From Citricoccus muralis (GTDB lineage: Bacteria; Actinomycetota; Actinomycetes; Actinomycetales; Micrococcaceae): a stretch of DNA of 64,000 nucleotides. The stretch covers positions 1,426,001-1,490,000 of the forward strand of contig NZ_CP121252.1 in assembly GCF_029637705.1 (NCBI RefSeq), written 5' to 3'. This document shows, one piece after another, positions 1 to 64,000 of this stretch (its first letter is position 1; each line of letters begins with the position of its first letter). The notes beneath the pieces are model-generated. The model saw only the letters and a list, made by a program, of their open reading frames with translations, was not told the DNA's origin and did not search any database. A program made the translations under genes and the position numbers.

Positions 1-54
1 GGAATCTCGTGGTGACGCTCGGGTTTCTGACAGAGTGCGTTCGTTCTGTGTGCG

Positions 55-60
55 TATACT
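55..60 (+). promoter_or_regulatory. possible -10 box upstream of the LCP gene
   Basis: TATACT lies about 70 bases before the TTG start of the first gene and would give a leader of roughly 65 bases. No convincing -35 box is present at the expected spacing, so this is only a candidate promoter element. Confidence 0.25.
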
Positions 61-130
61 TTTTTCGTCGGGATAATTGGCGTGCGAGCATGCCTGGACG
101 ACGCTCCGTATTCGTTGAAGGGACCTGAGT

Positions 131-1288
131 TTGTCACGTGCATCGCACTCCGCGCCACGTCGGTTCCGCCGCCTCCGGCGGATTCGACCTCCGCGGAAAA
201 GCGTTTGGTTGACGCTACTCTCGTCTGTGCTGGCTCTAGTGCTTGTCGGAGCCGGAGCCGTTTCCCTGTACGCCAACCGCCTCACCACCGAGTTCAATGA
301 AGGACGCCAGACCGTGGAGTCAGGAATCATTCCCGACCACGAGCCGCTGGAAGATGGCGTTCTGAACATCTTGCTTCTAGGATCCGACTCGCGCGGTGAT
401 GCCGAAAACTCAGATGAAGGTGGTGGCGAGCGCTCGGACACCATGATGTTGGTGCATATCCCGGAAGACCGCGAATCTGCCTACGTCATGTCGATCATGC
501 GCGACCTCTGGGTAAATATCCCGGGATACGGCGAAACGAAGGTCAACGCCGCTCTCGACTACGGAGGGTACCCCTTAGTCATCGACACCGTGGAAGAACT
601 CGTCGGCGCCGACATTGACCACCTTGCTATCGTCGATTTCGACGGCTTCAGAGAACTGACGACGGCGCTGGGTGGTGTCGAAGTCGAGAACTCGATCCCC
701 TTCTCTTCCGGTCAGTCCAATCCTGCCTTCTACCCAGAAGGGACCATTCGGCTTGAGGGCACAGACGCACTGCGTTTCGTACGCGAGCGTAAGGCTTTCC
801 TCGACGGTGACTACCAGCGTGTCAAAAACCAGCAGCTGTTCCTCACGGCGATCATTAGGCAGCTGTTGAACGCAGATACCCTTACTGATCCGCAGAAGGT
901 CAATGATGTCGTGAGCATGTTTACCCCGTTTATCACGGTGGACGAAAGCCTCGATGCCTCGACCATCGTGGACTATGGCATCTCACTGCGGGACCTCCGC
1001 GCCAACAACATCGAAATGTTCACTATCCCTAACGCCGGCCCGGGAACAACGTCCGGCGGCGCCTCGGTGATCTGGCAGGACGAGAATGTCATGCCTCGAC
1101 TGCAAGAAGCGTTCCGCAACGACGACCTGGGAGCCTTCCTCGAAGCCGAGGGCTTGCTGGAAGATGTGGAGGGGGAAACCGAGATTCCGGATAACGGCGG
1201 ACCAACGGGGACCGCATCTCCGAGTCCGGAGACATCAACTGGAACGGATAGTGCCAGTTCGTCCGAGCCCACTACGGGCCAAGGGTGA
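131..1288 (+). CDS. LCP (LytR-CpsA-Psr) family cell-wall glycopolymer ligase
   Basis: A 385-residue membrane protein with a cytoplasmic Arg-rich N-terminus, one membrane helix at about residues 24-48 and an extracellular LCP domain at about 78-245. Family hallmarks are visible: GSDSR with Asp86, RSDTMM with Asp103, and the MRD motif with Arg124 followed by a KVNAA segment. LCP enzymes transfer lipid-linked anionic polymers onto peptidoglycan. The C-terminal 40 residues are a low-complexity Ser/Thr/Pro/Gly tail. The start is TTG, chosen because AAGGGA sits seven bases before it. It lies four bases upstream of a glycosyltransferase gene, which fits a role as the ligase for the polymer made by this locus. 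Confidence 0.88.
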   Translation: MSRASHSAPRRFRRLRRIRPPRKSVWLTLLSSVLALVLVGAGAVSLYANRLTTEFNEGRQTVESGIIPDHEPLEDGVLNILLLGSDSRGDAENSDEGGGERSDTMMLVHIPEDRESAYVMSIMRDLWVNIPGYGETKVNAALDYGGYPLVIDTVEELVGADIDHLAIVDFDGFRELTTALGGVEVENSIPFSSGQSNPAFYPEGTIRLEGTDALRFVRERKAFLDGDYQRVKNQQLFLTAIIRQLLNADTLTDPQKVNDVVSMFTPFITVDESLDASTIVDYGISLRDLRANNIEMFTIPNAGPGTTSGGASVIWQDENVMPRLQEAFRNDDLGAFLEAEGLLEDVEGETEIPDNGGPTGTASPSPETSTGTDSASSSEPTTGQG

Positions 1289-1292
1289 TCTC

Positions 1293-4289
1293 GTGCGAGT
1301 ACAACTGATCACGCATTCTTACCTGCCCGAATACACGCCGCCTCGACGTCGCTGGGAAGCGTTCGTTAGCGAGCTACGCCGCGCTGGTATCCAAGTGGAC
1401 GTCATCGCTCCGGTCGCTGATCCACGTTGGTTGTCGACGCCGGAAGATCACCAAGCTGCGCGCACCCGCTGGGGGCCGAGCGGGGAGCGAATCGTGCGAG
1501 TCCCCGGACTGGCTGCTTTGACAGGAAGTCGAGACGGTCGTTTTTACGCCTCAGTTATCCAGTCGTTGGCATCTATCCCTACGTCTTGGACCATTGAGCG
1601 TCCGGACGTGCTTGTCGTCACCATTCCTGCCTTGCCCCTGGTCGTCCCGGCGCGAGTGATTGCTGCGACGCAACGTGTCCCTCTGATAGTTGAAATGCGT
1701 GATGCCTGGCCAGATCTTGCCTTTGACTCTGGCGTGAAGGCTGGCCTGCTGTCGAAGGTGTTGGCCTGGCTAGTAACTGATGCGCAGCGCTCTGCAGCAG
1801 CGGTTGTGACGGTTACTCGAGGATTCGGTGAGCGCCTTATTGAGCGTGGCATTGAACGTGTCGTACACATCGGAAACGGTGTCGCACGAGTCAGTAGGTG
1901 GGACAATCTAAAATCCCGTGATCGTCGGACCGGCGAGCTAAACGTCCTGTATCTCGGCAATCATGGTGAGTCACAAGGGCTGGATACCCTTATCGAGGCG
2001 GCTGCCCTCGCTCGGCAACGTAATGTCGGTATCAAAGTGCACTTCGTCGGTGACGGTACGCAGGTGAGTTACCTTCGAACGGTTAATCACAGGTTCGGAA
2101 ATCCGGTTACGATGCTGGGCCCAGTCTCTCCGCAAGCAGTGGCAGCACATTATTCGTGGGCAGACACCTGTGTCGTCTCTTTGCGTTCCGACTGGAAGAG
2201 CTTTGACTGGACCGTGCCTTCGAAAACCTATGAGTTAATTTCCACGGGAAAGCATCTCACCGGCATCGTGACGGGCGAAGCAGCGGGGATCCTGACGGAC
2301 TATGGCAACAGCATCGTGGTTGCAGATGACCCTGAGGAGATTGCTGAGTCCTGGGTGCAGTTAGCCCAAGATTCGACCTCAACGCCTATGACAGATCACG
2401 GTGAGGACTGGCTCCAACGGAACGCTGAATTATCCATACTGGGTCGACGCATGGTGAACTTGGTTCAAAGTGTGAAGGAGCGTCATGATTTGGCGCACCA
2501 TGATCAAGGGAACAGGATGAAATCTACGTCAAACCGCCCATCATGGATCGGGCAACTTCGCCGAAACGCCCGGTTGACGTCGACAACAGTGGCCGACCAT
2601 CTCAACGACGATCCAGTCTTGTTGGCCTTGCAAATTTCGCGGCGCCTCCCACAGCGCCTTCGTGGTCCGCTCTCCAAAGTTGGGACGATGGTTCATGGTG
2701 GCGGACTTGACCTGGTACGTGGGGTTTCCCTCGGGGCAGCCGGGCGGTCCGTGGAATTAAAGCGGATGGCGCTAGATGCTGTTGAAAAGCGCTCCCCGGA
2801 TCGCCATCTCGTCACGTGGGCCGACTTGATGATTAATGACGGCGACGTCGTCACCGCGAAGTGGATTTTGGATCGCACGCGGCCCGGTACACGCGGTCGT
2901 AATGAAGCACTCGCAAGACTTGAGTGGCATCAGGGCAATATGTCTGCGGCTATCGCATTACTGGAGGGCACGCGCGCGACGAAACATCGTCGTCGATTGT
3001 CGTCTGAACTGCGTAGCTATCAGGGGGCGGCTCCAGAGCTGAAGCCTGTCGCAGGCTATCTACCGAATCAAGACAAGGTCCTGCACGTGCTGACGAATTC
3101 GTTGCCCCATACGGGGTCCGGTTACGCCCAACGATCACATTCCATCCTGGCCTCCTTGAAAGATCGCGGCTGGAACGTTTCGGCAGTGACGCGGATCGGT
3201 TGGCCCGTACAGACTGGATCGTTGGGTGCATCACGTGTTGATGTCGTGGATGGAATCACCTATCGACGTCTTCTGCCACTTCAACTGGCGACAGGTTTTG
3301 ACTCACGCCTGCAACAACAAGCGGAGATGCTACTCGAAGTGGTGTTGGAGGAAAGGCCTTCGGTGCTGCACACCACCACGCATTGGACGAATGCTCTGGT
3401 GACGCAGGCCGTAGCGGTTTCAGTCGGGATCCCCTGGGTTTACGAAGTAAGGGGCCAACTAGCGGATACTTGGGCTTCAACGCGAGATGCACAGGCATTG
3501 AACTCTGAACGCTATCGATTGTTCGTAGAGCGTGAGGACGTAGTCTCCCGGGCCGCGGACGCGGTTGTCACGTTGGGTGACAACATGAGAGCGCGCCTGA
3601 TGGGCGTCGGAGTGTCGGCGACCAAGATTGAAGTCTGCCCGAATGCTGTCGGAGGCGTATTTATAGAACCGCCTTTGACGAAAGCCGAGGCGCGTCAGGA
3701 ACTTGGCCTTGACGAGCGTTTGGAATACATAGGCACGGTAAGTTCGATCGTTCCTTACGAGGGTTTGGACACGGTCCTCAGAGCGGCTGCCCAACTTGCC
3801 GAACGTCGACCAAATCTGCGAGTTCTTTATGTTGGGGATGGGACGGATCTACCGCGGTTGCGAGAGCTGGCCGCAGAACTAGGCATCTCGGACCGTCTGC
3901 TGACTCCGGGTCGAGTTGACCGAACCAAAACCAATTTGTACCACCAAGCCCTTGATGTTTTCGTCGTTCCGCGTCGTGATACTCCGGTGACCCGGTCGGT
4001 CACACCGATGAAGCCAGTAGAAGCTTCCGCTTCCAGCAGACCTGTGTTGGCCTCAAATCTCCCGGCATTGGAAGAGCTCGTTGTCGACGGGGAAACGGGG
4101 ATGTTGGTTGCTCCTGAGAACCCAGGGGAGTGGGCTGGTGCAATTGAAGCATTGCTGGAGTCTCCTGAGCTGGCGGAATCGTTGGGATCTCGAGGTAGAG
4201 AATGGGTGCTTGCCGAACGGACTTGGGCCGCTAACGCTGAGAAGTACGAGCGAATTTACAAGAAGCTCATTAGTGAGAACACTCGTTGA
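1293..4289 (+). CDS. two-domain GT-B glycosyltransferase fusion (GT4 + GT4)
   Basis: A 998-residue protein with two complete GT4-like modules. Module 1 (about 1-385) opens with LITHSYLPEYTPPRR, typical of N-terminal Rossmann domains of WcaI/WbuB-like enzymes, and contains PSKTYELISTGKHL in the donor-binding half. Residues about 430-610 form a helical linker. Module 2 (about 620-990) opens with LHVLTNSLPHTGSGYAQRSH and holds the donor motif KPVEASASSRPVLASNLPALEE. No membrane helix is seen. The GTG start at 1293 was chosen over an upstream in-frame ATG because AAGGG is seven bases away and the upstream stretch lies inside the LCP gene. It probably adds two successive sugars; donors and acceptors cannot be read from sequence. 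Confidence 0.85.
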   Translation: MRVQLITHSYLPEYTPPRRRWEAFVSELRRAGIQVDVIAPVADPRWLSTPEDHQAARTRWGPSGERIVRVPGLAALTGSRDGRFYASVIQSLASIPTSWTIERPDVLVVTIPALPLVVPARVIAATQRVPLIVEMRDAWPDLAFDSGVKAGLLSKVLAWLVTDAQRSAAAVVTVTRGFGERLIERGIERVVHIGNGVARVSRWDNLKSRDRRTGELNVLYLGNHGESQGLDTLIEAAALARQRNVGIKVHFVGDGTQVSYLRTVNHRFGNPVTMLGPVSPQAVAAHYSWADTCVVSLRSDWKSFDWTVPSKTYELISTGKHLTGIVTGEAAGILTDYGNSIVVADDPEEIAESWVQLAQDSTSTPMTDHGEDWLQRNAELSILGRRMVNLVQSVKERHDLAHHDQGNRMKSTSNRPSWIGQLRRNARLTSTTVADHLNDDPVLLALQISRRLPQRLRGPLSKVGTMVHGGGLDLVRGVSLGAAGRSVELKRMALDAVEKRSPDRHLVTWADLMINDGDVVTAKWILDRTRPGTRGRNEALARLEWHQGNMSAAIALLEGTRATKHRRRLSSELRSYQGAAPELKPVAGYLPNQDKVLHVLTNSLPHTGSGYAQRSHSILASLKDRGWNVSAVTRIGWPVQTGSLGASRVDVVDGITYRRLLPLQLATGFDSRLQQQAEMLLEVVLEERPSVLHTTTHWTNALVTQAVAVSVGIPWVYEVRGQLADTWASTRDAQALNSERYRLFVEREDVVSRAADAVVTLGDNMRARLMGVGVSATKIEVCPNAVGGVFIEPPLTKAEARQELGLDERLEYIGTVSSIVPYEGLDTVLRAAAQLAERRPNLRVLYVGDGTDLPRLRELAAELGISDRLLTPGRVDRTKTNLYHQALDVFVVPRRDTPVTRSVTPMKPVEASASSRPVLASNLPALEELVVDGETGMLVAPENPGEWAGAIEALLESPELAESLGSRGREWVLAERTWAANAEKYERIYKKLISENTR

Positions 4290-4363
4290 TCCGTAGACCG
4301 GACTAGGTACTCTCCAGACAACATTCCGCAGAATGCCTCCCAGGAAGTCCCCAGGCCGTCGCC

Positions 4364-4369
4364 TATACT
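4364..4369 (+). promoter_or_regulatory. possible -10 box of the wecC-galE unit
   Basis: TATACT lies in the 173-base gap before the UDP-ManNAc dehydrogenase gene. The implied start point is near 4376, giving a leader of about 87 bases. No clear -35 box is visible, so confidence is low. Confidence 0.3.
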
Positions 4370-4462
4370 TGATCGATGGAAAGCAGGCTGCTTTCGCGGT
4401 TTGCTCTGACGTATCAACGACTCGCAACCGACTGTGTCCACAGCAACTCAAGGAACGAATCT

Positions 4463-5707
4463 ATGTCGAACATTGACAGTGTCGCGGTTATTGGCCTCGG
4501 CTACATTGGGCTCCCGACCGCGGCCATCCTGGCTGAACACGGAACGCGGGTTCATGGGGTAGACGTCAACCAGAAGACCGTTGACGCGATCAATGCCGGA
4601 ACCGTGCCTTTCGTCGAACCAGACTTGGGCGAATACGTTGAGCGCAACGTGAAGGCAGGAAACCTTACTGCTTCCACGGACACTCCGGCGGCTGACGCTT
4701 ATATTGTGGCGGTCCCGACCCCCTTCCGTGAAGACAAATCGGCGGATCTGTCATATATCGAAGCTGCAGGTCGCGCAATCGCCCCCCAGCTGACGGGTGA
4801 TGAACTGGTGATCCTTGAGTCAACTTCACCTCCTGGTGCGACGGAGCGCCTGGCAGAGGTGATTTTTGAGGCCCGTCCTGATTTGCGCGAGGGTGGCGGC
4901 CTGATGTTCGCGCATTGCCCCGAGCGAGTCTTGCCCGGCAAAGTCATGACTGAGCTGGTCACCAACGACCGAATCATCGGTGGTTCGAGCCCGGCTGCAG
5001 CCGAGCGTGCTAAGGCTCTCTATGAACGCTTCTGCAAGGCTGAACTCCTGCTGACCGACACTCGTACTGCGGAAATGTCGAAGCTGGTCGAGAACTCGTT
5101 CCGCGACGTCAACATCGCGTTCGCCAACGAACTGTCCATGATTTGCCAAGAACTTGATATTGACGTGTGGGAGCTCATCGAGCTGGCCAATCATCATCCT
5201 CGGGTCAATATTTTGCAGCCTGGTCCCGGCGTTGGAGGGCATTGCATCGCCGTGGACCCGTGGTTCATTGTTGCGGCCGCTCCCGAAACTTCTAAGATCA
5301 TTCGCAACGCTAGAGAAATTAATGATTCGAAGCCTGAGTGGGTTATCCGCCAGGTCAAAGCAGAAGCTTACGACGTAGCGAAAGATTCCGGCCGTACACC
5401 GGTCATTGCCGCCATGGGGCTAGCATTCAAGCCCAACATCGATGACCTACGTGAATCGCCGGCCTTGAACATCGCATTACGTCTATCCGACGAATTCGCG
5501 GATAGTCGCATCCTTGCTGTCGAGCCGCACGTCAATGAGCTTCCGGCCCGTTTGTCACAGGCAAACAACATTGAGTTCTCTGAGGCGAGCGCGGCCATCG
5601 AACAGGCCGACATCATCGTCCTCCTGGTCGACCATGACGTCTTTGCCGGTCTGAAGCCTCAGGTACAAGGCAAGAAGGTCGTCGATACCCGAGGACAGTG
5701 GCGCTGA
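4463..5707 (+). CDS. wecC: UDP-N-acetyl-D-mannosamine dehydrogenase (WecC type)
   Basis: A 414-residue member of the UDP-glucose/GDP-mannose dehydrogenase family. Visible landmarks are the NAD-binding loop GLGYIGLPT (about 11-19), VPTPF, ESTSPPGATE, HCPERVLPG, ENSFRDVNIAFANEL and the catalytic GVGGHCIAVDPWF with Cys261. HPRVNILQPGPGVGGHC is characteristic of the ManNAc branch (WecC/CapL/MnaB) rather than of UDP-glucose dehydrogenase. The enzyme oxidises UDP-ManNAc to UDP-ManNAcA in two NAD-dependent steps. The ATG at 4463 follows AAGGAACG; an in-frame ATG at 4376 would add 29 residues unlike the family. The matching epimerase lies at 27.4 kb, beyond the IS island. Confidence 0.9.
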   Translation: MSNIDSVAVIGLGYIGLPTAAILAEHGTRVHGVDVNQKTVDAINAGTVPFVEPDLGEYVERNVKAGNLTASTDTPAADAYIVAVPTPFREDKSADLSYIEAAGRAIAPQLTGDELVILESTSPPGATERLAEVIFEARPDLREGGGLMFAHCPERVLPGKVMTELVTNDRIIGGSSPAAAERAKALYERFCKAELLLTDTRTAEMSKLVENSFRDVNIAFANELSMICQELDIDVWELIELANHHPRVNILQPGPGVGGHCIAVDPWFIVAAAPETSKIIRNAREINDSKPEWVIRQVKAEAYDVAKDSGRTPVIAAMGLAFKPNIDDLRESPALNIALRLSDEFADSRILAVEPHVNELPARLSQANNIEFSEASAAIEQADIIVLLVDHDVFAGLKPQVQGKKVVDTRGQWR

Positions 5708-5753
5708 ACCAAACATCGCTAGAGACGTGGCACAGTAAGGGAGGTCGAACCGC

Positions 5754-6746
5754 ATGCGTTTGCTAGTCACAGGAGGCGCGGGTTACATCGGCGCTCACTT
5801 CGTTGATCAAGCTATTGAACGAGGCTATTCTGACATCGTCGTCGTCGACGATCTCTCTACAGGCATGCAGGAGCGCCTTCCCGCATCTGTGGTGTTCGAG
5901 AAGGTCGACCTTTCTGGGGCCGACGGTGTTGATCAACTGACATCGTTGCTCACCGAGTACTCCATCGATGCAGTGGTCCACTTCGCGGCCAAGAAGGTTG
6001 TCGGTGATTCGGTTCAACAGCCGGAGTACTACTACCGCAACAACGTTATGGGGACACTAAACCTCCTTACGGCGATGAGATTTTCCGGTACGCCGCGATT
6101 CTTGTTTTCTTCATCTGCGGCAGTGTACGGAGAACCAGACGAGTCTGTCGTATTCGAAGACACCCCGTGTAATCCCATCAATCCATATGGGGAGACGAAA
6201 CGCATCAGCGAACTCGCGATTGCGAACGCAACCAGGGCATGGGGCCTGAACGCTGTTGCCCTGCGCTATTTCAACGTTGCGGGTGCGAAGAACGCGCTCT
6301 TAGCTGACACGACGACCACGAATCTGATGCCTGCGATTCGGGATAGGTTGTCCAATAATAGTTCCCTAGCGGTATTCGGTGATGACTATGAGACCCCGGA
6401 TGGCACATGTGTGCGCGACTACGTACACGTCTTGGACCTCGTAGACGCACATCTCGTGTCGCTAGAGGCTATGGAGCGAGCGTCTGAAGGACGTTTCGAT
6501 GTTTACAATGTGGGGACAGGGCGCGGTAGCAGTGTTCTCGAAGTAATCACATGCTTCCGTGAGAAAGCCGCCGTGGATCTCGAGTATCAAATTGTTGAGC
6601 GTCGGGCAGGTGATCCAGGAGCACTGACTGCGGACGTGCACAAGATCTACAGCGAACTGTCATGGCGAGCTCGTTTGGACCTTGGCGATATTGTTCAGTC
6701 CGTGGTTGAGTACCCGCCGAATCCATATTCCCAATCGAGCGGATGA
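5754..6746 (+). CDS. galE: UDP-glucose 4-epimerase
   Basis: A 330-residue extended short-chain dehydrogenase with the NAD-binding GGAGYIGAH at residues 6-14, the SSAAVYGEP strand carrying the catalytic Ser, and the YxxxK pair Tyr145-Lys149 in NPYGETKR. Length and motifs fit GalE, which interconverts UDP-Glc and UDP-Gal (some homologues also act on UDP-GlcNAc/GalNAc). AAGGGAGG lies nine bases before the ATG. It is 46 bases downstream of wecC and probably co-transcribed, so its likely job is supplying a hexose donor for the surface polymer. Substrate range is inferred from family only. Confidence 0.87.
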   Translation: MRLLVTGGAGYIGAHFVDQAIERGYSDIVVVDDLSTGMQERLPASVVFEKVDLSGADGVDQLTSLLTEYSIDAVVHFAAKKVVGDSVQQPEYYYRNNVMGTLNLLTAMRFSGTPRFLFSSSAAVYGEPDESVVFEDTPCNPINPYGETKRISELAIANATRAWGLNAVALRYFNVAGAKNALLADTTTTNLMPAIRDRLSNNSSLAVFGDDYETPDGTCVRDYVHVLDLVDAHLVSLEAMERASEGRFDVYNVGTGRGSSVLEVITCFREKAAVDLEYQIVERRAGDPGALTADVHKIYSELSWRARLDLGDIVQSVVEYPPNPYSQSSG

Positions 6747-6853
6747 GGGCATTGCCCACCTACGCCGAGACCGCACCACACGTCGGTGAAGATGATCTTC
6801 GTAGCACTCACTGAATCTAGACCGCGCACCATCTCCTAGGGGACCCCATCACT

Positions 6854-9800
6854 ATGTTGCAGTTGTTCCGCAGATTCTCCCGGAAGCAGAAGCTTGTTCT
6901 GGGATTCTTCGTGATCATGGCAGTGCTCGCCACGGTCATGTCGTTCTTCCTTGACGATACGGTCCTCATCATCCTTCTATTTTGGCTGCTCGCGCTGATC
7001 GTGTTCATCATGATCATGTTCTTGAGGCGTTTGAACGCGAAGATCGTGCGTCTATCCCGCGGAGAGAAGATCTCCTCAAAAAAAAAGAGATCTGAGCCGA
7101 AAAGTCGCCTGACCTCTGCAGAGCCTCTTCAGGTTCTGCAACAGCGCTTTCAACGGCGTAAGGACGCGTCGACCGCGCTCCCTTTGGCGAAGCGTCTTTT
7201 CTCAGATGAGGGACAGATCCGTGAAGCGAATGAAGTACTGCGCGCGCTGACCCCCGACGTAGAACTGTCCGAGGTAGAGTCGAGGTTCGTCCAGAGGGTG
7301 GGCTCTTTCGCTAAGTACCTCGAAGCTGAATACCGACTCCCACAACGGCATCGCACGTATAACTACGTGTCCATCCGCGACAAAGTCATGTATGCGGTTG
7401 GCTTCTCCCCGGTATCGACGAGTAACGGTTACACATCCCGCACGCAAGGGATTGCGAAGGGGCTCATGGACGCGGGTGCAGACGTGGTGGTTGCCCCGAT
7501 GCCCGGGAAGCCCTGGGATAAGGGGCCCCAGCCGGGATACCGCGTTCCGAAAGAAGAGGCTCGATACACAAGGAATGTCGACGGTGTCCGATATGTGCAC
7601 AATCCAGGGCTGAAGGCTTGGGAAGGCGACTTGGATGTCTTCATTCAAGCCACCGCCGATGCGTACGTCCGTGAGGCAATGATAGAGAAACCAGAGTTCA
7701 TCATTGCAGGGTCAAACTACTTGTCAGCGTTGCCTGCTCTGATTGCTGCACGTCGTTTGGGTGTGCCATTCGTCTATGAGATTCGAGGGTTCTGGGAAGT
7801 TACCGCAGCCTCACTGCGTCCGGGATGGGATCAGACCGATCAGTATGAGTTCGATCGGAAATTCGAGTATCTGGTGGCTTCGCAGGCGGACAAGATTGTC
7901 GTAATCACCGAGGAGATGAGGCAGGACCTGATCGGCCGAGGGCTTGACGGGCAGAAGATTTCGGTGGCGCCGAACTGTGTCGACGTCAATAAATTTATTC
8001 CAACCGGCAAAGACGCCGTACTCCTGAAACGTATGGGGTTCGCGCGCCCTGACCTGCCAATGGTGGGCTTTGCTGGCAGTGTAACTGAGTACGAAGGTCT
8101 GGAACTTGTAGCGCAGGCACTTGCCGACTTGCGTGGCGAAGGCTACGACTTTAATTTCTTGGTGATGGGGGCCGGGAAAGGACTACCGGATCTTGAGAAG
8201 AAAGTATCTAGCTCGGGGCTGGATGCTGTGACACGTTTCGTTAGCGGCGTGCCAAACGATGAGATGCCGGTCTACCTCTCCTCGATCGACATTTTTCCTC
8301 TTGCGAGGAAGTCTTTACCTGTCACAGAACTAGTCTCGCCCTTGAAACCGCTGGAAGCTATGGCGACTGGTGGCGCTGTAGTACTTTCTGATGTTTCACC
8401 GCATGGGGTCTTTCATGGAGACGAATCTTCACGTGCCTTGTCCTTCCGGAAGGACGACGTTAGTAGCCTGAAAAACCAACTGCGGACCTTGCTCGATTCT
8501 CCTGATGCGTCGAAGCTCATGGGATATCGTGCACGCGCCTGGGTGAAAGCGAATCGCCAGTGGTCTCATTCTGGACGCGTGTTTTGGGACGTGGTCGAGT
8601 CTTTGAGGGAGGGAATCTCCAAGACTGATATTCAGGCCGAACCTGATCTTAAGGACTACACGGTCGCTTTTATCGGAGATACGTTCACGTCCGATACTTT
8701 CCTGCCGGAGCTCACTGCCGTCAGGGTGACCCCGGAAGATTGGCGTAATCAATACTCGGATCAGCCGTTCGAAGTACTTTTCATCGAGTCCGCTTGGCAG
8801 GGTAATGACCAAGCCTGGGAAGGTAGCATCGGCTACTACGGTGACGAAGCGCACGCACCAATCGTAGAGCTGATCGACTTCTGCCGTTCCAAGGATGTTC
8901 CAGTGATGTTCTGGAACAAAGAGGACCCGGTGCACTTCAATCGTTTCAAGAAGACGGCTGCTTTGTGCGATTACGTGTTCACCACGGACGCAAGGACAAT
9001 CCCGGCATACAACGCGCAACCCGACAACCACATCAAGACTGTGGCTTCAGCCCCGTTTGCTGCACAGCCACGTCTACATAACCCATTGCCGAGTGAACGT
9101 CAGAATGAAGACTCAATCGCATATGGTGGCACCTACTACGGCGACAAGTACGCGACCCGTAAGCAGGGGTTGGACTTCCTCTTCTACGAATCTGTCCCAT
9201 ACGGCTTGGCGATCTACGAACGCGTACACAATGACCCGAATTCTCCGTACAGGTTGCCGGAGCGTTTTAAGCGCTATGCAAGGCCTAGCCTGAGCTACCC
9301 GGATATGTGCCAGGCCTACAAGGCTCATCCCATTCACCTGAACGGTAATTCCGTGGTTGATTCACCCTCGATGTTCTCTCGTCGAGTCGTGGAGATCACG
9401 GCATCAGGGTCCAGTGTGTTGAGCTCTCCTGGAAGAGGAGTAGACGAGACTTTCGCAGGGACCGTGCCAACGGTCGGTACGCCAGATGAAGCCAGCGCCG
9501 TCTTGGCGAGATGGAAGGGATCTGAAGAACTTCGTCACCGCGAGCTGTGGCGAGGGATGCGGCACGTATACGAAACCCACACGTGTGCCCATCGGCTCGT
9601 ATATATGATGCGTGTTGCAGGATTCTTGGTGCGTAGCCCGCAGCCGCCGAAATTCGCCGTCGAGTGCGCGTCGGCTGATCTGCCTGCCTTCAGGAACCAG
9701 ACTTTCGCTCCCGACGTGTACCTTCTCACAGATAATGAGAATGCTGAATCTGTTGACGTTCCGACGTTGCCTGTGTCCACGCCAGACCTCTACGAGCGTC

Positions 9801-11134
9801 TGAAGGCACGCGGTATTTTCCACATCGTTCAAGCACGAAGCAATGTCGGTACCTTGGGCCAGCATGACCTTGAAGACCTCGTGACGGCGTTGACCTTCGG
9901 AGATTGGCACGCCGTGGGGAAACGTGTGGTGACTTGGGAAGCAAACGATTCTTTCGTCCCCGTTGCCGCGCTCAGTACTGACATCAACGATCAGGTTGTA
10001 TTGTATGACCTTGACACTCACGCGCAGCGGTCTCAGAGCAATGACCCAGGCCTCAAGGGCGGCAGCGTATTCGCCTGGCAGGTCGTGAAGGACACAAAGG
10101 TCGCTTCCGATAGGCAAGCGCAGAGTATCTATCTTCCTCCTGCGAAGAAGACGGTACTCCTGGCTGGACACGATTTTAAGTTCTTCCATGAAATCAGTGC
10201 GGCGATTAGCAATGCCGATCATGAAATTCTTGTTGATCAATGGTCCGGTCATGACATCCACAACGAAGACGAGAGCGTCGAGTTGCTGGCCCGAGCCGAT
10301 GTAATCTTCTGCGAATGGTCGCTAGGAAACGTTGCCTGGTACAGCAGAAACAAGAAACCAGGTCAAAAGCTCATCACGAGATTCCACGCCCAGGAACTTC
10401 GGACCAGGTATCTGCGGGACGCTGACATCAGCAAGGTCGATACTTTCGTCTTCGTATCACCGACCGGTATGGCACGAGCTCGCGTGCTCTACGGTATCCC
10501 CGCGTCCAAATGCGTAGTCGTTGGCAACACCTTCGACTTCACAAAGTTCGATCAAGAGCGAGAGAATATCAACCCGTGGAACTTGGGTTTGGTAGGTTCA
10601 GTGCCCCGCTCTAAGAGACTGGACTTGGCCCTGGATATCGTCGAGGGTCTCATCGCCAGCGACTTGCAGTACCGCTTGTACGTTAAGGGAAAGCAATATA
10701 CTGACTTCGAGTGGTTGCTGAATCGAGAACCTGAGAAAGCATACTTCGAAAGTCAGTACGCGCGTCTCGATCGATCACCGGCCTTGAAGGATTCGGTCAT
10801 CTTCGAAGGGCATTCCAGCGACATCGGAGCCTGGTATCGCTCGCGACCCGGGTTTATCTTGTCAACAAGTGACCATGAGGGGACTCATCAAGCGATCGCT
10901 GAGGGTGGCGCAGCGGGATGCATCCCGATTGTCCTGCCGTGGGCCGGGGCCGAGGCAGTCTACGGTGACCGTTGGATTGTTGAAAGCCCGATCGAGGCGG
11001 TTGAACGAATCCGCCGTTTCACGAACGATCCAAGGATGTTTACGGAAGAATCGAATCTTGCCCGTCGGTACATGCGCGAACATTTTGCGCCTGAAGTCAT
11101 CACGCAACGCCTGTTAAAGATCATTGAGTCATGA
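6854..11134 (+). CDS. giant membrane-anchored protein with three glycosyltransferase-like regions
   Basis: A 1426-residue protein. Two adjacent membrane helices (about 14-33 and 37-57) are followed by a Lys-rich stretch. Region 1 (about 175-590) is a GT4 module with an SNGYTSRTQG acceptor-side loop and a donor motif around LKPLEAMATGG (near 496). Region 2 (about 600-950) resembles CgeB-like GT-B proteins, with FWNKEDPVHF and a late SRRVVEITASGSSVLSSPGRG segment. Region 3 (about 1098-1424) is another GT-B-like module with STSDHEGTHQAIAEGGAAGC near 1336. This architecture suggests a membrane-tethered multi-step polymer assembly enzyme. It is the last gene before the IS island. An A9 tract lies early in the gene. 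Specificity is unknown. Confidence 0.82.
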   Translation: MLQLFRRFSRKQKLVLGFFVIMAVLATVMSFFLDDTVLIILLFWLLALIVFIMIMFLRRLNAKIVRLSRGEKISSKKKRSEPKSRLTSAEPLQVLQQRFQRRKDASTALPLAKRLFSDEGQIREANEVLRALTPDVELSEVESRFVQRVGSFAKYLEAEYRLPQRHRTYNYVSIRDKVMYAVGFSPVSTSNGYTSRTQGIAKGLMDAGADVVVAPMPGKPWDKGPQPGYRVPKEEARYTRNVDGVRYVHNPGLKAWEGDLDVFIQATADAYVREAMIEKPEFIIAGSNYLSALPALIAARRLGVPFVYEIRGFWEVTAASLRPGWDQTDQYEFDRKFEYLVASQADKIVVITEEMRQDLIGRGLDGQKISVAPNCVDVNKFIPTGKDAVLLKRMGFARPDLPMVGFAGSVTEYEGLELVAQALADLRGEGYDFNFLVMGAGKGLPDLEKKVSSSGLDAVTRFVSGVPNDEMPVYLSSIDIFPLARKSLPVTELVSPLKPLEAMATGGAVVLSDVSPHGVFHGDESSRALSFRKDDVSSLKNQLRTLLDSPDASKLMGYRARAWVKANRQWSHSGRVFWDVVESLREGISKTDIQAEPDLKDYTVAFIGDTFTSDTFLPELTAVRVTPEDWRNQYSDQPFEVLFIESAWQGNDQAWEGSIGYYGDEAHAPIVELIDFCRSKDVPVMFWNKEDPVHFNRFKKTAALCDYVFTTDARTIPAYNAQPDNHIKTVASAPFAAQPRLHNPLPSERQNEDSIAYGGTYYGDKYATRKQGLDFLFYESVPYGLAIYERVHNDPNSPYRLPERFKRYARPSLSYPDMCQAYKAHPIHLNGNSVVDSPSMFSRRVVEITASGSSVLSSPGRGVDETFAGTVPTVGTPDEASAVLARWKGSEELRHRELWRGMRHVYETHTCAHRLVYMMRVAGFLVRSPQPPKFAVECASADLPAFRNQTFAPDVYLLTDNENAESVDVPTLPVSTPDLYERLKARGIFHIVQARSNVGTLGQHDLEDLVTALTFGDWHAVGKRVVTWEANDSFVPVAALSTDINDQVVLYDLDTHAQRSQSNDPGLKGGSVFAWQVVKDTKVASDRQAQSIYLPPAKKTVLLAGHDFKFFHEISAAISNADHEILVDQWSGHDIHNEDESVELLARADVIFCEWSLGNVAWYSRNKKPGQKLITRFHAQELRTRYLRDADISKVDTFVFVSPTGMARARVLYGIPASKCVVVGNTFDFTKFDQERENINPWNLGLVGSVPRSKRLDLALDIVEGLIASDLQYRLYVKGKQYTDFEWLLNREPEKAYFESQYARLDRSPALKDSVIFEGHSSDIGAWYRSRPGFILSTSDHEGTHQAIAEGGAAGCIPIVLPWAGAEAVYGDRWIVESPIEAVERIRRFTNDPRMFTEESNLARRYMREHFAPEVITQRLLKIIES
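7068..7093 (+). repeat. A9 homopolymer inside an AGATCTC/GAGATCT inverted repeat, in coding sequence
   Basis: Nine consecutive A bases (7078-7086) encode the Lys run just after the second membrane helix of the giant glycosyltransferase. The tract is bracketed by AGATCTC (7068-7074) and GAGATCT (7087-7093), a perfect 7-bp inverted repeat. Poly-A tracts of this length are prone to slippage, and a one-base change would truncate the protein near residue 80. Confidence 0.7.
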
Positions 11135-11294
11135 ACGCTTGAGCGAAAGGTGCCTGAGGCCACCACTCGAATAGTGGACATCCACGTTAGCGGGATTTGC
11201 AGTCCTGCTGGAAGGATGTTCAATCTGTCGGATCAGAAGCGACAGCGTCGCTCGCACACTCCGGGGTGCCGGATCGAGGCCGCGAATCTTGTCT

Positions 11295-11590
11295 AAGCCT
11301 CCCCGCAAGGTGTGGACACGTGAACCACGCCACGGAGCCTGCATAGACGCTTCCTCCTCGACACGGCCGGCACTCTGTTCGGCCAGGAGCTTCTCTTCAA
11401 ACTCTACCGGCGGAACCATCCCCAACGCCGAGTGCAACCTCCGCCGGTTATAGACCACCTCGATCCAACGAGCGACTTCCCTCATCGCTTCAGCCCGGGA
11501 CTGCCAGACTCTGCGCTCGAAGAACCCCGTTTTCAACGACGACCAAAACGACTCCGGCTGAACAACCGTCCCAGGTTCTGTGCCGCATCC
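11295..11590 (-). pseudogene. IS3-family OrfB C-terminal relic (left border of the IS island)
   Basis: On the minus strand this encodes the end of an IS3-type integrase: ESFWSSLKTGFFERRVW holds the catalytic Glu region, then VVYNRRRLHSALGMVPPVEF. The rest of the transposase is missing. The fragment is homologous to the intact IS3 OrfB at 14751-15656 and to another relic at 20935-21152. Its likely terminus, GTGTCCACACCTTGCGGGG in minus orientation, resembles the right end of the intact element. It is inactive. Between the giant glycosyltransferase gene (ends 11134) and this relic I see only non-coding sequence. Confidence 0.75.
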
Positions 11591-11614
11591 ATTTTAAATG
11601 GATTGGATGTCATC

Positions 11615-12057
11615 ATGCCGAAGAAGATTGATCCTCAGGTTCGGGAGCGTGCCGTGCGGCGCGTGCTCGAGCATCGGGCTGAGTGCCCGTCGAATGCGAA
11701 GGCCATTGCCGCTGTCGCCCGTCAGGAAGGCGTCGGTGCGATTCGCTGCGCCGGTGGGTGATCTAAGCCGAGATCGACGCCGGCGAACGGACGGGGCAGA
11801 CCAGTGAACCGCACGCCGAGGTCCGCCGGCTGAAGGCGGAGTATAGGGCGCTGGGCGAGGACGTGGCGATCCTGAAAGCGGCGACGGCTTTCTTCGTGGG
11901 GGAACTCGACCCCCGCAACCGCTGGTGATGGTGGGTTTCATCGACCAGATGAGAGCCGAGGAGTTTGCTGTCGAGTCGATCATCCGGGTTCTGCGTGAGC
12001 AGGGCGTGAAGATCGCAGTACGCACCTACCGGGCCTGGAGGCAGGGCCGTGAATCGC
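11615..12057 (+). pseudogene. IS3-family OrfA plus OrfB N-terminal relic, frameshifted
   Basis: The ATG at 11615 opens MPKKIDPQVRERAVRRVLEH, an IS3/IS911-type OrfA helix-turn-helix, but the frame stops at 11761. The continuation is found in another frame as VRRLKAEYRALGEDVAILKAATAFFVGELDP, the leucine-zipper and tail of OrfA. It is followed by MVGFIDQMRAEEFAVESI, the start of OrfB, which breaks off near 12057. At least one frameshift and a large 3' deletion make it inactive. Confidence 0.72.
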
Positions 12058-12103
12058 CCCGGGGGTAATAGAGGCAGGGAGATTGGAAGAAGGAGATTCT
12101 CTC

Positions 12104-12495
12104 TTGCCAGTGAAATACACAGACGAACTCAAGGCTCGTGCCGTCGGGCTCGTCATCTATGCCCAGTCCGACCCGGACACCGTGAATGGAGCGATCACCC
12201 TCGTCGCGAACGAACTCCGGCTGAGCAAAGAGACCCTGCGAGTCTGGGTCCGCAAACACAAAGAATCGGGAAGGCGACACCGACTGAGTCCGTGGATTTG
12301 GAAGCGGAGAATCGTCGACTCCGGGCTGAGTTGGCTGAAGCGAAGCGGGCCAACGAGATGTTGAAGAGAGCATCGGCTTTCTTCGCGGCGGAGCTCGACC
12401 GTCCATCGAAGTGATCGTCGCCTTCATCGACGACAATCGCGACGAGTTCGGAGTCGAACCAATCGTGCGCGCCCTGAAAGGGACTCCTGCACGGA
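12104..12495 (+). pseudogene. second IS3-family OrfA/OrfB relic, truncated by an insertion
   Basis: LPVKYTDELKARAVGLV (TTG at 12104, GAAGGAG just upstream) is an IS3-type OrfA with a helix-turn-helix (ELRLSKETLRVWVRKHKES). The frame then shifts, and VDLEAENRRLRAELAEAKRA continues the zipper and tail in the next frame. OrfB starts at about 12411 (MIVAFIDDNRDEFGVEPI) and is cut at 12495, where the inverted-repeat end of the next IS3 element begins. It is inactive and older than the element that truncates it. Confidence 0.72.
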
Positions 12496-12528
12496 TGGGA
12501 CTGCTGAAGGTCTGGTTGACTGTGGGGT

Positions 12529-13342
12529 TTATGCCGCCAGGTCGACGGCTTTGTGGTGAACCAGTTCGTATTCAACCGGGGTCAGTTTACCCAAACGCCG
12601 TTGACGACGCTTCCGGTGATAGGTGCGCTCGACCCAATGCACGATCGCCTTCCGTAACTGCGCTCGAGACTCCCATCGGCTCCGATCGAGGACGTTCTTC
12701 TGCAAAACTGCGAAGAACGATTCCATCGCCGCGATATCACCAGCAGCACCGACTCGACCCATTGACCCGACGAGCTCATAGCGGCGTAGAGCTTGCTGGA
12801 ATTTCCGAGAACGAAATTGCGACCCGCGGTCCGAATGAACCACACAGCCGGCCACCGCACGCTGCCCGCCACGACGGGCCACCGCACACCCCCTTGGTCA
12901 GGAGTGTTGCAACGATGGCTAGAACCCAAGGGGTGGGATGCTCGGTGATATCGGTCAGCCACAATTCATAGATGGTCGTGGCGGTGAAATCGCGTTCAAC
13001 GAGGTCATCACACACCTGCGGACCAGGGGCTTTGCCGTGTTTCCGGGCTCGTTTGATCGTGTGAGAGAACAGCTTCTGCTCAGAACACCATCGCCACACA
13101 CGACGCTCAGACACCCCGTAGCCGACCGCTACGAGTTCGTCGGCGATGAACCGGTGACCAAACTCAGGATCATCCACGCGGATGCCATAGCAGGCATTGA
13201 TCAAGAGCGCCTCCTCCAGATCCCGGTCAGAGATAGGTTTCGCGCACCACTTGTAGAAGCCTTGCTTCGTAAAACCCAGTACCCGACAGGTCACTGCCAC
13301 CGGTACACCGGTGGCAGCAAGGTCACGGTCCAGCGGGTACAT
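12529..13342 (-). pseudogene. IS3-family OrfB (DDE integrase), internally deleted
   Basis: Read leftwards, the gene opens MYPLDRDLAATGVPVAVTCRVLGFTK and reaches WLTDITEH, which carries the first catalytic Asp. The frame then breaks near 12880-12900. It resumes in another frame with VVHSDRGSQFRSRKF (second Asp), AAMESFFAVLQKNV (Glu) and ends HRKRRQRRLGKLTPVEYE. The roughly 40 residues normally between the first two catalytic segments are missing, so a deletion plus frameshift inactivated it. Its OrfA partner lies at 16027-16318 beyond the inserted IS110. Confidence 0.78.
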
Positions 13343-13353
13343 CTGTAATGGGT

Positions 13354-13620
13354 ATTGGCCAGCCTGTGGCCGGCTGAGATGCTGAGTTCAGTCTCAGTGC
13401 GTGACCCCGGGTATTTCCGACCCTCATGAGGCGTTCAAGGGGTGTCTTGAAAATGACGTGTCCGCACTGGGCTGAGCTCGGCATCTGCGCGCAGATGCCT
13501 TGATTAGAAGCCTGTCCGACCCCCGAGGAAACAGTGGTTGTGACTCATTACAGATGTGGACTCTGAGCGACCCCACGAGCCGGGCTGACCTTATCCGCTC
13601 TATGCCCTTGGAGGATGATT
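13354..13620 (+). ncRNA. candidate IS110 bridge RNA region (left-end non-coding segment)
   Basis: This 265-base leader of the IS110 element has no open reading frame I can support. It contains hairpins: CTGAGA/TCTCAG at 13374-13397 and a perfect 9-bp stem GGCATCTGC/GCAGATGCC at 13480-13499. In the IS110 group the left end is known to encode a structured guide (bridge) RNA that pairs with target and donor DNA. The assignment rests on position, length and hairpins only; the pairing loops were not identified. Confidence 0.35.
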
Positions 13621-14433
13621 ATGGTTTCCGTCGTTGAAGCTTTCGACTACGTCGTCGGTGTCGACACCCATGCACGGACCCACACCTACTGTCTAATCCA
13701 GACTCGCACCGGCGCGGTCATCGATAGCGCTCAGTTTCCCGCCTCAAAGCCCGGTAACGAACGGGCGATCAGCTGGATCCAAAGGCGCGGGAACAACAGC
13801 AGCATACTGGCAGCAGTCGAAGGCACCGCTTCCTACGGTGCAGGCATCACTGCCTCCCTACGCAGAGCCTCTATCGAAGTCGCCGAGGTCCGCCCAGGAC
13901 CTAAACGAGAACATGCCCATGCCGGAAAATCGGACACGATCGACGCCGAATCTGCTGCACGGCGCGTTCTGGGCATCAATGTCGAATCCCTTGCCCAGCC
14001 CCGTGCTTCCGGCGATCGAGCAACCCTGCGTGTGCTTCTGGCCGCCCGGTCATTGATCGATCAGCAGCGCACAGCTAACCGCAACGCACTCACCGCCTTG
14101 CTGCGCAGCTTCGAATTAGGCATTGATGTTCGTCGGCCAGCCAAAGACGAACAGATCTCGGTGATCGCCAAGTGGCGAATAAGCCAAGATCCTGGCATCG
14201 GGCCTCTACGACGAGAAGCGAAGCGGCTGGCAAAGACTGTCCTCGAACAGACGTATTTGCTGGAGAAGAACCACGAAGAACTCGCCCGTCTCACCGAGCA
14301 ATTGGCTCCTGGACTCCAAGAGATCCAAGGGGTCGGCCCAGTCACCGGAGCGATTCTCATCACTGGGCTTACCCTGAATTAGTGGACATCTGAGCAAGGT
14401 GGCGGCTGTGGCTGTTACCAGGAAGGTGTCACG

Positions 14434-14751
14434 ATGAGAACCATGACGAGTAAACGCCGGAGCTTTACCCCGGAATTCAAAAGAGAAGCCGCTCGATTGG
14501 TGATCGATACCGATCGCAGCATCCGAGCTGTCGCCGAAGAGATCGGCGTTGGAGAACAGTCACTTGGCCGGTGGGTGAAGATCGAGCGCGAGTCTCGCCA
14601 GCCAACGAAACGACGCACCGTCGAGGAGCTTGAAGCTGAGAACGCGAGGCTAACGAAGGAACTCTACGAGGCCAGAAAGGACAATGAGTTCCTGGGAAAA
14701 GCCGCGAGCTTCTTCGCGCAGAAGCGTCAGGACCGGAACGGTTTGAACTGA
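14434..14751 (+). CDS. IS3-family transposase OrfA
   Basis: A 105-residue protein with an N-terminal helix-turn-helix (RSFTPEFKREAARLV and AEEIGVGEQSLGRWV) and a leucine-zipper-like helix (VEELEAENARLTKELYEARK) ending in FLGKAASFFAQK, the standard OrfA layout. It binds the element ends and is normally also made as a frameshift fusion with OrfB. Its TGA shares one base with the OrfB ATG. No defect is visible. Confidence 0.88.
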   Translation: MRTMTSKRRSFTPEFKREAARLVIDTDRSIRAVAEEIGVGEQSLGRWVKIERESRQPTKRRTVEELEAENARLTKELYEARKDNEFLGKAASFFAQKRQDRNGLN

Positions 14752-15656
14752 TGCACGTGGAGAAGCACAATCACCAAATCAAGCGCATGGCGCGATTATT
14801 AGGAGTCTCCGCCTCGGGCTATTACGCCTGGGTCGGTCGCGAAGGTCGTCCTCCCGGGCCGCGTGCGGCACGTCAACGACAGATCGACGCGAAGGTTCGC
14901 GACGTTCATGCCGAGTCTGGTCACGTGTATGGAGCGCCTCGGATCAGTGCTCAACTCGGCCGAGAAGGGATCAACGTCAATCGGAAAACGGTGGCTGCGT
15001 CGATGCGTCGTCAGGGGTTGGAAGGGATCAGCCCACGAATGTTCTCCCCGGTGACCACGATCGCTGGAGTACGCCCGCATCGCATTCCAGATCGGGTGAA
15101 GCGCACCTGGGATCAAGGCGAACTGGACAAGGTCTGGATCAGTGATGTGACGTATCTACGTACCGGGGAAGGATGGCTGTATCTGTGCCTGGTCACCGAT
15201 GCCCATAGCCGGCGCGTGCTGGGCTGGTCGATGTCGAGGGTGCAGAACTCCGAGCTGATTGAATCCGCGCTGCGAAGAGCGTGCTTGGTCCGGCAGAATC
15301 ACAAGCCTGATGGCCTGGTATTTCACGCGGATCGAGGGGCCCAGTACACCAGTGAAGACACGTACAAAGTCTGTTGGGATTTGGGCTTGGCTCAGTCAGT
15401 CGGCCGGACCGGGGTTTGCTTCGATAATGCGATGGCAGAGAGCGTGTTCTCCAAATTGAAAACCGAGTTCTATGACCGTCGTGTCTGGGCTACCCGGGCT
15501 GAAGCTCGTGCTGGGGTCGTTCATTGGATTGAGCAGGTTTACAACCGTCGGCGACTGCATTCGGCCCTCGGGATGCTCCCGCCGGTGGAATACGAACATT
15601 CCCTTAGGGAACAGCAGTCAGCCGGTGAGATAGAAAGACTTCAGGCAACGGCCTGA
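14751..15656 (+). CDS. IS3-family transposase OrfB (DDE integrase)
   Basis: A 301-residue integrase. An N-terminal HTH-21-like region (residues about 40-95, HVYGAPRISAQLGREGI) is followed by the rve catalytic core with the DDE triad in KVWISDVTYL (Asp), VFHADRGAQY (Asp) and AMAESVFSKLK (Glu), and the typical C-terminal VYNRRRLHSALGMLPPVEYE. Full length, no stops or frameshifts. Fragments of related copies at both edges of the island (11295-11590 and 20935-21152) retain only the C-terminal part. It could supply transposition function to the local element. Confidence 0.9.
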   Translation: MHVEKHNHQIKRMARLLGVSASGYYAWVGREGRPPGPRAARQRQIDAKVRDVHAESGHVYGAPRISAQLGREGINVNRKTVAASMRRQGLEGISPRMFSPVTTIAGVRPHRIPDRVKRTWDQGELDKVWISDVTYLRTGEGWLYLCLVTDAHSRRVLGWSMSRVQNSELIESALRRACLVRQNHKPDGLVFHADRGAQYTSEDTYKVCWDLGLAQSVGRTGVCFDNAMAESVFSKLKTEFYDRRVWATRAEARAGVVHWIEQVYNRRRLHSALGMLPPVEYEHSLREQQSAGEIERLQATA

Positions 15657-16026
15657 TGAACTAAGAACATGTCCACAACTTGCGGGCAAGCCCATCACCG
15701 CTTACTCCCACCACGGGCGGATCCGTTCAGAAGCTGCCTTCGCAGCACTTGGAGGCATCGCACCATTACCGGCCTCATCAGGAAACACCACCAGGCACCG
15801 ACTCTCACGATCCGGTGATCGACAGCTCAACCGCGCTATTGATGTCATCACCCGCACCCGGATCAGCTGCGACCCCACCACACGAGATTACGTGCTCAGA
15901 AGACAAAGCGAAGGGCTGAGCAAACGTGAAATCCGACGATGCCTGAAACGCTACATCTGCCGGTCCCTCTATCGAGAGCTGAAGACTCGCATGGCTTGAC
16001 AGAGGGCATAGAAGCGTCATTTTGGG

Positions 16027-16318
16027 TGGTGACCCCGAGCTTCAAATTCGCTTGCGAGAGATACGCGGCGGCCTCGCGGAGGATCTTGTTCTCCCGCTCG
16101 AGTTCGCGGATTCGCTTGATCGCTGCTGCTTGGGCCCGCGACCCCTCGTGATCCTTAGCCGGTTCGAGGCCGTGTTCGCGCAGGCGTGAGTCGCGAACCC
16201 AGGATTGGAGCGCTGATTTCGACACCCCCAGGTCGGCGCAGACCTGTTTTTGTGTCGTCACGTCGTTGATGAGCTCGAGTGCTGATTGTTTTAACTCATC
16301 GGTGTAGATCTTGGGCAT
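16027..16318 (-). pseudogene. IS3-family OrfA truncated by the IS110 insertion
   Basis: On the minus strand MPKIYTDELKQSALELINDV opens a helix-turn-helix (TQKQVCADLGVSKSALQSWV) followed by a zipper helix ending REAAAYLSQANLKL, the usual OrfA layout. The natural continuation into OrfB is lost because IS110 sequence begins near 16026; the open frame runs on into that element until about 15896. Its OrfB is at 12529-13342. Confidence 0.78.
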
Positions 16319-16437
16319 GACTTCAATCCTTCCTGGAATTTATCCAGTCGTGAAGTCAACCGAACCTTCAGCAGTCTCCAGACAAGACCTTATCAACTCC
16401 AACGAACAGGCGTAACCAAAGAAATCCAGGCCCGGAG

Positions 16438-16488
16438 GGGTCAATTTTCAGTTGTCGTTAGGGGGTCAATTTACACCCGTCGTTGACA
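16438..16488 (-). repeat. IS21-type terminal repeats, remnant of a further element
   Basis: Two adjacent units of about 25 bases each begin GGGGTCAATTT (16438 and 16463) and end with GTCGTT. Read on the minus strand the block starts TGTCAACGACGGG, resembling the multiply repeated tips of IS21-family elements. No matching transposase remains between here and the IS3 end at 16381, so it is a stub of a third IS21-like element. Nothing else is recognisable in 16382-16500. Confidence 0.5.
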
Positions 16489-16753
16489 TCTTCTCGAGGC
16501 CGGTGGCTTCAGACCCCAGCTACACCCTTAAATGCGAAGGGCCGCTTTACCAACGTCTCGTTGGGAACGCCTTCAGGATCCAGCGATATCTCGATATGAC
16601 CGCGACTCCTGGCGCATAGCGTTAGATGAAAGCGCTGGTCTGGGTACCTGGAAGCGTTGTTCTGGGTATGTGGTAGCACTGTGGTCTGCTGAGGAGTAGC
16701 GGCGTCGTCCGGCGCTGCTTTCTCTTCTAGATTCATGGAAGCAGGCCTTCATC

Positions 16754-18337
16754 GTGGTTGATTACAAGAAGATCATGTCTCTGTTGCTGGAGTCGCGGTC
16801 TTATCGAGATATCGCTGAGTCCTTAGGATGTTCTCAACGAGACGTCGCTAAAGCCCGTGCGGTGATCAAGGAGCACGGCCTCACAGGTGATCAAGTAGCT
16901 GTCATGACCGTAGAACGGGTAGAGGAACTCTTCCCCGATCGGCGCCGACGAGTTGCAGGTGAGTATCTAGCGCCGGAATTCGGCCCGGTCGTGGCATCGA
17001 TGCGTTCGAACCGTCACTTCACTTTGCTCCAGGGGTGGAGAACTTATCTCGGTGTGGCCTCCGAACTGCGGAAATACTCGTATTCTCAGTACTGCCACCT
17101 CTTCAGCGATTACGCGGCAAGAAACGATCTTGTAGCCACTTTGCACCATGAACCGGGGCGGGCGGTATTCATCGATTGGGCCGGTGACACCCTCCAGGTC
17201 TGCGACGCGGTCACCGGTGAAATCACCAAGGTCTACTTGTTCGTCGCGGTGTTGCCGTACTCGGGGTTGGTGTACTGCACAGGATGCACTGATATGCGTA
17301 TGAACGCGTGGTTGAGCGCTCACAAGGCAGCTTTCGAGTATTTCGGCGGGGTGCCCCAGATTGTGGTCCCTGATAACGCGCCCACTGCTACTCACCGCCC
17401 TACCAAAGGTGAGTCTGCCCGGGTCGTGAATCCGAAGTACCAGCAGTTAGCCGATCACTACGCAACGGCGATCGTGCCTGCCAGGGTGCGCAAGCCTCGA
17501 GACAAAGCCGCCGTAGAATCTGCCGTTCAGGTGATCAACAAGCGAGTCATCGGATATCTCTGCGAAGACGTCTTCACGACCGTGACCGAGCTCAACACCG
17601 CGATCGCTGTTCGGATGAGGGAAATCAATGAAGAGATCCGCCGGGCTGATGGGACCACCAGGGCCGAACGATTCATGGCAGAAGAGGCATCTGCTTTGGG
17701 AGGCTTGCCTGTTGAGGGGTTTGAAGATGTTGAATACCGGCAGGTCAAAGTGGGACGGAATTATCATGTGACCTGCGATTATCAGCACTACTCAGTGCCT
17801 CACCGACTCGCAGGTCAATTGCTGCGAGCACGACTGACGGATCAACAGGTCAGTATCTTCGATGGCGATGCCATCGTTGCAGAGCACCGACGAAAACACG
17901 GCCGCCGGGGCCAGTACTCCACTGATTCCGCGCATGTACCCCTCCAGCACCAAGACGTCGCTGGCTTGTGGTCTCGTGATTGGTTTATCCGTCGGGCGGC
18001 CGCGTTTGGGCCGGCCACCGTGGAGATCATCACCGCGGTCTTAGACCGCCATAAGATCGAGGCTCAGGGGTATCTGGAGTGCCAGAACATTCTCGAGTCC
18101 CTGGGCAAGCGCGATAAGCAACGCCTCGAGGCTGCGTGCACGCAGTTAGCCAACCTGGGTGGGTATGCCAGCTATTCCGGACTCAAGCGACTCATGGCTG
18201 CCATTGATTCTGATACGAAAACATCTCGGCCACACAGGCCAGCAGCCGCCACCATCAAGCCCCAGCCGGCCGTCGATACCCTCGATCCAGCACAGATCTA
18301 CGTGCGTGGAGCTGACTACTACCAGCAGGGACGGTGA
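16754..18337 (+). CDS. istA: IS21-family transposase IstA
   Basis: A 527-residue transposase starting at GTG. An N-terminal helix-turn-helix (SYRDIAESLGCSQRDVAKARAVI) is followed by a DDE core: FIDWAGDTLQV (Asp), VVPDNAPTATHRP (Asp) and RDKAAVESAVQVINKRVI (Glu). It ends with a C-terminal beta-rich region that begins near VEYRQVKVGRNYHVTCDYQHYSVPHRLAG. Length is normal for IstA, which assembles on the element ends with IstB. The istB gene overlaps its stop codon. The start is supported by the homologous GTG in the neighbouring relic. Confidence 0.92.
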   Translation: MVDYKKIMSLLLESRSYRDIAESLGCSQRDVAKARAVIKEHGLTGDQVAVMTVERVEELFPDRRRRVAGEYLAPEFGPVVASMRSNRHFTLLQGWRTYLGVASELRKYSYSQYCHLFSDYAARNDLVATLHHEPGRAVFIDWAGDTLQVCDAVTGEITKVYLFVAVLPYSGLVYCTGCTDMRMNAWLSAHKAAFEYFGGVPQIVVPDNAPTATHRPTKGESARVVNPKYQQLADHYATAIVPARVRKPRDKAAVESAVQVINKRVIGYLCEDVFTTVTELNTAIAVRMREINEEIRRADGTTRAERFMAEEASALGGLPVEGFEDVEYRQVKVGRNYHVTCDYQHYSVPHRLAGQLLRARLTDQQVSIFDGDAIVAEHRRKHGRRGQYSTDSAHVPLQHQDVAGLWSRDWFIRRAAAFGPATVEIITAVLDRHKIEAQGYLECQNILESLGKRDKQRLEAACTQLANLGGYASYSGLKRLMAAIDSDTKTSRPHRPAAATIKPQPAVDTLDPAQIYVRGADYYQQGR

Positions 18338-19152
18338 ACAGCGCCATGACCACGACACCGGCGAGCCCGGCCTTGATGAATTCAGTGTTCACTACCGAGG
18401 ACAAAGAGAAGTTTCGTACCTTACGGATCACTCACTTGGCTGCGAAGTTCGAAGAACTCATCATCGATGAGAGCAACGACCACCTGACCCCGGAGCAAAT
18501 ATTCCTGGCGGCCGTTGATGACGCTTTAGACCAGCGAAGAGTGAAGAACATTCAGAAACTGCTCCTGGCTGCTCAGCTACCGATCATGCGGGCCTCGATC
18601 GCGGAGATCCATTATCAAGAAGGACGGAACATTACCCCAGCCAGGATGGCCCGCTACGCCGCACATGACTGGGCCAATGAGACCGCTAACCTGTTGATCA
18701 CCTCGCCCACAGGAGGAGGAAAGACCTATATTGCCTGCGCGATTGCCGTAGCGGCATGTCACAACGAGCATAAAGTCTTCTACACCCGCATGGACGAGCT
18801 CGCTCGTCGTCTCGTCATCGCTCGAGGCGATGGCATCGCTCATCAGGCCTTGTTGAACCGGCTATCTGATGCGGATCTACTCATCATCGACGATTTCCTG
18901 ACCGTCGGTATTGACCCTGAAGCCGCGAACGATCTTTTCGCGATACTGGCAAACCGAGAACACCGGGCAGCCACCATGATCGCTTCTCAAACCGGGCCCG
19001 CGTACTGGGCTTCAGCTCTCCCTGACAGAATCGCTGCGGATAGTATCGTCAATCGACTGGCGAATAATGCCCGCACGATAAACCTTGGCGACATTGATAT
19101 GCGGCGCCACCAAGGTGAACAGACACGAGCGGCCCCTGGCTACTGGGAGTAG
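18334..19152 (+). CDS. istB: IS21-family ATP-binding helper protein IstB
   Basis: A 272-residue DnaC/IstB-type AAA+ ATPase. Walker A is SPTGGGKTYIACAIA, Walker B is DADLLIIDDFLTVG, and a sensor region follows (TMIASQTGPAYWASALP). It regulates IstA target capture. The GTG at 18334 overlaps the istA TGA in a GTGA arrangement; an in-frame ATG at 18346 is an alternative. Intact. Confidence 0.9.
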   Translation: MNSAMTTTPASPALMNSVFTTEDKEKFRTLRITHLAAKFEELIIDESNDHLTPEQIFLAAVDDALDQRRVKNIQKLLLAAQLPIMRASIAEIHYQEGRNITPARMARYAAHDWANETANLLITSPTGGGKTYIACAIAVAACHNEHKVFYTRMDELARRLVIARGDGIAHQALLNRLSDADLLIIDDFLTVGIDPEAANDLFAILANREHRAATMIASQTGPAYWASALPDRIAADSIVNRLANNARTINLGDIDMRRHQGEQTRAAPGYWE

Positions 19153-19168
19153 AAAAACTCGAGAAACC

Positions 19169-19207
19169 GACGACCGGGAAGCACCATAGAGGTGCTTCCC
19201 GGTCGTC
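19169..19207 (+). terminator. hairpin after istB
   Basis: A perfect 17-bp stem (GACGACCGGGAAGCACC and its complement) with a 5-base loop, 17 bases after the istB stop. No T tract follows. It probably ends istAB transcription or blocks read-through between the element and its surroundings. Confidence 0.6.
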
Positions 19208-19460
19208 AGAACTCCGCTACCACTTACCCAGACCAGCGCTTTCATCTAAGGCTATGCGCCAACTCCAGCAATAGGGACATGATCTTCTTGTAATCAGCCA
19301 CGATGAAGGCCTGCTTCCATGAGTCTCGAAGAGAAAGCAGCGCCGGACGACGCTACTCCTCCTCAGCAGACCACAGTGTTACCTACTACCCAGACCCGCG
19401 CTTCCAGGTACCCCGACCAGCGCTTCCGACTCAAGCTATTCGCCAGCACTCAGCATAGAG

Positions 19461-20918
19461 GGCTCTTCGGACATCCGGTGGGGGTAGGGCTCGCCGGGTG
19501 ATGGTTGGCGTGTAGGGGTCGAGGTCCCCGAGGATCAGAAGCGCTAACTCTCTGATCTACCCCGAGGACCTCGACATGCTTCACCCTACTTCGGGGTGCG
19601 CTTCGGCGCGCTCTGCTTGCTGTCCGTGTGCCCGCTGTGACCTGCTGGTCGGCCTTCCCGGTGTTCATGTCGAGCACGTCGACCGTCGCGACGGGCTGCT
19701 GGTCGTGACGGTCTCGAGCCCCGCCGCGCCTGCCGGGTGCCCGTCGTGCGGTGTCGTCGCGACAGGTCGAGGGCGCCGCCGGCGGGTGCTGCATGACGTG
19801 CCCGGAGCGACCCGGGTGCGGATCGTGTGGCGGCAGCGGGTCTGGCGATGCGACGACGAGGGCTGTCTGCGGAAGACGTTCACGGAGCAGCTGCCGTCGC
19901 TGGTTGCCCGGCGCGGGTCGATCACGACGCGCGCTATCGGCTGGGCGATCGGGCAGCTGCGTCGCGAGCATGCCACGATCGCGGGCCTGGCCCGGCAGCT
20001 CGGGACGTCGTGGAAGACGGTGTGGCGGGCCGTCGAACCCGAACTCGTCAAGCTGGCCGTCGATGAGACCCGGTTCGAGAACGTCACCACGCTCGGCGTC
20101 GACGAGCACATCTGGCACCACGTCGACCCCCGCAAGCGCGGCCCGAAGGAGTTGACCGGGATGGTCGACCTCACCCGCGACGAGCACGGAAAGACGCGGG
20201 CCCGGCTGCTGGATCTCGTCCCGGGCCGATCGGGGAAGGCGTATGCCTCCTGGCTCGGTGATCGTGGCGACGCGTTCCGGAAGAACGTGCGAGTGGCAGC
20301 TCTCGATCCGTTCGCGGGATACAAGACTGCGATCGACGACAAGCTGCAGGACGCCACCGCGGTGCTCGACGCGTTCCACGTCGTCAAGCTCGGCACCGCC
20401 GCCGTTGACGAGGTCCGCCGGCGCGTCCAGCAAGACACTCTCGGGCATCGCGGCCGTAAGGGCGACCCGCTCTACGGGATCCAGACCATCCTCCGCGCCG
20501 GCGCGGAGAACCTCACCGAGAAACAGCGAGCACGGCTCACCGCCGCGATCGAGGCCGACCCCGCGCACGACGAGGTGTTCGTCGCGTGGCAGTGCGCGCA
20601 GCAACTTCGCTCCGCCTACCACCAGAAGGACCTCGCCGCCGGGCGGCGGATCGCCGAGCAGGTCGTCGAGACGTTCCACACCTGCCCGATCCCCGAGATC
20701 GCCCGCCTCGGCCGCACCCTCCGCCGCTGGCGGGACGCGTTCGTGGCCTACTTCACCACCGGCCGCGCGAACAACGGCGGCACCGAGGCCGTGAACGGGA
20801 TCATCGAGCTCCACCGCCGCCTCGCGAGAGGATTCCGCAACCGCGACAACTACCGGCTCCGAATGCTCCTCGCCGCTGGCGGACTCATCCCCTGACCCCA
20901 CCGGATGTCCGAAGAGCC
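19461..20918 (+). mobile_element. ISL3-family insertion sequence, copy 1
   Basis: A 1458-base element with terminal inverted repeats beginning GGCTCTTCGGACATCCGGTG. It is flanked by the 8-base direct duplication GCATAGAG (19453-19460 and 20919-20926), the size expected for ISL3. Markedly richer in G+C than its surroundings. The transposase is intact and identical in sequence to that of copy 2, which points to very recent transposition. Confidence 0.93.
19576..20895 (+). CDS. ISL3-family transposase (copy 1)
   Basis: A 439-residue transposase. A Cys-rich N-terminal zinc-binding region (CPSCGVVATG and WRCDDEGCLRKTF) and a helix-turn-helix (IAGLARQLGTSWKTVWRAV) precede the DDE_Tnp_ISL3 core, whose acidic residues include the Asp of TLGVDEHIWHH, ALDPFAGYKTAI and LDAFHVVKLG. 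The C-terminal NGGTEAVNGIIELHRRLARGFRN supplies the conserved Glu. Full length. The long minus-strand frame opposite it is a G+C artefact. Confidence 0.93.
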   Translation: MLHPTSGCASARSACCPCARCDLLVGLPGVHVEHVDRRDGLLVVTVSSPAAPAGCPSCGVVATGRGRRRRVLHDVPGATRVRIVWRQRVWRCDDEGCLRKTFTEQLPSLVARRGSITTRAIGWAIGQLRREHATIAGLARQLGTSWKTVWRAVEPELVKLAVDETRFENVTTLGVDEHIWHHVDPRKRGPKELTGMVDLTRDEHGKTRARLLDLVPGRSGKAYASWLGDRGDAFRKNVRVAALDPFAGYKTAIDDKLQDATAVLDAFHVVKLGTAAVDEVRRRVQQDTLGHRGRKGDPLYGIQTILRAGAENLTEKQRARLTAAIEADPAHDEVFVAWQCAQQLRSAYHQKDLAAGRRIAEQVVETFHTCPIPEIARLGRTLRRWRDAFVAYFTTGRANNGGTEAVNGIIELHRRLARGFRNRDNYRLRMLLAAGGLIP

Positions 20919-20934
20919 GCATAGAGCCGCTCCC

Positions 20935-21152
20935 CGCATAGAAGCGGCACAGAACCCGGGACGGTTCACAGAGTCTGGCAGTGTTGGGCTTAGGCGATGA
21001 GGGACGCCGCAGGCTGGATCAAGGTGATCTATGACCGGCGGCGGTTGCACTGGGCATTGGAGAAGGTCCCGCCGGTCGATTTCGAGGAAAAGCTCCGGGC
21101 CGCGCAGATCGCGGGCCAGGTTCAGGAAGAAGCGCCTACGCAGGTCGCGTGA
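20935..21152 (+). pseudogene. IS3-family OrfB C-terminal relic (between the ISL3 copies)
   Basis: From an ATG at 20997 the frame reads MRDAAGWIKVIYDRRRLHWA then KVPPVDFEEKLRAAQIAG, the C-terminal tail of an IS3 integrase. Upstream, GCGGCACAGAACCCGGGACGG at 20950 onward matches the corresponding part of the relic at 11295-11590, which lies in the opposite orientation, so both derive from the same broken element. Homology continues past the stop to a GTGGGGAGGCT terminus near 21180. Inactive. The rest of 21153-21255 holds nothing I recognise. Confidence 0.7.
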
Positions 21153-21255
21153 ACTGGTTCATGCGTCCAGTACTTGTGGGGAGGCTCACGGCCCACAATT
21201 TAAACGCACGCTATGCGCCTGCATGGGGTGCAAATGATGTGGTGTTCATGCAACC

Positions 21256-22713
21256 GGCTCTTCGGACATCCGGTGGGGGTAGGGCTCGCCGGGTGATGGT
21301 TGGCGTGTAGGGGTCGAGGTCCCCGAGGATCAGAAGCGCTAACTCTCTGATCTACCCCGAGGACCTCGACATGCTTCACCCTACTTCGGGGTGCGCTTCG
21401 GCGCGCTCTGCTTGCTGTCCGTGTGCCCGCTGTGACCTGCTGGTCGGCCTTCCCGGTGTTCATGTCGAGCACGTCGACCGTCGCGACGGGCTGCTGGTCG
21501 TGACGGTCTCGAGCCCCGCCGCGCCTGCCGGGTGCCCGTCGTGCGGTGTCGTCGCGACAGGTCGAGGGCGCCGCCGGCGGGTGCTGCATGACGTGCCCGG
21601 AGCGACCCGGGTGCGGATCGTGTGGCGGCAGCGGGTCTGGCGATGCGACGACGAGGGCTGTCTGCGGAAGACGTTCACGGAGCAGCTGCCGTCGCTGGTT
21701 GCCCGGCGCGGGTCGATCACGACGCGCGCTATCGGCTGGGCGATCGGGCAGCTGCGTCGCGAGCATGCCACGATCGCGGGCCTGGCCCGGCAGCTCGGGA
21801 CGTCGTGGAAGACGGTGTGGCGGGCCGTCGAACCCGAACTCGTCAAGCTGGCCGTCGATGAGACCCGGTTCGAGAACGTCACCACGCTCGGCGTCGACGA
21901 GCACATCTGGCACCACGTCGACCCCCGCAAGCGCGGCCCGAAGGAGTTGACCGGGATGGTCGACCTCACCCGCGACGAGCACGGAAAGACGCGGGCCCGG
22001 CTGCTGGATCTCGTCCCGGGCCGATCGGGGAAGGCGTATGCCTCCTGGCTCGGTGATCGTGGCGACGCGTTCCGGAAGAACGTGCGAGTGGCAGCTCTCG
22101 ATCCGTTCGCGGGATACAAGACTGCGATCGACGACAAGCTGCAGGACGCCACCGCGGTGCTCGACGCGTTCCACGTCGTCAAGCTCGGCACCGCCGCCGT
22201 TGACGAGGTCCGCCGGCGCGTCCAGCAAGACACTCTCGGGCATCGCGGCCGTAAGGGCGACCCGCTCTACGGGATCCAGACCATCCTCCGCGCCGGCGCG
22301 GAGAACCTCACCGAGAAACAGCGAGCACGGCTCACCGCCGCGATCGAGGCCGACCCCGCGCACGACGAGGTGTTCGTCGCGTGGCAGTGCGCGCAGCAAC
22401 TTCGCTCCGCCTACCACCAGAAGGACCTCGCCGCCGGGCGGCGGATCGCCGAGCAGGTCGTCGAGACGTTCCACACCTGCCCGATCCCCGAGATCGCCCG
22501 CCTCGGCCGCACCCTCCGCCGCTGGCGGGACGCGTTCGTGGCCTACTTCACCACCGGCCGCGCGAACAACGGCGGCACCGAGGCCGTGAACGGGATCATC
22601 GAGCTCCACCGCCGCCTCGCGAGAGGATTCCGCAACCGCGACAACTACCGGCTCCGAATGCTCCTCGCCGCTGGCGGACTCATCCCCTGACCCCACCGGA
22701 TGTCCGAAGAGCC
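21256..22713 (+). mobile_element. ISL3-family insertion sequence, copy 2
   Basis: A 1458-base element with the same ends and same orientation as copy 1. It has its own 8-base target duplication ATGCAACC (21248-21255 and 22714-22721). Independent duplications show two separate insertions rather than a tandem duplication. The copies are offset by exactly 1795 bases, so recombination between them would delete that interval. Confidence 0.93.
21371..22690 (+). CDS. ISL3-family transposase (copy 2)
   Basis: A 439-residue protein with the same amino-acid sequence as the copy-1 transposase, including the zinc-binding N-terminus and the ISL3 catalytic core. Intact. Its gene begins 115 bases inside the left inverted repeat. 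The 202 bases between this element and the next gene (22714-22915) are A+T-rich and hold no feature I can support beyond the target duplication. Confidence 0.93.
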   Translation: MLHPTSGCASARSACCPCARCDLLVGLPGVHVEHVDRRDGLLVVTVSSPAAPAGCPSCGVVATGRGRRRRVLHDVPGATRVRIVWRQRVWRCDDEGCLRKTFTEQLPSLVARRGSITTRAIGWAIGQLRREHATIAGLARQLGTSWKTVWRAVEPELVKLAVDETRFENVTTLGVDEHIWHHVDPRKRGPKELTGMVDLTRDEHGKTRARLLDLVPGRSGKAYASWLGDRGDAFRKNVRVAALDPFAGYKTAIDDKLQDATAVLDAFHVVKLGTAAVDEVRRRVQQDTLGHRGRKGDPLYGIQTILRAGAENLTEKQRARLTAAIEADPAHDEVFVAWQCAQQLRSAYHQKDLAAGRRIAEQVVETFHTCPIPEIARLGRTLRRWRDAFVAYFTTGRANNGGTEAVNGIIELHRRLARGFRNRDNYRLRMLLAAGGLIP

Positions 22714-22915
22714 ATGCAACCCATCACGACCCTCGTTCTACCTGAGCGGATTAGATATATAAAGCTTGGGCGACGTTGAAAGATTCTGAGGGTTGTTGTC
22801 ACGTCTTCAATGGGCATCGATCGGCAATGGTACTAGTGCTCATATACCTGTGCCTTGAGATGCTCGTTCTCCGCCCTCATAGTTTATTTAATTTGAGGAA
22901 TTTGGGCGTATGAAT

Positions 22916-25126
22916 CTAGTGACTCGTTGTTATCTTTAGGGAATGAGATCTCTCTTGGAAAAGTGGACGGTCCTGCGTGGCGTATCTCGCGAACGCGATT
23001 GCACTGTAAGTCCCTGGCTCGAGACTTCCTGGGAACGAATGAACTGGTGACGGTTTATACCAGGACTCTGAAACCCTCTCATCGTCCCGCATCAAATAAA
23101 CCGCAAAATGCATCTCCGCCTCACGTGAATGGATCGGACGACAGTCCACGATGACGCAATTGTTTTTGTAGCAAATGGTCGGTTGCATGATAAATGTATC
23201 TAAAATGCTGGGGATCGGAGCCGACGCTTTCACGCCGGTATTGACGAGGCATTGTGATTCTGACCTCCATAAAGACCTTGAAGGGGAGGCCGACGAGCTG
23301 ACTCTAAGCTCATCATAAGAACCTTCGAGAAGACCTCGATTCAAGAGTAAAGGCGTCACAGCGGATAGCATTTTTACCGTGGTGTTATGAAGGTCGTTTC
23401 TTCCGCGCATTATGCTGTGAAGCACCAAATCGTGCTGGTTTCTAAGATGCGCGGCTGCTCGTGGGTCACTGAAATTTTCGATCTCCACGAAGCCTTCTTT
23501 TAGGTAATTTATTAGCAACTGAGTTTCGTTATTACGCAGTATTTGATTGCTGTCACGGCCTGAACGGTGGACGTTCGTAATTGGGTCTGTCTTTACCTTG
23601 ACCTGGTGGTCGTAGGAGTAAATCCAACTATTGTCCGTTTTGGAAACCTTCTGCGCGCCAGGTGATGCGAGGCGCTGCGTCCACGTGTCATCTTCAAAGG
23701 CGTAGTCGAGAAGGTGTGGAGCAGTGAGGTTAAATATGTCTTTTACCAGTTTACCATTGGCTTTTTCTTGGAACGAAATAAGTTGACCTGCGCGAAGAAA
23801 AAATGGATTTGATAGAATTTGAAGAGTGTGATCGTTTTTGAGTAGTTCGCGGTGATAGATGCTAAAATGTGCACGATTGCGCGTGCGAAAATAGTACTCA
23901 TTTAAGCGTTGCTCGAGGGAGGGCGCATCTGTCTCTCCAATTGAATTCGCTAGATATCTGACTGCAAAGTCTGTGAATCCTGCGGAGACTTTACCTGTAT
24001 CAATGTAGGTTGACGCAATCCAGTGGCATACACTTGATGGCTGAGATTCACCACCGTTGAATACTTTGCGGAAATGTCGACTCATGTTTGAGCCACCACG
24101 GGTAGATCGAAGTAGTTCCCCGCCGCCCCCTCTGACGGTCAGTGTCGCCGACGGGTATGGTTCTGCGCTGGCATTGGATTCGAACTGATAGTAGAGGTTC
24201 GAACTTATTGCTTGATGGGATGCCAAGGAGTGGGCAAGGCTGCTTGGTCCGGGTTGCGAGGCTGGGGGGATCCACCACTGCATTCCCATCGCTTCCCGAA
24301 TGGCATTAGATATCTGTATGTCACGTTTAATTATGTCTATAGTCTTATTATTTGACCATGTGCGGGGGTCTTCGGTGAATATCTGGAAGTCGTGGTGAAC
24401 GCCTGCCGCGTAGAGCAGGGCTAGGGCGAGCCGAGAATCCACACCCCCCGAGAGGGTTAGGCGTTTCTCAAGTCCTTCTTGAGTGCTGACATGTTGTAGT
24501 AACTGTTGCGCGAATTCGATGCCTTTCTGAATGGCGTGAGTGTAGTCCTGGATATCATGTGTCCCTCCAACAACTGATCGGTCTACGATTCGTGCGGTGT
24601 TTGGAGTTATCTCGATGGCCTCATCTGGTTCCAGTAAAGAAATTTGAGTAACCATTGTGCTGGAGGATATGGGATTTCTAAATGTTGGAACATTGGATAT
24701 TATTGTGGTGACGTAATTCTCTAGATCAAGGTCGAGGCGTCGAGCCCTGCTGGTTAGTGCCTGTGAAACTGCATCGAAGGAATCTGAGAGCAATAGACCT
24801 TCGCCTGGAACGTGTGAGTAGTATGTAGCCTTATATGCGAATCGGTCCGCGAGGACGAGGAACTCATCGGATTCTTCATTGTTTTGAGCTACAACTGAGA
24901 CCCACTCTCCAAGGGAGTCACGTATTTCGCCCAAGTTGGTTGCGGAGTCCAGATTGTTGTCGCCAAATCGCCCATTGTTGGCATGCTGGGCGCCATAGGT
25001 GACGCCGCTGAACTCAACAATTGGTGACTGTGCTGGCCACTCTCTGCGTGCGGGCTGTCTGGTGAGAGCCGTTGCGTTGGAGGGGACAAGGAGGGCTACC
25101 GGAGGGGCGAGCTCAGATGAAGACAT
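22916..25126 (-). CDS. asparagine-synthetase-like protein lacking the glutaminase Cys
   Basis: A 736-residue protein. Residues about 40-190 resemble a degenerate class-II glutaminase domain (LADRFAYKATYYSHVPGEGLLLSD). There is no Cys before residue 367, so glutamine hydrolysis is not expected. The synthetase half has the ATP-pyrophosphatase loop SGGVDS (226-231) and GGGGELL near 335. Residues about 620-736 look like a beta-sandwich. AGGTAG precedes the ATG. Visibly A+T-richer than its neighbours, suggesting horizontal acquisition. It sits 85 bases after the exporter ATPase gene on the same strand. A role in amidating a uronic acid or otherwise modifying the polysaccharide is a guess from context; lasso-peptide cyclases share the fold, but no precursor or protease is nearby. 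Confidence 0.7.
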   Translation of the reverse strand: MSSSELAPPVALLVPSNATALTRQPARREWPAQSPIVEFSGVTYGAQHANNGRFGDNNLDSATNLGEIRDSLGEWVSVVAQNNEESDEFLVLADRFAYKATYYSHVPGEGLLLSDSFDAVSQALTSRARRLDLDLENYVTTIISNVPTFRNPISSSTMVTQISLLEPDEAIEITPNTARIVDRSVVGGTHDIQDYTHAIQKGIEFAQQLLQHVSTQEGLEKRLTLSGGVDSRLALALLYAAGVHHDFQIFTEDPRTWSNNKTIDIIKRDIQISNAIREAMGMQWWIPPASQPGPSSLAHSLASHQAISSNLYYQFESNASAEPYPSATLTVRGGGGELLRSTRGGSNMSRHFRKVFNGGESQPSSVCHWIASTYIDTGKVSAGFTDFAVRYLANSIGETDAPSLEQRLNEYYFRTRNRAHFSIYHRELLKNDHTLQILSNPFFLRAGQLISFQEKANGKLVKDIFNLTAPHLLDYAFEDDTWTQRLASPGAQKVSKTDNSWIYSYDHQVKVKTDPITNVHRSGRDSNQILRNNETQLLINYLKEGFVEIENFSDPRAAAHLRNQHDLVLHSIMRGRNDLHNTTVKMLSAVTPLLLNRGLLEGSYDELRVSSSASPSRSLWRSESQCLVNTGVKASAPIPSILDTFIMQPTICYKNNCVIVDCRPIHSREAEMHFAVYLMRDDERVSESWYKPSPVHSFPGSLEPGTYSAIAFARYATQDRPLFQERSHSLKITTSH

Positions 25127-25211
25127 TGTATCTACCTCGTAACTTGTCCAGGCGTTGGGGGCTGGGGCTAGTTTTGCCCATTGTCAGGTTCTTGGTGAAT
25201 GGAAATGCGGC

Positions 25212-26114
25212 CTATGACGTTTTTGTTCTACCAGCGATGGTTTGTACTCGCTCGTAGAAAGTCTGGTTATAGCGAGATTTCACTTTCAACGCCGTAGGTT
25301 CCCCATGTCTGCGGAGGGCGTTCATGAATTTGCTGTACTCGCTCATTATCTGTTGAGTTTCCCCATCGGCGACAATTTCACCTTTGTCGAGCCAGACTAC
25401 GCGCGTGCAGAGTTCTCGGATGGCCGGCGCTGAGTGATTAACGAGAAACCCGGTGCCTGAGCGAGCGATGAGCTGCTTCATGGCTTCATTGGAGCGCTGC
25501 CTGAAGGCGTCATCGCCGGTAGAGAGTGCTTCATCGATCATGAGGATGTCCGGATCTGCTGCGACCGATATGGCAAACCTGAGGCGTGCGTTCATTCCCG
25601 AAGAGTATGTTCGCATCGGCATCCTGATGGAGTTTCCTATGTCGGCCAGCTCGGTGACTCGCGGAATTCGCTCGTCAACTTCCGCGGGCGTCAGACCCAT
25701 GGCCAAGAGTCCGATTCGGATGTTGTCCACACCAGTGAGATTGGGCATCAGGGCGGCCTTCACGCCCATGAGTTGTGGGGTTGAAGTAGCAACAACCTCG
25801 CCGCTAGTGGGCGTTTCTACGCCGGCAAGGACTCGGAGTAGCGTGCTCTTTCCAGAACCGTTACGCCCAACGAGACCGATGAACTCACCTTTGCGGGCTG
25901 CGAGCGAGATCCCCTTCAGTGCCTGCACGACACCTTTTTCTCCACTGGAGCCGAAGAGTTTTCGGGACTTCTGTTCGTGGGCGATTCGTACGTTGTAGTC
26001 CAGTGAAACATCGGTGGCAAGTAAGGTGAGTTCACCTAGCTTCAGTGGCTTGTCATCGGTTGACGGTGTCTTTTCCGCTGGGGCCTGCTTTGGAGAGTTA
26101 CTTGTGCTGGTCAC
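25212..26114 (-). CDS. ABC-2 polysaccharide exporter, ATP-binding subunit (TagH/Wzt/RfbE type)
   Basis: A 300-residue ABC ATPase with Walker A GRNGSGKST, Q-loop region (TPQLMGVKAALMPNLT), signature YSSGMNARLRFA, Walker B ILMIDEALSTGD and the switch His in LVNHSAPAIREL. The pattern of MPNLTGVDNIRIG and the GD(D/A)AF segment after Walker B is typical of teichoic-acid and O-antigen exporters. The GTG start lies inside the end of the permease gene (17-base overlap), indicating translational coupling. There is no long C-terminal carbohydrate-binding domain, so chain-length control by that route is unlikely. It energises export of a lipid-linked polymer. Confidence 0.88.
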   Translation of the reverse strand: MTSTSNSPKQAPAEKTPSTDDKPLKLGELTLLATDVSLDYNVRIAHEQKSRKLFGSSGEKGVVQALKGISLAARKGEFIGLVGRNGSGKSTLLRVLAGVETPTSGEVVATSTPQLMGVKAALMPNLTGVDNIRIGLLAMGLTPAEVDERIPRVTELADIGNSIRMPMRTYSSGMNARLRFAISVAADPDILMIDEALSTGDDAFRQRSNEAMKQLIARSGTGFLVNHSAPAIRELCTRVVWLDKGEIVADGETQQIMSEYSKFMNALRRHGEPTALKVKSRYNQTFYERVQTIAGRTKTS

Positions 26115-27057
26115 GGCCGTAGGACTCCTCTCCGAGCCAGAAAACGAAGAATCCGATAATGAAAGTCACTCCGGCCCAGATGCTGAGCATGATCCAGTGC
26201 TCGGTTGCTGGCACGACTCCATCTATGAGGATTTCTCGGTACATGACAAGGAAGACATAGATCGGGTTCAGCTCAATGATGGCTTCCAGCGCGGGGTAGT
26301 TCTGCGTGACACGAGTGATAGGGAAGATCACGCCGGATCCGTACATCAAGAAACGTGTCACGAACTGCATGATGCGGCTGATGTCAGGTAGGTGCGTGCT
26401 CAGGCGGGCCAGGATCAGCATGAACCCGAAACTAAGTATCAACTGAAGAGCAAGAACGGCAGGGAACAAGAGCCATGACCATTCCGGCAACTCATGTGGC
26501 GGAATGATCATGATGATCATGAACATGACTGCGACTGCCAACATGCGCTGCATAGTGTCGTAGACGAGGTCAGCAACCGGCAACGCCATGCGGGGAAATT
26601 GGAACGCCCGTGTCAGGGCCAAAGAGGAGGTGATGGTGCGAGTACCTGCAGTGAGTGCGTAACTCGTGAATTGATACATGAACACGCCAATGATGACGTA
26701 CGCCACGTAGTTGCTCATTCCGCGATCGAAACGAAGTAACAGGCCGAAGATCATCCAATAGAAAACAGCGTCAAGTATTGGCCGCAGAACAAGCCAGACG
26801 GATCCGAGGCGACTGTCGTCGGTGCCAGTGATGACACGACTCCGTGACTGAAGCCAGATGAAGTGACGCCTTTGCCAGAGTTGCTTTAAATAAATGCCAA
26901 GTCGAGGGCGACCAGCCACCGGGTGAAGCTTTTCGAAGCCACCGTAATTATTGCGAACAGCGGTAATGAAGTCAGCTGTAGTAGCGGTCGGGGCATTCTC
27001 GCCAGCACCGCTCTTCGCCTGGTGCTGTGCCGAGAGGTCACGGTTCACCTCAGTCAT
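26098..27057 (-). CDS. ABC-2 polysaccharide exporter, permease subunit (TagG/Wzm type)
   Basis: A 319-residue membrane protein with a hydrophilic N-terminus of about 100 residues and six predicted membrane helices between about 105 and 310. The amphipathic YLKQLWQRRHFIWLQSRSRV segment just before the first helix and the final FWLGEESYGRDQHK tail are typical of this family. Together with the overlapping ATPase gene it forms the exporter expected for a teichuronic- or teichoic-acid-like polymer. The gene is divergent from wecB across a 311-base gap. Confidence 0.87.
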   Translation of the reverse strand: MTEVNRDLSAQHQAKSGAGENAPTATTADFITAVRNNYGGFEKLHPVAGRPRLGIYLKQLWQRRHFIWLQSRSRVITGTDDSRLGSVWLVLRPILDAVFYWMIFGLLLRFDRGMSNYVAYVIIGVFMYQFTSYALTAGTRTITSSLALTRAFQFPRMALPVADLVYDTMQRMLAVAVMFMIIMIIPPHELPEWSWLLFPAVLALQLILSFGFMLILARLSTHLPDISRIMQFVTRFLMYGSGVIFPITRVTQNYPALEAIIELNPIYVFLVMYREILIDGVVPATEHWIMLSIWAGVTFIIGFFVFWLGEESYGRDQHK

Positions 27058-27368
27058 TCAGCGACACCAATCTTTCAGAGCAGGCGGGCACATCGATGGA
27101 CTTCTCCATAAGAACCATAGTCTAGACCGCTTTGGTTGCTCGTCGCTTACTGCACGCGCGGTTCGGATCCATATCAGTGTCCATGCCGTTTCGAGGGGGT
27201 GGTCTCGCACAGTTGCTCCGTGGCCTGCGGATGCTCACCTAGGTGATACTTCAAGATTGTGGCGCGAATTCTCGGAGACCTCGTATGCCGGTCTAGAATG
27301 AGGCCGACCCATACATCCCGTCTGGCCGGTTGCGCATCGCGCCGATCGACCATGATTCAAGGAGTGCT
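27058..27368 (+). promoter_or_regulatory. divergent intergenic region between exporter and wecB
   Basis: These 311 bases separate the leftward exporter operon and rightward wecB. TAGAAT at 27293-27298 could be a -10 box for wecB with a leader of about 60 bases, though the -35 is weak. No open frame, repeat or RNA structure that I can support is present. Confidence 0.35.
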
Positions 27369-28532
27369 GTGAAGAAGATCATGCCCGTCTACGGGACCCG
27401 TCCGGAAGCGATCAAGGTTGCTCCGATCATCAAGGCCCTGCAGGACGCGGACGATTTTGATTGCGTCGTCACCGTCACGGGCCAGCACCGTGAAATGCTG
27501 GACCAGGTTAATGAGCTCTTCGGTATTGAGCCGGACCATGATCTCAACATCATCCAGCCGCGCCAGACTTTGAACATGGTGATGGCCAAGACCATTGATG
27601 GACTCGACGCCATCCTGGAACAGGAACAGCCCGACGCCGTTGTGGTCCAGGGCGACACCACGACGTCGACGGCCGGAGCCATCGCCGCCTTCAACCGGGG
27701 GATTCCGGTGGTCCACGTAGAGGCCGGGCTCCGTAGCTTCAACATCTTCTCGCCCTTCCCTGAAGAAGCCAACCGCAAGATGACATCGCAGATCTCCTCG
27801 CTGCATTTGGCCCCCACCTCGGTGTCCAAAGCAAACCTGCTACGCGAAGCGGTGAACGAGGATGACGTCTACGTTTCCGGTAATACCGTGATCGATGCAT
27901 TGCTCGACGTCGTCGACAAGAAGGTTCCGTTCGAAGACGAGGCCCTGCAGAACGTACAAAAAGCTGTTGAGGGTGGACAGAAGCTGGTGCTGGTGACCAC
28001 CCACCGTCGTGAGAACCAGGGTGACGCAATGCGCGGCGTGGGTCGTGCTCTGGCTCGCTTGTCGGAGACGCACCCGGACGTCCTGTTTGTTCTTCCCGCT
28101 CACAAGAATCCGGTGGTGCGCGAAGCGATCCTGCCGTTCCTCGAGGGCAAGACTAATGTGGTGGTGACCGAGCCGGTAGCTTACGGCCAGTTCACCCACC
28201 TGATCTCGCTGGCGAACGTGGTGCTGACCGACTCCGGTGGAGTTCAGGAGGAGGCTCCTGGCCTGGGCAAGCCCGTGCTGGTGATGCGCGAGAACACCGA
28301 GCGTCCCGAGGCTGTGACTGCGGGGACCGTGCGTTTGATCGGCACTGATGAGGAGCGGGTCTACAACGAAGTGACCGAGTTGCTGACTGACTCCGCTGCC
28401 TATGAGCGTATGTCTAACGCGGTGAACCCCTACGGTGATGGTAACGCCGCCCGCCGTACGCTCTCGGCCATTCGCGAACTGCTGGGCACCGGCAAGCGCG
28501 AAGCTGAGTTCGATGACGGGCTCGGCAACTGA
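27369..28532 (+). CDS. wecB: UDP-N-acetylglucosamine 2-epimerase (non-hydrolysing)
   Basis: A 387-residue GT-B-fold epimerase. It shows VYGTRPEAIKVAPII at the N-terminus, VTGQHREMLDQV with the conserved His, VVQGDTTS, HVEAGLRSF, TTHRREN and DSGGVQEEAPGLGKPVLVMRENTERPEA. It converts UDP-GlcNAc to UDP-ManNAc, the substrate of the wecC product at 4.5 kb. The GTG at 27369 was chosen because AAGGAG is four bases upstream and the product then begins at the family's usual point. A strong terminator follows. Confidence 0.93.
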   Translation: MKKIMPVYGTRPEAIKVAPIIKALQDADDFDCVVTVTGQHREMLDQVNELFGIEPDHDLNIIQPRQTLNMVMAKTIDGLDAILEQEQPDAVVVQGDTTTSTAGAIAAFNRGIPVVHVEAGLRSFNIFSPFPEEANRKMTSQISSLHLAPTSVSKANLLREAVNEDDVYVSGNTVIDALLDVVDKKVPFEDEALQNVQKAVEGGQKLVLVTTHRRENQGDAMRGVGRALARLSETHPDVLFVLPAHKNPVVREAILPFLEGKTNVVVTEPVAYGQFTHLISLANVVLTDSGGVQEEAPGLGKPVLVMRENTERPEAVTAGTVRLIGTDEERVYNEVTELLTDSAAYERMSNAVNPYGDGNAARRTLSAIRELLGTGKREAEFDDGLGN

Positions 28533-28548
28533 CCACACGCTGAGCTAA

Positions 28549-28586
28549 ACGCACCCGAGCGGTATGCTCGGGTGCGTTCCCTTTTT
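28549..28586 (+). terminator. Rho-independent terminator after wecB
   Basis: A 12-bp perfect stem ACGCACCCGAGC/GCTCGGGTGCGT with a 5-base loop, followed by TCCCTTTTT. It starts 17 bases after the wecB stop. It overlaps the upstream in-frame extension of the smc reading frame, supporting the later smc start. Confidence 0.85.
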
Positions 28587-28619
28587 AATCACTTCACGAC
28601 CGATGATGGCGCCAACACC

Positions 28620-31600
28620 ATGTACCTGAAGACCCTGACGATTCGCGGATTCAAGTCGTTTGCCTCGGCGACGACCTTTGAGTTCGAGCCGGGCGTCACC
28701 GCCGTCGTGGGTCCCAACGGTTCCGGAAAGTCCAATGTGGTGGACGCTCTGGCCTGGGTGATGGGGGAGCAGGGCGCCAAGAATCTGCGCGGCGGGAAGA
28801 TGGAGGACGTCATCTTCGCCGGCACCTCAGGACGATCGGCGCTCGGACGAGCCCAAGTCTCGCTGACCATTGACAACTCTGATGGCGCTCTGCCGATTGA
28901 GTATTCCGAGGTCACCATTTCGCGGACCCTCTTCCGCTCCGGCGGTTCCGAGTACGCGATCAACGGCAACAGCTGTCGTCTCCTGGACATCCAGGAACTG
29001 CTCTCCGACTCGGGGCTGGGCCGCGAGATGCACGTCATCGTCGGGCAGGGGCAGCTTGACCGCATCCTGCAGGCGACCCCGGAAGAGCGCCGCGGGTTCA
29101 TTGAGGAAGCCTCCGGCATTCTCAAACACCGACGGCGCAAAGAGCGTTCCGTGCGCAAGCTGGATTCGATGCGCAGCAACCTGGACCGGGTACGCGACCT
29201 CACCGAGGAAGTGCGTCGTCAGCTGGGACCGTTGTCGCGCCAGGCCGCCACGGCACGCAAAGCTCAGCGGATCCAATTTGATGTCCGCGATGCTCGTGCT
29301 CGGCTGTTGGCCGATGAGGTCGTCACCCAGACACAGATCGTTGACGACGTCGCCGCACACGATGACGCGATCGGAGAACGACTCGCCAGCGCCACCCGCA
29401 AGCAAGAACAGGCGGAGGCCGAGAGTGCCCGTCTGGCGGAACAATCCGGCACCGCTGCCGAAGCAGCCGCGGCAGCACGCGATCATTGGTACGCGCTGTC
29501 GAACCTCGCTGAACGCTACCGTTCCCTGGAAGCGCTCAATACCGAGCGGCTCACCGCGGCGGCTGCTCCGCAACCGGCTCGGACGGGACCTGACCCGGAC
29601 ACGGCCGCGGCGCAGGCAGAACAATCCGAACGTGAACAGGCTACGGCACTGTCCGCGGTGGAAACCGCTCAGAGGGCACTCGAAGAGTCCACGCAACGCC
29701 GCCAACAAGCAGAACGCGCGGCACGCATCGCCGCCGAGACATACACCCAGCTCCTTCAGCAAGCCGCAGACCGGCGCCAAGCGGTCGCAGTCGCACAGGG
29801 TGCGGTCGATACGGCGCTCGCCCAGGTCAACTCGTTAACAAGCCAGCTCGATCGAACCGACGCCGACCTGGACCATGTGGCCGCCACGGTCGAAGACTTT
29901 CAACAGCAGTTGGCTGCCTGGGACCAACCCGATGGCGAAACCGACTCAGTCACCGGCGTCGAAGAGGAAGCTCTGGCAGCCCAGCAACAGGTGACCGCGT
30001 TGCGGGAGCAACTCGCCGCTCAGGACCGGTTGGTGTCGGAAGCGCGCTCCGCTCATAGCTCTGCGACCACTCGCCGTGACGTGCTGCAGGAGGGTCTCCG
30101 CCCTGCCCCTGGCTCGGCGCTCTCACTGCTGGAACCGCTCGGTGTGGCAGACCTGTCGCCGTTACTGGCGGTGGAGTCGGGCTGGGAGCGGGCGGTCACG
30201 GTGGCACTCGGTGAGGGCCTGGAACAGCTGTGGTCCGAAGACGCCGTCAGCACGGAACAGGTCATCGACGCCCTGGTGTCTGGCCGGGGCGGCGATGCTC
30301 GGGTGATCTTTGGGGGAGCCGACCGACCTCTCGCGGCAGGAGCAGGACGCGTTCTCACCACGGGGATGCACCCGGTCGGAGACATCGTGCGAGTCCAAGA
30401 CGGCGCACCGCAGCACCTGATCCATGCCCTGCACCACGTCCTCGCCGATGTGGTGTTCGTTGACGACGTCGAGACGGCGCGGCAATGGTGGACCATGCAT
30501 GTTGGTGAGGAATCTGCCCGAAGGCTGGTCACTCCTCAGGGACACGTGGTGGGACACAGCGATGTCTCCGTACGTGGTCACGACGTCGCCTCCGCGCTCG
30601 AAACCCGCGCCGCGGCCGAAGCGGCGGCCGAGGCTGCTGAGCAAACTGCGGCCACGGTTCAGACCACGCAGTCCCGCCGGGACGAATTGGCCAAGGAGCT
30701 AGCTCAGGCGGTGTCCCACGAGAAGGGCCTCTCGGAGCGGCTCCATCAGGAACGAACCGAACGAGCCGCGGCCCAAGAGCGGCACAGCTCTATCCAGCGG
30801 GGTCTGTCCCAGGCACAGCAATCGTGGCAACGGCTACAGGAACAGCGAAAAGGCCTGGAAGAGTCGCTGGCGGAAGCAGAGAAGAAGCTGGTCGTTTCCC
30901 AGGAACGGCTCGAGGCCGCACAGGCCGCACAGATGGCGTCCGGTGAGGCGGGCGGCGCTACCGAGGTGTCCTCCGCAGACAAAGACACCGCAGAGCAAGC
31001 TGCCTCGCAGGCGCGTACCGAGGAGACCGAATCACGCCTGGCGCTGCGCACCGCCGAGGCCGTCCAGCAGCAGGCCGTGCAACGTACGGAGCAGGCACGG
31101 CGTCGAGTCCAGGCAGCCAGGCTCGCGCAACAAGAGGAACAGCGCGCAGAAGCCCGGCGTCGTCGCAGTCTGGACCGGTTGGGCGCCCTGCGAGCGGCCA
31201 TTTCCGAGGCCACGCAGAAGATACAGGCCTCCGTCCAGCGCGCCGAAGATGACCGGCGTGGCCTCGAAGAACAGCGCGCGGAATTGGACGGCCTGCGCAA
31301 GACGGCACTGCAGGAGGCAGAGGCCGCACGCAAGGATGTCAGCAGGGCCAAAGACGAGGTCCACGCCCGCGAGATGGCGCTGCAGGAACAGCAACTCAAG
31401 CTCGAGCAGCTCCACCAGCGTGCCCTGGATGAACTCGGCTACACGGCCGACTACCTGATCGAGAACTTCGGGCCCGAACTTCCTGTTCCGCTGAACCCGC
31501 CTGAAGCGGAGGACGAGGACTCGGCTCCCGAGGCCGACGTCGAGACGATGCCGTTCGACCGTGAGGAACAGGCCCAGCGATTGCGCCGGGCTCAACGCCA

Positions 31601-32237
31601 ACTGACCGCACTGGGCAAGGTCAACCCGTTGGCCCTGGAAGAGTACGCCGCAGTGGAGGAGCGGCACCAGTACCTCTCCGAACAGCTGGCCGACCTGGAA
31701 CAGTCGCGCAAGGACCTGCTGCAGATCATCGCCGACGTCGACGCCACGGTGCTGCGGGTCTTCGAATCCGCTTTCAACGACACCGCCGCCCAATTCCAGC
31801 ACGTCTTCGCCACCCTGTTCCCGGGCGGAGAGGGCAAGCTCTCTCTTACCGAGCCCGACAACCTGTTGGAGACCGGCATCGAGGTGGAAGCACGTCCGGC
31901 GGGCAAGAAGGTCAAACGGCTGTCGCTGCTTTCTGGTGGTGAACGCTCACTGGCCGCGGTAGCTATGCTCGTGTCAATCTTCAAGGCCCGGCCGTCACCG
32001 TTCTACGTGATGGATGAGGTCGAAGCGGCCCTGGACGACACCAACCTTTCGCGCCTGCTCACCATCTTCCGGGAGCTACAGCAGGACTCACAGCTGATCA
32101 TCATCACCCATCAGAAACGCACGATGGAGGTGGCAGACGCCCTCTATGGGGTGTCCATGCGCGGCGACGGCGTCACCAAGGTGATCAGCCAACGTCTCGA
32201 TGGCTCTGCTCGGCAGACCCAGAGTCCGCAGGCGTGA
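28620..32237 (+). CDS. smc: chromosome segregation ATPase SMC
   Basis: A 1205-residue SMC protein. The head has Walker A GPNGSGKSN (about 32-40). Two long coiled coils rich in Ala, Glu, Gln and Arg (about 170-500 and 670-1000) flank a hinge at about 505-660. The C-terminal head has the signature LLSGGERSLAAVAML and Walker B FYVMDEVEAALDD. It acts with ScpA and ScpB in chromosome condensation and segregation. The ATG at 28620 gives MYLKTLTIRGFKSFA, the classic SMC N-terminus; the frame upstream of it crosses the wecB terminator. The 3' end overlaps the convergent transporter gene by 53 bases. Confidence 0.95.
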   Translation: MYLKTLTIRGFKSFASATTFEFEPGVTAVVGPNGSGKSNVVDALAWVMGEQGAKNLRGGKMEDVIFAGTSGRSALGRAQVSLTIDNSDGALPIEYSEVTISRTLFRSGGSEYAINGNSCRLLDIQELLSDSGLGREMHVIVGQGQLDRILQATPEERRGFIEEASGILKHRRRKERSVRKLDSMRSNLDRVRDLTEEVRRQLGPLSRQAATARKAQRIQFDVRDARARLLADEVVTQTQIVDDVAAHDDAIGERLASATRKQEQAEAESARLAEQSGTAAEAAAAARDHWYALSNLAERYRSLEALNTERLTAAAAPQPARTGPDPDTAAAQAEQSEREQATALSAVETAQRALEESTQRRQQAERAARIAAETYTQLLQQAADRRQAVAVAQGAVDTALAQVNSLTSQLDRTDADLDHVAATVEDFQQQLAAWDQPDGETDSVTGVEEEALAAQQQVTALREQLAAQDRLVSEARSAHSSATTRRDVLQEGLRPAPGSALSLLEPLGVADLSPLLAVESGWERAVTVALGEGLEQLWSEDAVSTEQVIDALVSGRGGDARVIFGGADRPLAAGAGRVLTTGMHPVGDIVRVQDGAPQHLIHALHHVLADVVFVDDVETARQWWTMHVGEESARRLVTPQGHVVGHSDVSVRGHDVASALETRAAAEAAAEAAEQTAATVQTTQSRRDELAKELAQAVSHEKGLSERLHQERTERAAAQERHSSIQRGLSQAQQSWQRLQEQRKGLEESLAEAEKKLVVSQERLEAAQAAQMASGEAGGATEVSSADKDTAEQAASQARTEETESRLALRTAEAVQQQAVQRTEQARRRVQAARLAQQEEQRAEARRRRSLDRLGALRAAISEATQKIQASVQRAEDDRRGLEEQRAELDGLRKTALQEAEAARKDVSRAKDEVHAREMALQEQQLKLEQLHQRALDELGYTADYLIENFGPELPVPLNPPEAEDEDSAPEADVETMPFDREEQAQRLRRAQRQLTALGKVNPLALEEYAAVEERHQYLSEQLADLEQSRKDLLQIIADVDATVLRVFESAFNDTAAQFQHVFATLFPGGEGKLSLTEPDNLLETGIEVEARPAGKKVKRLSLLSGGERSLAAVAMLVSIFKARPSPFYVMDEVEAALDDTNLSRLLTIFRELQQDSQLIIITHQKRTMEVADALYGVSMRGDGVTKVISQRLDGSARQTQSPQA

Positions 32238-33489
32238 TCTTCGGCAACGCACCCGTCCTGGGGCCACCCGGAACCACCGGATTGTTGGTTTCCGGCGCCA
32301 ACAGCCAGCCGATTCCGGCCATGACGAGCACCGCACCAGTAATGGCGAACGCCAGTTCATAGTTCGCGACGTCGACCAGGAATCCGACCAGCAACGGTCC
32401 CACAATCGCCCCGAGATCCGAGGACATCTGCGCGGTCGACATCACCGAGCCCGCCTTGCGGTTCTGCCCTACCAAATCCGCGATGGCGGCTTGTTGCGGT
32501 GCATTGAGCATCCCGGTTCCCATCCCCGCAGCAATGCACAGGGCCAAGAACCACCAGGCATCGGGGGAGAACCCGATGGCGGCGGTGGCCACACCGGCGA
32601 TCATCAGTCCGGGAATGATGAGCGGGCGCCGTCCGTAACGGTCGGAGAGCCGCGACGAGAAAGTGATGGCGACGATGTTTCCAGCGGCAAACACCGCGAG
32701 CGCAGCGGCAGCCGTCTGAGGGCCGTTGAGGATGAACCCCGAGCCGACGAAGGCGCTGGCGGCAAACAAGGGCGTGATCGAGTTACGCACTCCAAAGGTG
32801 GCCCAGCCATTGGCCAAGAACGAACCGAGTGAGGCCCGGTAGGCGCCATGGCCCCAGGCCTCCGCGACGGGCATCGCCGTTCGGGTGTCCGGGGTACGCC
32901 GGTCGGCCAGGCGAGATTCCCGCAACAGCACGAACACCAGCCCCGCCGCGATGAGCAGTGCGGTGCCATAAATGATGAACGGCACACGCGGTCCCCAGGT
33001 GGCTAACAGCCCACCGACGACGGGTCCGGCGATATTGCCGATCAGAAAAGCCGAGGCATAGGCACCCGAGACCCGCCCACGAATCGACGGCGGCGATTTA
33101 CGGGCCAGGAAGGACATGGCCGAAACGGTGAACAGGGTGGAACCCAAACCGCCCAAGCCTCGGAAGACCAGCAACTGCCAGTAGGTTTGTGCCGAGGCGA
33201 TCAAGAACATGGAGATCGCCACGATGGTCACACCGATCATGTACACCGGGGTCTCCCCGAACCGGCTGGTCGCACGTCCCGACACGGGGGCAAACACCAG
33301 GCGAGTCAGCCCGAAAGCCGATACCACCGCCGAGACTGCGAATGCACCGACCCCAAAGGACTGGGCGTATTGCGGCAGAACGGGGGCGATGATGCCGAAC
33401 CCGATGGCGATGATGAACGCGCAGCCGATGAGCACTTTGATCTCACGAGGGATGGTCACACGGTGAGTTGTTTCGGCAGAGCGGCGCAT
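32185..33489 (-). CDS. MFS transporter, probable drug/solute efflux
   Basis: A protein of 434 residues from the ATG at 33489 (a GTG at 33540 would add 17). About 12 membrane helices. The first cytoplasmic loop motif is FAPVSGRATSRFGETPVYMIG, and the mirrored loop FSSRLSDRYGRRPLIIPG follows the central linker, a standard major facilitator layout of the DHA1-like type. The N-terminus is short and the C-terminal tail is polar. It converges on smc, sharing 53 bases at the 3' ends, and is divergent from ftsY. Substrate cannot be predicted. Confidence 0.82.
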   Translation of the reverse strand: MRRSAETTHRVTIPREIKVLIGCAFIIAIGFGIIAPVLPQYAQSFGVGAFAVSAVVSAFGLTRLVFAPVSGRATSRFGETPVYMIGVTIVAISMFLIASAQTYWQLLVFRGLGGLGSTLFTVSAMSFLARKSPPSIRGRVSGAYASAFLIGNIAGPVVGGLLATWGPRVPFIIYGTALLIAAGLVFVLLRESRLADRRTPDTRTAMPVAEAWGHGAYRASLGSFLANGWATFGVRNSITPLFAASAFVGSGFILNGPQTAAAALAVFAAGNIVAITFSSRLSDRYGRRPLIIPGLMIAGVATAAIGFSPDAWWFLALCIAAGMGTGMLNAPQQAAIADLVGQNRKAGSVMSTAQMSSDLGAIVGPLLVGFLVDVANYELAFAITGAVLVMAGIGWLLAPETNNPVVPGGPRTGALPKITPADSGSAEQSHRDVG

Positions 33490-33592
33490 GCCCCCGATTA
33501 TCTCAACGATTTCGTGCGACGACAGGGGCGAATCAAGCACTATGCGACCAGCAGAATCCCCGTGGGCGGAATCAATGTGTCAAGATGAAGAC

Positions 33593-34825
33593 GTGGAGAT
33601 CATCATCATTATCGCCGTGCTCGTTCCGGTCCTGGTCGGCCTCGTGCTGGCCATCCTGCTGGATCGGCCGCAGAAGCCCAAGACCCCGTACCTCACCGAT
33701 CGCGATGCCGACGACCTGGATCCTGGTTCGGACGTCGGCCCCGCGACCATTGCAGACTCCGACGGGGCAGTGTTGCCCGTCGACCATGCGCCCCTGACCA
33801 CGCCGACGGATGAACTCGTCGCCGATCACCACCCGGCGCCGGTCGAGGAAGCTCCCGTTGTTGAGGAGGAGCCGGCAGCTCCCGCCGTCGAGAGCCCGGC
33901 TCCAGTCGCTGGACGTTTGGCACGGCTGCGCTCGCGGTTGGCCAAGTCCAATAATGTCTTCTCCCAGGGCCTGCTTGCCCTGCTTTCCAGCGACTCCATC
34001 GACGACGACGTCTGGGACGAAGTCGAAGAGAGCCTGCTTGTAGCTGATCTGGGCACCGAACCCACTCTGGAGCTGGTGGACCGCTTGCGTGAACGCGTCA
34101 CCGTGGAAGGCACCAAAGACCCAGAAGCGGTGCGGGCGATGCTGCGCGAAGAGCTCATCAAGATCGTCGACCCCGGCCTGGATCGTCGCCTGACTGCTAC
34201 CCCGACCGATGGCATTCCGGCCGTCATGATGGTGGTCGGCGTCAACGGCGTGGGGAAGACCACCACCGTGGGCAAGATCGCCCGAGTGCTGGTGGCCGAG
34301 CAGCGGGAAGTGGTGCTCGGCGCTGCCGATACCTTCCGCGCCGCGGCCGCCGAGCAGCTGGCCACTTGGGGTGCGCGCGTCGGCGTGGACACCGTGCGCT
34401 CGGATGTGGAGCAGGCCGACCCGGCCTCGGTGGCCTTCGAAGCGGTGAAGACCGGTATCGAGCGCGAGACTGACGTTGTGCTCATCGACACCGCGGGTCG
34501 CTTGCAGAACAAGGCGAACCTGATGGACGAGCTAGGCAAGATCAAGCGCGTCGTGGAGAAGCAGGCCCCGGTCGGCGAAGTGCTGCTGGTGCTGGACGCC
34601 ACCACCGGGCAGAACGGGCTGAGCCAGGCCAAGGTCTTCGCCGAGGCGGTCAATATCACCGGCATCGTGCTCACCAAGCTCGACGGGACGGCCAAGGGCG
34701 GCATCGTGGTGCCTATTCAGCGGCAGCTAGGCGTCCCTGTCAAGCTGATTGGTCTCGGCGAAGGCGCCGACGATCTGGCTCCGTTCGAGGTCGAGGCTTT
34801 CGTCGATGCGCTGCTGAGCGAATAA
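33593..34825 (+). CDS. ftsY: signal recognition particle receptor FtsY
   Basis: A 410-residue protein. An N-terminal membrane segment (about 2-22) is followed by an acidic, Pro/Val-rich linker to about residue 100, then the SRP GTPase NG domain. G1 is GVNGVGKTT (about 216-224), then DTFRAAAAEQL, DTAGRLQNKANLMDEL and TKLDGTAKGG. It docks ribosome-SRP complexes at the membrane with Ffh. The GTG at 33593 is tentative: an ATG at 33575 (six residues more, GGCGGA upstream) is equally possible. A very strong terminator follows. Confidence 0.93.
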   Translation: MEIIIIIAVLVPVLVGLVLAILLDRPQKPKTPYLTDRDADDLDPGSDVGPATIADSDGAVLPVDHAPLTTPTDELVADHHPAPVEEAPVVEEEPAAPAVESPAPVAGRLARLRSRLAKSNNVFSQGLLALLSSDSIDDDVWDEVEESLLVADLGTEPTLELVDRLRERVTVEGTKDPEAVRAMLREELIKIVDPGLDRRLTATPTDGIPAVMMVVGVNGVGKTTTVGKIARVLVAEQREVVLGAADTFRAAAAEQLATWGARVGVDTVRSDVEQADPASVAFEAVKTGIERETDVVLIDTAGRLQNKANLMDELGKIKRVVEKQAPVGEVLLVLDATTGQNGLSQAKVFAEAVNITGIVLTKLDGTAKGGIVVPIQRQLGVPVKLIGLGEGADDLAPFEVEAFVDALLSE

Positions 34826-34894
34826 CAGCGACCATCCAGCGTCGCGTAACGTGCTGTTAACACAGACGTGGTGACCGTCACCCGATGGAAACAC

Positions 34895-34933
34895 CACTGA
34901 GGGCACCGTGAAACACGGTGCCCTCAGTGTTTA
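34895..34933 (+). terminator. terminator after ftsY
   Basis: A perfect 16-bp stem (CACTGAGGGCACCGTG and its complement) with an AAA loop, followed by TTTAA. It lies 70 bases after the ftsY stop and separates ftsY from amtB. Confidence 0.85.
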
Positions 34934-34977
34934 ACCATCAGCCGCGGAGGGCCCGCGGCAATGGTGAGAGGACAACC

Positions 34978-36312
34978 ATGGAAACGATGGAGCTGAGCGC
35001 AGTCGACGTCTGGACGATGGTCACTGCAGCCCTGGTGCTGTTGATGACTCCCGGGCTCGCTTTCTTCTACGGCGGCATGACACGGGCTAAAGCCGCACTC
35101 AACATGATCATGATGAGCTTCGTCTCGATCGCGATCGTCGGCATCGTCTGGGTGCTGTGGGGCTTCAATATGACCGGAGCCGAAGACGGCGGCCTCGGTT
35201 TCGGCGGCATCTTTGCCAACCCCTTCTCGGACTTCGGCCTGCGCGGGATGATGAGCGACCCGTCTGCGATGATCGGTGTCGGATTCGGCGCCACGTTCGC
35301 CATCATCTCCGTCGCCCTGATCTCGGGCGCAGTCGCGGACCGGGCCAAATTCAGCACCTGGTGTGTCTTCGTCCCGCTGTGGACCACCTTGGTGTACTGC
35401 CCGCTGGCCTTCATGGTCTGGGGTGGTGGCCTGATGGGTCCCGACGGCGCCATCGGCTCCATCTTCGGTGAAGCGGTCGACTACGCTGGCGGTCTCGTGG
35501 TGCACATCTCCGCAGGCGTTTCGGCCCTCGTATTGGCCCTGCTCATGGGCAAGCGCCAGGGCTTCGGCACCGACCCGGGTCACCGTCCCCACAACTTGCC
35601 CTTCGTCCTGCTCGGTGCCGGCATCCTGTGGTTCGGTTGGTTCGGGTTCAACGGCGGTGCGGCCACTGATGCTGCCGAAGCCGGTCAGATCTGGGTCAAC
35701 ACCCTGGTGGCTCCCGGCGCGGCGATGTTGGGCTGGATCATCGTGGAGATCATCCGCATCGGCCGTCCGACGGCTCTCGGCTCCGCCTCGGGCCTGGTCG
35801 CGGGTCTGGTGGCCATCACCCCGGCCTGCGCTTTCGTGGAACCGCTCGGCGCCATTGCGATCGGCCTCATTGCCGGTGTGCTCGCCGGTGCTGCCGTCCA
35901 GCTCAAGTACAAGCTGGGCTTCGATGATTCGCTCGACGTCGTGGGCGTTCACCTGGTAGCCGGTATCGTGGGCACCGTGATGATCGGCTTCTTCGGGGTC
36001 ATGCAGGAAGACGGCCGCGGCGGTCTCTTCTACGGCGGCGACATGCGACTGCTGGCTGCGGAGGTGCTTTCCGTGATCGTGGCTGTCGCCTTCGCCGCGG
36101 TGATGACCACCATCGTGGGCCTGGCGCTGAAGTACACCATGGGACTGCGCGTCTCGACCCAGGACGAGATCCGCGGTGTGGACTACTCCGAACACCGTGA
36201 ATCCGCCTACACCCTGTTCTCCGAAGGTACCGAGACCACCGTTATCGGTGACGACGAGGGCCAGTCGACCATCGCCGGTTACGAACAGGGCGACAAGCAA
36301 CCCGTGAGCTGA
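34978..36312 (+). CDS. amtB: ammonium transporter
   Basis: A 444-residue Amt/MEP/Rh channel with about 11 membrane helices and a cytoplasmic C-terminal tail. Landmarks are MTPGLAFFYGGMTRAK, the phenylalanine-gate region, DYAGGLVVHISAGVSALVLAL with the first pore His, and DVVGVHLVAGIVGTVMIGFF with the second. It passes ammonium across the membrane. GAGAGG precedes the ATG. In many actinobacteria glnK (PII) lies between amtB and ffh; here only 227 bases separate them and no such gene is present. The C-terminal tail continues about 55 residues beyond the last helix. Confidence 0.93.
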   Translation: METMELSAVDVWTMVTAALVLLMTPGLAFFYGGMTRAKAALNMIMMSFVSIAIVGIVWVLWGFNMTGAEDGGLGFGGIFANPFSDFGLRGMMSDPSAMIGVGFGATFAIISVALISGAVADRAKFSTWCVFVPLWTTLVYCPLAFMVWGGGLMGPDGAIGSIFGEAVDYAGGLVVHISAGVSALVLALLMGKRQGFGTDPGHRPHNLPFVLLGAGILWFGWFGFNGGAATDAAEAGQIWVNTLVAPGAAMLGWIIVEIIRIGRPTALGSASGLVAGLVAITPACAFVEPLGAIAIGLIAGVLAGAAVQLKYKLGFDDSLDVVGVHLVAGIVGTVMIGFFGVMQEDGRGGLFYGGDMRLLAAEVLSVIVAVAFAAVMTTIVGLALKYTMGLRVSTQDEIRGVDYSEHRESAYTLFSEGTETTVIGDDEGQSTIAGYEQGDKQPVS

Positions 36313-36344
36313 TGCAACTCTGAATCAGTGCTACAGCACTACGG

Positions 36345-36376
36345 CGATGGCTGGTCGACGAATCGACCAGCCATCG
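36345..36376 (+). terminator. hairpin after amtB
   Basis: A perfect 14-bp stem CGATGGCTGGTCGA/TCGACCAGCCATCG with a CGAA tetraloop, 33 bases after the amtB stop. No T tract follows, but position and stability fit a terminator. The remaining bases up to ffh show no other feature. Confidence 0.65.
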
Positions 36377-36539
36377 CGTGTGTCATCACCGAGATTCGGC
36401 GGTTGGAGCTGGAATCGGCTCGGCGCAATCGAGTTGCTAGGCTTAAGGGCAGACTGCATCCGAGGCACCAGTCGCGAAAGCACGCCAGATCCGCCAGTGT
36501 GCGCTGCTGGGCCCGAACCACGACGAAAGAACTCATACT

Positions 36540-38129
36540 GTGTTCAACTCCTTGACCGACCGATTGACATCGACCTTCCGGAATCTGAAGGGTAAAGGTC
36601 GCCTGTCCGAGGCCGATATTGATGCCACGGCACGGGAGATTCGGCGAGCGCTTCTCGACGCCGACGTCGCCGTGCCAGCCGTGCGTGACTTCATCTCCCA
36701 TGTGAAGGAACGTGCTCTCGGCGCCGAGGTGTCCGAGGCACTGAACCCGGGCCAGCAGGTCGTCAAGATCGTCAACTCGGAACTCGAGCGCATTCTTGGC
36801 GGTGAGACCCGTCGACTGACCCTGGCGAAGACTCCGCCGACCGTGATCATGCTGGTGGGTCTGCAAGGTGCGGGTAAAACGACTCTGGCGGGCAAGCTGT
36901 CCAAGCACCTGAAGGATCAGGGTCACACGCCCATGTTGGTGGCGGCCGACCTGCAGCGCCCCAATGCCGTGCGACAGCTGGAGATCAACGGCGAGCGGGC
37001 TGGTGTGCCGGTGTTCGCGCCGCACCCTGGCGTGTCGTCGGAAGCGGAAGCGCCGACCGGTGATCCCGTCCAGGTCTCACGCGATGGCATTGCGGAAGCG
37101 ACACGCAAGCAGCATGACATCGTGATCGTGGACACCGCCGGCCGTACCGGTGTGGATGCCGAGCTGATGCAGCAGGCCAGCGATATTCGCGCTGCGATCA
37201 ACCCCGACGAAGTCCTCTTCGTCATTGACGCCATGATCGGTCAAGACGCTGTCGCTACGGCTCAGGCCTTCAACGAGGGCGTTGGATTTACCGGTGTCGT
37301 GCTCTCCAAGCTTGACGGCGACGCCCGCGGTGGTGCCGCCCTGTCTGTCGTCAATGTCACCGGCAAGCCAATCATGTTCGCCTCCACCGGTGAGCAGCTG
37401 AACGACTTCGAAGTTTTCCACCCGGACCGGATGGCATCGCGCATCCTCGATATGGGTGACGTGCTCAGCCTCATCGAGCAGGCCGAGAAGAGCTGGGACA
37501 AAGACGAAGCGCAGAAGATGGCGCAGAAGTTCGTCGACCAGGAAGACTTCACCCTGGACGACTTCCTGAACCAGATGCAGCAGCTCAAAAAGATGGGCTC
37601 GATGAAGAAGATGCTGATGATGATGCCGGGTGCAGCCGGCATGCGTCAGCAGCTCGAGCAGTTCGATGACAGCCAGATTGATCGCATCGAGGCGATCATC
37701 CGGTCCATGACTCCGCATGAGCGCAACGCGCCGAAAATCATCAACGGTTCGCGCCGGGCCCGTATCGCACGAGGTTCCGGTGTTCATGTGTCCGAAGTCA
37801 ACGGTTTGCTCGAGCGTTTCGGCCAGGCACAGAAGATGATGAAGAAGATGGCCTCCGGCGGGGGAGGGATGCCAGGAATGCCGGGCATGCCCGGTGCCGG
37901 TCACGGGGGATCCAAGCGCAAAAACGCCAAGGGGAAGAACAAAAACAAACCTAAGTCAGGGAATCCTGCCAAGGCAGCAGCAGAAATGAAAGCCATGGAG
38001 GAACGCCGGAACCGGCCTCGTCAGAATCCGCTGAGCGGAAGCTCTTTCGGCCAGGGCGCAGATCAGCAGGGAGGGTTCGACATGTCGGATCTCAATCTTC
38101 CCAAAGGCTTTGATAAGTACCTGAAATAG
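36540..38129 (+). CDS. ffh: signal recognition particle protein Ffh
   Basis: A 529-residue SRP54 GTPase starting at GTG. The N domain (about 1-90) is followed by the G domain with GLQGAGKTT (about 107-115), DLQRPNAVRQL, DTAGRTGVDAELM and SKLDGDARGG. The Met-rich M domain (about 325-450) contains QMQQLKKMGSMKKMLMMMPG and SRRARIARGSGV, the RNA-binding element. A basic Gly/Lys/Asn-rich tail extends to the end. It binds 4.5S/SRP RNA and signal peptides and pairs with FtsY, encoded 1.7 kb upstream. Confidence 0.95.
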   Translation: MFNSLTDRLTSTFRNLKGKGRLSEADIDATAREIRRALLDADVAVPAVRDFISHVKERALGAEVSEALNPGQQVVKIVNSELERILGGETRRLTLAKTPPTVIMLVGLQGAGKTTLAGKLSKHLKDQGHTPMLVAADLQRPNAVRQLEINGERAGVPVFAPHPGVSSEAEAPTGDPVQVSRDGIAEATRKQHDIVIVDTAGRTGVDAELMQQASDIRAAINPDEVLFVIDAMIGQDAVATAQAFNEGVGFTGVVLSKLDGDARGGAALSVVNVTGKPIMFASTGEQLNDFEVFHPDRMASRILDMGDVLSLIEQAEKSWDKDEAQKMAQKFVDQEDFTLDDFLNQMQQLKKMGSMKKMLMMMPGAAGMRQQLEQFDDSQIDRIEAIIRSMTPHERNAPKIINGSRRARIARGSGVHVSEVNGLLERFGQAQKMMKKMASGGGGMPGMPGMPGAGHGGSKRKNAKGKNKNKPKSGNPAKAAAEMKAMEERRNRPRQNPLSGSSFGQGADQQGGFDMSDLNLPKGFDKYLK

Positions 38130-38155
38130 GCTAAAACGTTGCCATAGTGCTGTGT

Positions 38156-38188
38156 GGGACGCTCTCGGACCGAGGGCGTCCCTTTTTT
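38156..38188 (+). terminator. Rho-independent terminator after ffh
   Basis: A 12-bp stem starting GGGACGCTCTCG (one G-T pair) with a GAC loop, followed by six T bases. It lies 26 bases after the ffh stop. Confidence 0.9.
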
Positions 38189-38232
38189 CAAGAATGTTAT
38201 GAAGATCGGGAATGAATCGTCGAGGGCCACAG

Positions 38233-38245
38233 TTGTACATGTCAA
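38233..38245 (+). promoter_or_regulatory. possible operator, TTGTACATGTCAA
   Basis: A near-palindrome about ACATGT lies 57 bases before the VOC-family gene. MarR- and MhqR-type repressors often control such ring-cleavage-like genes from operators of this shape. Only symmetry and position support it. Confidence 0.25.
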
Positions 38246-38302
38246 GATAGTTCAAATCTGAAGAATATGACATCCGCTCTAGGCGATCAGGAAACACTCA
38301 TT

Positions 38303-39187
38303 ATGAACCGTGCACAAGACATCGATTCTCTGCCCACAGGACTCTCCATGGGCATCGTTACTCTCAAGAGTGAAGACGTCCCTAGCCTTCAGGATTATTA
38401 CGAGCAGGCCCTGGGGCTGACGGTCGTCGCTCAGAATGGACCGGACGTGGTGCTTGGTCGCGCCGGTCAGCCGTTGCTGGCCATTGACGAGGCCCGCGGT
38501 CTGAAGCTGCCGAATCGCAACGAGGCTGGCCTGTTCCACACGGCATTCCTCTTCGACACGCAGGCCGACCTAGCGGCCGTCGTCTACAAGGCGTTGCGTC
38601 ACGACGCGAGTCGTTTCGTTGGGAGCTCGGACCACCACGTTTCGGAAGCCTTCTACTTCCAGGATCCGGAAAACAACGGCATTGAACTGTATTGGGATCG
38701 TCCACGCGATCAGTGGCTGTGGAACGGGTCGGAAGTGCACATGGTGACCGAGCACCTGGTCTGGGACCAGTACCTGAACACCCACCTCACGGAAGAGCGC
38801 TTCCAGAACCTCGAGCAGTCGACGGCAGAAATCGGTCACGTGCACCTGCAGGTGGGCGATGTTGCCACCGCCGAGAAGTTCTACGTAGACGTGCTCGGAT
38901 TCGACAAGACCGCGGGGCTGGGCACCCAGGCGCTCTTCGTTTCTGCCGGCGGGTACCACCACCACATGGCCATGAATACCTGGAACTCCACCGGCGCAGG
39001 CCCGCGCCGCAACACCCTGGGGCTGGGGCGTGTGGACATCACGCTTCCCGCTGGTGAAGGACTGGGCGCCGTTGAAGATCGCCTTCGCACCGCCGGCTAT
39101 GTGGTCGAGCCGACCGCAGGCGGAATCGAAACCCGGGACCCGTGGAACACCCTGCTGCGCCTGAAAGCTGACGCGCCCGCCGCGTGA
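38303..39187 (+). CDS. two-domain VOC (glyoxalase/extradiol dioxygenase-like) protein
   Basis: A protein of 294 residues with two VOC modules (about 15-130 and 160-285), resembling CatE/YfiE-type catechol-2,3-dioxygenase-like proteins. Candidate metal ligands are the His of LFHTAFLF, the Glu of NGIELYWDRP, and the His of IGHVHLQVGD and YHHHMAMNTW. Family members cleave catechols or quinone-related compounds, but the substrate cannot be set. The ATG at 38303 has AGGAAA eight bases upstream; an ATG at 38267 is in frame but has a poorly placed ribosome site. It stands alone between terminators. Confidence 0.78.
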   Translation: MNRAQDIDSLPTGLSMGIVTLKSEDVPSLQDYYEQALGLTVVAQNGPDVVLGRAGQPLLAIDEARGLKLPNRNEAGLFHTAFLFDTQADLAAVVYKALRHDASRFVGSSDHHVSEAFYFQDPENNGIELYWDRPRDQWLWNGSEVHMVTEHLVWDQYLNTHLTEERFQNLEQSTAEIGHVHLQVGDVATAEKFYVDVLGFDKTAGLGTQALFVSAGGYHHHMAMNTWNSTGAGPRRNTLGLGRVDITLPAGEGLGAVEDRLRTAGYVVEPTAGGIETRDPWNTLLRLKADAPAA

Positions 39188-39361
39188 GTGTGTCGGGTTC
39201 GCATCGGATGCGGGCATCTGGCACAATAGGACGGTACTGAATTGCTGTGCGGGCGACCCTCTATCCTCTGGCAGTAATTCTGTAGCGCGGCCGGTTTGAG
39301 CCACCAACCCCACGGTAGGCTCGCGGGCTGCACCCCAACAAGAACCAGGAGCACCACACCA

Positions 39362-39802
39362 GTGGCCGTAAAGATTCGTCTGAAGCGCATGGGCAAGATC
39401 CGTGCACCTCACTACCGCGTCGTCGTTGCCGATTCTCGTGCCAAGCGCGATGGTCGCAACATCGAGGAGATCGGGCACTACCACCCGACCGAGAACCCCT
39501 CCTACATCAACATCAAGTCTGATCGTGCTCAGTACTGGCTCTCCGTCGGCGCTCAGCCGACCGAGCAGGTGCTGGCACTGCTGAAGGTCACCGGCGACTG
39601 GCAGAAGTTCAAGGGCCTGCCGGGCGCCGAAGGCACCCTGCAGCAGCCCGAGGGCAAGGAAGAGTTCGTGGCTCCCGAAAAGGGCTCCGTGATCCTTCCC
39701 GAGGCCATCACCCCGAAGGCCGAAGAAACACCGGCCGCTGAAGAAGCACCGGCTTCCGACGAGGCTGCCGCTGAGGGCGAGACTGAAGAGAAGTCCGAGT
39801 GA
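39362..39802 (+). CDS. rpsP: 30S ribosomal protein bS16
   Basis: A 146-residue protein. Residues 1-80 are canonical bS16 ([25 protein letters not shown], written here in part). An acidic Ala/Glu/Pro-rich tail of about 60 residues follows, as is common in actinobacteria. The GTG start has AGGAG ten bases upstream; the frame before it does not match the family. It is the first gene of the rpsP-KH-rimM-trmD-rplS run. The 174-base gap before it should hold the promoter, though no box stands out. Confidence 0.95.
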
Positions 39803-39804
39803 CC

Positions 39805-40044
39805 ATGCTTCAAGAAGCGCTGGAGCACCTCGTCCGTGGAATCGTAGATTCACCGGAGGAAGTCCAGGTGGACCTGCGGAACAATCGGCGAGGCGAGCTC
39901 CTGGAAGTGCGTGTGCACCCGGATGACCTCGGCCGTGTGATTGGCCGCAAGGGTCGTACCGCTTCGGCATTGCGTACGGTGGTGGACAGCCTGGCTGGGC
40001 ATCCCGTTCGCGTGGACGTTGTCGACACTGATCGTCGGCGCTAA
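39805..40044 (+). CDS. khpA: KH-domain RNA-binding protein KhpA
   Basis: A 79-residue single KH-domain protein with the GRVIGRKGRTASALRTVV loop. It is a small RNA-binding protein normally found between rpsP and rimM. The rpsP TGA lies at 39800-39802. ATG 39805 is preferred, but the GTG at 39799 that overlaps it would add two residues and is equally plausible. Confidence 0.9.
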   Translation: MLQEALEHLVRGIVDSPEEVQVDLRNNRRGELLEVRVHPDDLGRVIGRKGRTASALRTVVDSLAGHPVRVDVVDTDRRR

Positions 40045-40065
40045 CCCACATCAGCTTGGCGATCA

Positions 40066-40095
40066 TGGCCCGTGATGAGCAATCATCGCGGGCCA
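40066..40095 (+). terminator. hairpin between khpA and rimM
   Basis: A 13-bp stem beginning TGGCCCGTGATGA (one G-T pair) with a GCAA tetraloop, 21 bases after khpA. No T tract follows. It could partly terminate or stabilise the upstream message inside the ribosomal run. Confidence 0.55.
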
Positions 40096-40158
40096 TCGTC
40101 ATGTCTGCCACCAGCATGCGCTAGCGTGGTGCACACCTTCCCGAGAGAGGATTCCTTC

Positions 40159-40755
40159 ATGGCCGACTCAGCCAACGCCGGCGGTTCAACCTCCGAGGAT
40201 GAACTTGTTCGTGTGGCACGCATTGGAAAACCGCACGGCATCAAAGGCGATGTCACCGTGCAAGTCTTCACGGATATGCCCGAAGAACGTTTCGTGCCCG
40301 GTGCAGTGTTGTCGGTACGCGAGGGCTCTCCCGGAACGCACAGCACCGTGACCGTCTCGCGAGCTCGGTGGAACAAGCACATCCTGGTCCTCGGGTTCGA
40401 AGAGTTTTCTGATCGGAACGCGGCCGAACTGCACCGCAATGCCCAACTATTCGCTGCACCAGCCACAGTCACAGAAGACGACGGCTGGTACGAGGACGAC
40501 CTGCTCGATTTCACCGTTCGTCATCCCGACGCGGGGGAGGAGCCACTGGGCCGGGTGACCGGACTGATCACGGGCGACGCCCAGGACCTGCTCGAAATCG
40601 CGCTGACCTCGGGCGAGACCGCGCTGATACCGTTCGTCGAAGAAATCGTTCCCGAGATCGACGAGGAATCGCGGATCGTCTACGTGACTCCGCCGGACGG
40701 ATTGCTGGAGCTCTTCCAAGAAACCGACGAGGACGAGCCGGAGGCCACACGATGA
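40159..40755 (+). CDS. rimM: 16S rRNA processing protein RimM
   Basis: A 198-residue protein. An N-terminal RimM domain ([23 protein letters not shown]) is joined to a C-terminal PRC-barrel (LLDFTVRHP onward, with [17 protein letters not shown]). It assists 30S head maturation and interacts with uS19. The ATG at 40159 follows GAGAGAGG by eight bases; the frame upstream is not conserved. Its stop overlaps the trmD start in ATGA. Confidence 0.93.
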
Positions 40756-41438
40756 GGATCGACATCATCTCGATCTTTCCCGAGTACTTGTCTGCGCTGG
40801 ATATTTCTCTCATCGGTAAAGCGCGAACTGATGGCCTTCTCGATATCCGAGTGCATGATCTGCGGGATTTCACCTTCGACCGGCATCGCACCGTGGACGA
40901 CACGCCCTACGGTGGCGGAGCCGGCATGGTCATGAAACCAGAGCCGTGGGCGTTGGCGATTGAGCACATCCTTGAAGAGGTCGATTCACGTCCTCGCCTC
41001 CTGGTGCCGACGCCGTCGGGGGCGGTTTTCAGCCAGGGCCATGCGCAACGACTTTCTCAGGATGACCATCTCATCTTTGCCTGTGGTCGCTACGAAGGTA
41101 TCGACGAGCGGTTCTTCGAATGGGCCACCAACGTGTGCGATGTGGAATTGGTGTCACTCGGAGATTACGTCCTCAACGGGGGAGAAGTGGCCGCTCTGGC
41201 CATGATCGAGGCCGTAGGCCGACTCGTCCCCGGAGTGGTGGGAAACCCGGACTCATTGGTCGAGGAGTCCCATTCCGATGGTCTCCTTGAATACCCGGTG
41301 TACACGAAACCGTCGCAGTGGCGGGGTGCTCAGGTCCCAGAAATCCTGCTGTCGGGCGACCACGGCAAGATTGCTGCCTGGCGACACGAACAACAGCTCA
41401 TGCGAACGCAGCAGCGGCGCCCCGACCTGCTGAGCTGA
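40752..41438 (+). CDS. trmD: tRNA (guanine-37-N1)-methyltransferase TrmD
   Basis: A 228-residue SPOUT methyltransferase. [23 protein letters not shown] and [16 protein letters not shown]-like sequence ([21 protein letters not shown]) form the knotted SAM site. The short C-terminal domain ends RRPDLLS. It adds m1G37 to tRNAs reading CNN codons. Overlap with rimM indicates coupled translation. Confidence 0.95.
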
Positions 41439-41677
41439 TTTACGGGACGAGAACCATGAAGTGAGGCGTCCACCTGGAAGCCGGACACCGGTTTCTGGCA
41501 TAATGGACAAGTTGTCTGCCGGGTACGTGTTCTGCCGCAGGGGTGTACGTGCTGTAGGCGGACGAACGGTATGGGCGGATGAGACCGTCCCTTATCGAGA
41601 CTTCCACCACGGATCACCCGCTTAAGGGCCCGTTGACCATGTGGGTGACCTGCGGCATCTGCTAGGAGTACAGTTCC
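41439..41677 (+). promoter_or_regulatory. rplS leader and probable promoter
   Basis: A 239-base gap before rplS. CATAAT at 41499-41504 is a plausible -10 box, giving a leader of about 170 bases; no good -35 is seen. GGAG in the AGGAG at 41664 region serves as the rplS ribosome site. I do not see a clear L19 autoregulatory structure by eye. Confidence 0.35.
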
Positions 41678-42028
41678 ATGAACATTTTGGATCAGCTGGA
41701 TTCAGCTTCGCTGCGTAACGACGTTCCGGACTTCCGCCCTGGTGACACGGTAAAAGTCCACGTGAACATCATCGAGGGTAAGACCTCCCGTGTTCAGGTC
41801 TTCCAGGGCTACGTCCTGGGCCGCCAGGGCTCGGGCGTCCGCGAGACCTTCGCCGTGCGTAAGGTGTCGTTCGGTGTTGGCGTTGAGCGTGTCTTCCCGG
41901 TTCACTCCCCGGTGATCGAGAAGATCGAGCTCGTCACCCGCGGTGACGTGCGTCGCGCGAAGCTCTACTACATGCGTGATCGTCACGGCAAGGCTGCTCG
42001 CATCCGCGAGAAGCGCGTCAACGGCTGA
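41678..42028 (+). CDS. rplS: 50S ribosomal protein bL19
   Basis: A 116-residue canonical bL19: [54 protein letters not shown] and a C-terminal [17 protein letters not shown]. It sits at the 30S-50S interface. It is preceded by its own leader and followed 26 bases later by a signal peptidase gene. Confidence 0.96.
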
Positions 42029-42054
42029 TTGCGTCGTAAGATCACCGGAGGATT

Positions 42055-42720
42055 GTGAAACAACGCGATTCTTCTGCTCAGGCTCCGTCTCCCGTTCGGG
42101 AGGCGGAGCCTCGTGCGTGGTGGCGGCGAACCGGATTCTGGATCAGTTGCGCGGCCGTAGCACTCCTGATTGGCGTGGCTGTCGTATTCATCACCCGCGA
42201 TGAGTATGTGAATACCTACACCATCCCTTCCGAGTCCATGCAGCCTGGGCTGGTGGTTGGTGACCGGATCGAGATCGATCCGCACGCCTACGACAACGAC
42301 AACGTTCAACGTGGCGATGTCGTGGTTTTTGACTCATCCGGAAGCTTCGCGCCGTACCAAAGTCGTACGGCACTGCAACGCTTCCTCGATGACATGCTAG
42401 AAGACCTGGGCCTGCGTGCAGATCCGCATGCCATGGTGAAGCGCGTGATCGGAGTCGGTGGTGACGCCGTCGAATGCTGCACAGCCAACGGCCAGCTACG
42501 CGTCAATGGAGAACCCTTGTCGGAGCCGTACCTCGCCGAACCAGCGCCTCCAGGCCGTGCTTCCATGGATAGATTTACCGTGACGGTGCCTGAAGGCCGA
42601 GTTTTCGTGCTCGGAGATAATCGTCATGCCTCCGAGGACTCGAGGGCGCTTCTTGGATCCGCCGGAGGTGGGATGATTCCAGAGTCCAAGATTCGAGGAC
42701 GCTACCTCTCCACCAGGTAG
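42055..42720 (+). CDS. lepB: signal peptidase I (first of a tandem pair)
   Basis: A 221-residue type I signal peptidase with a single membrane helix at about 28-48. The nucleophile is Ser61 in IPSESMQPGL and the general base Lys129 in MVKRVIGVGGD. FVLGDNRHASEDSR is the conserved box E. It removes signal peptides of secreted proteins at the outer face of the membrane. The GTG start has GGAGG only three bases upstream, unusually tight, but no better in-frame start exists. The second copy starts eight bases after the stop. Confidence 0.9.
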   Translation: MKQRDSSAQAPSPVREAEPRAWWRRTGFWISCAAVALLIGVAVVFITRDEYVNTYTIPSESMQPGLVVGDRIEIDPHAYDNDNVQRGDVVVFDSSGSFAPYQSRTALQRFLDDMLEDLGLRADPHAMVKRVIGVGGDAVECCTANGQLRVNGEPLSEPYLAEPAPPGRASMDRFTVTVPEGRVFVLGDNRHASEDSRALLGSAGGGMIPESKIRGRYLSTR

Positions 42721-42727
42721 AGTGGGG

Positions 42728-43492
42728 ATGATGTCTGCCTCCGCTTCTGAACGATCCGATGATATTGCTGCACCGCAGAGCGGTCCGGCAGATTCCGACC
42801 ACCATGAACGTCCGGTCAGTTTCGGCCGGCGAATCTGGTCCATGGTGCGTGAACTGCTCATCGTTATCGTCATTGCACTCGTCGTTTCGTTCCTGTTCAA
42901 GACCTTCCTGTTCCGCGCCTTCGTGATCCCCTCGGGATCGATGGAGCAGACGCTGCAGGTGAATGATCGCATTTTCGTGAACTTGATGGTCCCCGGAGTG
43001 TGGGATCTGGAACGTGGCGACGTGGTGGTTTTTGAAGATACTCAGGGGTGGCTACCGCCAGCGGAGGACAACTCCAATGTTCTTCACGATGCCCTCCAGC
43101 TGATTGGGCTCGCTCCAGACTCGTCAGAACAGCATGTCGTCAAGCGAATCATCGGGATGCCTGGCGACCATGTCACCGTCGACGAAGAAACACAAGCACT
43201 CGTCGTCAATGGCCAGATCTTGGATGAGGAAGCCTACTTGTACCCGGGCGTGGTCGGTTCCGAGACGGACTTTGACATCACCGTGCCGGAAGGACACTTG
43301 TGGGTGATGGGGGATCACCGCGATGCCTCCGGGGACTCGCGTGCGCATCAGAATGGTCCCGGCGAAGGTTTCGTGAGCCTTGACGACGTAACCGGGCGCG
43401 CCGAAGTGATCGCCTGGCCTCTGAACCGCTGGGGGAGTGCTGGATCGAACAATGACGTCTTCGCCGACGTCCCGGACCCAGAGGCTCCATGA
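42728..43492 (+). CDS. lepB: signal peptidase I (second of a tandem pair)
   Basis: A 254-residue signal peptidase with a longer acidic cytoplasmic N-terminus, one membrane helix at about 42-62, the nucleophile Ser71 in IPSGSMEQTL, Lys139 in VVKRIIGMPGD and box E WVMGDHRDASGDSR. The sequence is clearly divergent from the upstream copy, so the pair may split substrates. ATG 42728 or 42731 both fit the weak ribosome site; a GTG at 42722 is in frame. Its stop overlaps rnhB in ATGA. Confidence 0.9.
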   Translation: MMSASASERSDDIAAPQSGPADSDHHERPVSFGRRIWSMVRELLIVIVIALVVSFLFKTFLFRAFVIPSGSMEQTLQVNDRIFVNLMVPGVWDLERGDVVVFEDTQGWLPPAEDNSNVLHDALQLIGLAPDSSEQHVVKRIIGMPGDHVTVDEETQALVVNGQILDEEAYLYPGVVGSETDFDITVPEGHLWVMGDHRDASGDSRAHQNGPGEGFVSLDDVTGRAEVIAWPLNRWGSAGSNNDVFADVPDPEAP

Positions 43493-44199
43493 CGGTGCTG
43501 CTCGCCGATCTAAAAGTCGAGAAGGAGATCCTGGCCGGTTTTGCCGGCGGGGCGGGTCCACTCGTGATCGCCGGAATGGACGAGGTCGGCCGTGGAGCCC
43601 TTGCCGGTCCGGTGACTGTTGGTGTCGCTGCCGTCACCGTGAGCCTCGACACCGAAGCGATGACAGGCCTCAGGGATTCCAAAGCGCTCTCGGCGACTCG
43701 GCGCGAAGGGCTGGAACCGAAAATCGTGGAATGGTGCGATGCGGTTGCAGCAGATCACGCCTCGGCAGAGGAAATCGATGAGTATGGGATCTCCGCTGGG
43801 TTAGCTCTGGCCGCTCGTCGTTCCTGGACCCAACTGGTGAACAGCCTCGGCCGAGTCCCCGACGTCTTGTTGCTCGACGGGCGCGATAACTGGTTGAGCC
43901 GTGCCCCGCACCAACTTGTCCAGGACATGCCTGCATTGCCGCATCACATTCATCTTCAGATCAAGGCCGATGCCCAGTGCGCATCCGTGGCCGCCGCAGC
44001 CATTTTCGCCAAAGTGGCAAGAGATCGGTTGATGGCCGAACTCGACGAACAACATCCAGAATTCGGGTGGAAGAAGAACAAAGGATACGGTGCCGCTGTT
44101 CATCGTGACGCGTTGCTCACCTACGGTCCCACCTCGTACCATCGTCGGAGCTGGAACCTGACCGGGGGCCACAACCCCAACCAAGGAGCTTTGCTGTAG
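43489..44199 (+). CDS. rnhB: ribonuclease HII
   Basis: A 236-residue RNase HII. The active-site DEVGRGALAGPV supplies the Asp-Glu pair, then LRDSKALSATRRE, LLLDGRDNW and QIKADAQCASVAAAAIFAKV. The C-terminal GYGAAVHRDALLTYGPTSYHRRSW segment is typical. It removes ribonucleotides from DNA and RNA-DNA hybrids. Translationally coupled to the upstream signal peptidase. Confidence 0.94.
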   Translation: MTVLLADLKVEKEILAGFAGGAGPLVIAGMDEVGRGALAGPVTVGVAAVTVSLDTEAMTGLRDSKALSATRREGLEPKIVEWCDAVAADHASAEEIDEYGISAGLALAARRSWTQLVNSLGRVPDVLLLDGRDNWLSRAPHQLVQDMPALPHHIHLQIKADAQCASVAAAAIFAKVARDRLMAELDEQHPEFGWKKNKGYGAAVHRDALLTYGPTSYHRRSWNLTGGHNPNQGALL

Positions 44200-44202
44200 A
44201 TC

Positions 44203-44550
44203 ATGAGTGATATGAACGGCGACGACCTCGAAGACTACGAGGCCGGACAAGAGCTGACGCTGTATCGCGAGTATCGGGATGTCGTGACCCTGTTCCGCTA
44301 CGTCGTTGAAACAGACCGTCGTTTCTACCTCGCCAACGAGGTCAAAGTCACGACTCACGCCGAAGCCTCGGACGTGTACTTTGAGATCGAAATGGAAGAC
44401 GCTTGGGTCTGGGACATCTATCGCACCTCCCGGTTTATCAAGCGGGCGAAAGTGCTGAGCTTCAAGGACATCAACGTCGAAGAGCTCAGCGCTGGGACGG
44501 ACCTGAACGATCTGTCTCTTCCTGACGGTCCGTCAACGCCGCAGTCCTAA
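44203..44550 (+). CDS. DUF2469 family protein
   Basis: A 115-residue acidic protein with the family core YEAGQELTLYREYRDVV, VEVD-type strand FRYVVETDRRFYLANEV and MEDAWVWDIYRTSRFIKR. It is an actinobacterium-restricted conserved family of unknown function, nearly always next to rnhB as here (three bases after it). No membrane segment or known motif. Confidence 0.88.
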   Translation: MSDMNGDDLEDYEAGQELTLYREYRDVVTLFRYVVETDRRFYLANEVKVTTHAEASDVYFEIEMEDAWVWDIYRTSRFIKRAKVLSFKDINVEELSAGTDLNDLSLPDGPSTPQS

Positions 44551-44660
44551 TGAGAGCCGACTCCTCCACACGATGACGTAGACGGTTCTACATCCCCAAC
44601 CCGCAATAGCAGATCGGTAGAGTTCGCTTCCCGCATTCGAGACTGAATGCGGAGGTAGCG

Positions 44661-45071
44661 ATGAAAACAACGACAGCGTTCACATCAACCGGATCTACAT
44701 CGGGAATAGCCCGGCAACGTCTGGGGCGAGACGGCGAGGAATGGGCTGTAGGGGTCCTGCGCTCGCGAGGATATCTGGTTCTTGCCCGAAATTGGCGTGG
44801 CCACGACGGCGAGCTTGACTTGATCTGTGTCGAGAGCGGCGCCGTGGTGGCCGTGGAGGTCAAGACCCGGCGTAGTCACGACTACGGTCATCCCGCAGAA
44901 TCGGTGACACCGGAGAAACTTCGCCGGATAGAGCGCTTGCTCCTTTGCTGGGTGCACACTCAGCGGCCCGCTTGGCTGCGGGCGCGTCGTCGAGTCGATG
45001 TCATTGCCTTGACTCTGGACACACCCAGTGGTTCCGTAATTGAGATCCGACGGGACGTGGGTCATGGATGA
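44661..45071 (+). CDS. yraN: YraN (UPF0102) family nuclease-fold protein
   Basis: A 136-residue protein with the YraN signature: GRDGEEWAVGVLRSRGY, LARNWRGHDGELDLIC and VVAVEVKTRRSHDYG. These supply the E-x(n)-D-x(n)-ExK residues of an endonuclease-like fold. Biochemical function is not established. GGAGG lies seven bases before the ATG. It overlaps comM by eight bases and heads the comM-dprA-xerC run. Confidence 0.9.
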   Translation: MKTTTAFTSTGSTSGIARQRLGRDGEEWAVGVLRSRGYLVLARNWRGHDGELDLICVESGAVVAVEVKTRRSHDYGHPAESVTPEKLRRIERLLLCWVHTQRPAWLRARRRVDVIALTLDTPSGSVIEIRRDVGHG

Positions 45072-46668
45072 GAGCCTGCTCGGGGACATCAGCACGGTCA
45101 TTATCGACGACCAACCCACTCGTCTCGGTAGAGCCCACTCCGTGGCGCTGTCCGGGATGTCAGGCTCGATCGTGGAAATCGAGGCCGACATTGGGCAGTC
45201 ATTGCCAGGGTTTACCCTTTTGGGACTACCGGATCAATCATTGCAAGAAGCCAAAGATAGGATCAGGTCGGCTGCACGCAATTCCGGCCAGGAACTGACC
45301 CGTCGCCACCTTACGGTGAACCTCATTCCAGCGAGTCTGCATAAGCGCGGGTCCGTGTTCGACCTGGGTATCGCTATGGCAGCGCTGGCAGCCGATTGCC
45401 GCATCGAAGGCGAATCACGCCCCGTTTTTCTCGCCGCCTTGGGCTTGGACGGCGCATTGCGCCACGCACCTGGAATCCTGCCGGCTGTGATGACGAGTGT
45501 TGCGCACGGGTTCACCGAGATCATCGTCTCGGAAGAATCTGCACGAGAAGCGCGCATGGTTCCGGGAGCACACGTACAGGCATTCCGACATCTCTCTGAA
45601 GTGATTCGCGCGTTCGGCGGATTCGCTCGTGCCACCGTTAAGACAGACGAGATAAAACGACCGGCGATGGTCGATAGCGTTGTGCCGCGCCCTACGCTGG
45701 ATTTATCCGACGTAGTTGGCCAGCACGAAGCACGATTCGCCTTAGAAATAGCCGCAGCCGGGGGACACCATCTGATGCTGGAAGGGCCACCTGGAGCAGG
45801 GAAAACCATGCTCGCCGAGCGTCTCCCAAGTATCCTTCCTGAACTATCCGACCGTACGGCATTGGAAGCTACTGCATTGCGGTCTGTTGCGTCGCCCGGA
45901 GGAAGCGTCTCGTCTTTGGTGCGCACGGCACCTTTCCAAGCGCCCCACCATTCTTCGACAATGGCATCGATCATTGGGGGTGGCAGCGGGATGGCTCGCC
46001 CGGGAGCCGTGTCGTTGGCACACGGCGGCGTGCTTTTCCTGGACGAAGCGCCAGAGTTCGACCGTCGTGTCTTGGACGCATTACGACAGCCATTGGAATC
46101 GCGACACGTCGAATTGCACCGTTCCATTAGCTCGGTGACCTATCCCGCTTCATTCCAGTTGGTTCTCGCCAGCAATCCATGCCCATGCGGCTGGGACGAC
46201 GGAACCGGGCGTCGGTGCGATTGCACGTCACTACAACGCCGACGGTATACCTCACGACTCTCCGGACCATTGCTCGACAGGATCGATATTCAGGTCGTCG
46301 TTCCACGAGTCACTGCCAGCGAGGTGACGGGACCAGATGCCGGAGAAACCTCAGCCCACGTGCTTGCACGGGTCCAACAAGCAGTGGACCGGCAACGAGA
46401 ACGGCTGAATCCGCTCGGCGTCGAGAGAAACATGGAACTGACGGGCACGCTGCTCAAACACCCGAGACTGAGACTCCAACCGAAGGCGTTGACCGCGCTG
46501 GACGGCGCATTGGATCGTGGTGAGATGACGGCGCGCGGATACGCACGTGTACTCCGGCTTGCGTGGACCCTGGCAGACCTAGACGGTCGTGACTGGCCAG
46601 ACGCAGATGAAATTGATACGGCCATGAATCTACGAATGCAACGCGAACGACTGAGGAACGGATCATGA
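45064..46668 (+). CDS. comM: YifB/ComM family Mg-chelatase-like AAA+ ATPase
   Basis: A protein of 534 residues. It comprises an N-terminal Lon-protease-like domain (VEIEADIGQSLPGFTLLGLPD), the AAA+ core with Walker A EGPPGAGKTML and Walker B GGVLFLDEAPEF, a PCPCGWDDGTGRRCDC cysteine cluster and a C-terminal Mg-chelatase domain. ComM is a hexameric helicase that promotes branch migration during natural transformation. The ATG at 45064 is preferred over a GTG at 45040. It overlaps yraN by eight bases and dprA in ATGA. Confidence 0.93.
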   Translation: MDESLLGDISTVIIDDQPTRLGRAHSVALSGMSGSIVEIEADIGQSLPGFTLLGLPDQSLQEAKDRIRSAARNSGQELTRRHLTVNLIPASLHKRGSVFDLGIAMAALAADCRIEGESRPVFLAALGLDGALRHAPGILPAVMTSVAHGFTEIIVSEESAREARMVPGAHVQAFRHLSEVIRAFGGFARATVKTDEIKRPAMVDSVVPRPTLDLSDVVGQHEARFALEIAAAGGHHLMLEGPPGAGKTMLAERLPSILPELSDRTALEATALRSVASPGGSVSSLVRTAPFQAPHHSSTMASIIGGGSGMARPGAVSLAHGGVLFLDEAPEFDRRVLDALRQPLESRHVELHRSISSVTYPASFQLVLASNPCPCGWDDGTGRRCDCTSLQRRRYTSRLSGPLLDRIDIQVVVPRVTASEVTGPDAGETSAHVLARVQQAVDRQRERLNPLGVERNMELTGTLLKHPRLRLQPKALTALDGALDRGEMTARGYARVLRLAWTLADLDGRDWPDADEIDTAMNLRMQRERLRNGS

Positions 46669-47846
46669 CCCAGGCAGGCAACGATAAATCCATCCGCATC
46701 GCCCGCGCCGCACTGACCCAGGTGATTGAACCAGCTGATACTTATGGTTCGGTTCTGGTAGACCGCTGGGGACCGGCGAGAACCCTCGATGTCATTCTCA
46801 GAAATGATCATCCCTTAGGAGCGGAGTGGCAGTCATTGGGGGAACATGCAGGAAAATTCCGGGATGCCCTCGGCAGATGGCAACGGAAGAAATCGTACGT
46901 CAATCCGGAACGAGCCCTGGATCGAATCACCTCGATGGGTGGCGGACTACTCATCCCAGAAGACCCAGAATGGCCCGTAGCACTCGATGATTTAGGACCC
47001 CAGAAACCATTGGGGCTCTGGTGGATCGGTCGGCCTGAGGTTCCGTCGTCGACAAAGACCATTGCCATCGTGGGAAGCCGGGAAGCGACGAACTACGGCA
47101 CCCACGCGACGCAACGCTTTGTGCGATGGCTGGCCGCCCATCACTTCTGTGTGGCCTCCGGCGGCGCCTATGGAATCGATGCGGCAGCCCACCGCGCCGC
47201 ACTAGACCATGGCACAGGAGAATATATGCCAACGCTTGCTGTGCTCGCCGGCGGCCTGGATCAGTTCTATCCCGCGGGTAATCATCGTCTTTTGGAACAG
47301 ATTGCTGAGCGCGGCACCGTGTTGTCCGAACTGCCACCGGGATTCAGGCCGAACCGCTATCGCTTTCTCCACCGGAATCGACTCCTGGCGTCCTTGTCGA
47401 CGGCAACGCTGGTCGTTGAAGCTCGCTGGCGCTCCGGTGCGCAAAATACGGCCGGTCATGCACTGGAATTAGGGAGGGAAGTGGGTGCGGTGCCCGGTCC
47501 TGTCGATTCGGCTTCGTCAACGGGCTGCCACCGTCTCTTGCGAGAGACTCCGGCGCAATTGATCGCTGATGAGAGCGACTTAGCCGACCTGGTGGGTTGG
47601 GACGAGGATCTTCCAGTTGCTGTGGAACTGCACGGGTCCGACGAGTCAGGTTCGGTGCTCGATGGGCTCTCTGATCAAGCTCGGATGATTTTTGAAGCCC
47701 TGCCGGTACGATCCGGTACCACCATAGATAAGCTCTGTTCGATCACGGGCAGTTCGGCGGGGGAGGTGATGCGTCAACTGGTCCGTCTGCAACGGGCTGG
47801 ACGCAGCGAAAAAGTCGCCAGTGGGTGGCGAAAGATCGTGGCCTGA
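46665..47846 (+). CDS. dprA: DNA processing protein DprA
   Basis: A 393-residue protein with the DprA Rossmann core (IAIVGSREATNYG, SGGAYGIDAAAHRAAL, YPAGNHRLLEQI, LPPGFRPNRYRFLHRNRLLASLS, VGAVPGPVDS) at about 85-300 and a C-terminal winged-helix (SGTTIDKLCSITGSSAGEVMRQLVRLQ). It loads RecA on incoming single strands. Coupled to comM by a 4-base overlap. The com/dpr pair is also kept by non-transformable bacteria, so it does not prove competence. Confidence 0.93.
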   Translation: MTQAGNDKSIRIARAALTQVIEPADTYGSVLVDRWGPARTLDVILRNDHPLGAEWQSLGEHAGKFRDALGRWQRKKSYVNPERALDRITSMGGGLLIPEDPEWPVALDDLGPQKPLGLWWIGRPEVPSSTKTIAIVGSREATNYGTHATQRFVRWLAAHHFCVASGGAYGIDAAAHRAALDHGTGEYMPTLAVLAGGLDQFYPAGNHRLLEQIAERGTVLSELPPGFRPNRYRFLHRNRLLASLSTATLVVEARWRSGAQNTAGHALELGREVGAVPGPVDSASSTGCHRLLRETPAQLIADESDLADLVGWDEDLPVAVELHGSDESGSVLDGLSDQARMIFEALPVRSGTTIDKLCSITGSSAGEVMRQLVRLQRAGRSEKVASGWRKIVA

Positions 47847-47893
47847 AGCGGTGTTGAGCCGCCTTCGCCTCGTCAACATGACACACTGAAAAG

Positions 47894-48904
47894 ATGACAC
47901 AGCCGGATCAGTCGGGGCCGCTCCTGGCGTTACGTGACGAAGAGTGGATCGAAGATTTCGTCGCGTACTTGCGGCACGAACAGCATCGATCGGAACAGAC
48001 TGTTCGTGCCTATCGGAGTGACGTCCGCGGCCTGTTGCTGGATATTGCTACCCCTGATCTGGCAACCAAGAACGAAGCTCCTGAGCCACAGCTTGGTTCG
48101 CTGACACTTCAGGACCTGCGTGCATGGCTGGCCGAGTTGAATCGACGAGGAGTCTCACGTGCCACCGTGGCACGGAAGACTGCCAGTGTACGCGGATTCC
48201 TGCGCTGGGCGCGTCGAGAAGGGCTCATTGACACGGATCCATCCGCCAAACTGATGACGCCCCGGAAAGAAAGTCGCTTGCCTCCGACACTGACGACCGC
48301 TCAGACGACTCGCATACTTGATGCCACCGCCGCACGGGCTACGTCTGTTCCGCAGGAGGGGCAGGACGAGGGGGAGGACCAGATACGGGCCGCACTTGCC
48401 CTGCGCGATTTGGCCATGCTTGAACTGCTTTACGCCTCGGGCATCCGTGTCGGTGAACTTGTCGGAATGAATCTCTCGAGTGTTGACTCAGTCGATGGCA
48501 AGGTTACGGTCATCGGTAAAGGCGACAAAGAACGTGTGGTGCCCATCAACCGGCCGGCAGTGAATGCCGTGACCTCGTGGACGGAACGCGGCCGCCCGCT
48601 ACTGGTCCGTGCCGAACATACTCCGCCGGATGCGCTGTTCTTAGGAAAACGAGGCGGACGCATCGGTGTTCGTCAGGTGCGGGACGTCGTCAATGATGTC
48701 TTGGCGGAGCTCGGAGATACCTCGGCCCGGGGGCCGCACGTTTTCCGCCATACCGCGGCCACCCATCTACTCGACGGCGGGGCGGATCTGCGTTCGGTGC
48801 AGGAAATTCTAGGACATTCCTCGCTGCAGACCACACAGCTCTATACCCATGTGTCGATCGAGCGTTTACGACGCGGGTATACCCAAGCGCATCCACGAGC
48901 CTGA
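47894..48904 (+). CDS. xerC: tyrosine recombinase XerC
   Basis: A 336-residue tyrosine recombinase. The SAM-like N-terminal domain (FVAYLRHEQHRSEQTVRAYRSDV) is followed by the catalytic domain with Arg in ASGIRVGELVGMNLS, the HxxR box HVFRHTAATHLLDGGADL, the second His in EILGHSSLQTTQLYTH, and nucleophile Tyr317. It resolves chromosome dimers at dif. It is slightly longer than usual because of an acidic insert (QEGQDEGEDQ) before the catalytic Arg and a loop near residue 57. Confidence 0.92.
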   Translation: MTQPDQSGPLLALRDEEWIEDFVAYLRHEQHRSEQTVRAYRSDVRGLLLDIATPDLATKNEAPEPQLGSLTLQDLRAWLAELNRRGVSRATVARKTASVRGFLRWARREGLIDTDPSAKLMTPRKESRLPPTLTTAQTTRILDATAARATSVPQEGQDEGEDQIRAALALRDLAMLELLYASGIRVGELVGMNLSSVDSVDGKVTVIGKGDKERVVPINRPAVNAVTSWTERGRPLLVRAEHTPPDALFLGKRGGRIGVRQVRDVVNDVLAELGDTSARGPHVFRHTAATHLLDGGADLRSVQEILGHSSLQTTQLYTHVSIERLRRGYTQAHPRA

Positions 48905-49059
48905 AGCACGGAGGACCTGAATCGAACACGGACACCGGCAGGTGCGTGCCTCGTGGTGCGTTGCTGCCAGCTATCGTGCATAATGGTGATGAACGTAAGA
49001 CCTCCTGATCAATGCGGGGATGTTGGGGAAGACATACCGCGCAGTTGAGGGAGGATCAT

Positions 49060-49563
49060 ATGTCTGACGCAATGGCTCGTGGAATCCTATACATCCACTC
49101 AGCCCCTGCAGCGCTGTGCCCACATATCGAGTGGGCGGTCAGCGCTGTTCTTGGTGCCCAGGACCAGTTGGAGTGGTCGCTCCAGCCGGCGGCCCCGGGT
49201 ACGTATCGTGCCGAAATCCACTGGATTGCCGCGCCCGGCAGTGGTGCGCAGCTCGCGTCCTCGTTGCGCGGCTGGGCCCACCTTCGGTACGAGATCACCG
49301 AAGAAGCTAGCGCAGGCTGCGATGGCTCCCGGTGGTCACACACCCCCGAGCTCGGCATCTTCCAGGCCACCACGGACGTTGGCGGCAACATCATGGTGTC
49401 TGAAGACCGCATTCGCTTTGCCTATGAGCAGGGTGCCGGCGATCCTTCCGCCATCTTCCATGAACTGAGCTTGGCATTGGGAGAAGCATGGGACGACGAA
49501 CTAGAACCCTTCCGCCAGGCTGCCGACGGCGCCCCCGTGCGCTGGTTGCACCAGGTCGGCTAG
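49060..49563 (+). CDS. DUF3145 family protein
   Basis: A 167-residue member of an actinobacterium-specific conserved family. GILYIHSAPAALCPHIEWAV, GSQLASxLRGW-like text (GAQLASSLRGWAHLRYEIT) and GEAWDDELEPFRQA are recognisable. No known motif or function. GGGAGGA precedes the ATG by a usual spacing; a GTG/ATG upstream at 49012 gives a non-conserved extension. It faces fabF across a 20-bp hairpin. Confidence 0.87.
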   Translation: MSDAMARGILYIHSAPAALCPHIEWAVSAVLGAQDQLEWSLQPAAPGTYRAEIHWIAAPGSGAQLASSLRGWAHLRYEITEEASAGCDGSRWSHTPELGIFQATTDVGGNIMVSEDRIRFAYEQGAGDPSAIFHELSLALGEAWDDELEPFRQAADGAPVRWLHQVG

Positions 49564-49617
49564 TCGTCTAGATTTCGCGTCTCCCTCAACGACAGCGACC
49601 TCGGCACACCCGATAGA

Positions 49618-49665
49618 CAGAGGCGGGGCGGATCAGGAAACACAACCTGATCCGCCCCGCCTCTG
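49618..49665. terminator. bidirectional terminator hairpin between DUF3145 gene and fabF
   Basis: A perfect 20-bp stem (CAGAGGCGGGGCGGATCAGG and its complement) with an 8-base loop in the 118 bases between convergent genes. T tracts are poor on both sides, but the length and position suit termination of both units. Confidence 0.8.
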
Positions 49666-49681
49666 TATGCGAAATCGAGAG

Positions 49682-50926
49682 TCAGACGCTCCGGAACACG
49701 GCCACCGAGTTGTGACCGCCAAATCCGAATGAATTGCTGATGGCGACCTTCTGTCCCTCGGGAAGTGCGCGCGGGGTACCCGTGACGACGTCCAGCGGGA
49801 TCTCCGGGTCCTGGTGGTCGAGGTTGATGGTCAACGGAGCCTTGCCTTCGTGCAGAGCCAGCACGGTGAGGATCGACTCGATGGCACCGGATGCCCCCAG
49901 GAGGTGACCGGTCTGCGACTTGGTGGCCGAGACGGCGATGTTGTCCACGTGATCGCCGAAGACGCTCTTCATTGCCACGTACTCCGGACGGTCACCGACC
50001 GGGGTAGAGGTGGCGTGAGCGTTCACATGGACTACGTCGGTGGGTTCAGCACCGGCGACGCTCAGCGCCTGACGCAGAGCCCGGGCGGCGCCTAGACCCT
50101 CGTCATCGGGCGCGGTGATATGGAAAGAATCGGAAGTAACTGCGGTACCGGCGAGCTCACCGTAGATCCGGGCGCCGCGGGCCCGAGCGTGTTCCTCGGA
50201 CTCGATGATCAACGCGCCGGCGCCCTCGCCGAGCACGAAACCGTCGCGGTCTTTGTCGTAGGGGCGCGATGCTGCTTGAGGGTCGTCGTTACGCTTGGAC
50301 AGCGCCTGCATGGCGGCAAAGGCAGCGATCGGCAGCGGGTGGATGGCCGCTTCCGTGCCGCCGGAGATCACCACATCGGCTTCACCGTTTTCGATGAGGC
50401 GACGGGCCATATCCAGAGCTTCGGTGCCGGAGGCGCATGCAGAGACAGGAGTGCGTGCTCCACCGCGGGCACCGAGATCCAGCGAGATAGCTGCAGCAGG
50501 CCCGTTAGGCATGAGCATAGGCACGGTCATGGGGAGCACACGACGAGGCCCCTTGTTACGGAGGGTGTCCCAGCCATCGAGCAGCGTCCACACGCCACCG
50601 ATGCCGGTGCCGAACGAGACCGTCAGTCGTTCTGCTTCCACGGCGTCTTCGCTGAGGCCGGCGTCGGCCCAGGCCTCACGAGCGGCAATCACGCCGTACT
50701 GGGTGGTGGGGTCCATGCGCTTGAGCTCAACCCGAGAGAGTTTCTCGCCGGGGGCTTCCGCGAGCTGCGCGGCGAATCGGACGGGAAGCTCGTACTCGGC
50801 CACCCATTCCTGCTCTAACGGACGGGCACCCGAAACGCCCTGGAGCGCGTTTTGCCAGAAGGTGGGGACGTCAGCGCCGATCGGGGTGGTGGCGCCGAGA
50901 CCGGTAATGACGGCTTTGCGAGTCAT
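49682..50926 (-). CDS. fabF: beta-ketoacyl-ACP synthase II
   Basis: A 414-residue KAS II. MTRKAVITGLGATTPIG opens the thiolase fold; the nucleophile Cys is in VSACASGTEALD, and the two His are in VNAHATSTPVGD and SQTGHLLGASGAIE, with NSFGFGGHN at the C-terminus. It elongates acyl-ACP with malonyl-ACP. Last gene of the leftward fabD-fabH-acpP-fabF unit, 155 bases after acpP. Confidence 0.96.
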   Translation of the reverse strand: MTRKAVITGLGATTPIGADVPTFWQNALQGVSGARPLEQEWVAEYELPVRFAAQLAEAPGEKLSRVELKRMDPTTQYGVIAAREAWADAGLSEDAVEAERLTVSFGTGIGGVWTLLDGWDTLRNKGPRRVLPMTVPMLMPNGPAAAISLDLGARGGARTPVSACASGTEALDMARRLIENGEADVVISGGTEAAIHPLPIAAFAAMQALSKRNDDPQAASRPYDKDRDGFVLGEGAGALIIESEEHARARGARIYGELAGTAVTSDSFHITAPDDEGLGAARALRQALSVAGAEPTDVVHVNAHATSTPVGDRPEYVAMKSVFGDHVDNIAVSATKSQTGHLLGASGAIESILTVLALHEGKAPLTINLDHQDPEIPLDVVTGTPRALPEGQKVAISNSFGFGGHNSVAVFRSV

Positions 50927-51081
50927 GCAGATCTGCCTTCAATCCTGCGTGGTGCTCCGGATCAGAGCGGGAGCGGTGGTCAAGGTGGAACGAATCAGGC
51001 CCCGTGGTGCCGCGTACGGGTGACGCAGGCGGCACCACGATGGGATCGATTCACCGTCGCCCGAAGGCGAGGGAGGCCGTA

Positions 51082-51327
51082 TCAGGCCTGTGCGTTGGAG
51101 ATGTAGTCGACGGCGTCGCCCACGGTCTTGAGGTTCTTGACTTCCTCATCCGGGATCTTAACGTCGAAGCGCTCTTCGGCGTTGACGACGATGGTCATCA
51201 TCGAGATCGAGTCGATGTCCAGGTCCTCGGTGAAGGACTTCTCGGTCTGGATCTCAGCGGTCTCCAGTCCGGTCTCTTCATTGACGATCTCGGCCAGGCC
51301 GGAGAGGATTTCTTCCTTGCTTGCCAT
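51082..51327 (-). CDS. acpP: acyl carrier protein
   Basis: An 81-residue acidic four-helix carrier. The phosphopantetheine attachment residue is Ser40 in DIDSISMMT; DSL is the commonest form, so Ile after Ser is a mild variant. It carries growing chains between the enzymes encoded on either side. Confidence 0.96.
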   Translation of the reverse strand: MASKEEILSGLAEIVNEETGLETAEIQTEKSFTEDLDIDSISMMTIVVNAEERFDVKIPDEEVKNLKTVGDAVDYISNAQA

Positions 51328-51396
51328 GTGTGGCTCCTTCGATGGTGTCGATATGGGGTGTTCGGGAGGTTTCCCGGGTCTGTTGCAGAGGCCGGC

Positions 51397-52452
51397 TCAA
51401 GGGAGCCGTACCACCTGGGCGCCGTAGACCAGCCCGGCGCCAAAACCAATCTGCAGTGCCAGGGTGCCGGAGAGTTCCGGGTGCTCTTCGAGCAACCGGT
51501 GCATGGCCAGCGGGATGGATGCTGCAGAAGTATTGCCCGCATCGGCAATGTCTCGAGCGATCACGACGTTTTCGGGCAGCTTCAGCTGCTTGGAAAATTC
51601 GTCGATGATGCGCATGTTTGCCTGATGCGGGATGAACGCGCTGAGGTCCTCGGAAGTGACCCCGGCGGCGTCGAGAGCTTGCTGTGCGACTTTGGCCATG
51701 GACCAGACGGCCCAGCGGAAGACGCTTGGGCCATCCTGACGCAGGGTGGGCCACAGCTTGTTTTCGGGGTCCACTAGAGCGGAAGTGTCACCGGAGGTGC
51801 GTGCCTGTTCCAGGGCATCGCGCATATCCAGCTGGGAACGCGTCATGGAGATGGTGTCCCAGCGTTCACCCTCCGAACCCCAGACCGAGCGGCCGATACC
51901 GGGCTCATCGGCGGGGCCCACGACGACGGCGCCGGCGCCGTCACCCAGTAAGAACGAGATGCTGCGATCGGTGGGGTCGACCACGTCGGAGAGCTTCTCG
52001 GCGCCGATCACCAGCACGTAACGGGCCACACCGGAACGCACCAGGGCATCGGCCTGGGCCACGCCGTAGCAATAGCCGGCGCAGGCGGCGGAGATGTCGT
52101 ATGCCGGAGCGGGGGAGGCGCCCAATAGGTGGGCGACCTTAGCTGCCGCGGAGGGGGTGGCGAACGGAAACGTCACGGTGGAGACGAGCACCGCGCCGAG
52201 GTCGGAAGCGCTCAGGCCGGCGCGTTCCAACGCCTGTCGACCGGCCGTCACCGCGAGATCGATCAGGGACGTGTCGGTGTCGGCGCGCTGACGGGTGACG
52301 ATCCCGGTGCGCTGGCGGATCCACTCATCGGAAGAATCGATGGCAGCGACGAGCTCATCGTTGGGGACCAGCCGGTCTGGGCGCCCGGCGCCGACGCTGA
52401 TGATGCGGCTCCCTGCGACGGGTTCCGACTGGTTCAACGTGACTGTGCTCAA
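51397..52452 (-). CDS. fabH: beta-ketoacyl-ACP synthase III
   Basis: A 351-residue KAS III with the Cys-His-Asn triad in DISAACAGYCYG, FIPHQANMRII and DIADAGNTSAASIP, and the N-terminal DEWIRQRTGI loop. It condenses acyl-CoA starters with malonyl-ACP; starter preference (branched chains would suit Micrococcaceae lipids) cannot be read from sequence. Forty-six bases downstream of fabD. Confidence 0.95.
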   Translation of the reverse strand: MSTVTLNQSEPVAGSRIISVGAGRPDRLVPNDELVAAIDSSDEWIRQRTGIVTRQRADTDTSLIDLAVTAGRQALERAGLSASDLGAVLVSTVTFPFATPSAAAKVAHLLGASPAPAYDISAACAGYCYGVAQADALVRSGVARYVLVIGAEKLSDVVDPTDRSISFLLGDGAGAVVVGPADEPGIGRSVWGSEGERWDTISMTRSQLDMRDALEQARTSGDTSALVDPENKLWPTLRQDGPSVFRWAVWSMAKVAQQALDAAGVTSEDLSAFIPHQANMRIIDEFSKQLKLPENVVIARDIADAGNTSAASIPLAMHRLLEEHPELSGTLALQIGFGAGLVYGAQVVRLP

Positions 52453-52498
52453 TGTGTGTCCTCTAATCGATGGTGCGGTGATGTGGGCGCCGGTGGCG

Positions 52499-53422
52499 TC
52501 AGCTGGTGTGCTCGGCGATGAACTCGCGGGCAGTGCCGAGATCTTCGGGTGAAGTGATGGCCACGGAAGGAACCCCGCGCATTGCCCGCTTGGCGAGTCC
52601 CTTCAGGGTGCCTCCAGGCAGCAGCTCCAGAATGCCGGTGACGTTGGCCTCGGTGAGTGATTGCATGCAGAGATCCCAACGCACCGGGGAAGTCACCTGC
52701 GAAACCAGCCGCTCGAGGGCATCGGTGCCATCGGTAACGATGGCCCCATCACGGTTGGACAATAAGGTCACGTGGGGGTTTTGGGGCTGCAGAGCCGAAG
52801 CCGTGGTCCGTAGCGCATCTACCGCAGGGGCCATGTAGTCGGTGTGGAAGGCACCTGCCACCTTAAGCAGGATGACGCGGGCCTTGGCGGGCGGATCTGC
52901 AGCGAGTTCGTTGAGGCGTTCGAGGGAGCCTGCAGCCACCACCTGGCCGCCTCCGTTGATGTTGGCGGGGGTGAGCCCCAAGGAGTCGAGCTTCGCTTGT
53001 ACTTCGTCAGCGTCGCCACCGAGCACGGCTGCCATGCCGGTTTCGGCTGCTGCAGCGGCGGAGGCCATCCCGGTGGCTCGGACCCGGACGAAGTCCAGGG
53101 CGGCGGCGGGGCTGAGCACCCCGGCCAGGGCGGTAGCTGTGATTTCGCCGACAGAGTGGCCGGCGGTGATCCAGCGAGCCGGGTCCAGTTGGTCTAGATT
53201 CAGGGCCTGGGCGGAGAGCAAACCGGCCGCCACGATCAGGGGCTGCGCAACGGCGGTGTCCTTGATGGTGTCTGCGTCGGATTCGGTGCCGTGGGTGACC
53301 AGATCGATGCCGGTGGCGTCGGACCACGCCGTCAGGCTGTCCGCTGCGCCCTCGAGGTCTAACCACGGGGCGAGCATTCCTGGGGTCTGAGATCCCTGTC
53401 CCGGGCACACAATCGCAAGCAT
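52499..53422 (-). CDS. fabD: malonyl-CoA:ACP transacylase
   Basis: A 307-residue FabD. The N-terminal CPGQGSQTPGML forms the oxyanion hole, the nucleophile Ser lies in TAGHSVGEITA, and the catalytic His is in KVAGAFHTDYMAPA. GGTLKGLAKR closes the fold. It makes malonyl-ACP. First gene of the fab unit; the 142-base upstream gap carries a palindrome that may be the regulator's site. Confidence 0.95.
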   Translation of the reverse strand: MLAIVCPGQGSQTPGMLAPWLDLEGAADSLTAWSDATGIDLVTHGTESDADTIKDTAVAQPLIVAAGLLSAQALNLDQLDPARWITAGHSVGEITATALAGVLSPAAALDFVRVRATGMASAAAAAETGMAAVLGGDADEVQAKLDSLGLTPANINGGGQVVAAGSLERLNELAADPPAKARVILLKVAGAFHTDYMAPAVDALRTTASALQPQNPHVTLLSNRDGAIVTDGTDALERLVSQVTSPVRWDLCMQSLTEANVTGILELLPGGTLKGLAKRAMRGVPSVAITSPEDLGTAREFIAEHTS

Positions 53423-53490
53423 GCTTCTTACTCTCCCAAAATCCGGCGTCGCTGTTCGTCAGGCGGAGACACCAACCTGCGCACTCTAGA

Positions 53491-53507
53491 TTGTAGGGTT
53501 TCTACAA
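53491..53507. promoter_or_regulatory. inverted repeat TTGTAG-N5-CTACAA upstream of fabD
   Basis: A perfect 6-bp inverted repeat with a 5-base spacer, 69 bases before the fabD start and just downstream of the PucR-type regulator gene. FasR-type regulators in other actinobacteria bind in the fabD promoter, so this is a candidate operator. Only symmetry and location support it. Confidence 0.4.
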
Positions 53508-53564
53508 ACGTGGTGCAGCGCCGAAAGGTCACGCGCTGACAACAATGTCCTGTATTCGGCATGT

Positions 53565-54761
53565 TTATGCCGAAGCATCGTCCTCCTGCAGTCTACCGAC
53601 TGTCAGCGCGATTTGTAGGACATAGGCATCACGAGGCGCGAGCGGATCCCAGCCGGTGAGCTCCGCAACCCGACGCAACCGATAGCGGACCGTGTTGGCG
53701 TGGATGAACATCTCCCGGGCCGTGCCTTCCAGCGAATGGCCCAGATCGCAATAGGTGTCGACGGTCTCCAAGAGCGAGTTTCCGGCATCGAGCAGCGGCT
53801 GGTACACGCCGGTGCACAGCGCCTGCACGGCGGTGGGATCTCCGCGCAGCGCACGTTCGGGCAGCAAATCCGAGGCAGGCACGGGCCGTGGCGTGCGCGG
53901 CCAGGCGGGGGCGGCAGCAAGGCCAGCCAGGGTTTCCTTGGCGGAGGAGTGGGCATCGACCAGGTCAGGAACCACGGAGCCATAGACTACGGGACCGGGC
54001 GCGAAGCAGCGGATGAAACGTTCGGCGGTCTCGGCTGCATCGGTCACGGAACCGACGACGAGCACGAGCCGTTCGGAGTGCACACCGATGAGCACTTGGT
54101 AGCGGCCGCGGGTGGCCACGCGCCGGATGGACGCGAGCAGGGTGGGCTGGTCCTCATCTGGGGTGGGACCGGCGATGACGAGGTGTCCCCAGGTATTCTT
54201 CCATCCGACGGCGGCGGCTCGGGAACGAATCTCGTCGGGGTCCTCACCGCGTAGGACGGTGTCCAGCAACAGGGCTTCCAACCGAGAGTCCCACGCGCCG
54301 CGGGTTTCTGCGGCACGGGCGTAAACTTCGGCCAGCGCGAAGGCGATCTCGCGGGAGTAGAACAGGACTGCCTCGCGCACGGTGCCGCGATCGCGTTCAT
54401 GGACCAGCGCGGGGGCTTGGGTTTCCACGACGTCGAGCACGGTGCGCATCAACTGCAGGGCTCGGTGCAGTGAGACGTAACGAGACAGCTCGGAAGGTGC
54501 CTCACCGAAGACCCGGGAGAGCACCATGTTCATGTTGATGGGCGTGGGGTTCGCCAGCCATTCCACGAAGGATTGCAATCCCTGTTGTGCGATGTCGCTG
54601 AGTGCGGACCGCTGATCGGCGGGCAGGGAACGGTACCAGGGCAGCGTGCCATCGAGTCGCTGCATGGTGGCGGTCTTCAGCGAGCCCAAATTCGCCGTTA
54701 GTCTGCTCAGCGCCTCCGGTGACAGAGGGCGCGGGGCGGCTGGCGAACGTGACTCGGGCAT
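53565..54761 (-). CDS. PucR-type transcriptional regulator, probable fatty-acid synthesis activator (FasR-like)
   Basis: A 398-residue regulator. The N-terminal region (about 1-160) is helical, a GGDEF-like CdaR middle region follows (about 165-290), and the C-terminal PucR HTH_30 domain reads LGHSLEGTAREMFIHANTVRYRLRRVAELTG. Immediately upstream of fabD in the same direction, the position of FasR in streptomycetes, which activates the fab operon. The ATG at 54761 lacks a clear ribosome site; an in-frame extension to 55031 would lie antisense inside aceE and is rejected. Confidence 0.8.
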   Translation of the reverse strand: MPESRSPAAPRPLSPEALSRLTANLGSLKTATMQRLDGTLPWYRSLPADQRSALSDIAQQGLQSFVEWLANPTPINMNMVLSRVFGEAPSELSRYVSLHRALQLMRTVLDVVETQAPALVHERDRGTVREAVLFYSREIAFALAEVYARAAETRGAWDSRLEALLLDTVLRGEDPDEIRSRAAAVGWKNTWGHLVIAGPTPDEDQPTLLASIRRVATRGRYQVLIGVHSERLVLVVGSVTDAAETAERFIRCFAPGPVVYGSVVPDLVDAHSSAKETLAGLAAAPAWPRTPRPVPASDLLPERALRGDPTAVQALCTGVYQPLLDAGNSLLETVDTYCDLGHSLEGTAREMFIHANTVRYRLRRVAELTGWDPLAPRDAYVLQIALTVGRLQEDDASA

Positions 54762-54780
54762 GTGTTGAGCATAAAGCAGA

Positions 54781-54809
54781 GGCCGGGGTGCGCACTGCGC
54801 ACCCCGGCC
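54781..54809 (-). terminator. terminator hairpin after aceE
   Basis: A perfect 13-bp stem GGCCGGGGTGCGC/GCGCACCCCGGCC with a 3-base loop, 17 bases beyond the aceE stop in the direction of transcription. The tail is only modestly T-rich (TCTGCTTTA). Confidence 0.72.
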
Positions 54810-54825
54810 CTGTGTCGCTGAAGGA

Positions 54826-57576
54826 TCAGGCGTCTCCGCCAGCGGTTCCGGAGGTTCCCGCGTTGACGTCGTCGATGCGGTACTGCTGGAACGCCTTGGC
54901 GGCGGTTCCGGCCTCGATGGTGCCTTCATCCTCGAGCAGCTGCAGCGCACGAACCACCACGGAGTGGGAGTCGATGCCGAAGTACCGGCGTGCTGCAGCG
55001 CGCGTGTCGGAGAAGCCGAACTCGTCGGCACCCAGGGTGGCGAACCGGTTGGGCACGTAGGGACGAATCTGGTCGGGGAGGAGCGTGGCGTAGTCGGTGG
55101 TGGCCACGATCGGGCCCTCGGCGTCGGCCAACTGGCGGGTCACGAACGGAACCCGCTTCTCACGGTCCGGGTGCATGAAGGCCTCGCGCTCAGCGGCTAC
55201 GGCTTCACGGCGGAGCTCGTTCCAGCTCGTGGCCGACCAGACGTCAGCGGAGACGTTCCAGTCCTCGGCGAGGATCTCGGCGGCCTCGATGACCCACGGA
55301 AGAGAGACGCCGGACCCCATGAGCTGGACCTTGGGGCCTTCCTGATCGGAGGCGGAGTACCGGTACAGGCCGTTGAGAAGTCCGTCGACGTCGAGGTTCT
55401 CCGGCTCATCTGGGTGGATGATGGGCTCGTTGTAAACGGTGAGGTAGTAGAGCACGTCCTTGCCGGAGGTTCCGTCCTCCTGCTTGCCGTACATCTCCTG
55501 CAGACCGTGGCGCATGATGTGAGCGATCTCGTAAGAGAAAGCGGGATCGTAGTGCTTCACGGCGGGGTTGGTGCCGGCCAACACGGGCGAGTGGCCGTCC
55601 ATGTGCTGGGTGCCTTCGCCGGCCAGGGTGGTGCGACCGGCGGTGGCACCGATGACGAAGCCACGGGCCAGCTGGTCGGCGGCGGCCCAGAAGCCGTCAC
55701 CGGTGCGCTGGAAGCCGAACATCGAGTAGAAGATGTAGACCGGGATCATCATCTCGCCGTGCGTAGCGTAGGACGAGCCGACCGCGGTCAGCGCTGCGGT
55801 GGCTCCGGCCTCGTTGATGCCCACGTGGTAGAGCTGACCCTGCGGCGACTCCTTGTAGGAGAGGAACAGGTCGCGGTCCACGGCCAGGTAGTTCTGCCCC
55901 TTCGGGTTGTAGATCTTCGCCGTCGGGAAGAACGAGTCCATGCCGAAGGTGCGGGCCTCATCCGGGATGATGGGCACGATGCGCTTGCCGATGTTCTTGT
56001 CCCGCATCAGGTCCTTGAGCAACCGGACGAAGGCCATGGTCGTAGCGGCCTGCTGCTTGCCCGAACCCTTGCGCGCCTGCTTGTAGGCGTTCTCGTCCGG
56101 CAACGGGAGGTGATCGAAAGTCTCCCGGCGCTCGGGGAGGAATCCGCCGAGCTCGCCGCGGCGCTCCATCATGTACTTGATCTCCGGGGCGTCGGGGCCC
56201 GGGTGGTAGTACGGTACGTTGTACGGATCCGCTTCGATCTGCTCATCGGTGATCGGAATACGGTGACGATCGCGGAACACCTTAATGTCCTCGATCGACA
56301 GCTTCTTCATCTGGTGGGTAGCGTTCTTACCTTCGAAGGACTTGCCGAGACCGTAACCCTTAACGGTCTGCGCCAGAATCACGGTGGGCTTGCCCTTGTA
56401 TTCGGTGGCTGCCTTATAAGCGGCGTAGACCTTCTTGTAGTCGTGACCGCCGCGCTTCAGGCCCCAGATATCGTCGTCCGACATGTCGGAGACCATTTCC
56501 TTGGTGACGGAGGAACGACCGAAGAAGTGCTCGCGGACGAAGCCACCGGACTCTGCCTTGTAGGTCTGGTAGTCGCCGTCGAGGGTCTCGTTCATGATGC
56601 GCACGAGCTCGCCCTCGTTGTCCTGGTCCAGCAGCGCGTCCCATTCGCGGCCCCACAGCACCTTGATGACGTTCCAGCCGGCGCCACGGAAGTAGGCCTC
56701 CAGCTCCTGGATGATCTTGCCGTTACCGCGCACCGGGCCGTCGAGTCGCTGCAGGTTGCAGTTGATCACGAAGGTCAGGTTGTCGAGCTTGTCATTGGCG
56801 GCGATGTGCAAGGCGCCACGCGATTCGGGCTCATCCATTTCGCCGTCGCCAAGGAACGCCCACACGTGCTGGTCGGAGGTGTCCTTGATGCCGCGGTTGT
56901 GCAGGTAGCGGTTGAACTGCGCCTGGTGGATGGCGTTGAGCGGGCCCAGACCCATGGAGACGGTGGGGAACTGCCAGAAGTCCGTCATCATACGGGGGTG
57001 CGGGTAGGAGGGCAGGCCGTTGTCGCCCTTCGACTTCTCCTGGCGGAATCCGTCGAGCTCGTCTTCGGAGAGGCGACCTTCGAGGAAGGCACGGGCGTAG
57101 TTGCCGGGTGAAGAGTGGCCCTGGAAGAAAATCTGGTCGCCGCCCCCGGGGTGATCCTGGCCGCGGAAGAAGTGGTTGAGGCCCACTTCGTAGAGGGTGG
57201 CCTGACCGGCGTAGGAGGAGATGTGGCCGCCGACGCCGACACCGTCACGCTGGGCGCGCTGGACCATCATGGCAGCGTTCCACCGCAGGTAGTTGCGGTA
57301 GCGGCGCTCGAGTTCCTCGTCACCGGGGTACTCGGTTTCCTGATCGGCGGGAATGGTATTCACATAGTCAGTGGTGGTGACCATCGGGACGGCTACAGAC
57401 TTCGTGCCGGCCCGCTGGAGCAGTTGGCGCATGATGTATTCGGCACGCTCGGTGCCGCGGGCGTCGATGAGTCCATCGAAGGACTCGATCCACTCACCAG
57501 TCTCCTGAGGATCCTTGTCGGGAAGCTGGTTCGTCAGACCACTCAGAATCTGGGAGCTCTCTTCGGCAGCGCTCAC
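54826..57576 (-). CDS. aceE: pyruvate dehydrogenase E1 component, homodimeric
   Basis: A 916-residue single-chain E1. The thiamine diphosphate motif is [20 protein letters not shown] ending in [16 protein letters not shown]. The N-terminal [21 protein letters not shown] and the transketolase-like middle domain ([14 protein letters not shown]) match AceE. It decarboxylates pyruvate and passes the acetyl group to the E2 lipoyl domain; E2 and E3 genes are not in this window. GTG at 57576 is chosen because AGAGAGG is six bases upstream; the 11-residue upstream extension is not conserved. Divergent from the DUF3052 gene. Confidence 0.95.
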
Positions 57577-57718
57577 GGTGACCTCTCTATCGGCGGTTGA
57601 TGTCCGCATCGGATCGGGGTGTCACGGCGGCGCGGGGGATTTTCCTGGCACGCCACCACACACCACAATGGGGTGTTTCCATCTCGAGACTACCGCGTCG
57701 GCGCCGGTGGAAAACATA

Positions 57719-57732
57719 TGACGTTAATGTCA
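57719..57732. promoter_or_regulatory. palindrome TGACGTTAATGTCA between aceE and DUF3052
   Basis: A 14-base near-perfect palindrome in the 287-base divergent region, 143 bases from the aceE start and 132 from the DUF3052 start. It could be an operator for either gene. The rest of the region shows no other feature I can support. Confidence 0.3.
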
Positions 57733-57863
57733 CGGAAAGCAGTGGACTAAATCGGTGAAGTGCACCACAAGGCGCACCAGTGCCATTATGGTAGAGACAC
57801 ACCGGTATCGCAGTGCGTCCTGGGGCCAGTTTTCAGGGCGCTTCAAGATCTAGAAGGAGCGTT

Positions 57864-58307
57864 GTGAACCAGACAGAGTCCGCCCAGTCCGCCCAGGAAT
57901 CTCCCGATGAGGGTGTGGCGGCGAAGCTGGGACTGTCCAGCGGAGACCTCGTGCAGGAACTCGGCTACGATTCCGACGTCGACTACGATTTCCGCGACGC
58001 ACTGGAAGATGCTCTGGGCGAAGAGCTGCTTACCGAAGAGGACCAAGAGCCGGTGGACGCCGTCATCCTGTGGTGGCGTTCCGACGACGGTGATGTCACT
58101 GAGTTGACGGATGCCTTGGTGGATTCCCAGCGTTCGCTTGACGGCGGCCCCGTGTGGTTGCTCACCCCGCGCAATTCTCAGCCCGGGCACGTCAACCAAG
58201 CAGACATCACCGAGGCCGCCGGTACTGCAGGTTTCAATCCCACCACCACGGCCGGGGTAAGCCAGGACTGGCAGGCCACACGCCTGGAAACCCGCACCAA
58301 GCGGTGA
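57864..58307 (+). CDS. DUF3052 family protein
   Basis: A 147-residue acidic protein of an actinobacterial family of unknown function. GLSSGDLVQELGYDSDVDYDF, VDAVILWWRSDDGDVTEL and a C-terminal GLNPTTT-like segment are typical. The GTG start follows AGAAGGAG by five bases. It overlaps the peroxiredoxin gene in GTGA, suggesting coupled expression. Confidence 0.87.
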   Translation: MNQTESAQSAQESPDEGVAAKLGLSSGDLVQELGYDSDVDYDFRDALEDALGEELLTEEDQEPVDAVILWWRSDDGDVTELTDALVDSQRSLDGGPVWLLTPRNSQPGHVNQADITEAAGTAGFNPTTTAGVSQDWQATRLETRTKR

Positions 58308-58810
58308 CCGAGGTCCCCGCACCCACCGAACCGCGGTTGCGTGACCAATTCGGTCAACCGTGGGCCTGGCCGCCGGTGGTAGCGCCGGAAGGTGCGGCGG
58401 CCGAAGCTGAGGCAGGATCTCTGAACGGGGTCTGGCTGGTCTTTCTCCCCGGGGCGTTCACCCCAGTGTGCACCGTCGAGTTGCGGTGGATCGATCAGCT
58501 GGCGCAACTGTGCTTTCCCGAGCGCATCGGCGTGCGGGTGATCGCCCCGGACGCCGCCCCCGTGTTGCGGGCCGTCGCCGACGAGCACCAGATCACCACC
58601 CCGTTGCTCTCGGATTTCTGGCCGCACGGCGCAGCGGCACAGCGACTGGGCTGTTTCGATTCCGAGACCGGTCGGCCTTGCCGTACCAGCGTGTTGATCA
58701 CCACAGATGGCGTCGAAATGGCCCGTGTGGTGGGAGAACCCTCTCGCCCGCGTACGGTTGAACAACACGTCGACGCGATGGTGTCAGCAAAACGTCCCGA
58801 CGTCGGGTAA
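58304..58810 (+). CDS. AhpC/TSA-family peroxiredoxin (AhpE/BCP-like)
   Basis: A 168-residue thioredoxin-fold protein. The peroxidatic Cys is in FLPGAFTPVCTVEL, matching the P-x3-T-x2-C pattern. The resolving Cys is uncertain; another pair is at GCFDSETGRPC. It would reduce peroxides with an external thiol donor. The GTG start overlaps the DUF3052 stop by four bases. The gene ends 26 bases before the tRNA. Confidence 0.83.
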   Translation: MTEVPAPTEPRLRDQFGQPWAWPPVVAPEGAAAEAEAGSLNGVWLVFLPGAFTPVCTVELRWIDQLAQLCFPERIGVRVIAPDAAPVLRAVADEHQITTPLLSDFWPHGAAAQRLGCFDSETGRPCRTSVLITTDGVEMARVVGEPSRPRTVEQHVDAMVSAKRPDVG

Positions 58811-58836
58811 GATAGCTGGGGTCGCCACGGCGACAT

Positions 58837-58912
58837 GGGTCTTTAGCTCAGCTGGTAGAGCAACTCGTTTACACCGAGTAGGTCATCGGTTCGATCCCGG
58901 TAGGACCCACCA
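58837..58912 (+). tRNA. tRNA-Val (anticodon UAC)
   Basis: A complete 76-base cloverleaf. The acceptor stem GGGTCTT pairs with AGGACCC, followed by the D-arm GCTC/GAGC. The anticodon stem ACTCG/CGAGT closes the loop TTTACAC, giving anticodon TAC. The T-arm carries the TTCGATC loop, and CCA is encoded. A strong terminator begins six bases later. Confidence 0.97.
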
Positions 58913-58918
58913 CGAACA

Positions 58919-58964
58919 CCGCGGGGTACCGTGCCAGTCTCTAGGCACGGTACCCCGCGGTTTT
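58919..58964 (+). terminator. Rho-independent terminator after tRNA-Val
   Basis: A perfect 17-bp stem (CCGCGGGGTACCGTGCC and its complement) with an 8-base loop, followed by TTTTC. It also lies just past the convergent monooxygenase stop. Confidence 0.93.
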
Positions 58965-58982
58965 CTATTTGTTTCGGAAGGT

Positions 58983-60932
58983 TCAGGCCTGCTCGAGCAG
59001 GAACCCTGAGAAGTAGGCGTCGAGCGTTGCGTAGTCATCCAGGGGCAGCACCTGGGCGACGTATTGGTCCGGACGCACCACGACGACGGCACCGGCATCA
59101 CGGTCGATGCCGCGCAGTGAATAGATGTCTTCGGTGGCGGACAGTCCCGGAATCGAGCCGAGCAAGAACCCGTTGGTGACCTCGGCCGAGAACACCTTCT
59201 CGTGGTCCACCACCTGGAAAGGACCCTTGCGCGGACGCAACAGCTCGGGGAACGAGGTCGGATCGACCTCGAGGTGCTTCTGCTGAACGATGGCGCGGAC
59301 ATCGAAGACGGCGTCGCGTTCGGCGTCGGCTGGAGTGAATTGGTTCAGTGCGGATACAGGGTCGGTGTCAAAACGCTCGCACCAGTTGCGGGCGGCCGAA
59401 TCGGGGGCGAGCCCATTCCGGTCGGCGAAAAGATAGATTCGGAAACGACCGTCGGCGTCGTGGGTGTGGCCTAGCTGCAGCGGACGGGCATCCTCAACCC
59501 GGATCACCGGGGCGGAATGGAAACGCTTGCCGACCGGGTACCCGGGCGCCAGGTGCTGGTGCTCCGAGGACCCGGTGAGCAGCGACGGTTGATACTCGGT
59601 GGCGAAGCCGGCGGTGAAGGTGCCGCCCTCCACGAACTGGCGCTGGACATCGGAGGCTGAGACGGCGTCGTCGGAGGTAGTGTCGGCGGAACGAGAACCG
59701 ACCATCTTTGACCAGCGCGTGTCGTAGTCGATGAGTTCGGCGGCGGTGACCTGGCGTTCCTGTGAATAGGTGTGGAGCAGGGACCCGGGTGCCCGTCCCT
59801 GCAGTACTGCGGCGAGCTTCCAACCCAAATTGAAGGTGTCCTGCATGGAGACGTTCATCCCTTGACCGGCTTTGGCTGAGTGCGTGTGGCAGGCGTCGCC
59901 GGCGATGAAGATCCGCGGAGCATCGTCGCTCCGTCCGTCGACGTCGTCGAAACCATCCGCCAGACGCTGGCCGACTTCATAGACACTCCACCAGGCCACG
60001 TGTGCCACTGACACCGTGAAGGGGGTCATGATGCGGTTGGCCACAGCGATGACGTCGTCGACCTGCGTCCGAGTACGGAACTCGGAATCGGCGGGGTCAA
60101 CGGTGCCCAGATCAACGTAGAAGCGGACCAGGTGACCACCCTCGCGGGGAATGATGATGATTGATCCCTGTTCGGAGCGGATCACCGACTTCTTGCGGAT
60201 ATCCGGGAAATCGGTGTCCACCAGCACGTCCAACACACCCCAGGCGTGATTTTGTGCGTCCCCCTGAAGCGCGCGGCCAATGGACTCGCGGACCGCGGAG
60301 CGGGCGCCATCGCAGCCGACCACGTAGCGGGCGCGAAGGGTGCGCGTGGTGCCGGTGGGCCGGTTGTCCTCGTCGGTTTCCGCGAGCGTGACTTCGACGG
60401 GATAGTCCTGGTCCCGATCGGTGGTCTGTGAGAGGTAGTGGTATCCGTAGTCCACTTGCAGGCGGGAGGGGGAGCGGGCCGCGTGGTCGAAAAGCAGCTC
60501 CTGCATGCGTGCCTGGTTGACGATGACATGCGGGAACTCGCTGAGCCCATCGGCGACATCTTGAATCGTGTCTGTGCGTTCTATTTCGGTGCCGTTCTGC
60601 GCGCTCGGAGCCCAGAATGTGGTCTCGTTGACCCAGTAGGCCTCATCGAGCAGTCGTGAGGCGAGTCCGAATGCGTTGAACATCTCCACGGTACGGCAAG
60701 CCACGCCGTCGGCGTGCCCGCGCTGCAAGGCAGACTGGCGTCGTTCGACCACGCGCGTGATGATTTCAGGGAAATGGGAGAGCTGCGCGGCCAGGACAGC
60801 TCCGGCCGGTCCGGTCCCAACGATGAGCACATCAACCTGATCGGGCAGTGGACCTTGCTGATCGGTGTGGCCCGGGGCAGGAGCGGCAATGGCAGGATCG
60901 CCGTAGGTGTATCCGTCGAGATGGTACTGCAT
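58983..60932 (-). CDS. FAD-dependent aromatic monooxygenase (3-hydroxybenzoate 4-/phenol 2-monooxygenase type)
   Basis: A 649-residue group A flavoprotein hydroxylase. FAD-binding GTGPAGAVLAAQ (about 40-51), the DG motif YVVGCDGARSAVRESIG and the GD motif IFIAGDACHTHSAKAGQGMNVS are all in place. A C-terminal thioredoxin-like domain (about 450-640) is typical of phenol hydroxylase and MobA. It would hydroxylate a phenolic ring with NAD(P)H and oxygen. The true start is the ATG at 60932, with GAAGG six bases upstream. Divergent from a MarR-type gene, its likely regulator. Substrate is inferred only at family level. Confidence 0.87.
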   Translation of the reverse strand: MQYHLDGYTYGDPAIAAPAPGHTDQQGPLPDQVDVLIVGTGPAGAVLAAQLSHFPEIITRVVERRQSALQRGHADGVACRTVEMFNAFGLASRLLDEAYWVNETTFWAPSAQNGTEIERTDTIQDVADGLSEFPHVIVNQARMQELLFDHAARSPSRLQVDYGYHYLSQTTDRDQDYPVEVTLAETDEDNRPTGTTRTLRARYVVGCDGARSAVRESIGRALQGDAQNHAWGVLDVLVDTDFPDIRKKSVIRSEQGSIIIIPREGGHLVRFYVDLGTVDPADSEFRTRTQVDDVIAVANRIMTPFTVSVAHVAWWSVYEVGQRLADGFDDVDGRSDDAPRIFIAGDACHTHSAKAGQGMNVSMQDTFNLGWKLAAVLQGRAPGSLLHTYSQERQVTAAELIDYDTRWSKMVGSRSADTTSDDAVSASDVQRQFVEGGTFTAGFATEYQPSLLTGSSEHQHLAPGYPVGKRFHSAPVIRVEDARPLQLGHTHDADGRFRIYLFADRNGLAPDSAARNWCERFDTDPVSALNQFTPADAERDAVFDVRAIVQQKHLEVDPTSFPELLRPRKGPFQVVDHEKVFSAEVTNGFLLGSIPGLSATEDIYSLRGIDRDAGAVVVVRPDQYVAQVLPLDDYATLDAYFSGFLLEQA

Positions 60933-60975
60933 CAATAACCTTCTGTATGCGTTCTAACTAAGGTTCAGTGTACGC

Positions 60976-60992
60976 CGTGATAGTGACTCACG
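60976..60992. promoter_or_regulatory. inverted repeat CGTGA-N7-TCACG, candidate MarR operator
   Basis: A perfect 5-bp inverted repeat with a 7-base spacer, 44 bases upstream of the monooxygenase start in the divergent region. It is a candidate binding site for the neighbouring tandem-MarR protein. Nothing else in 60933-61186 is clear beyond weak A+T-rich boxes. Confidence 0.3.
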
Positions 60993-61186
60993 CCACTGAT
61001 CGGTTGGTGCGAGTCGTTTTAATTCCTCCATTGTCACGCCAGGTGTCGGTCATATGGGGTTCATTGGTATACGTTGTTCTTTCAGGTGCAACTGCGTCCA
61101 GTGGGGGTGAGAATCTCGTCACGTCCGGCGCGAAGTGAAGGCAAATGCAAGGAAAGTGTAAGGAAAGAGTGGGGAAGGCGGAGCCG

Positions 61187-62032
61187 ATGGATCTGAGTCG
61201 TGCGGTAGGGCACCTGTTGCGCCGGGCGCAGCAGCGTCACGCGGAACTCTGGGCTGAGATCGTGGACCCGGACCTGACCTCCTCACAGTTCGCAGTGCTG
61301 GAGGCTGTGGTCCACTGGGCAGACGACTGGGGTATTAGGGATCAGGGCAGCGTGGCCGGCCGTGCCGGACTAGACGTCTCGACCGGCGCCGAAATGATGC
61401 GCCGACTTGAGGCGCAGGGCTGGTTGCAACGGGTGCCGCATCCGCTGGATTCCCGGCGACGGGTGATTGAGCCCCGCCCGCCTGCTGCGGTCGTCGTGCG
61501 GGTCGTTCAGCCTGCCGTGCGTCAGGTGCAGGAACGCTTGTGTTCACCACTCGCGTCGGCGGATCTGGATTGGGCGATGCCCCGCTGGTTCGCGCTCGGT
61601 GACACTCAAGATGCGGCCGAGGCGCCGGGGCGGCCTGGGCAAGTATTACGCCTAGCCCAGCAACGGCATTCACGGCTGTGGGGTCAGCTCGTCTCGACTG
61701 ACACCACCTCGGTGCAGTTCGCCGTCTTGACTAGTCTGGAAACAGGGGAGCCGACCAAGCAGTCAGATTTGGCAGTACGTGCCGGGGTGGATCGCTCGAC
61801 CGCGTCGTCGGTGATTCAACGCCTGGCGCGTCGCGGCCTGGTGGAACGCCAGGAAGGCCGCGATAAGCGGCAAAGGATGATCGGGCTGAGCGATGAGGGG
61901 CGCGCACTGCTCGGGGAGCTGACTCCCGCGGTGGAGGTGCTGCAGCGTGAGCTGCTCACGCCTCTGAATGAAGAGGATCACCACCGGGTGATCGCGCTGT
62001 TGGCGCGGCTCGTCACGGAGGGTGACGGTTAG
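61187..62032 (+). CDS. tandem MarR-family regulator (two fused MarR domains)
   Basis: A 281-residue protein made of two MarR modules. Module 1 (about 1-125) starts AVGHLLRRAQQRHAELWAEI and has the wing DSRRRVIEP. Module 2 (about 148-275) starts GQVLRLAQQRHSRLWGQL and has the wing GRDKRQRMIGLSDEG. The modules align to each other, so this is an internal duplication and the protein could act as a single-chain dimer. MarR proteins usually release DNA on binding a phenolic ligand; the divergent monooxygenase is the obvious target. ATG 61187 follows AAGGCGGAG; upstream in-frame ATG 61145 is less likely. Confidence 0.85.
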   Translation: MDLSRAVGHLLRRAQQRHAELWAEIVDPDLTSSQFAVLEAVVHWADDWGIRDQGSVAGRAGLDVSTGAEMMRRLEAQGWLQRVPHPLDSRRRVIEPRPPAAVVVRVVQPAVRQVQERLCSPLASADLDWAMPRWFALGDTQDAAEAPGRPGQVLRLAQQRHSRLWGQLVSTDTTSVQFAVLTSLETGEPTKQSDLAVRAGVDRSTASSVIQRLARRGLVERQEGRDKRQRMIGLSDEGRALLGELTPAVEVLQRELLTPLNEEDHHRVIALLARLVTEGDG

Positions 62033-62167
62033 ATAGCGCGGGGATCGTTCACCAGCTGTCTCCCCGTTGTCCACCGAAGCGTTGACGCATGCTGTCCCCG
62101 CTGTCTATTTGTAGGAGACAATAGTGGGTGGTGTCATCGAGGCACCCGCTTGTCGTGAAGGAGACCC

Positions 62168-63082
62168 ATGAAGCTGCTGAGTCCGGATTCCCCGCGCGAA
62201 AATCTTCGCGAGTTCATCGACAAGATGCGCGAAGGCGGATATACCATTGCCGATGGTCACACCCCGGACCCGGATCTGATCGATCCTCAGGGCAAAGCGG
62301 TCGAGACTTGGCAAGAGGATTACCCCTACGAGACGCGCCTGACACGGGAAGAGTACGAGCTGGAAAAGTACAAGCTCCAGATCGAGCTGCTCAAGCTGCA
62401 GTACTGGGGCGAGGACACCGGCCAACGGCTGATCCTAGTGTTCGAGGGCCGCGACGCTGCTGGTAAGGGCGGCACTATCAAGCGGTTCACTGAGCACCTC
62501 AACCCGCGCACCGCCCGCACCGTGGCACTCAATAAACCCAATGAACGCGAGCGCGGTGAATGGTATTACCAGCGCTACATTGATCATTTCCCCACAGAAG
62601 GCGAGATCGTGCTCTTCGACCGTTCCTGGTACAACCGTGCCGGCGTGGAGCGCGTGATGGGATTCTGCACCGACGATCAGTACCACTCATTCATGGAGCA
62701 GACCCCGCTCTTCGAGAAGATGTTGGTCGACGATGGTATCCACCTCACTAAATTCTGGTTTTCGGTCACCCAGACGGAGCAGCGCACCCGCTTCGCTATC
62801 CGTCAGCTGGATCCGGTGCGCCAGTGGAAGCTGTCTCCCATGGACCTCGAGTCCCTGGACCGCTGGGAAGACTACACGGACGCCAAAGAGGCGATGTTCT
62901 TGCACACGGACACGGACCACGCGCCCTGGATCACCATCAAGTCCAATGACAAGAAGCGTGCCCGGCTCAACGCGATGCGCTACTTCCTGAGCCAGTACGA
63001 CTACGAGGGCAAGGACCACGACGTCGTGGGTACTCCGGATCCGTTGATTGTGCGGCGCGGTCGCGAGGCCGTCGGCGACTGA
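62168..63082 (+). CDS. ppk2: polyphosphate kinase 2
   Basis: A 304-residue single-domain PPK2. Walker A is FEGRDAAGKGGTIKRF, Walker B and lid region FDRSWYNRAGVERVMGF, with LSPMDLESLDRWEDYT near the C-terminus. These enzymes use polyphosphate to phosphorylate nucleotides (class I makes GTP/ATP from the diphosphate). AAGGAG lies five bases before the ATG. Stands alone between the MarR gene and gnd. Confidence 0.92.
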   Translation: MKLLSPDSPRENLREFIDKMREGGYTIADGHTPDPDLIDPQGKAVETWQEDYPYETRLTREEYELEKYKLQIELLKLQYWGEDTGQRLILVFEGRDAAGKGGTIKRFTEHLNPRTARTVALNKPNERERGEWYYQRYIDHFPTEGEIVLFDRSWYNRAGVERVMGFCTDDQYHSFMEQTPLFEKMLVDDGIHLTKFWFSVTQTEQRTRFAIRQLDPVRQWKLSPMDLESLDRWEDYTDAKEAMFLHTDTDHAPWITIKSNDKKRARLNAMRYFLSQYDYEGKDHDVVGTPDPLIVRRGREAVGD

Positions 63083-63208
63083 TTCGCGTTGGTGTGAGGT
63101 GTGTCCTCGCACCGTGGGGCGGCGTGCCAAACCGGGCGCGGGTGCGTAATCTGGAGTGCAGCAGAACGATACCCAGAGAAGACGATCGTCTTCATCGAAG
63201 GAGTGAAC

Positions 63209-64000
63209 ATGAGCGGTGCTCAAGCAGACATCGGTGTGACCGGACTCGCCGTGATGGGCGCGAATCTCGCCCGGAACTTCGCACGCAACGGATACACCGT
63301 CGCTCTCCATAATCGCACCGCGCAGAAAACTCATGATCTTATGAGTGCCCACGGTGATGACGGCGAGTTCGTTGCCACCGAGTCGCTGAAGGAACTGGTC
63401 GATAGCCTCAAGGCCCCGCGCCGCGTGCTCATCATGGTCAAGGCCGGTGCCCCCGTGGACGCCGTCATTGATCAGCTGGTCGATCTCCTCGACGACGGGG
63501 ACATCATTATCGACGCCGGTAACTCTCACTACGAGGACACGCGCCGTCGTGAGGCCGCCCTGGCTGAAAAGGGATTGCATTTCGTGGGCGTCGGCGTGTC
63601 TGGCGGCGAGGAGGGCGCCCTGAACGGTCCGGCCATCATGCCCGGCGGTTCGCGGGAATCCTATGTGGCACTCGGCCCGCTGCTGGAATCCATCTCCGCT
63701 GATTTTGAGGGTGAGCCCTGCTGCGCGTGGATCGGCCCCGACGGTGCTGGCCACTACGTCAAGATGGTGCACAACGGCATCGAATACGCCGACATGCAGG
63801 TCATCGGCGAGGCCTACGACCTGTTGCGCCAGGTCGGTGGTCTGGAGCCACGAGAACAGGCCGGGGTGTTCCGCGCCTGGAACGAGACTGAACTGGCCAG
63901 CTACCTGATCGAGATTACCGCCGAGGTGCTGGAACAGGTTGATGCCGCCACCGGTCAGCCGCTCGTGGATGTGATCGTTGACGAGGCGGGCCAGAAGGGC
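63209..64000 (+). CDS. gnd: 6-phosphogluconate dehydrogenase, decarboxylating (5' part)
   Basis: The first 264 residues, open to the window edge. The NADP-binding GVTGLAVMGANLARNFARNGY (quoted in part), IMVKAGAPVDAVI, DAGNSHYEDTRRR, VGVSGGEEGALNGPAIMPGG and the active-site GAGHYVKMVHNGIEYADMQ are all present. It makes ribulose-5-phosphate and CO2 in the pentose phosphate pathway. GAAGGAG precedes the ATG by five bases. The C-terminal part lies outside the window. Confidence 0.95.
   Translation, partial: MSGAQADIGVTGLAVMGANLARNFARNGYTVALHNRTAQKTHDLMSAHGDDGEFVATESLKELVDSLKAPRRVLIMVKAGAPVDAVIDQLVDLLDDGDIIIDAGNSHYEDTRRREAALAEKGLHFVGVGVSGGEEGALNGPAIMPGGSRESYVALGPLLESISADFEGEPCCAWIGPDGAGHYVKMVHNGIEYADMQVIGEAYDLLRQVGGLEPREQAGVFRAWNETELASYLIEITAEVLEQVDAATGQPLVDVIVDEAGQKG

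Follow-up and report, generated by a model that had tools for sequence, protein, structure and literature searches.

How could a protein that resembles asparagine synthetase B (AsnB), and that lacks its glutaminase cysteine, serve a locus for a cell-wall polysaccharide? The question is raised by a gene of Citricoccus muralis that lies next to a polysaccharide exporter in a 64,000-nucleotide stretch of DNA, referred to here as the window.

The gene and its wall-glycan locus

The protein, of 736 amino acids, is encoded by an ORF with an ATG start (22916..25126, minus strand) that is corroborated by a homologue in Auritidibacter ignavus and by an AsnB-class fold. Its only cysteines are at residues 367, 626, 652, 657 and 662, and the original prediction was exact in placing none before residue 367. 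The PP-loop SGGVDS, which was also predicted to be retained, is present at residues 226-231 (24434..24451, minus strand) as S226-G-G-V-D230-S231, followed by R232. A second motif, GGGGE at residues 333-337 (24116..24130, minus strand), is by alignment the counterpart of GxGxDE, and the structure model places a C-terminal FN3/Ig-like beta domain at residues 643-736 (22919..23200, minus strand). A chance ORF is excluded because the one close homologue found, that of A. ignavus (Micrococcaceae), is 35% identical over residues 10-717. The protein is the sole match in its own one-contig 3.13-Mb genome, from which canonical AsnB is absent at E 1e-30. A plasmid search gave no match, and a defence-system search gave only a weak PADLOC match (E 0.03).

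Three genes succeed one another on the minus strand: a Wzm/TagG-type ABC permease (26098..27057; ABC2_membrane, 8.5e-10; galactan_ABC_perm at 52.3 bits, below its cutoff of 380), a Wzt/TagH-type ABC ATPase (25212..26114; ABC_tran, 7e-20; best NCBIfam model the teichoic-acid export ATPase, at 194.8 bits below its cutoff of 538) and the AsnB-like gene, which starts 85 nt after the end of the Wzt-type gene. Beyond the exporter genes lie wecB, for UDP-GlcNAc 2-epimerase (27330..28532, plus strand; TIGR00236, 459.8 bits, cutoff 210), and an SMC-like ORF. Across about 10 kb of insertion sequences, the plus strand carries a large multi-domain glycosyltransferase (6854..11134; domain search), a galE-type epimerase (5754..6746; TIGR01179, 336.2 bits, cutoff 262), wecC, for the UDP-ManNAc dehydrogenase that makes UDP-ManNAcA (4376..5707; NF008286, 564.6 bits, cutoff 459), a second glycosyltransferase with GT group 1 domains, whose start is uncertain and overlaps the next ORF (1086..4289; domain search), and a LytR-CpsA-Psr (LCP) glycopolymer transferase (131..1288; profile and domain searches). 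wecB and wecC both score above NCBI equivalog cutoffs, so the window encodes both of the steps that lead from UDP-GlcNAc to UDP-ManNAcA. The genome has a second wecC, 61% identical to that of the window and far from it.

The insertion-sequence region that splits the glycan locus (12411..22713, left edge approximate) was delimited from ORFs and repeats, with IS family names read from translations. It holds two ISL3-like copies (19461-20918 and 21256-22713) in direct orientation, with starts 1795 bp apart, identical transposase translations and 29-nt end repeats that are 93% complementary. About 200 bp separate the end of the second copy from the stop of the AsnB-like gene.

The gene was initially described as A+T-rich and horizontally acquired. 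The first description is accurate: its GC content of 0.495 and GC3 of 0.503 are the lowest among the 14 window genes measured. The window's remaining glycan genes, at 0.536-0.603, also lie below the flanking smc, MFS and ftsY genes (0.637-0.652; MFS and ftsY named from translations). A. ignavus has the homologue in the same kind of locus, composed of smc, wecB, the AsnB-like gene, wzm, wzt, a large glycosyltransferase, a heparinase-like gene, galE, wecC, a glycosyltransferase and LCP. There the gene sits between wzm and wecB with a GC content of 0.529, like that of its neighbours (0.511-0.572). This synteny and similar GC content led us to reject a solo gain of the gene, and the data give no support to horizontal acquisition as a recent event that concerned this gene alone. 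An older transfer may have occurred, given the patchy distribution: a single-sequence search found homologues in 2 of 59 relatives and 5 of 395 family genomes, the own genome counted. A scan of named-genome contigs found no relative with the single protein as query, and only A. ignavus with profile A2. The AsnB-like genes of the two species lie on opposite sides of wzm/wzt and on different strands, which indicates that the gene moved within the locus. No counterpart of the A. ignavus heparinase-like gene was found in window positions 1-30000; a distant homologue (27%) lies about 7.6 kb past the window end in the same genome.

Fold and active site

The window protein has no significant Pfam, NCBIfam or PDB sequence match (best NCBIfam model TIGR03104, E 0.05). 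Up to E 1 it is not matched by PF00733, TIGR01536, TIGR03108 or the lasso/macrolactam cyclase models NF033535 and NF033561. None of the 21 members of alignment A6 matches any Pfam model at 0.01; two farther relatives reach the PF00733 cutoff (L050, 35 bits; L055, 58 bits). The profile of these 21 members has beta-lactam synthetase as its best PDB sequence-profile match (E 1.1e-8), and hhalign to the canonical alignment gives E 6.6e-13 over residues 67-348.

An AlphaFold2 model of the window protein built on A6 has a pLDDT of 71.5 and a pTM of 0.64, with values mostly above 80 over residues 11-290 and lower values after; an earlier model from 5 sequences (pLDDT 49) was discarded. The best match among PDB structures is TsnB9 (7ylz; Z 15.3, 383 aligned residues, rmsd 5.1), followed by carbapenam synthetase (Z 14.8), AsnB (14.4) and beta-lactam synthetase (13.8). 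The AsnB-class match spans model residues 9-486 (7ylz, 1q15, 1ct9 and 1jgt; Z 13.7-15.3), and the model has the corresponding two domains, an Ntn-like domain and then a PP-loop synthetase domain. Foldseek gives the AsnB-class rows only modest TM-scores by query length (0.19-0.32), which makes the domain arrangement uncertain. The structure matches, the profile and hhalign together support the AsnB-like fold that had been proposed. The predicted C-terminal beta-sandwich is also seen in the model, with strands over residues 650-728 and a best Z of 10.1 for residues 643-736 against Ig/FN3 structures.

With the thresholds applied in the profile searches, 13 of 297 order-level genomes had a match, as did 136 of 394 class-level genomes (a count that includes ordinary AsnB) and 7 of 47 and 17 of 149 genomes in two others. 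The searches yielded 74 distinct proteins, 11 of them canonical or control AsnB-type proteins with SGGxDS[ST] loops and 63 not. Homologues that had lost the ATP site would have counted against the original prediction; 58 of the 63 keep [ST]GGxDSR, four have TGGRDTR and one has the altered SGGETAR. Five non-canonical matches without GGxDS (L044, L047, L048, L049 and L051) were left out of the residue counts that follow; L051, with SGGETAR, may be inactive. These counts compare 43 family rows (window included), taken from the 63, with 7 canonical rows. The aligned rows other than the window protein are 13-33% identical to it.

Residue roles are those of the AsnB and beta-lactam synthetase literature. 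The loop [ST]GGxDSR, with its Ser/Thr, Asp and Ser, is kept in 43/43 family rows. The glutaminase Cys2 is aligned in 0/43 (canonical 7/7) and the glutamine-site Arg49 in 1/43 (canonical 7/7), which bears out the predicted loss of the glutamine site. The window protein is one of a diverse set of actinobacterial proteins that carry [ST]GGxDSR loops and lack the glutaminase residues. On the metal side, residue E337 occupies the position of the canonical metal-binding Asp. That position has E in 36 rows, D in 1, G in 4, L in 1 and N in 1, so that the acid is missing in 6/43, and the canonical Glu after it is absent in 43/43. The canonical catalytic lysine, K520 of L025, has an aligned counterpart in 0/43 rows, in a region where the alignment is weak. 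In the same weakly aligned region, many rows keep Arg or Lys near the lysine position, and a Trp is conserved in the window protein, L002, L113, L114, L116 and L105.

The altered active site brings up the possibility that the protein has kept the fold and the nucleotide loop, makes no amide, and acts as an ATP-gated scaffold or regulator of polymerisation or export that binds glycan through its FN3-like domain. The lysine without a counterpart and the Glu absent throughout the 43 rows speak for such a role, as do the extra beta domain and the exporter gene 85 nt away. The retention of the PP-loop in every one of these very divergent rows speaks against it, and members adjacent to wecC (L022, 564 aa; L028, 596 aa) are too short to have the extra domain. 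We regard this explanation as unlikely, though deserving of attention.

Relatives and linkage to wecC

In a maximum-likelihood tree of the 43 family and 7 canonical rows, in which several rows have long branches and unsure placement, the window and A. ignavus proteins are joined with support 100/99. The next branches are L113/L114/L116 (99/91) and then L105 (99/95). This group sits inside 22 order-level rows (100/97), 13 of which are labelled wecC-linked; outside it, wecC-linked rows are found in another set (L106, L121 and L122) and in L080, a row that stands alone. The nearest relatives after A. ignavus (L113, L114, L116 and one in L126) are outside glycan loci, with matches to the protein panel described below in 0/4, and a gene read as dnaE adjoins the AsnB-like gene in both of the nearest-relative loci read. 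A candidate Rosetta-stone fusion in L126, a 1449-aa ORF, was rejected by inspection, its N-terminal half reading as an antisense extension. Similar long ORFs (among them L035, L037, L038, L042, L045, L063 and L069) were kept out of alignments A5 and A6 because they appear to be antisense extensions of the same kind.

Linkage was assessed in 34 order-level positive genomes, the window's included, with wecC called at E up to 1e-80. The 34 leave out G533, G664 and nine order-level genomes whose weak matches (E 2e-10 to 1e-16) were taken for ordinary AsnB. wecC is present in 20 of the 34 as against 53 of a 248-genome order sample that shares genomes with them (Fisher p 1.3e-5); counted by genus, its presence alone is not significant (11/22 vs 26/86, p 0.13). 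Among the 20 genomes with wecC, 15 (9 genera in 4 families) have it within 30 kb on the same contig, 3 on another contig and 2 far away. Random placement would give 15/20 with a probability of about 3e-23, and 9 of 11 genera with 5e-15; genomes of one genus, seven of g42 and four of g111, are not independent. In L086 and L079 the AsnB-like gene comes immediately after wecC, separated from it by 17 nt and 42 nt respectively, and both wecC genes are above the equivalog cutoff. As a matched control, canonical AsnB was located in 9 of the same 20 genomes, the query being L090, a canonical protein with good scores against several AsnB-type models. None of the 9 lies within 30 kb of wecC, the nearest being about 65 kb away.

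Close wecC is lacking in 14 of the 34 order-level and 18 of 19 class-level positives, and the wecC match of G133 is partial. With one close wecC among 19 positives outside the order, the link is confined to the order and does not extend to the whole set. A 14-protein panel applied to 47 family loci of about 20 kb gave at least one match in 27 and none in 20. Among 10 control loci from other families of the class, 2 had a panel match: L097, wecC-like (E 2e-53) and Wzt-like, and L098, Wzt-like. Together with wecB and wecC in the window, the 15/20 count upholds the original association of the protein with the exporter and with the polymer's uronic acid. The glycan link is strong, and the linkage counts (15/20 vs 0/9 in the control) indicate that the target carboxylate is probably that of ManNAcA.

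The idea that the protein cyclises a peptide or small molecule in a natural-product cluster, as lasso cyclases or beta-lactam synthetase do, is in our view highly improbable. The A6 profile match to beta-lactam synthetase and weak matches of L016, L034 and L121 to the macrolactam cyclase model NF033561 (29-35 bits vs a cutoff of 300) are in its favour; they are outweighed by the wall-glycan locus with LCP and exporter in both the window and A. ignavus, and by the physical linkage to wecC in 9 genera. Neighbouring peptide-biosynthesis genes, named in the original prediction as evidence to the contrary, were not recognised by eye in the loci read gene by gene. Nor was a stand-alone glutaminase gene recognised by eye in those loci. 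This absence, and that of the protein's own glutaminase residues, make quite unlikely a uronamide synthetase that resembles WbpS, the precedent for such an activity in the published excerpts cited below, and that is fed ammonia by a separate glutaminase or uses free ammonia.

Other neighbours recur. Heparinase II/III-like genes are found at L007:5048-6667, L011:4119-6809, L086:6203-7906, L132:1012-2721, L140:10973-12778 and L141:12683-14470. DUF6270 (PF19786) proteins with a GSCxSRD start are found at L012:672-1403, L141:10883-12658 and 14467-16278, and L009:4102-6069; some form part of a longer protein, and a hydrolase or acyltransferase fold would be our guess for them. L080 encodes three different AsnB-like proteins with SGGxDSR loops (1583-3460, 7250-8998 and 9038-10609) in about 9 kb of one glycan locus.

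Predicted chemistry and known systems

The AsnB-like genes lie near genes for an acidic wall sugar in many related bacteria, which makes it probable that the protein modifies that sugar. From the fold, the intact PP-loop, the missing glutaminase residues and the repeated linkage to UDP-ManNAcA synthesis, we propose a glutamine-independent AsnB-fold ligase that uses ATP to modify ManNAcA of a wall polysaccharide of the teichuronic type, a proposal that we consider evenly balanced between right and wrong. We infer the adenylation, the nucleophile, the product and the timing as follows. WecB and WecC would make UDP-ManNAcA. The AsnB-like protein would bind Mg-ATP and adenylate the C6 carboxylate, either on UDP-ManNAcA or on the growing chain. 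It would then transfer the acyl group to an amine, which may be ammonia or an amino compound, so that a uronamide or an amide-linked substituent results. Export through Wzm/Wzt would follow, with LCP then linking the chain to the wall; the FN3-like domain may serve to bind the glycan or a partner. Carboxylate activation with ammonia or another nucleophile, as first predicted, is plausible, and amide formation without glutamine would be the likeliest chemistry. The main doubts about this ligase come from the missing aligned lysine and from nearest relatives that are unlinked to glycan loci.

A wider proposal is more tentative, and we think it somewhat doubtful: that the Pfam-invisible actinobacterial AsnB branch with [ST]GGxDSR loops and no glutaminase site consists of glycan-tailoring ligases. 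These would attach an amino compound directly to the ManNAcA carboxylates in wall teichuronic acids, and their active site would have been rebuilt so as to work without the canonical lysine. The wall polysaccharides of Micrococcales set surface charge, metal binding and phage binding. If the proposals are right, a glutamine-free tailoring step would be added to these polymers, and an unannotated protein family would be tied to one sugar, ManNAcA, which makes its function chemically testable. A rebuilt AsnB active site would interest enzymologists.

Among known systems, beta-lactam synthetase (1jgt and others) and carbapenam synthetase (1q15, 1q19) share the two-domain AsnB fold with the window protein (Z 13.1-14.8) and likewise do not use glutamine. 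The window protein differs from them in its SGGxDSR loop, its extra C-terminal FN3-like domain and its setting in a wall-glycan locus rather than an antibiotic cluster; their catalytic Lys has no aligned counterpart in it, in a region of poor alignment. The hydroxyamidotransferase TsnB9, the top structural match at 10% identity, is tied within 1 Z unit with the next two matches, and it acts in a natural-product pathway, unlike the wall-glycan setting here. WbpS and WbqG are glutamine-dependent, and TupA has an ATP-grasp fold unrelated to AsnB.

According to the excerpts available, the AsnB-related WbpS is needed to turn N-acetyl uronic acids into uronamides (PMC7468200, PMC6025236), a precedent for the proposed ligase too. 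As far as these excerpts go, WbpS/WbqG (eps_aminotran_1, TIGR03108) and the window protein have in common a relation to AsnB and a link to N-acetyl uronic acid synthesis; the window protein differs in having no glutamine site and no TIGR03108 match. tupA of Bacillus halodurans is described, in an excerpt, as acting in the biosynthesis of teichuronopeptide, a wall polymer of poly-glutamate and polyglucuronic acid (PMC8153356). On that description it likewise serves a uronic-acid wall polymer, with a uronic acid other than ManNAcA. A literature search, which drew on partial texts, found no report of a cysteine-less AsnB-like protein in wall-glycan loci. ManNAcA itself is given in an excerpt as a component of the wall teichuronic acid of Micrococcus luteus (PMC3005890), a member of the same family as Auritidibacter. 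Judged by its glutamine site and by model cutoffs, the window protein would fall outside the asparagine synthetase B/class II glutamine amidotransferases, with which it shares the PP-loop; judged by its predicted structure, it belongs to the AsnB-fold superfamily in the wide sense.
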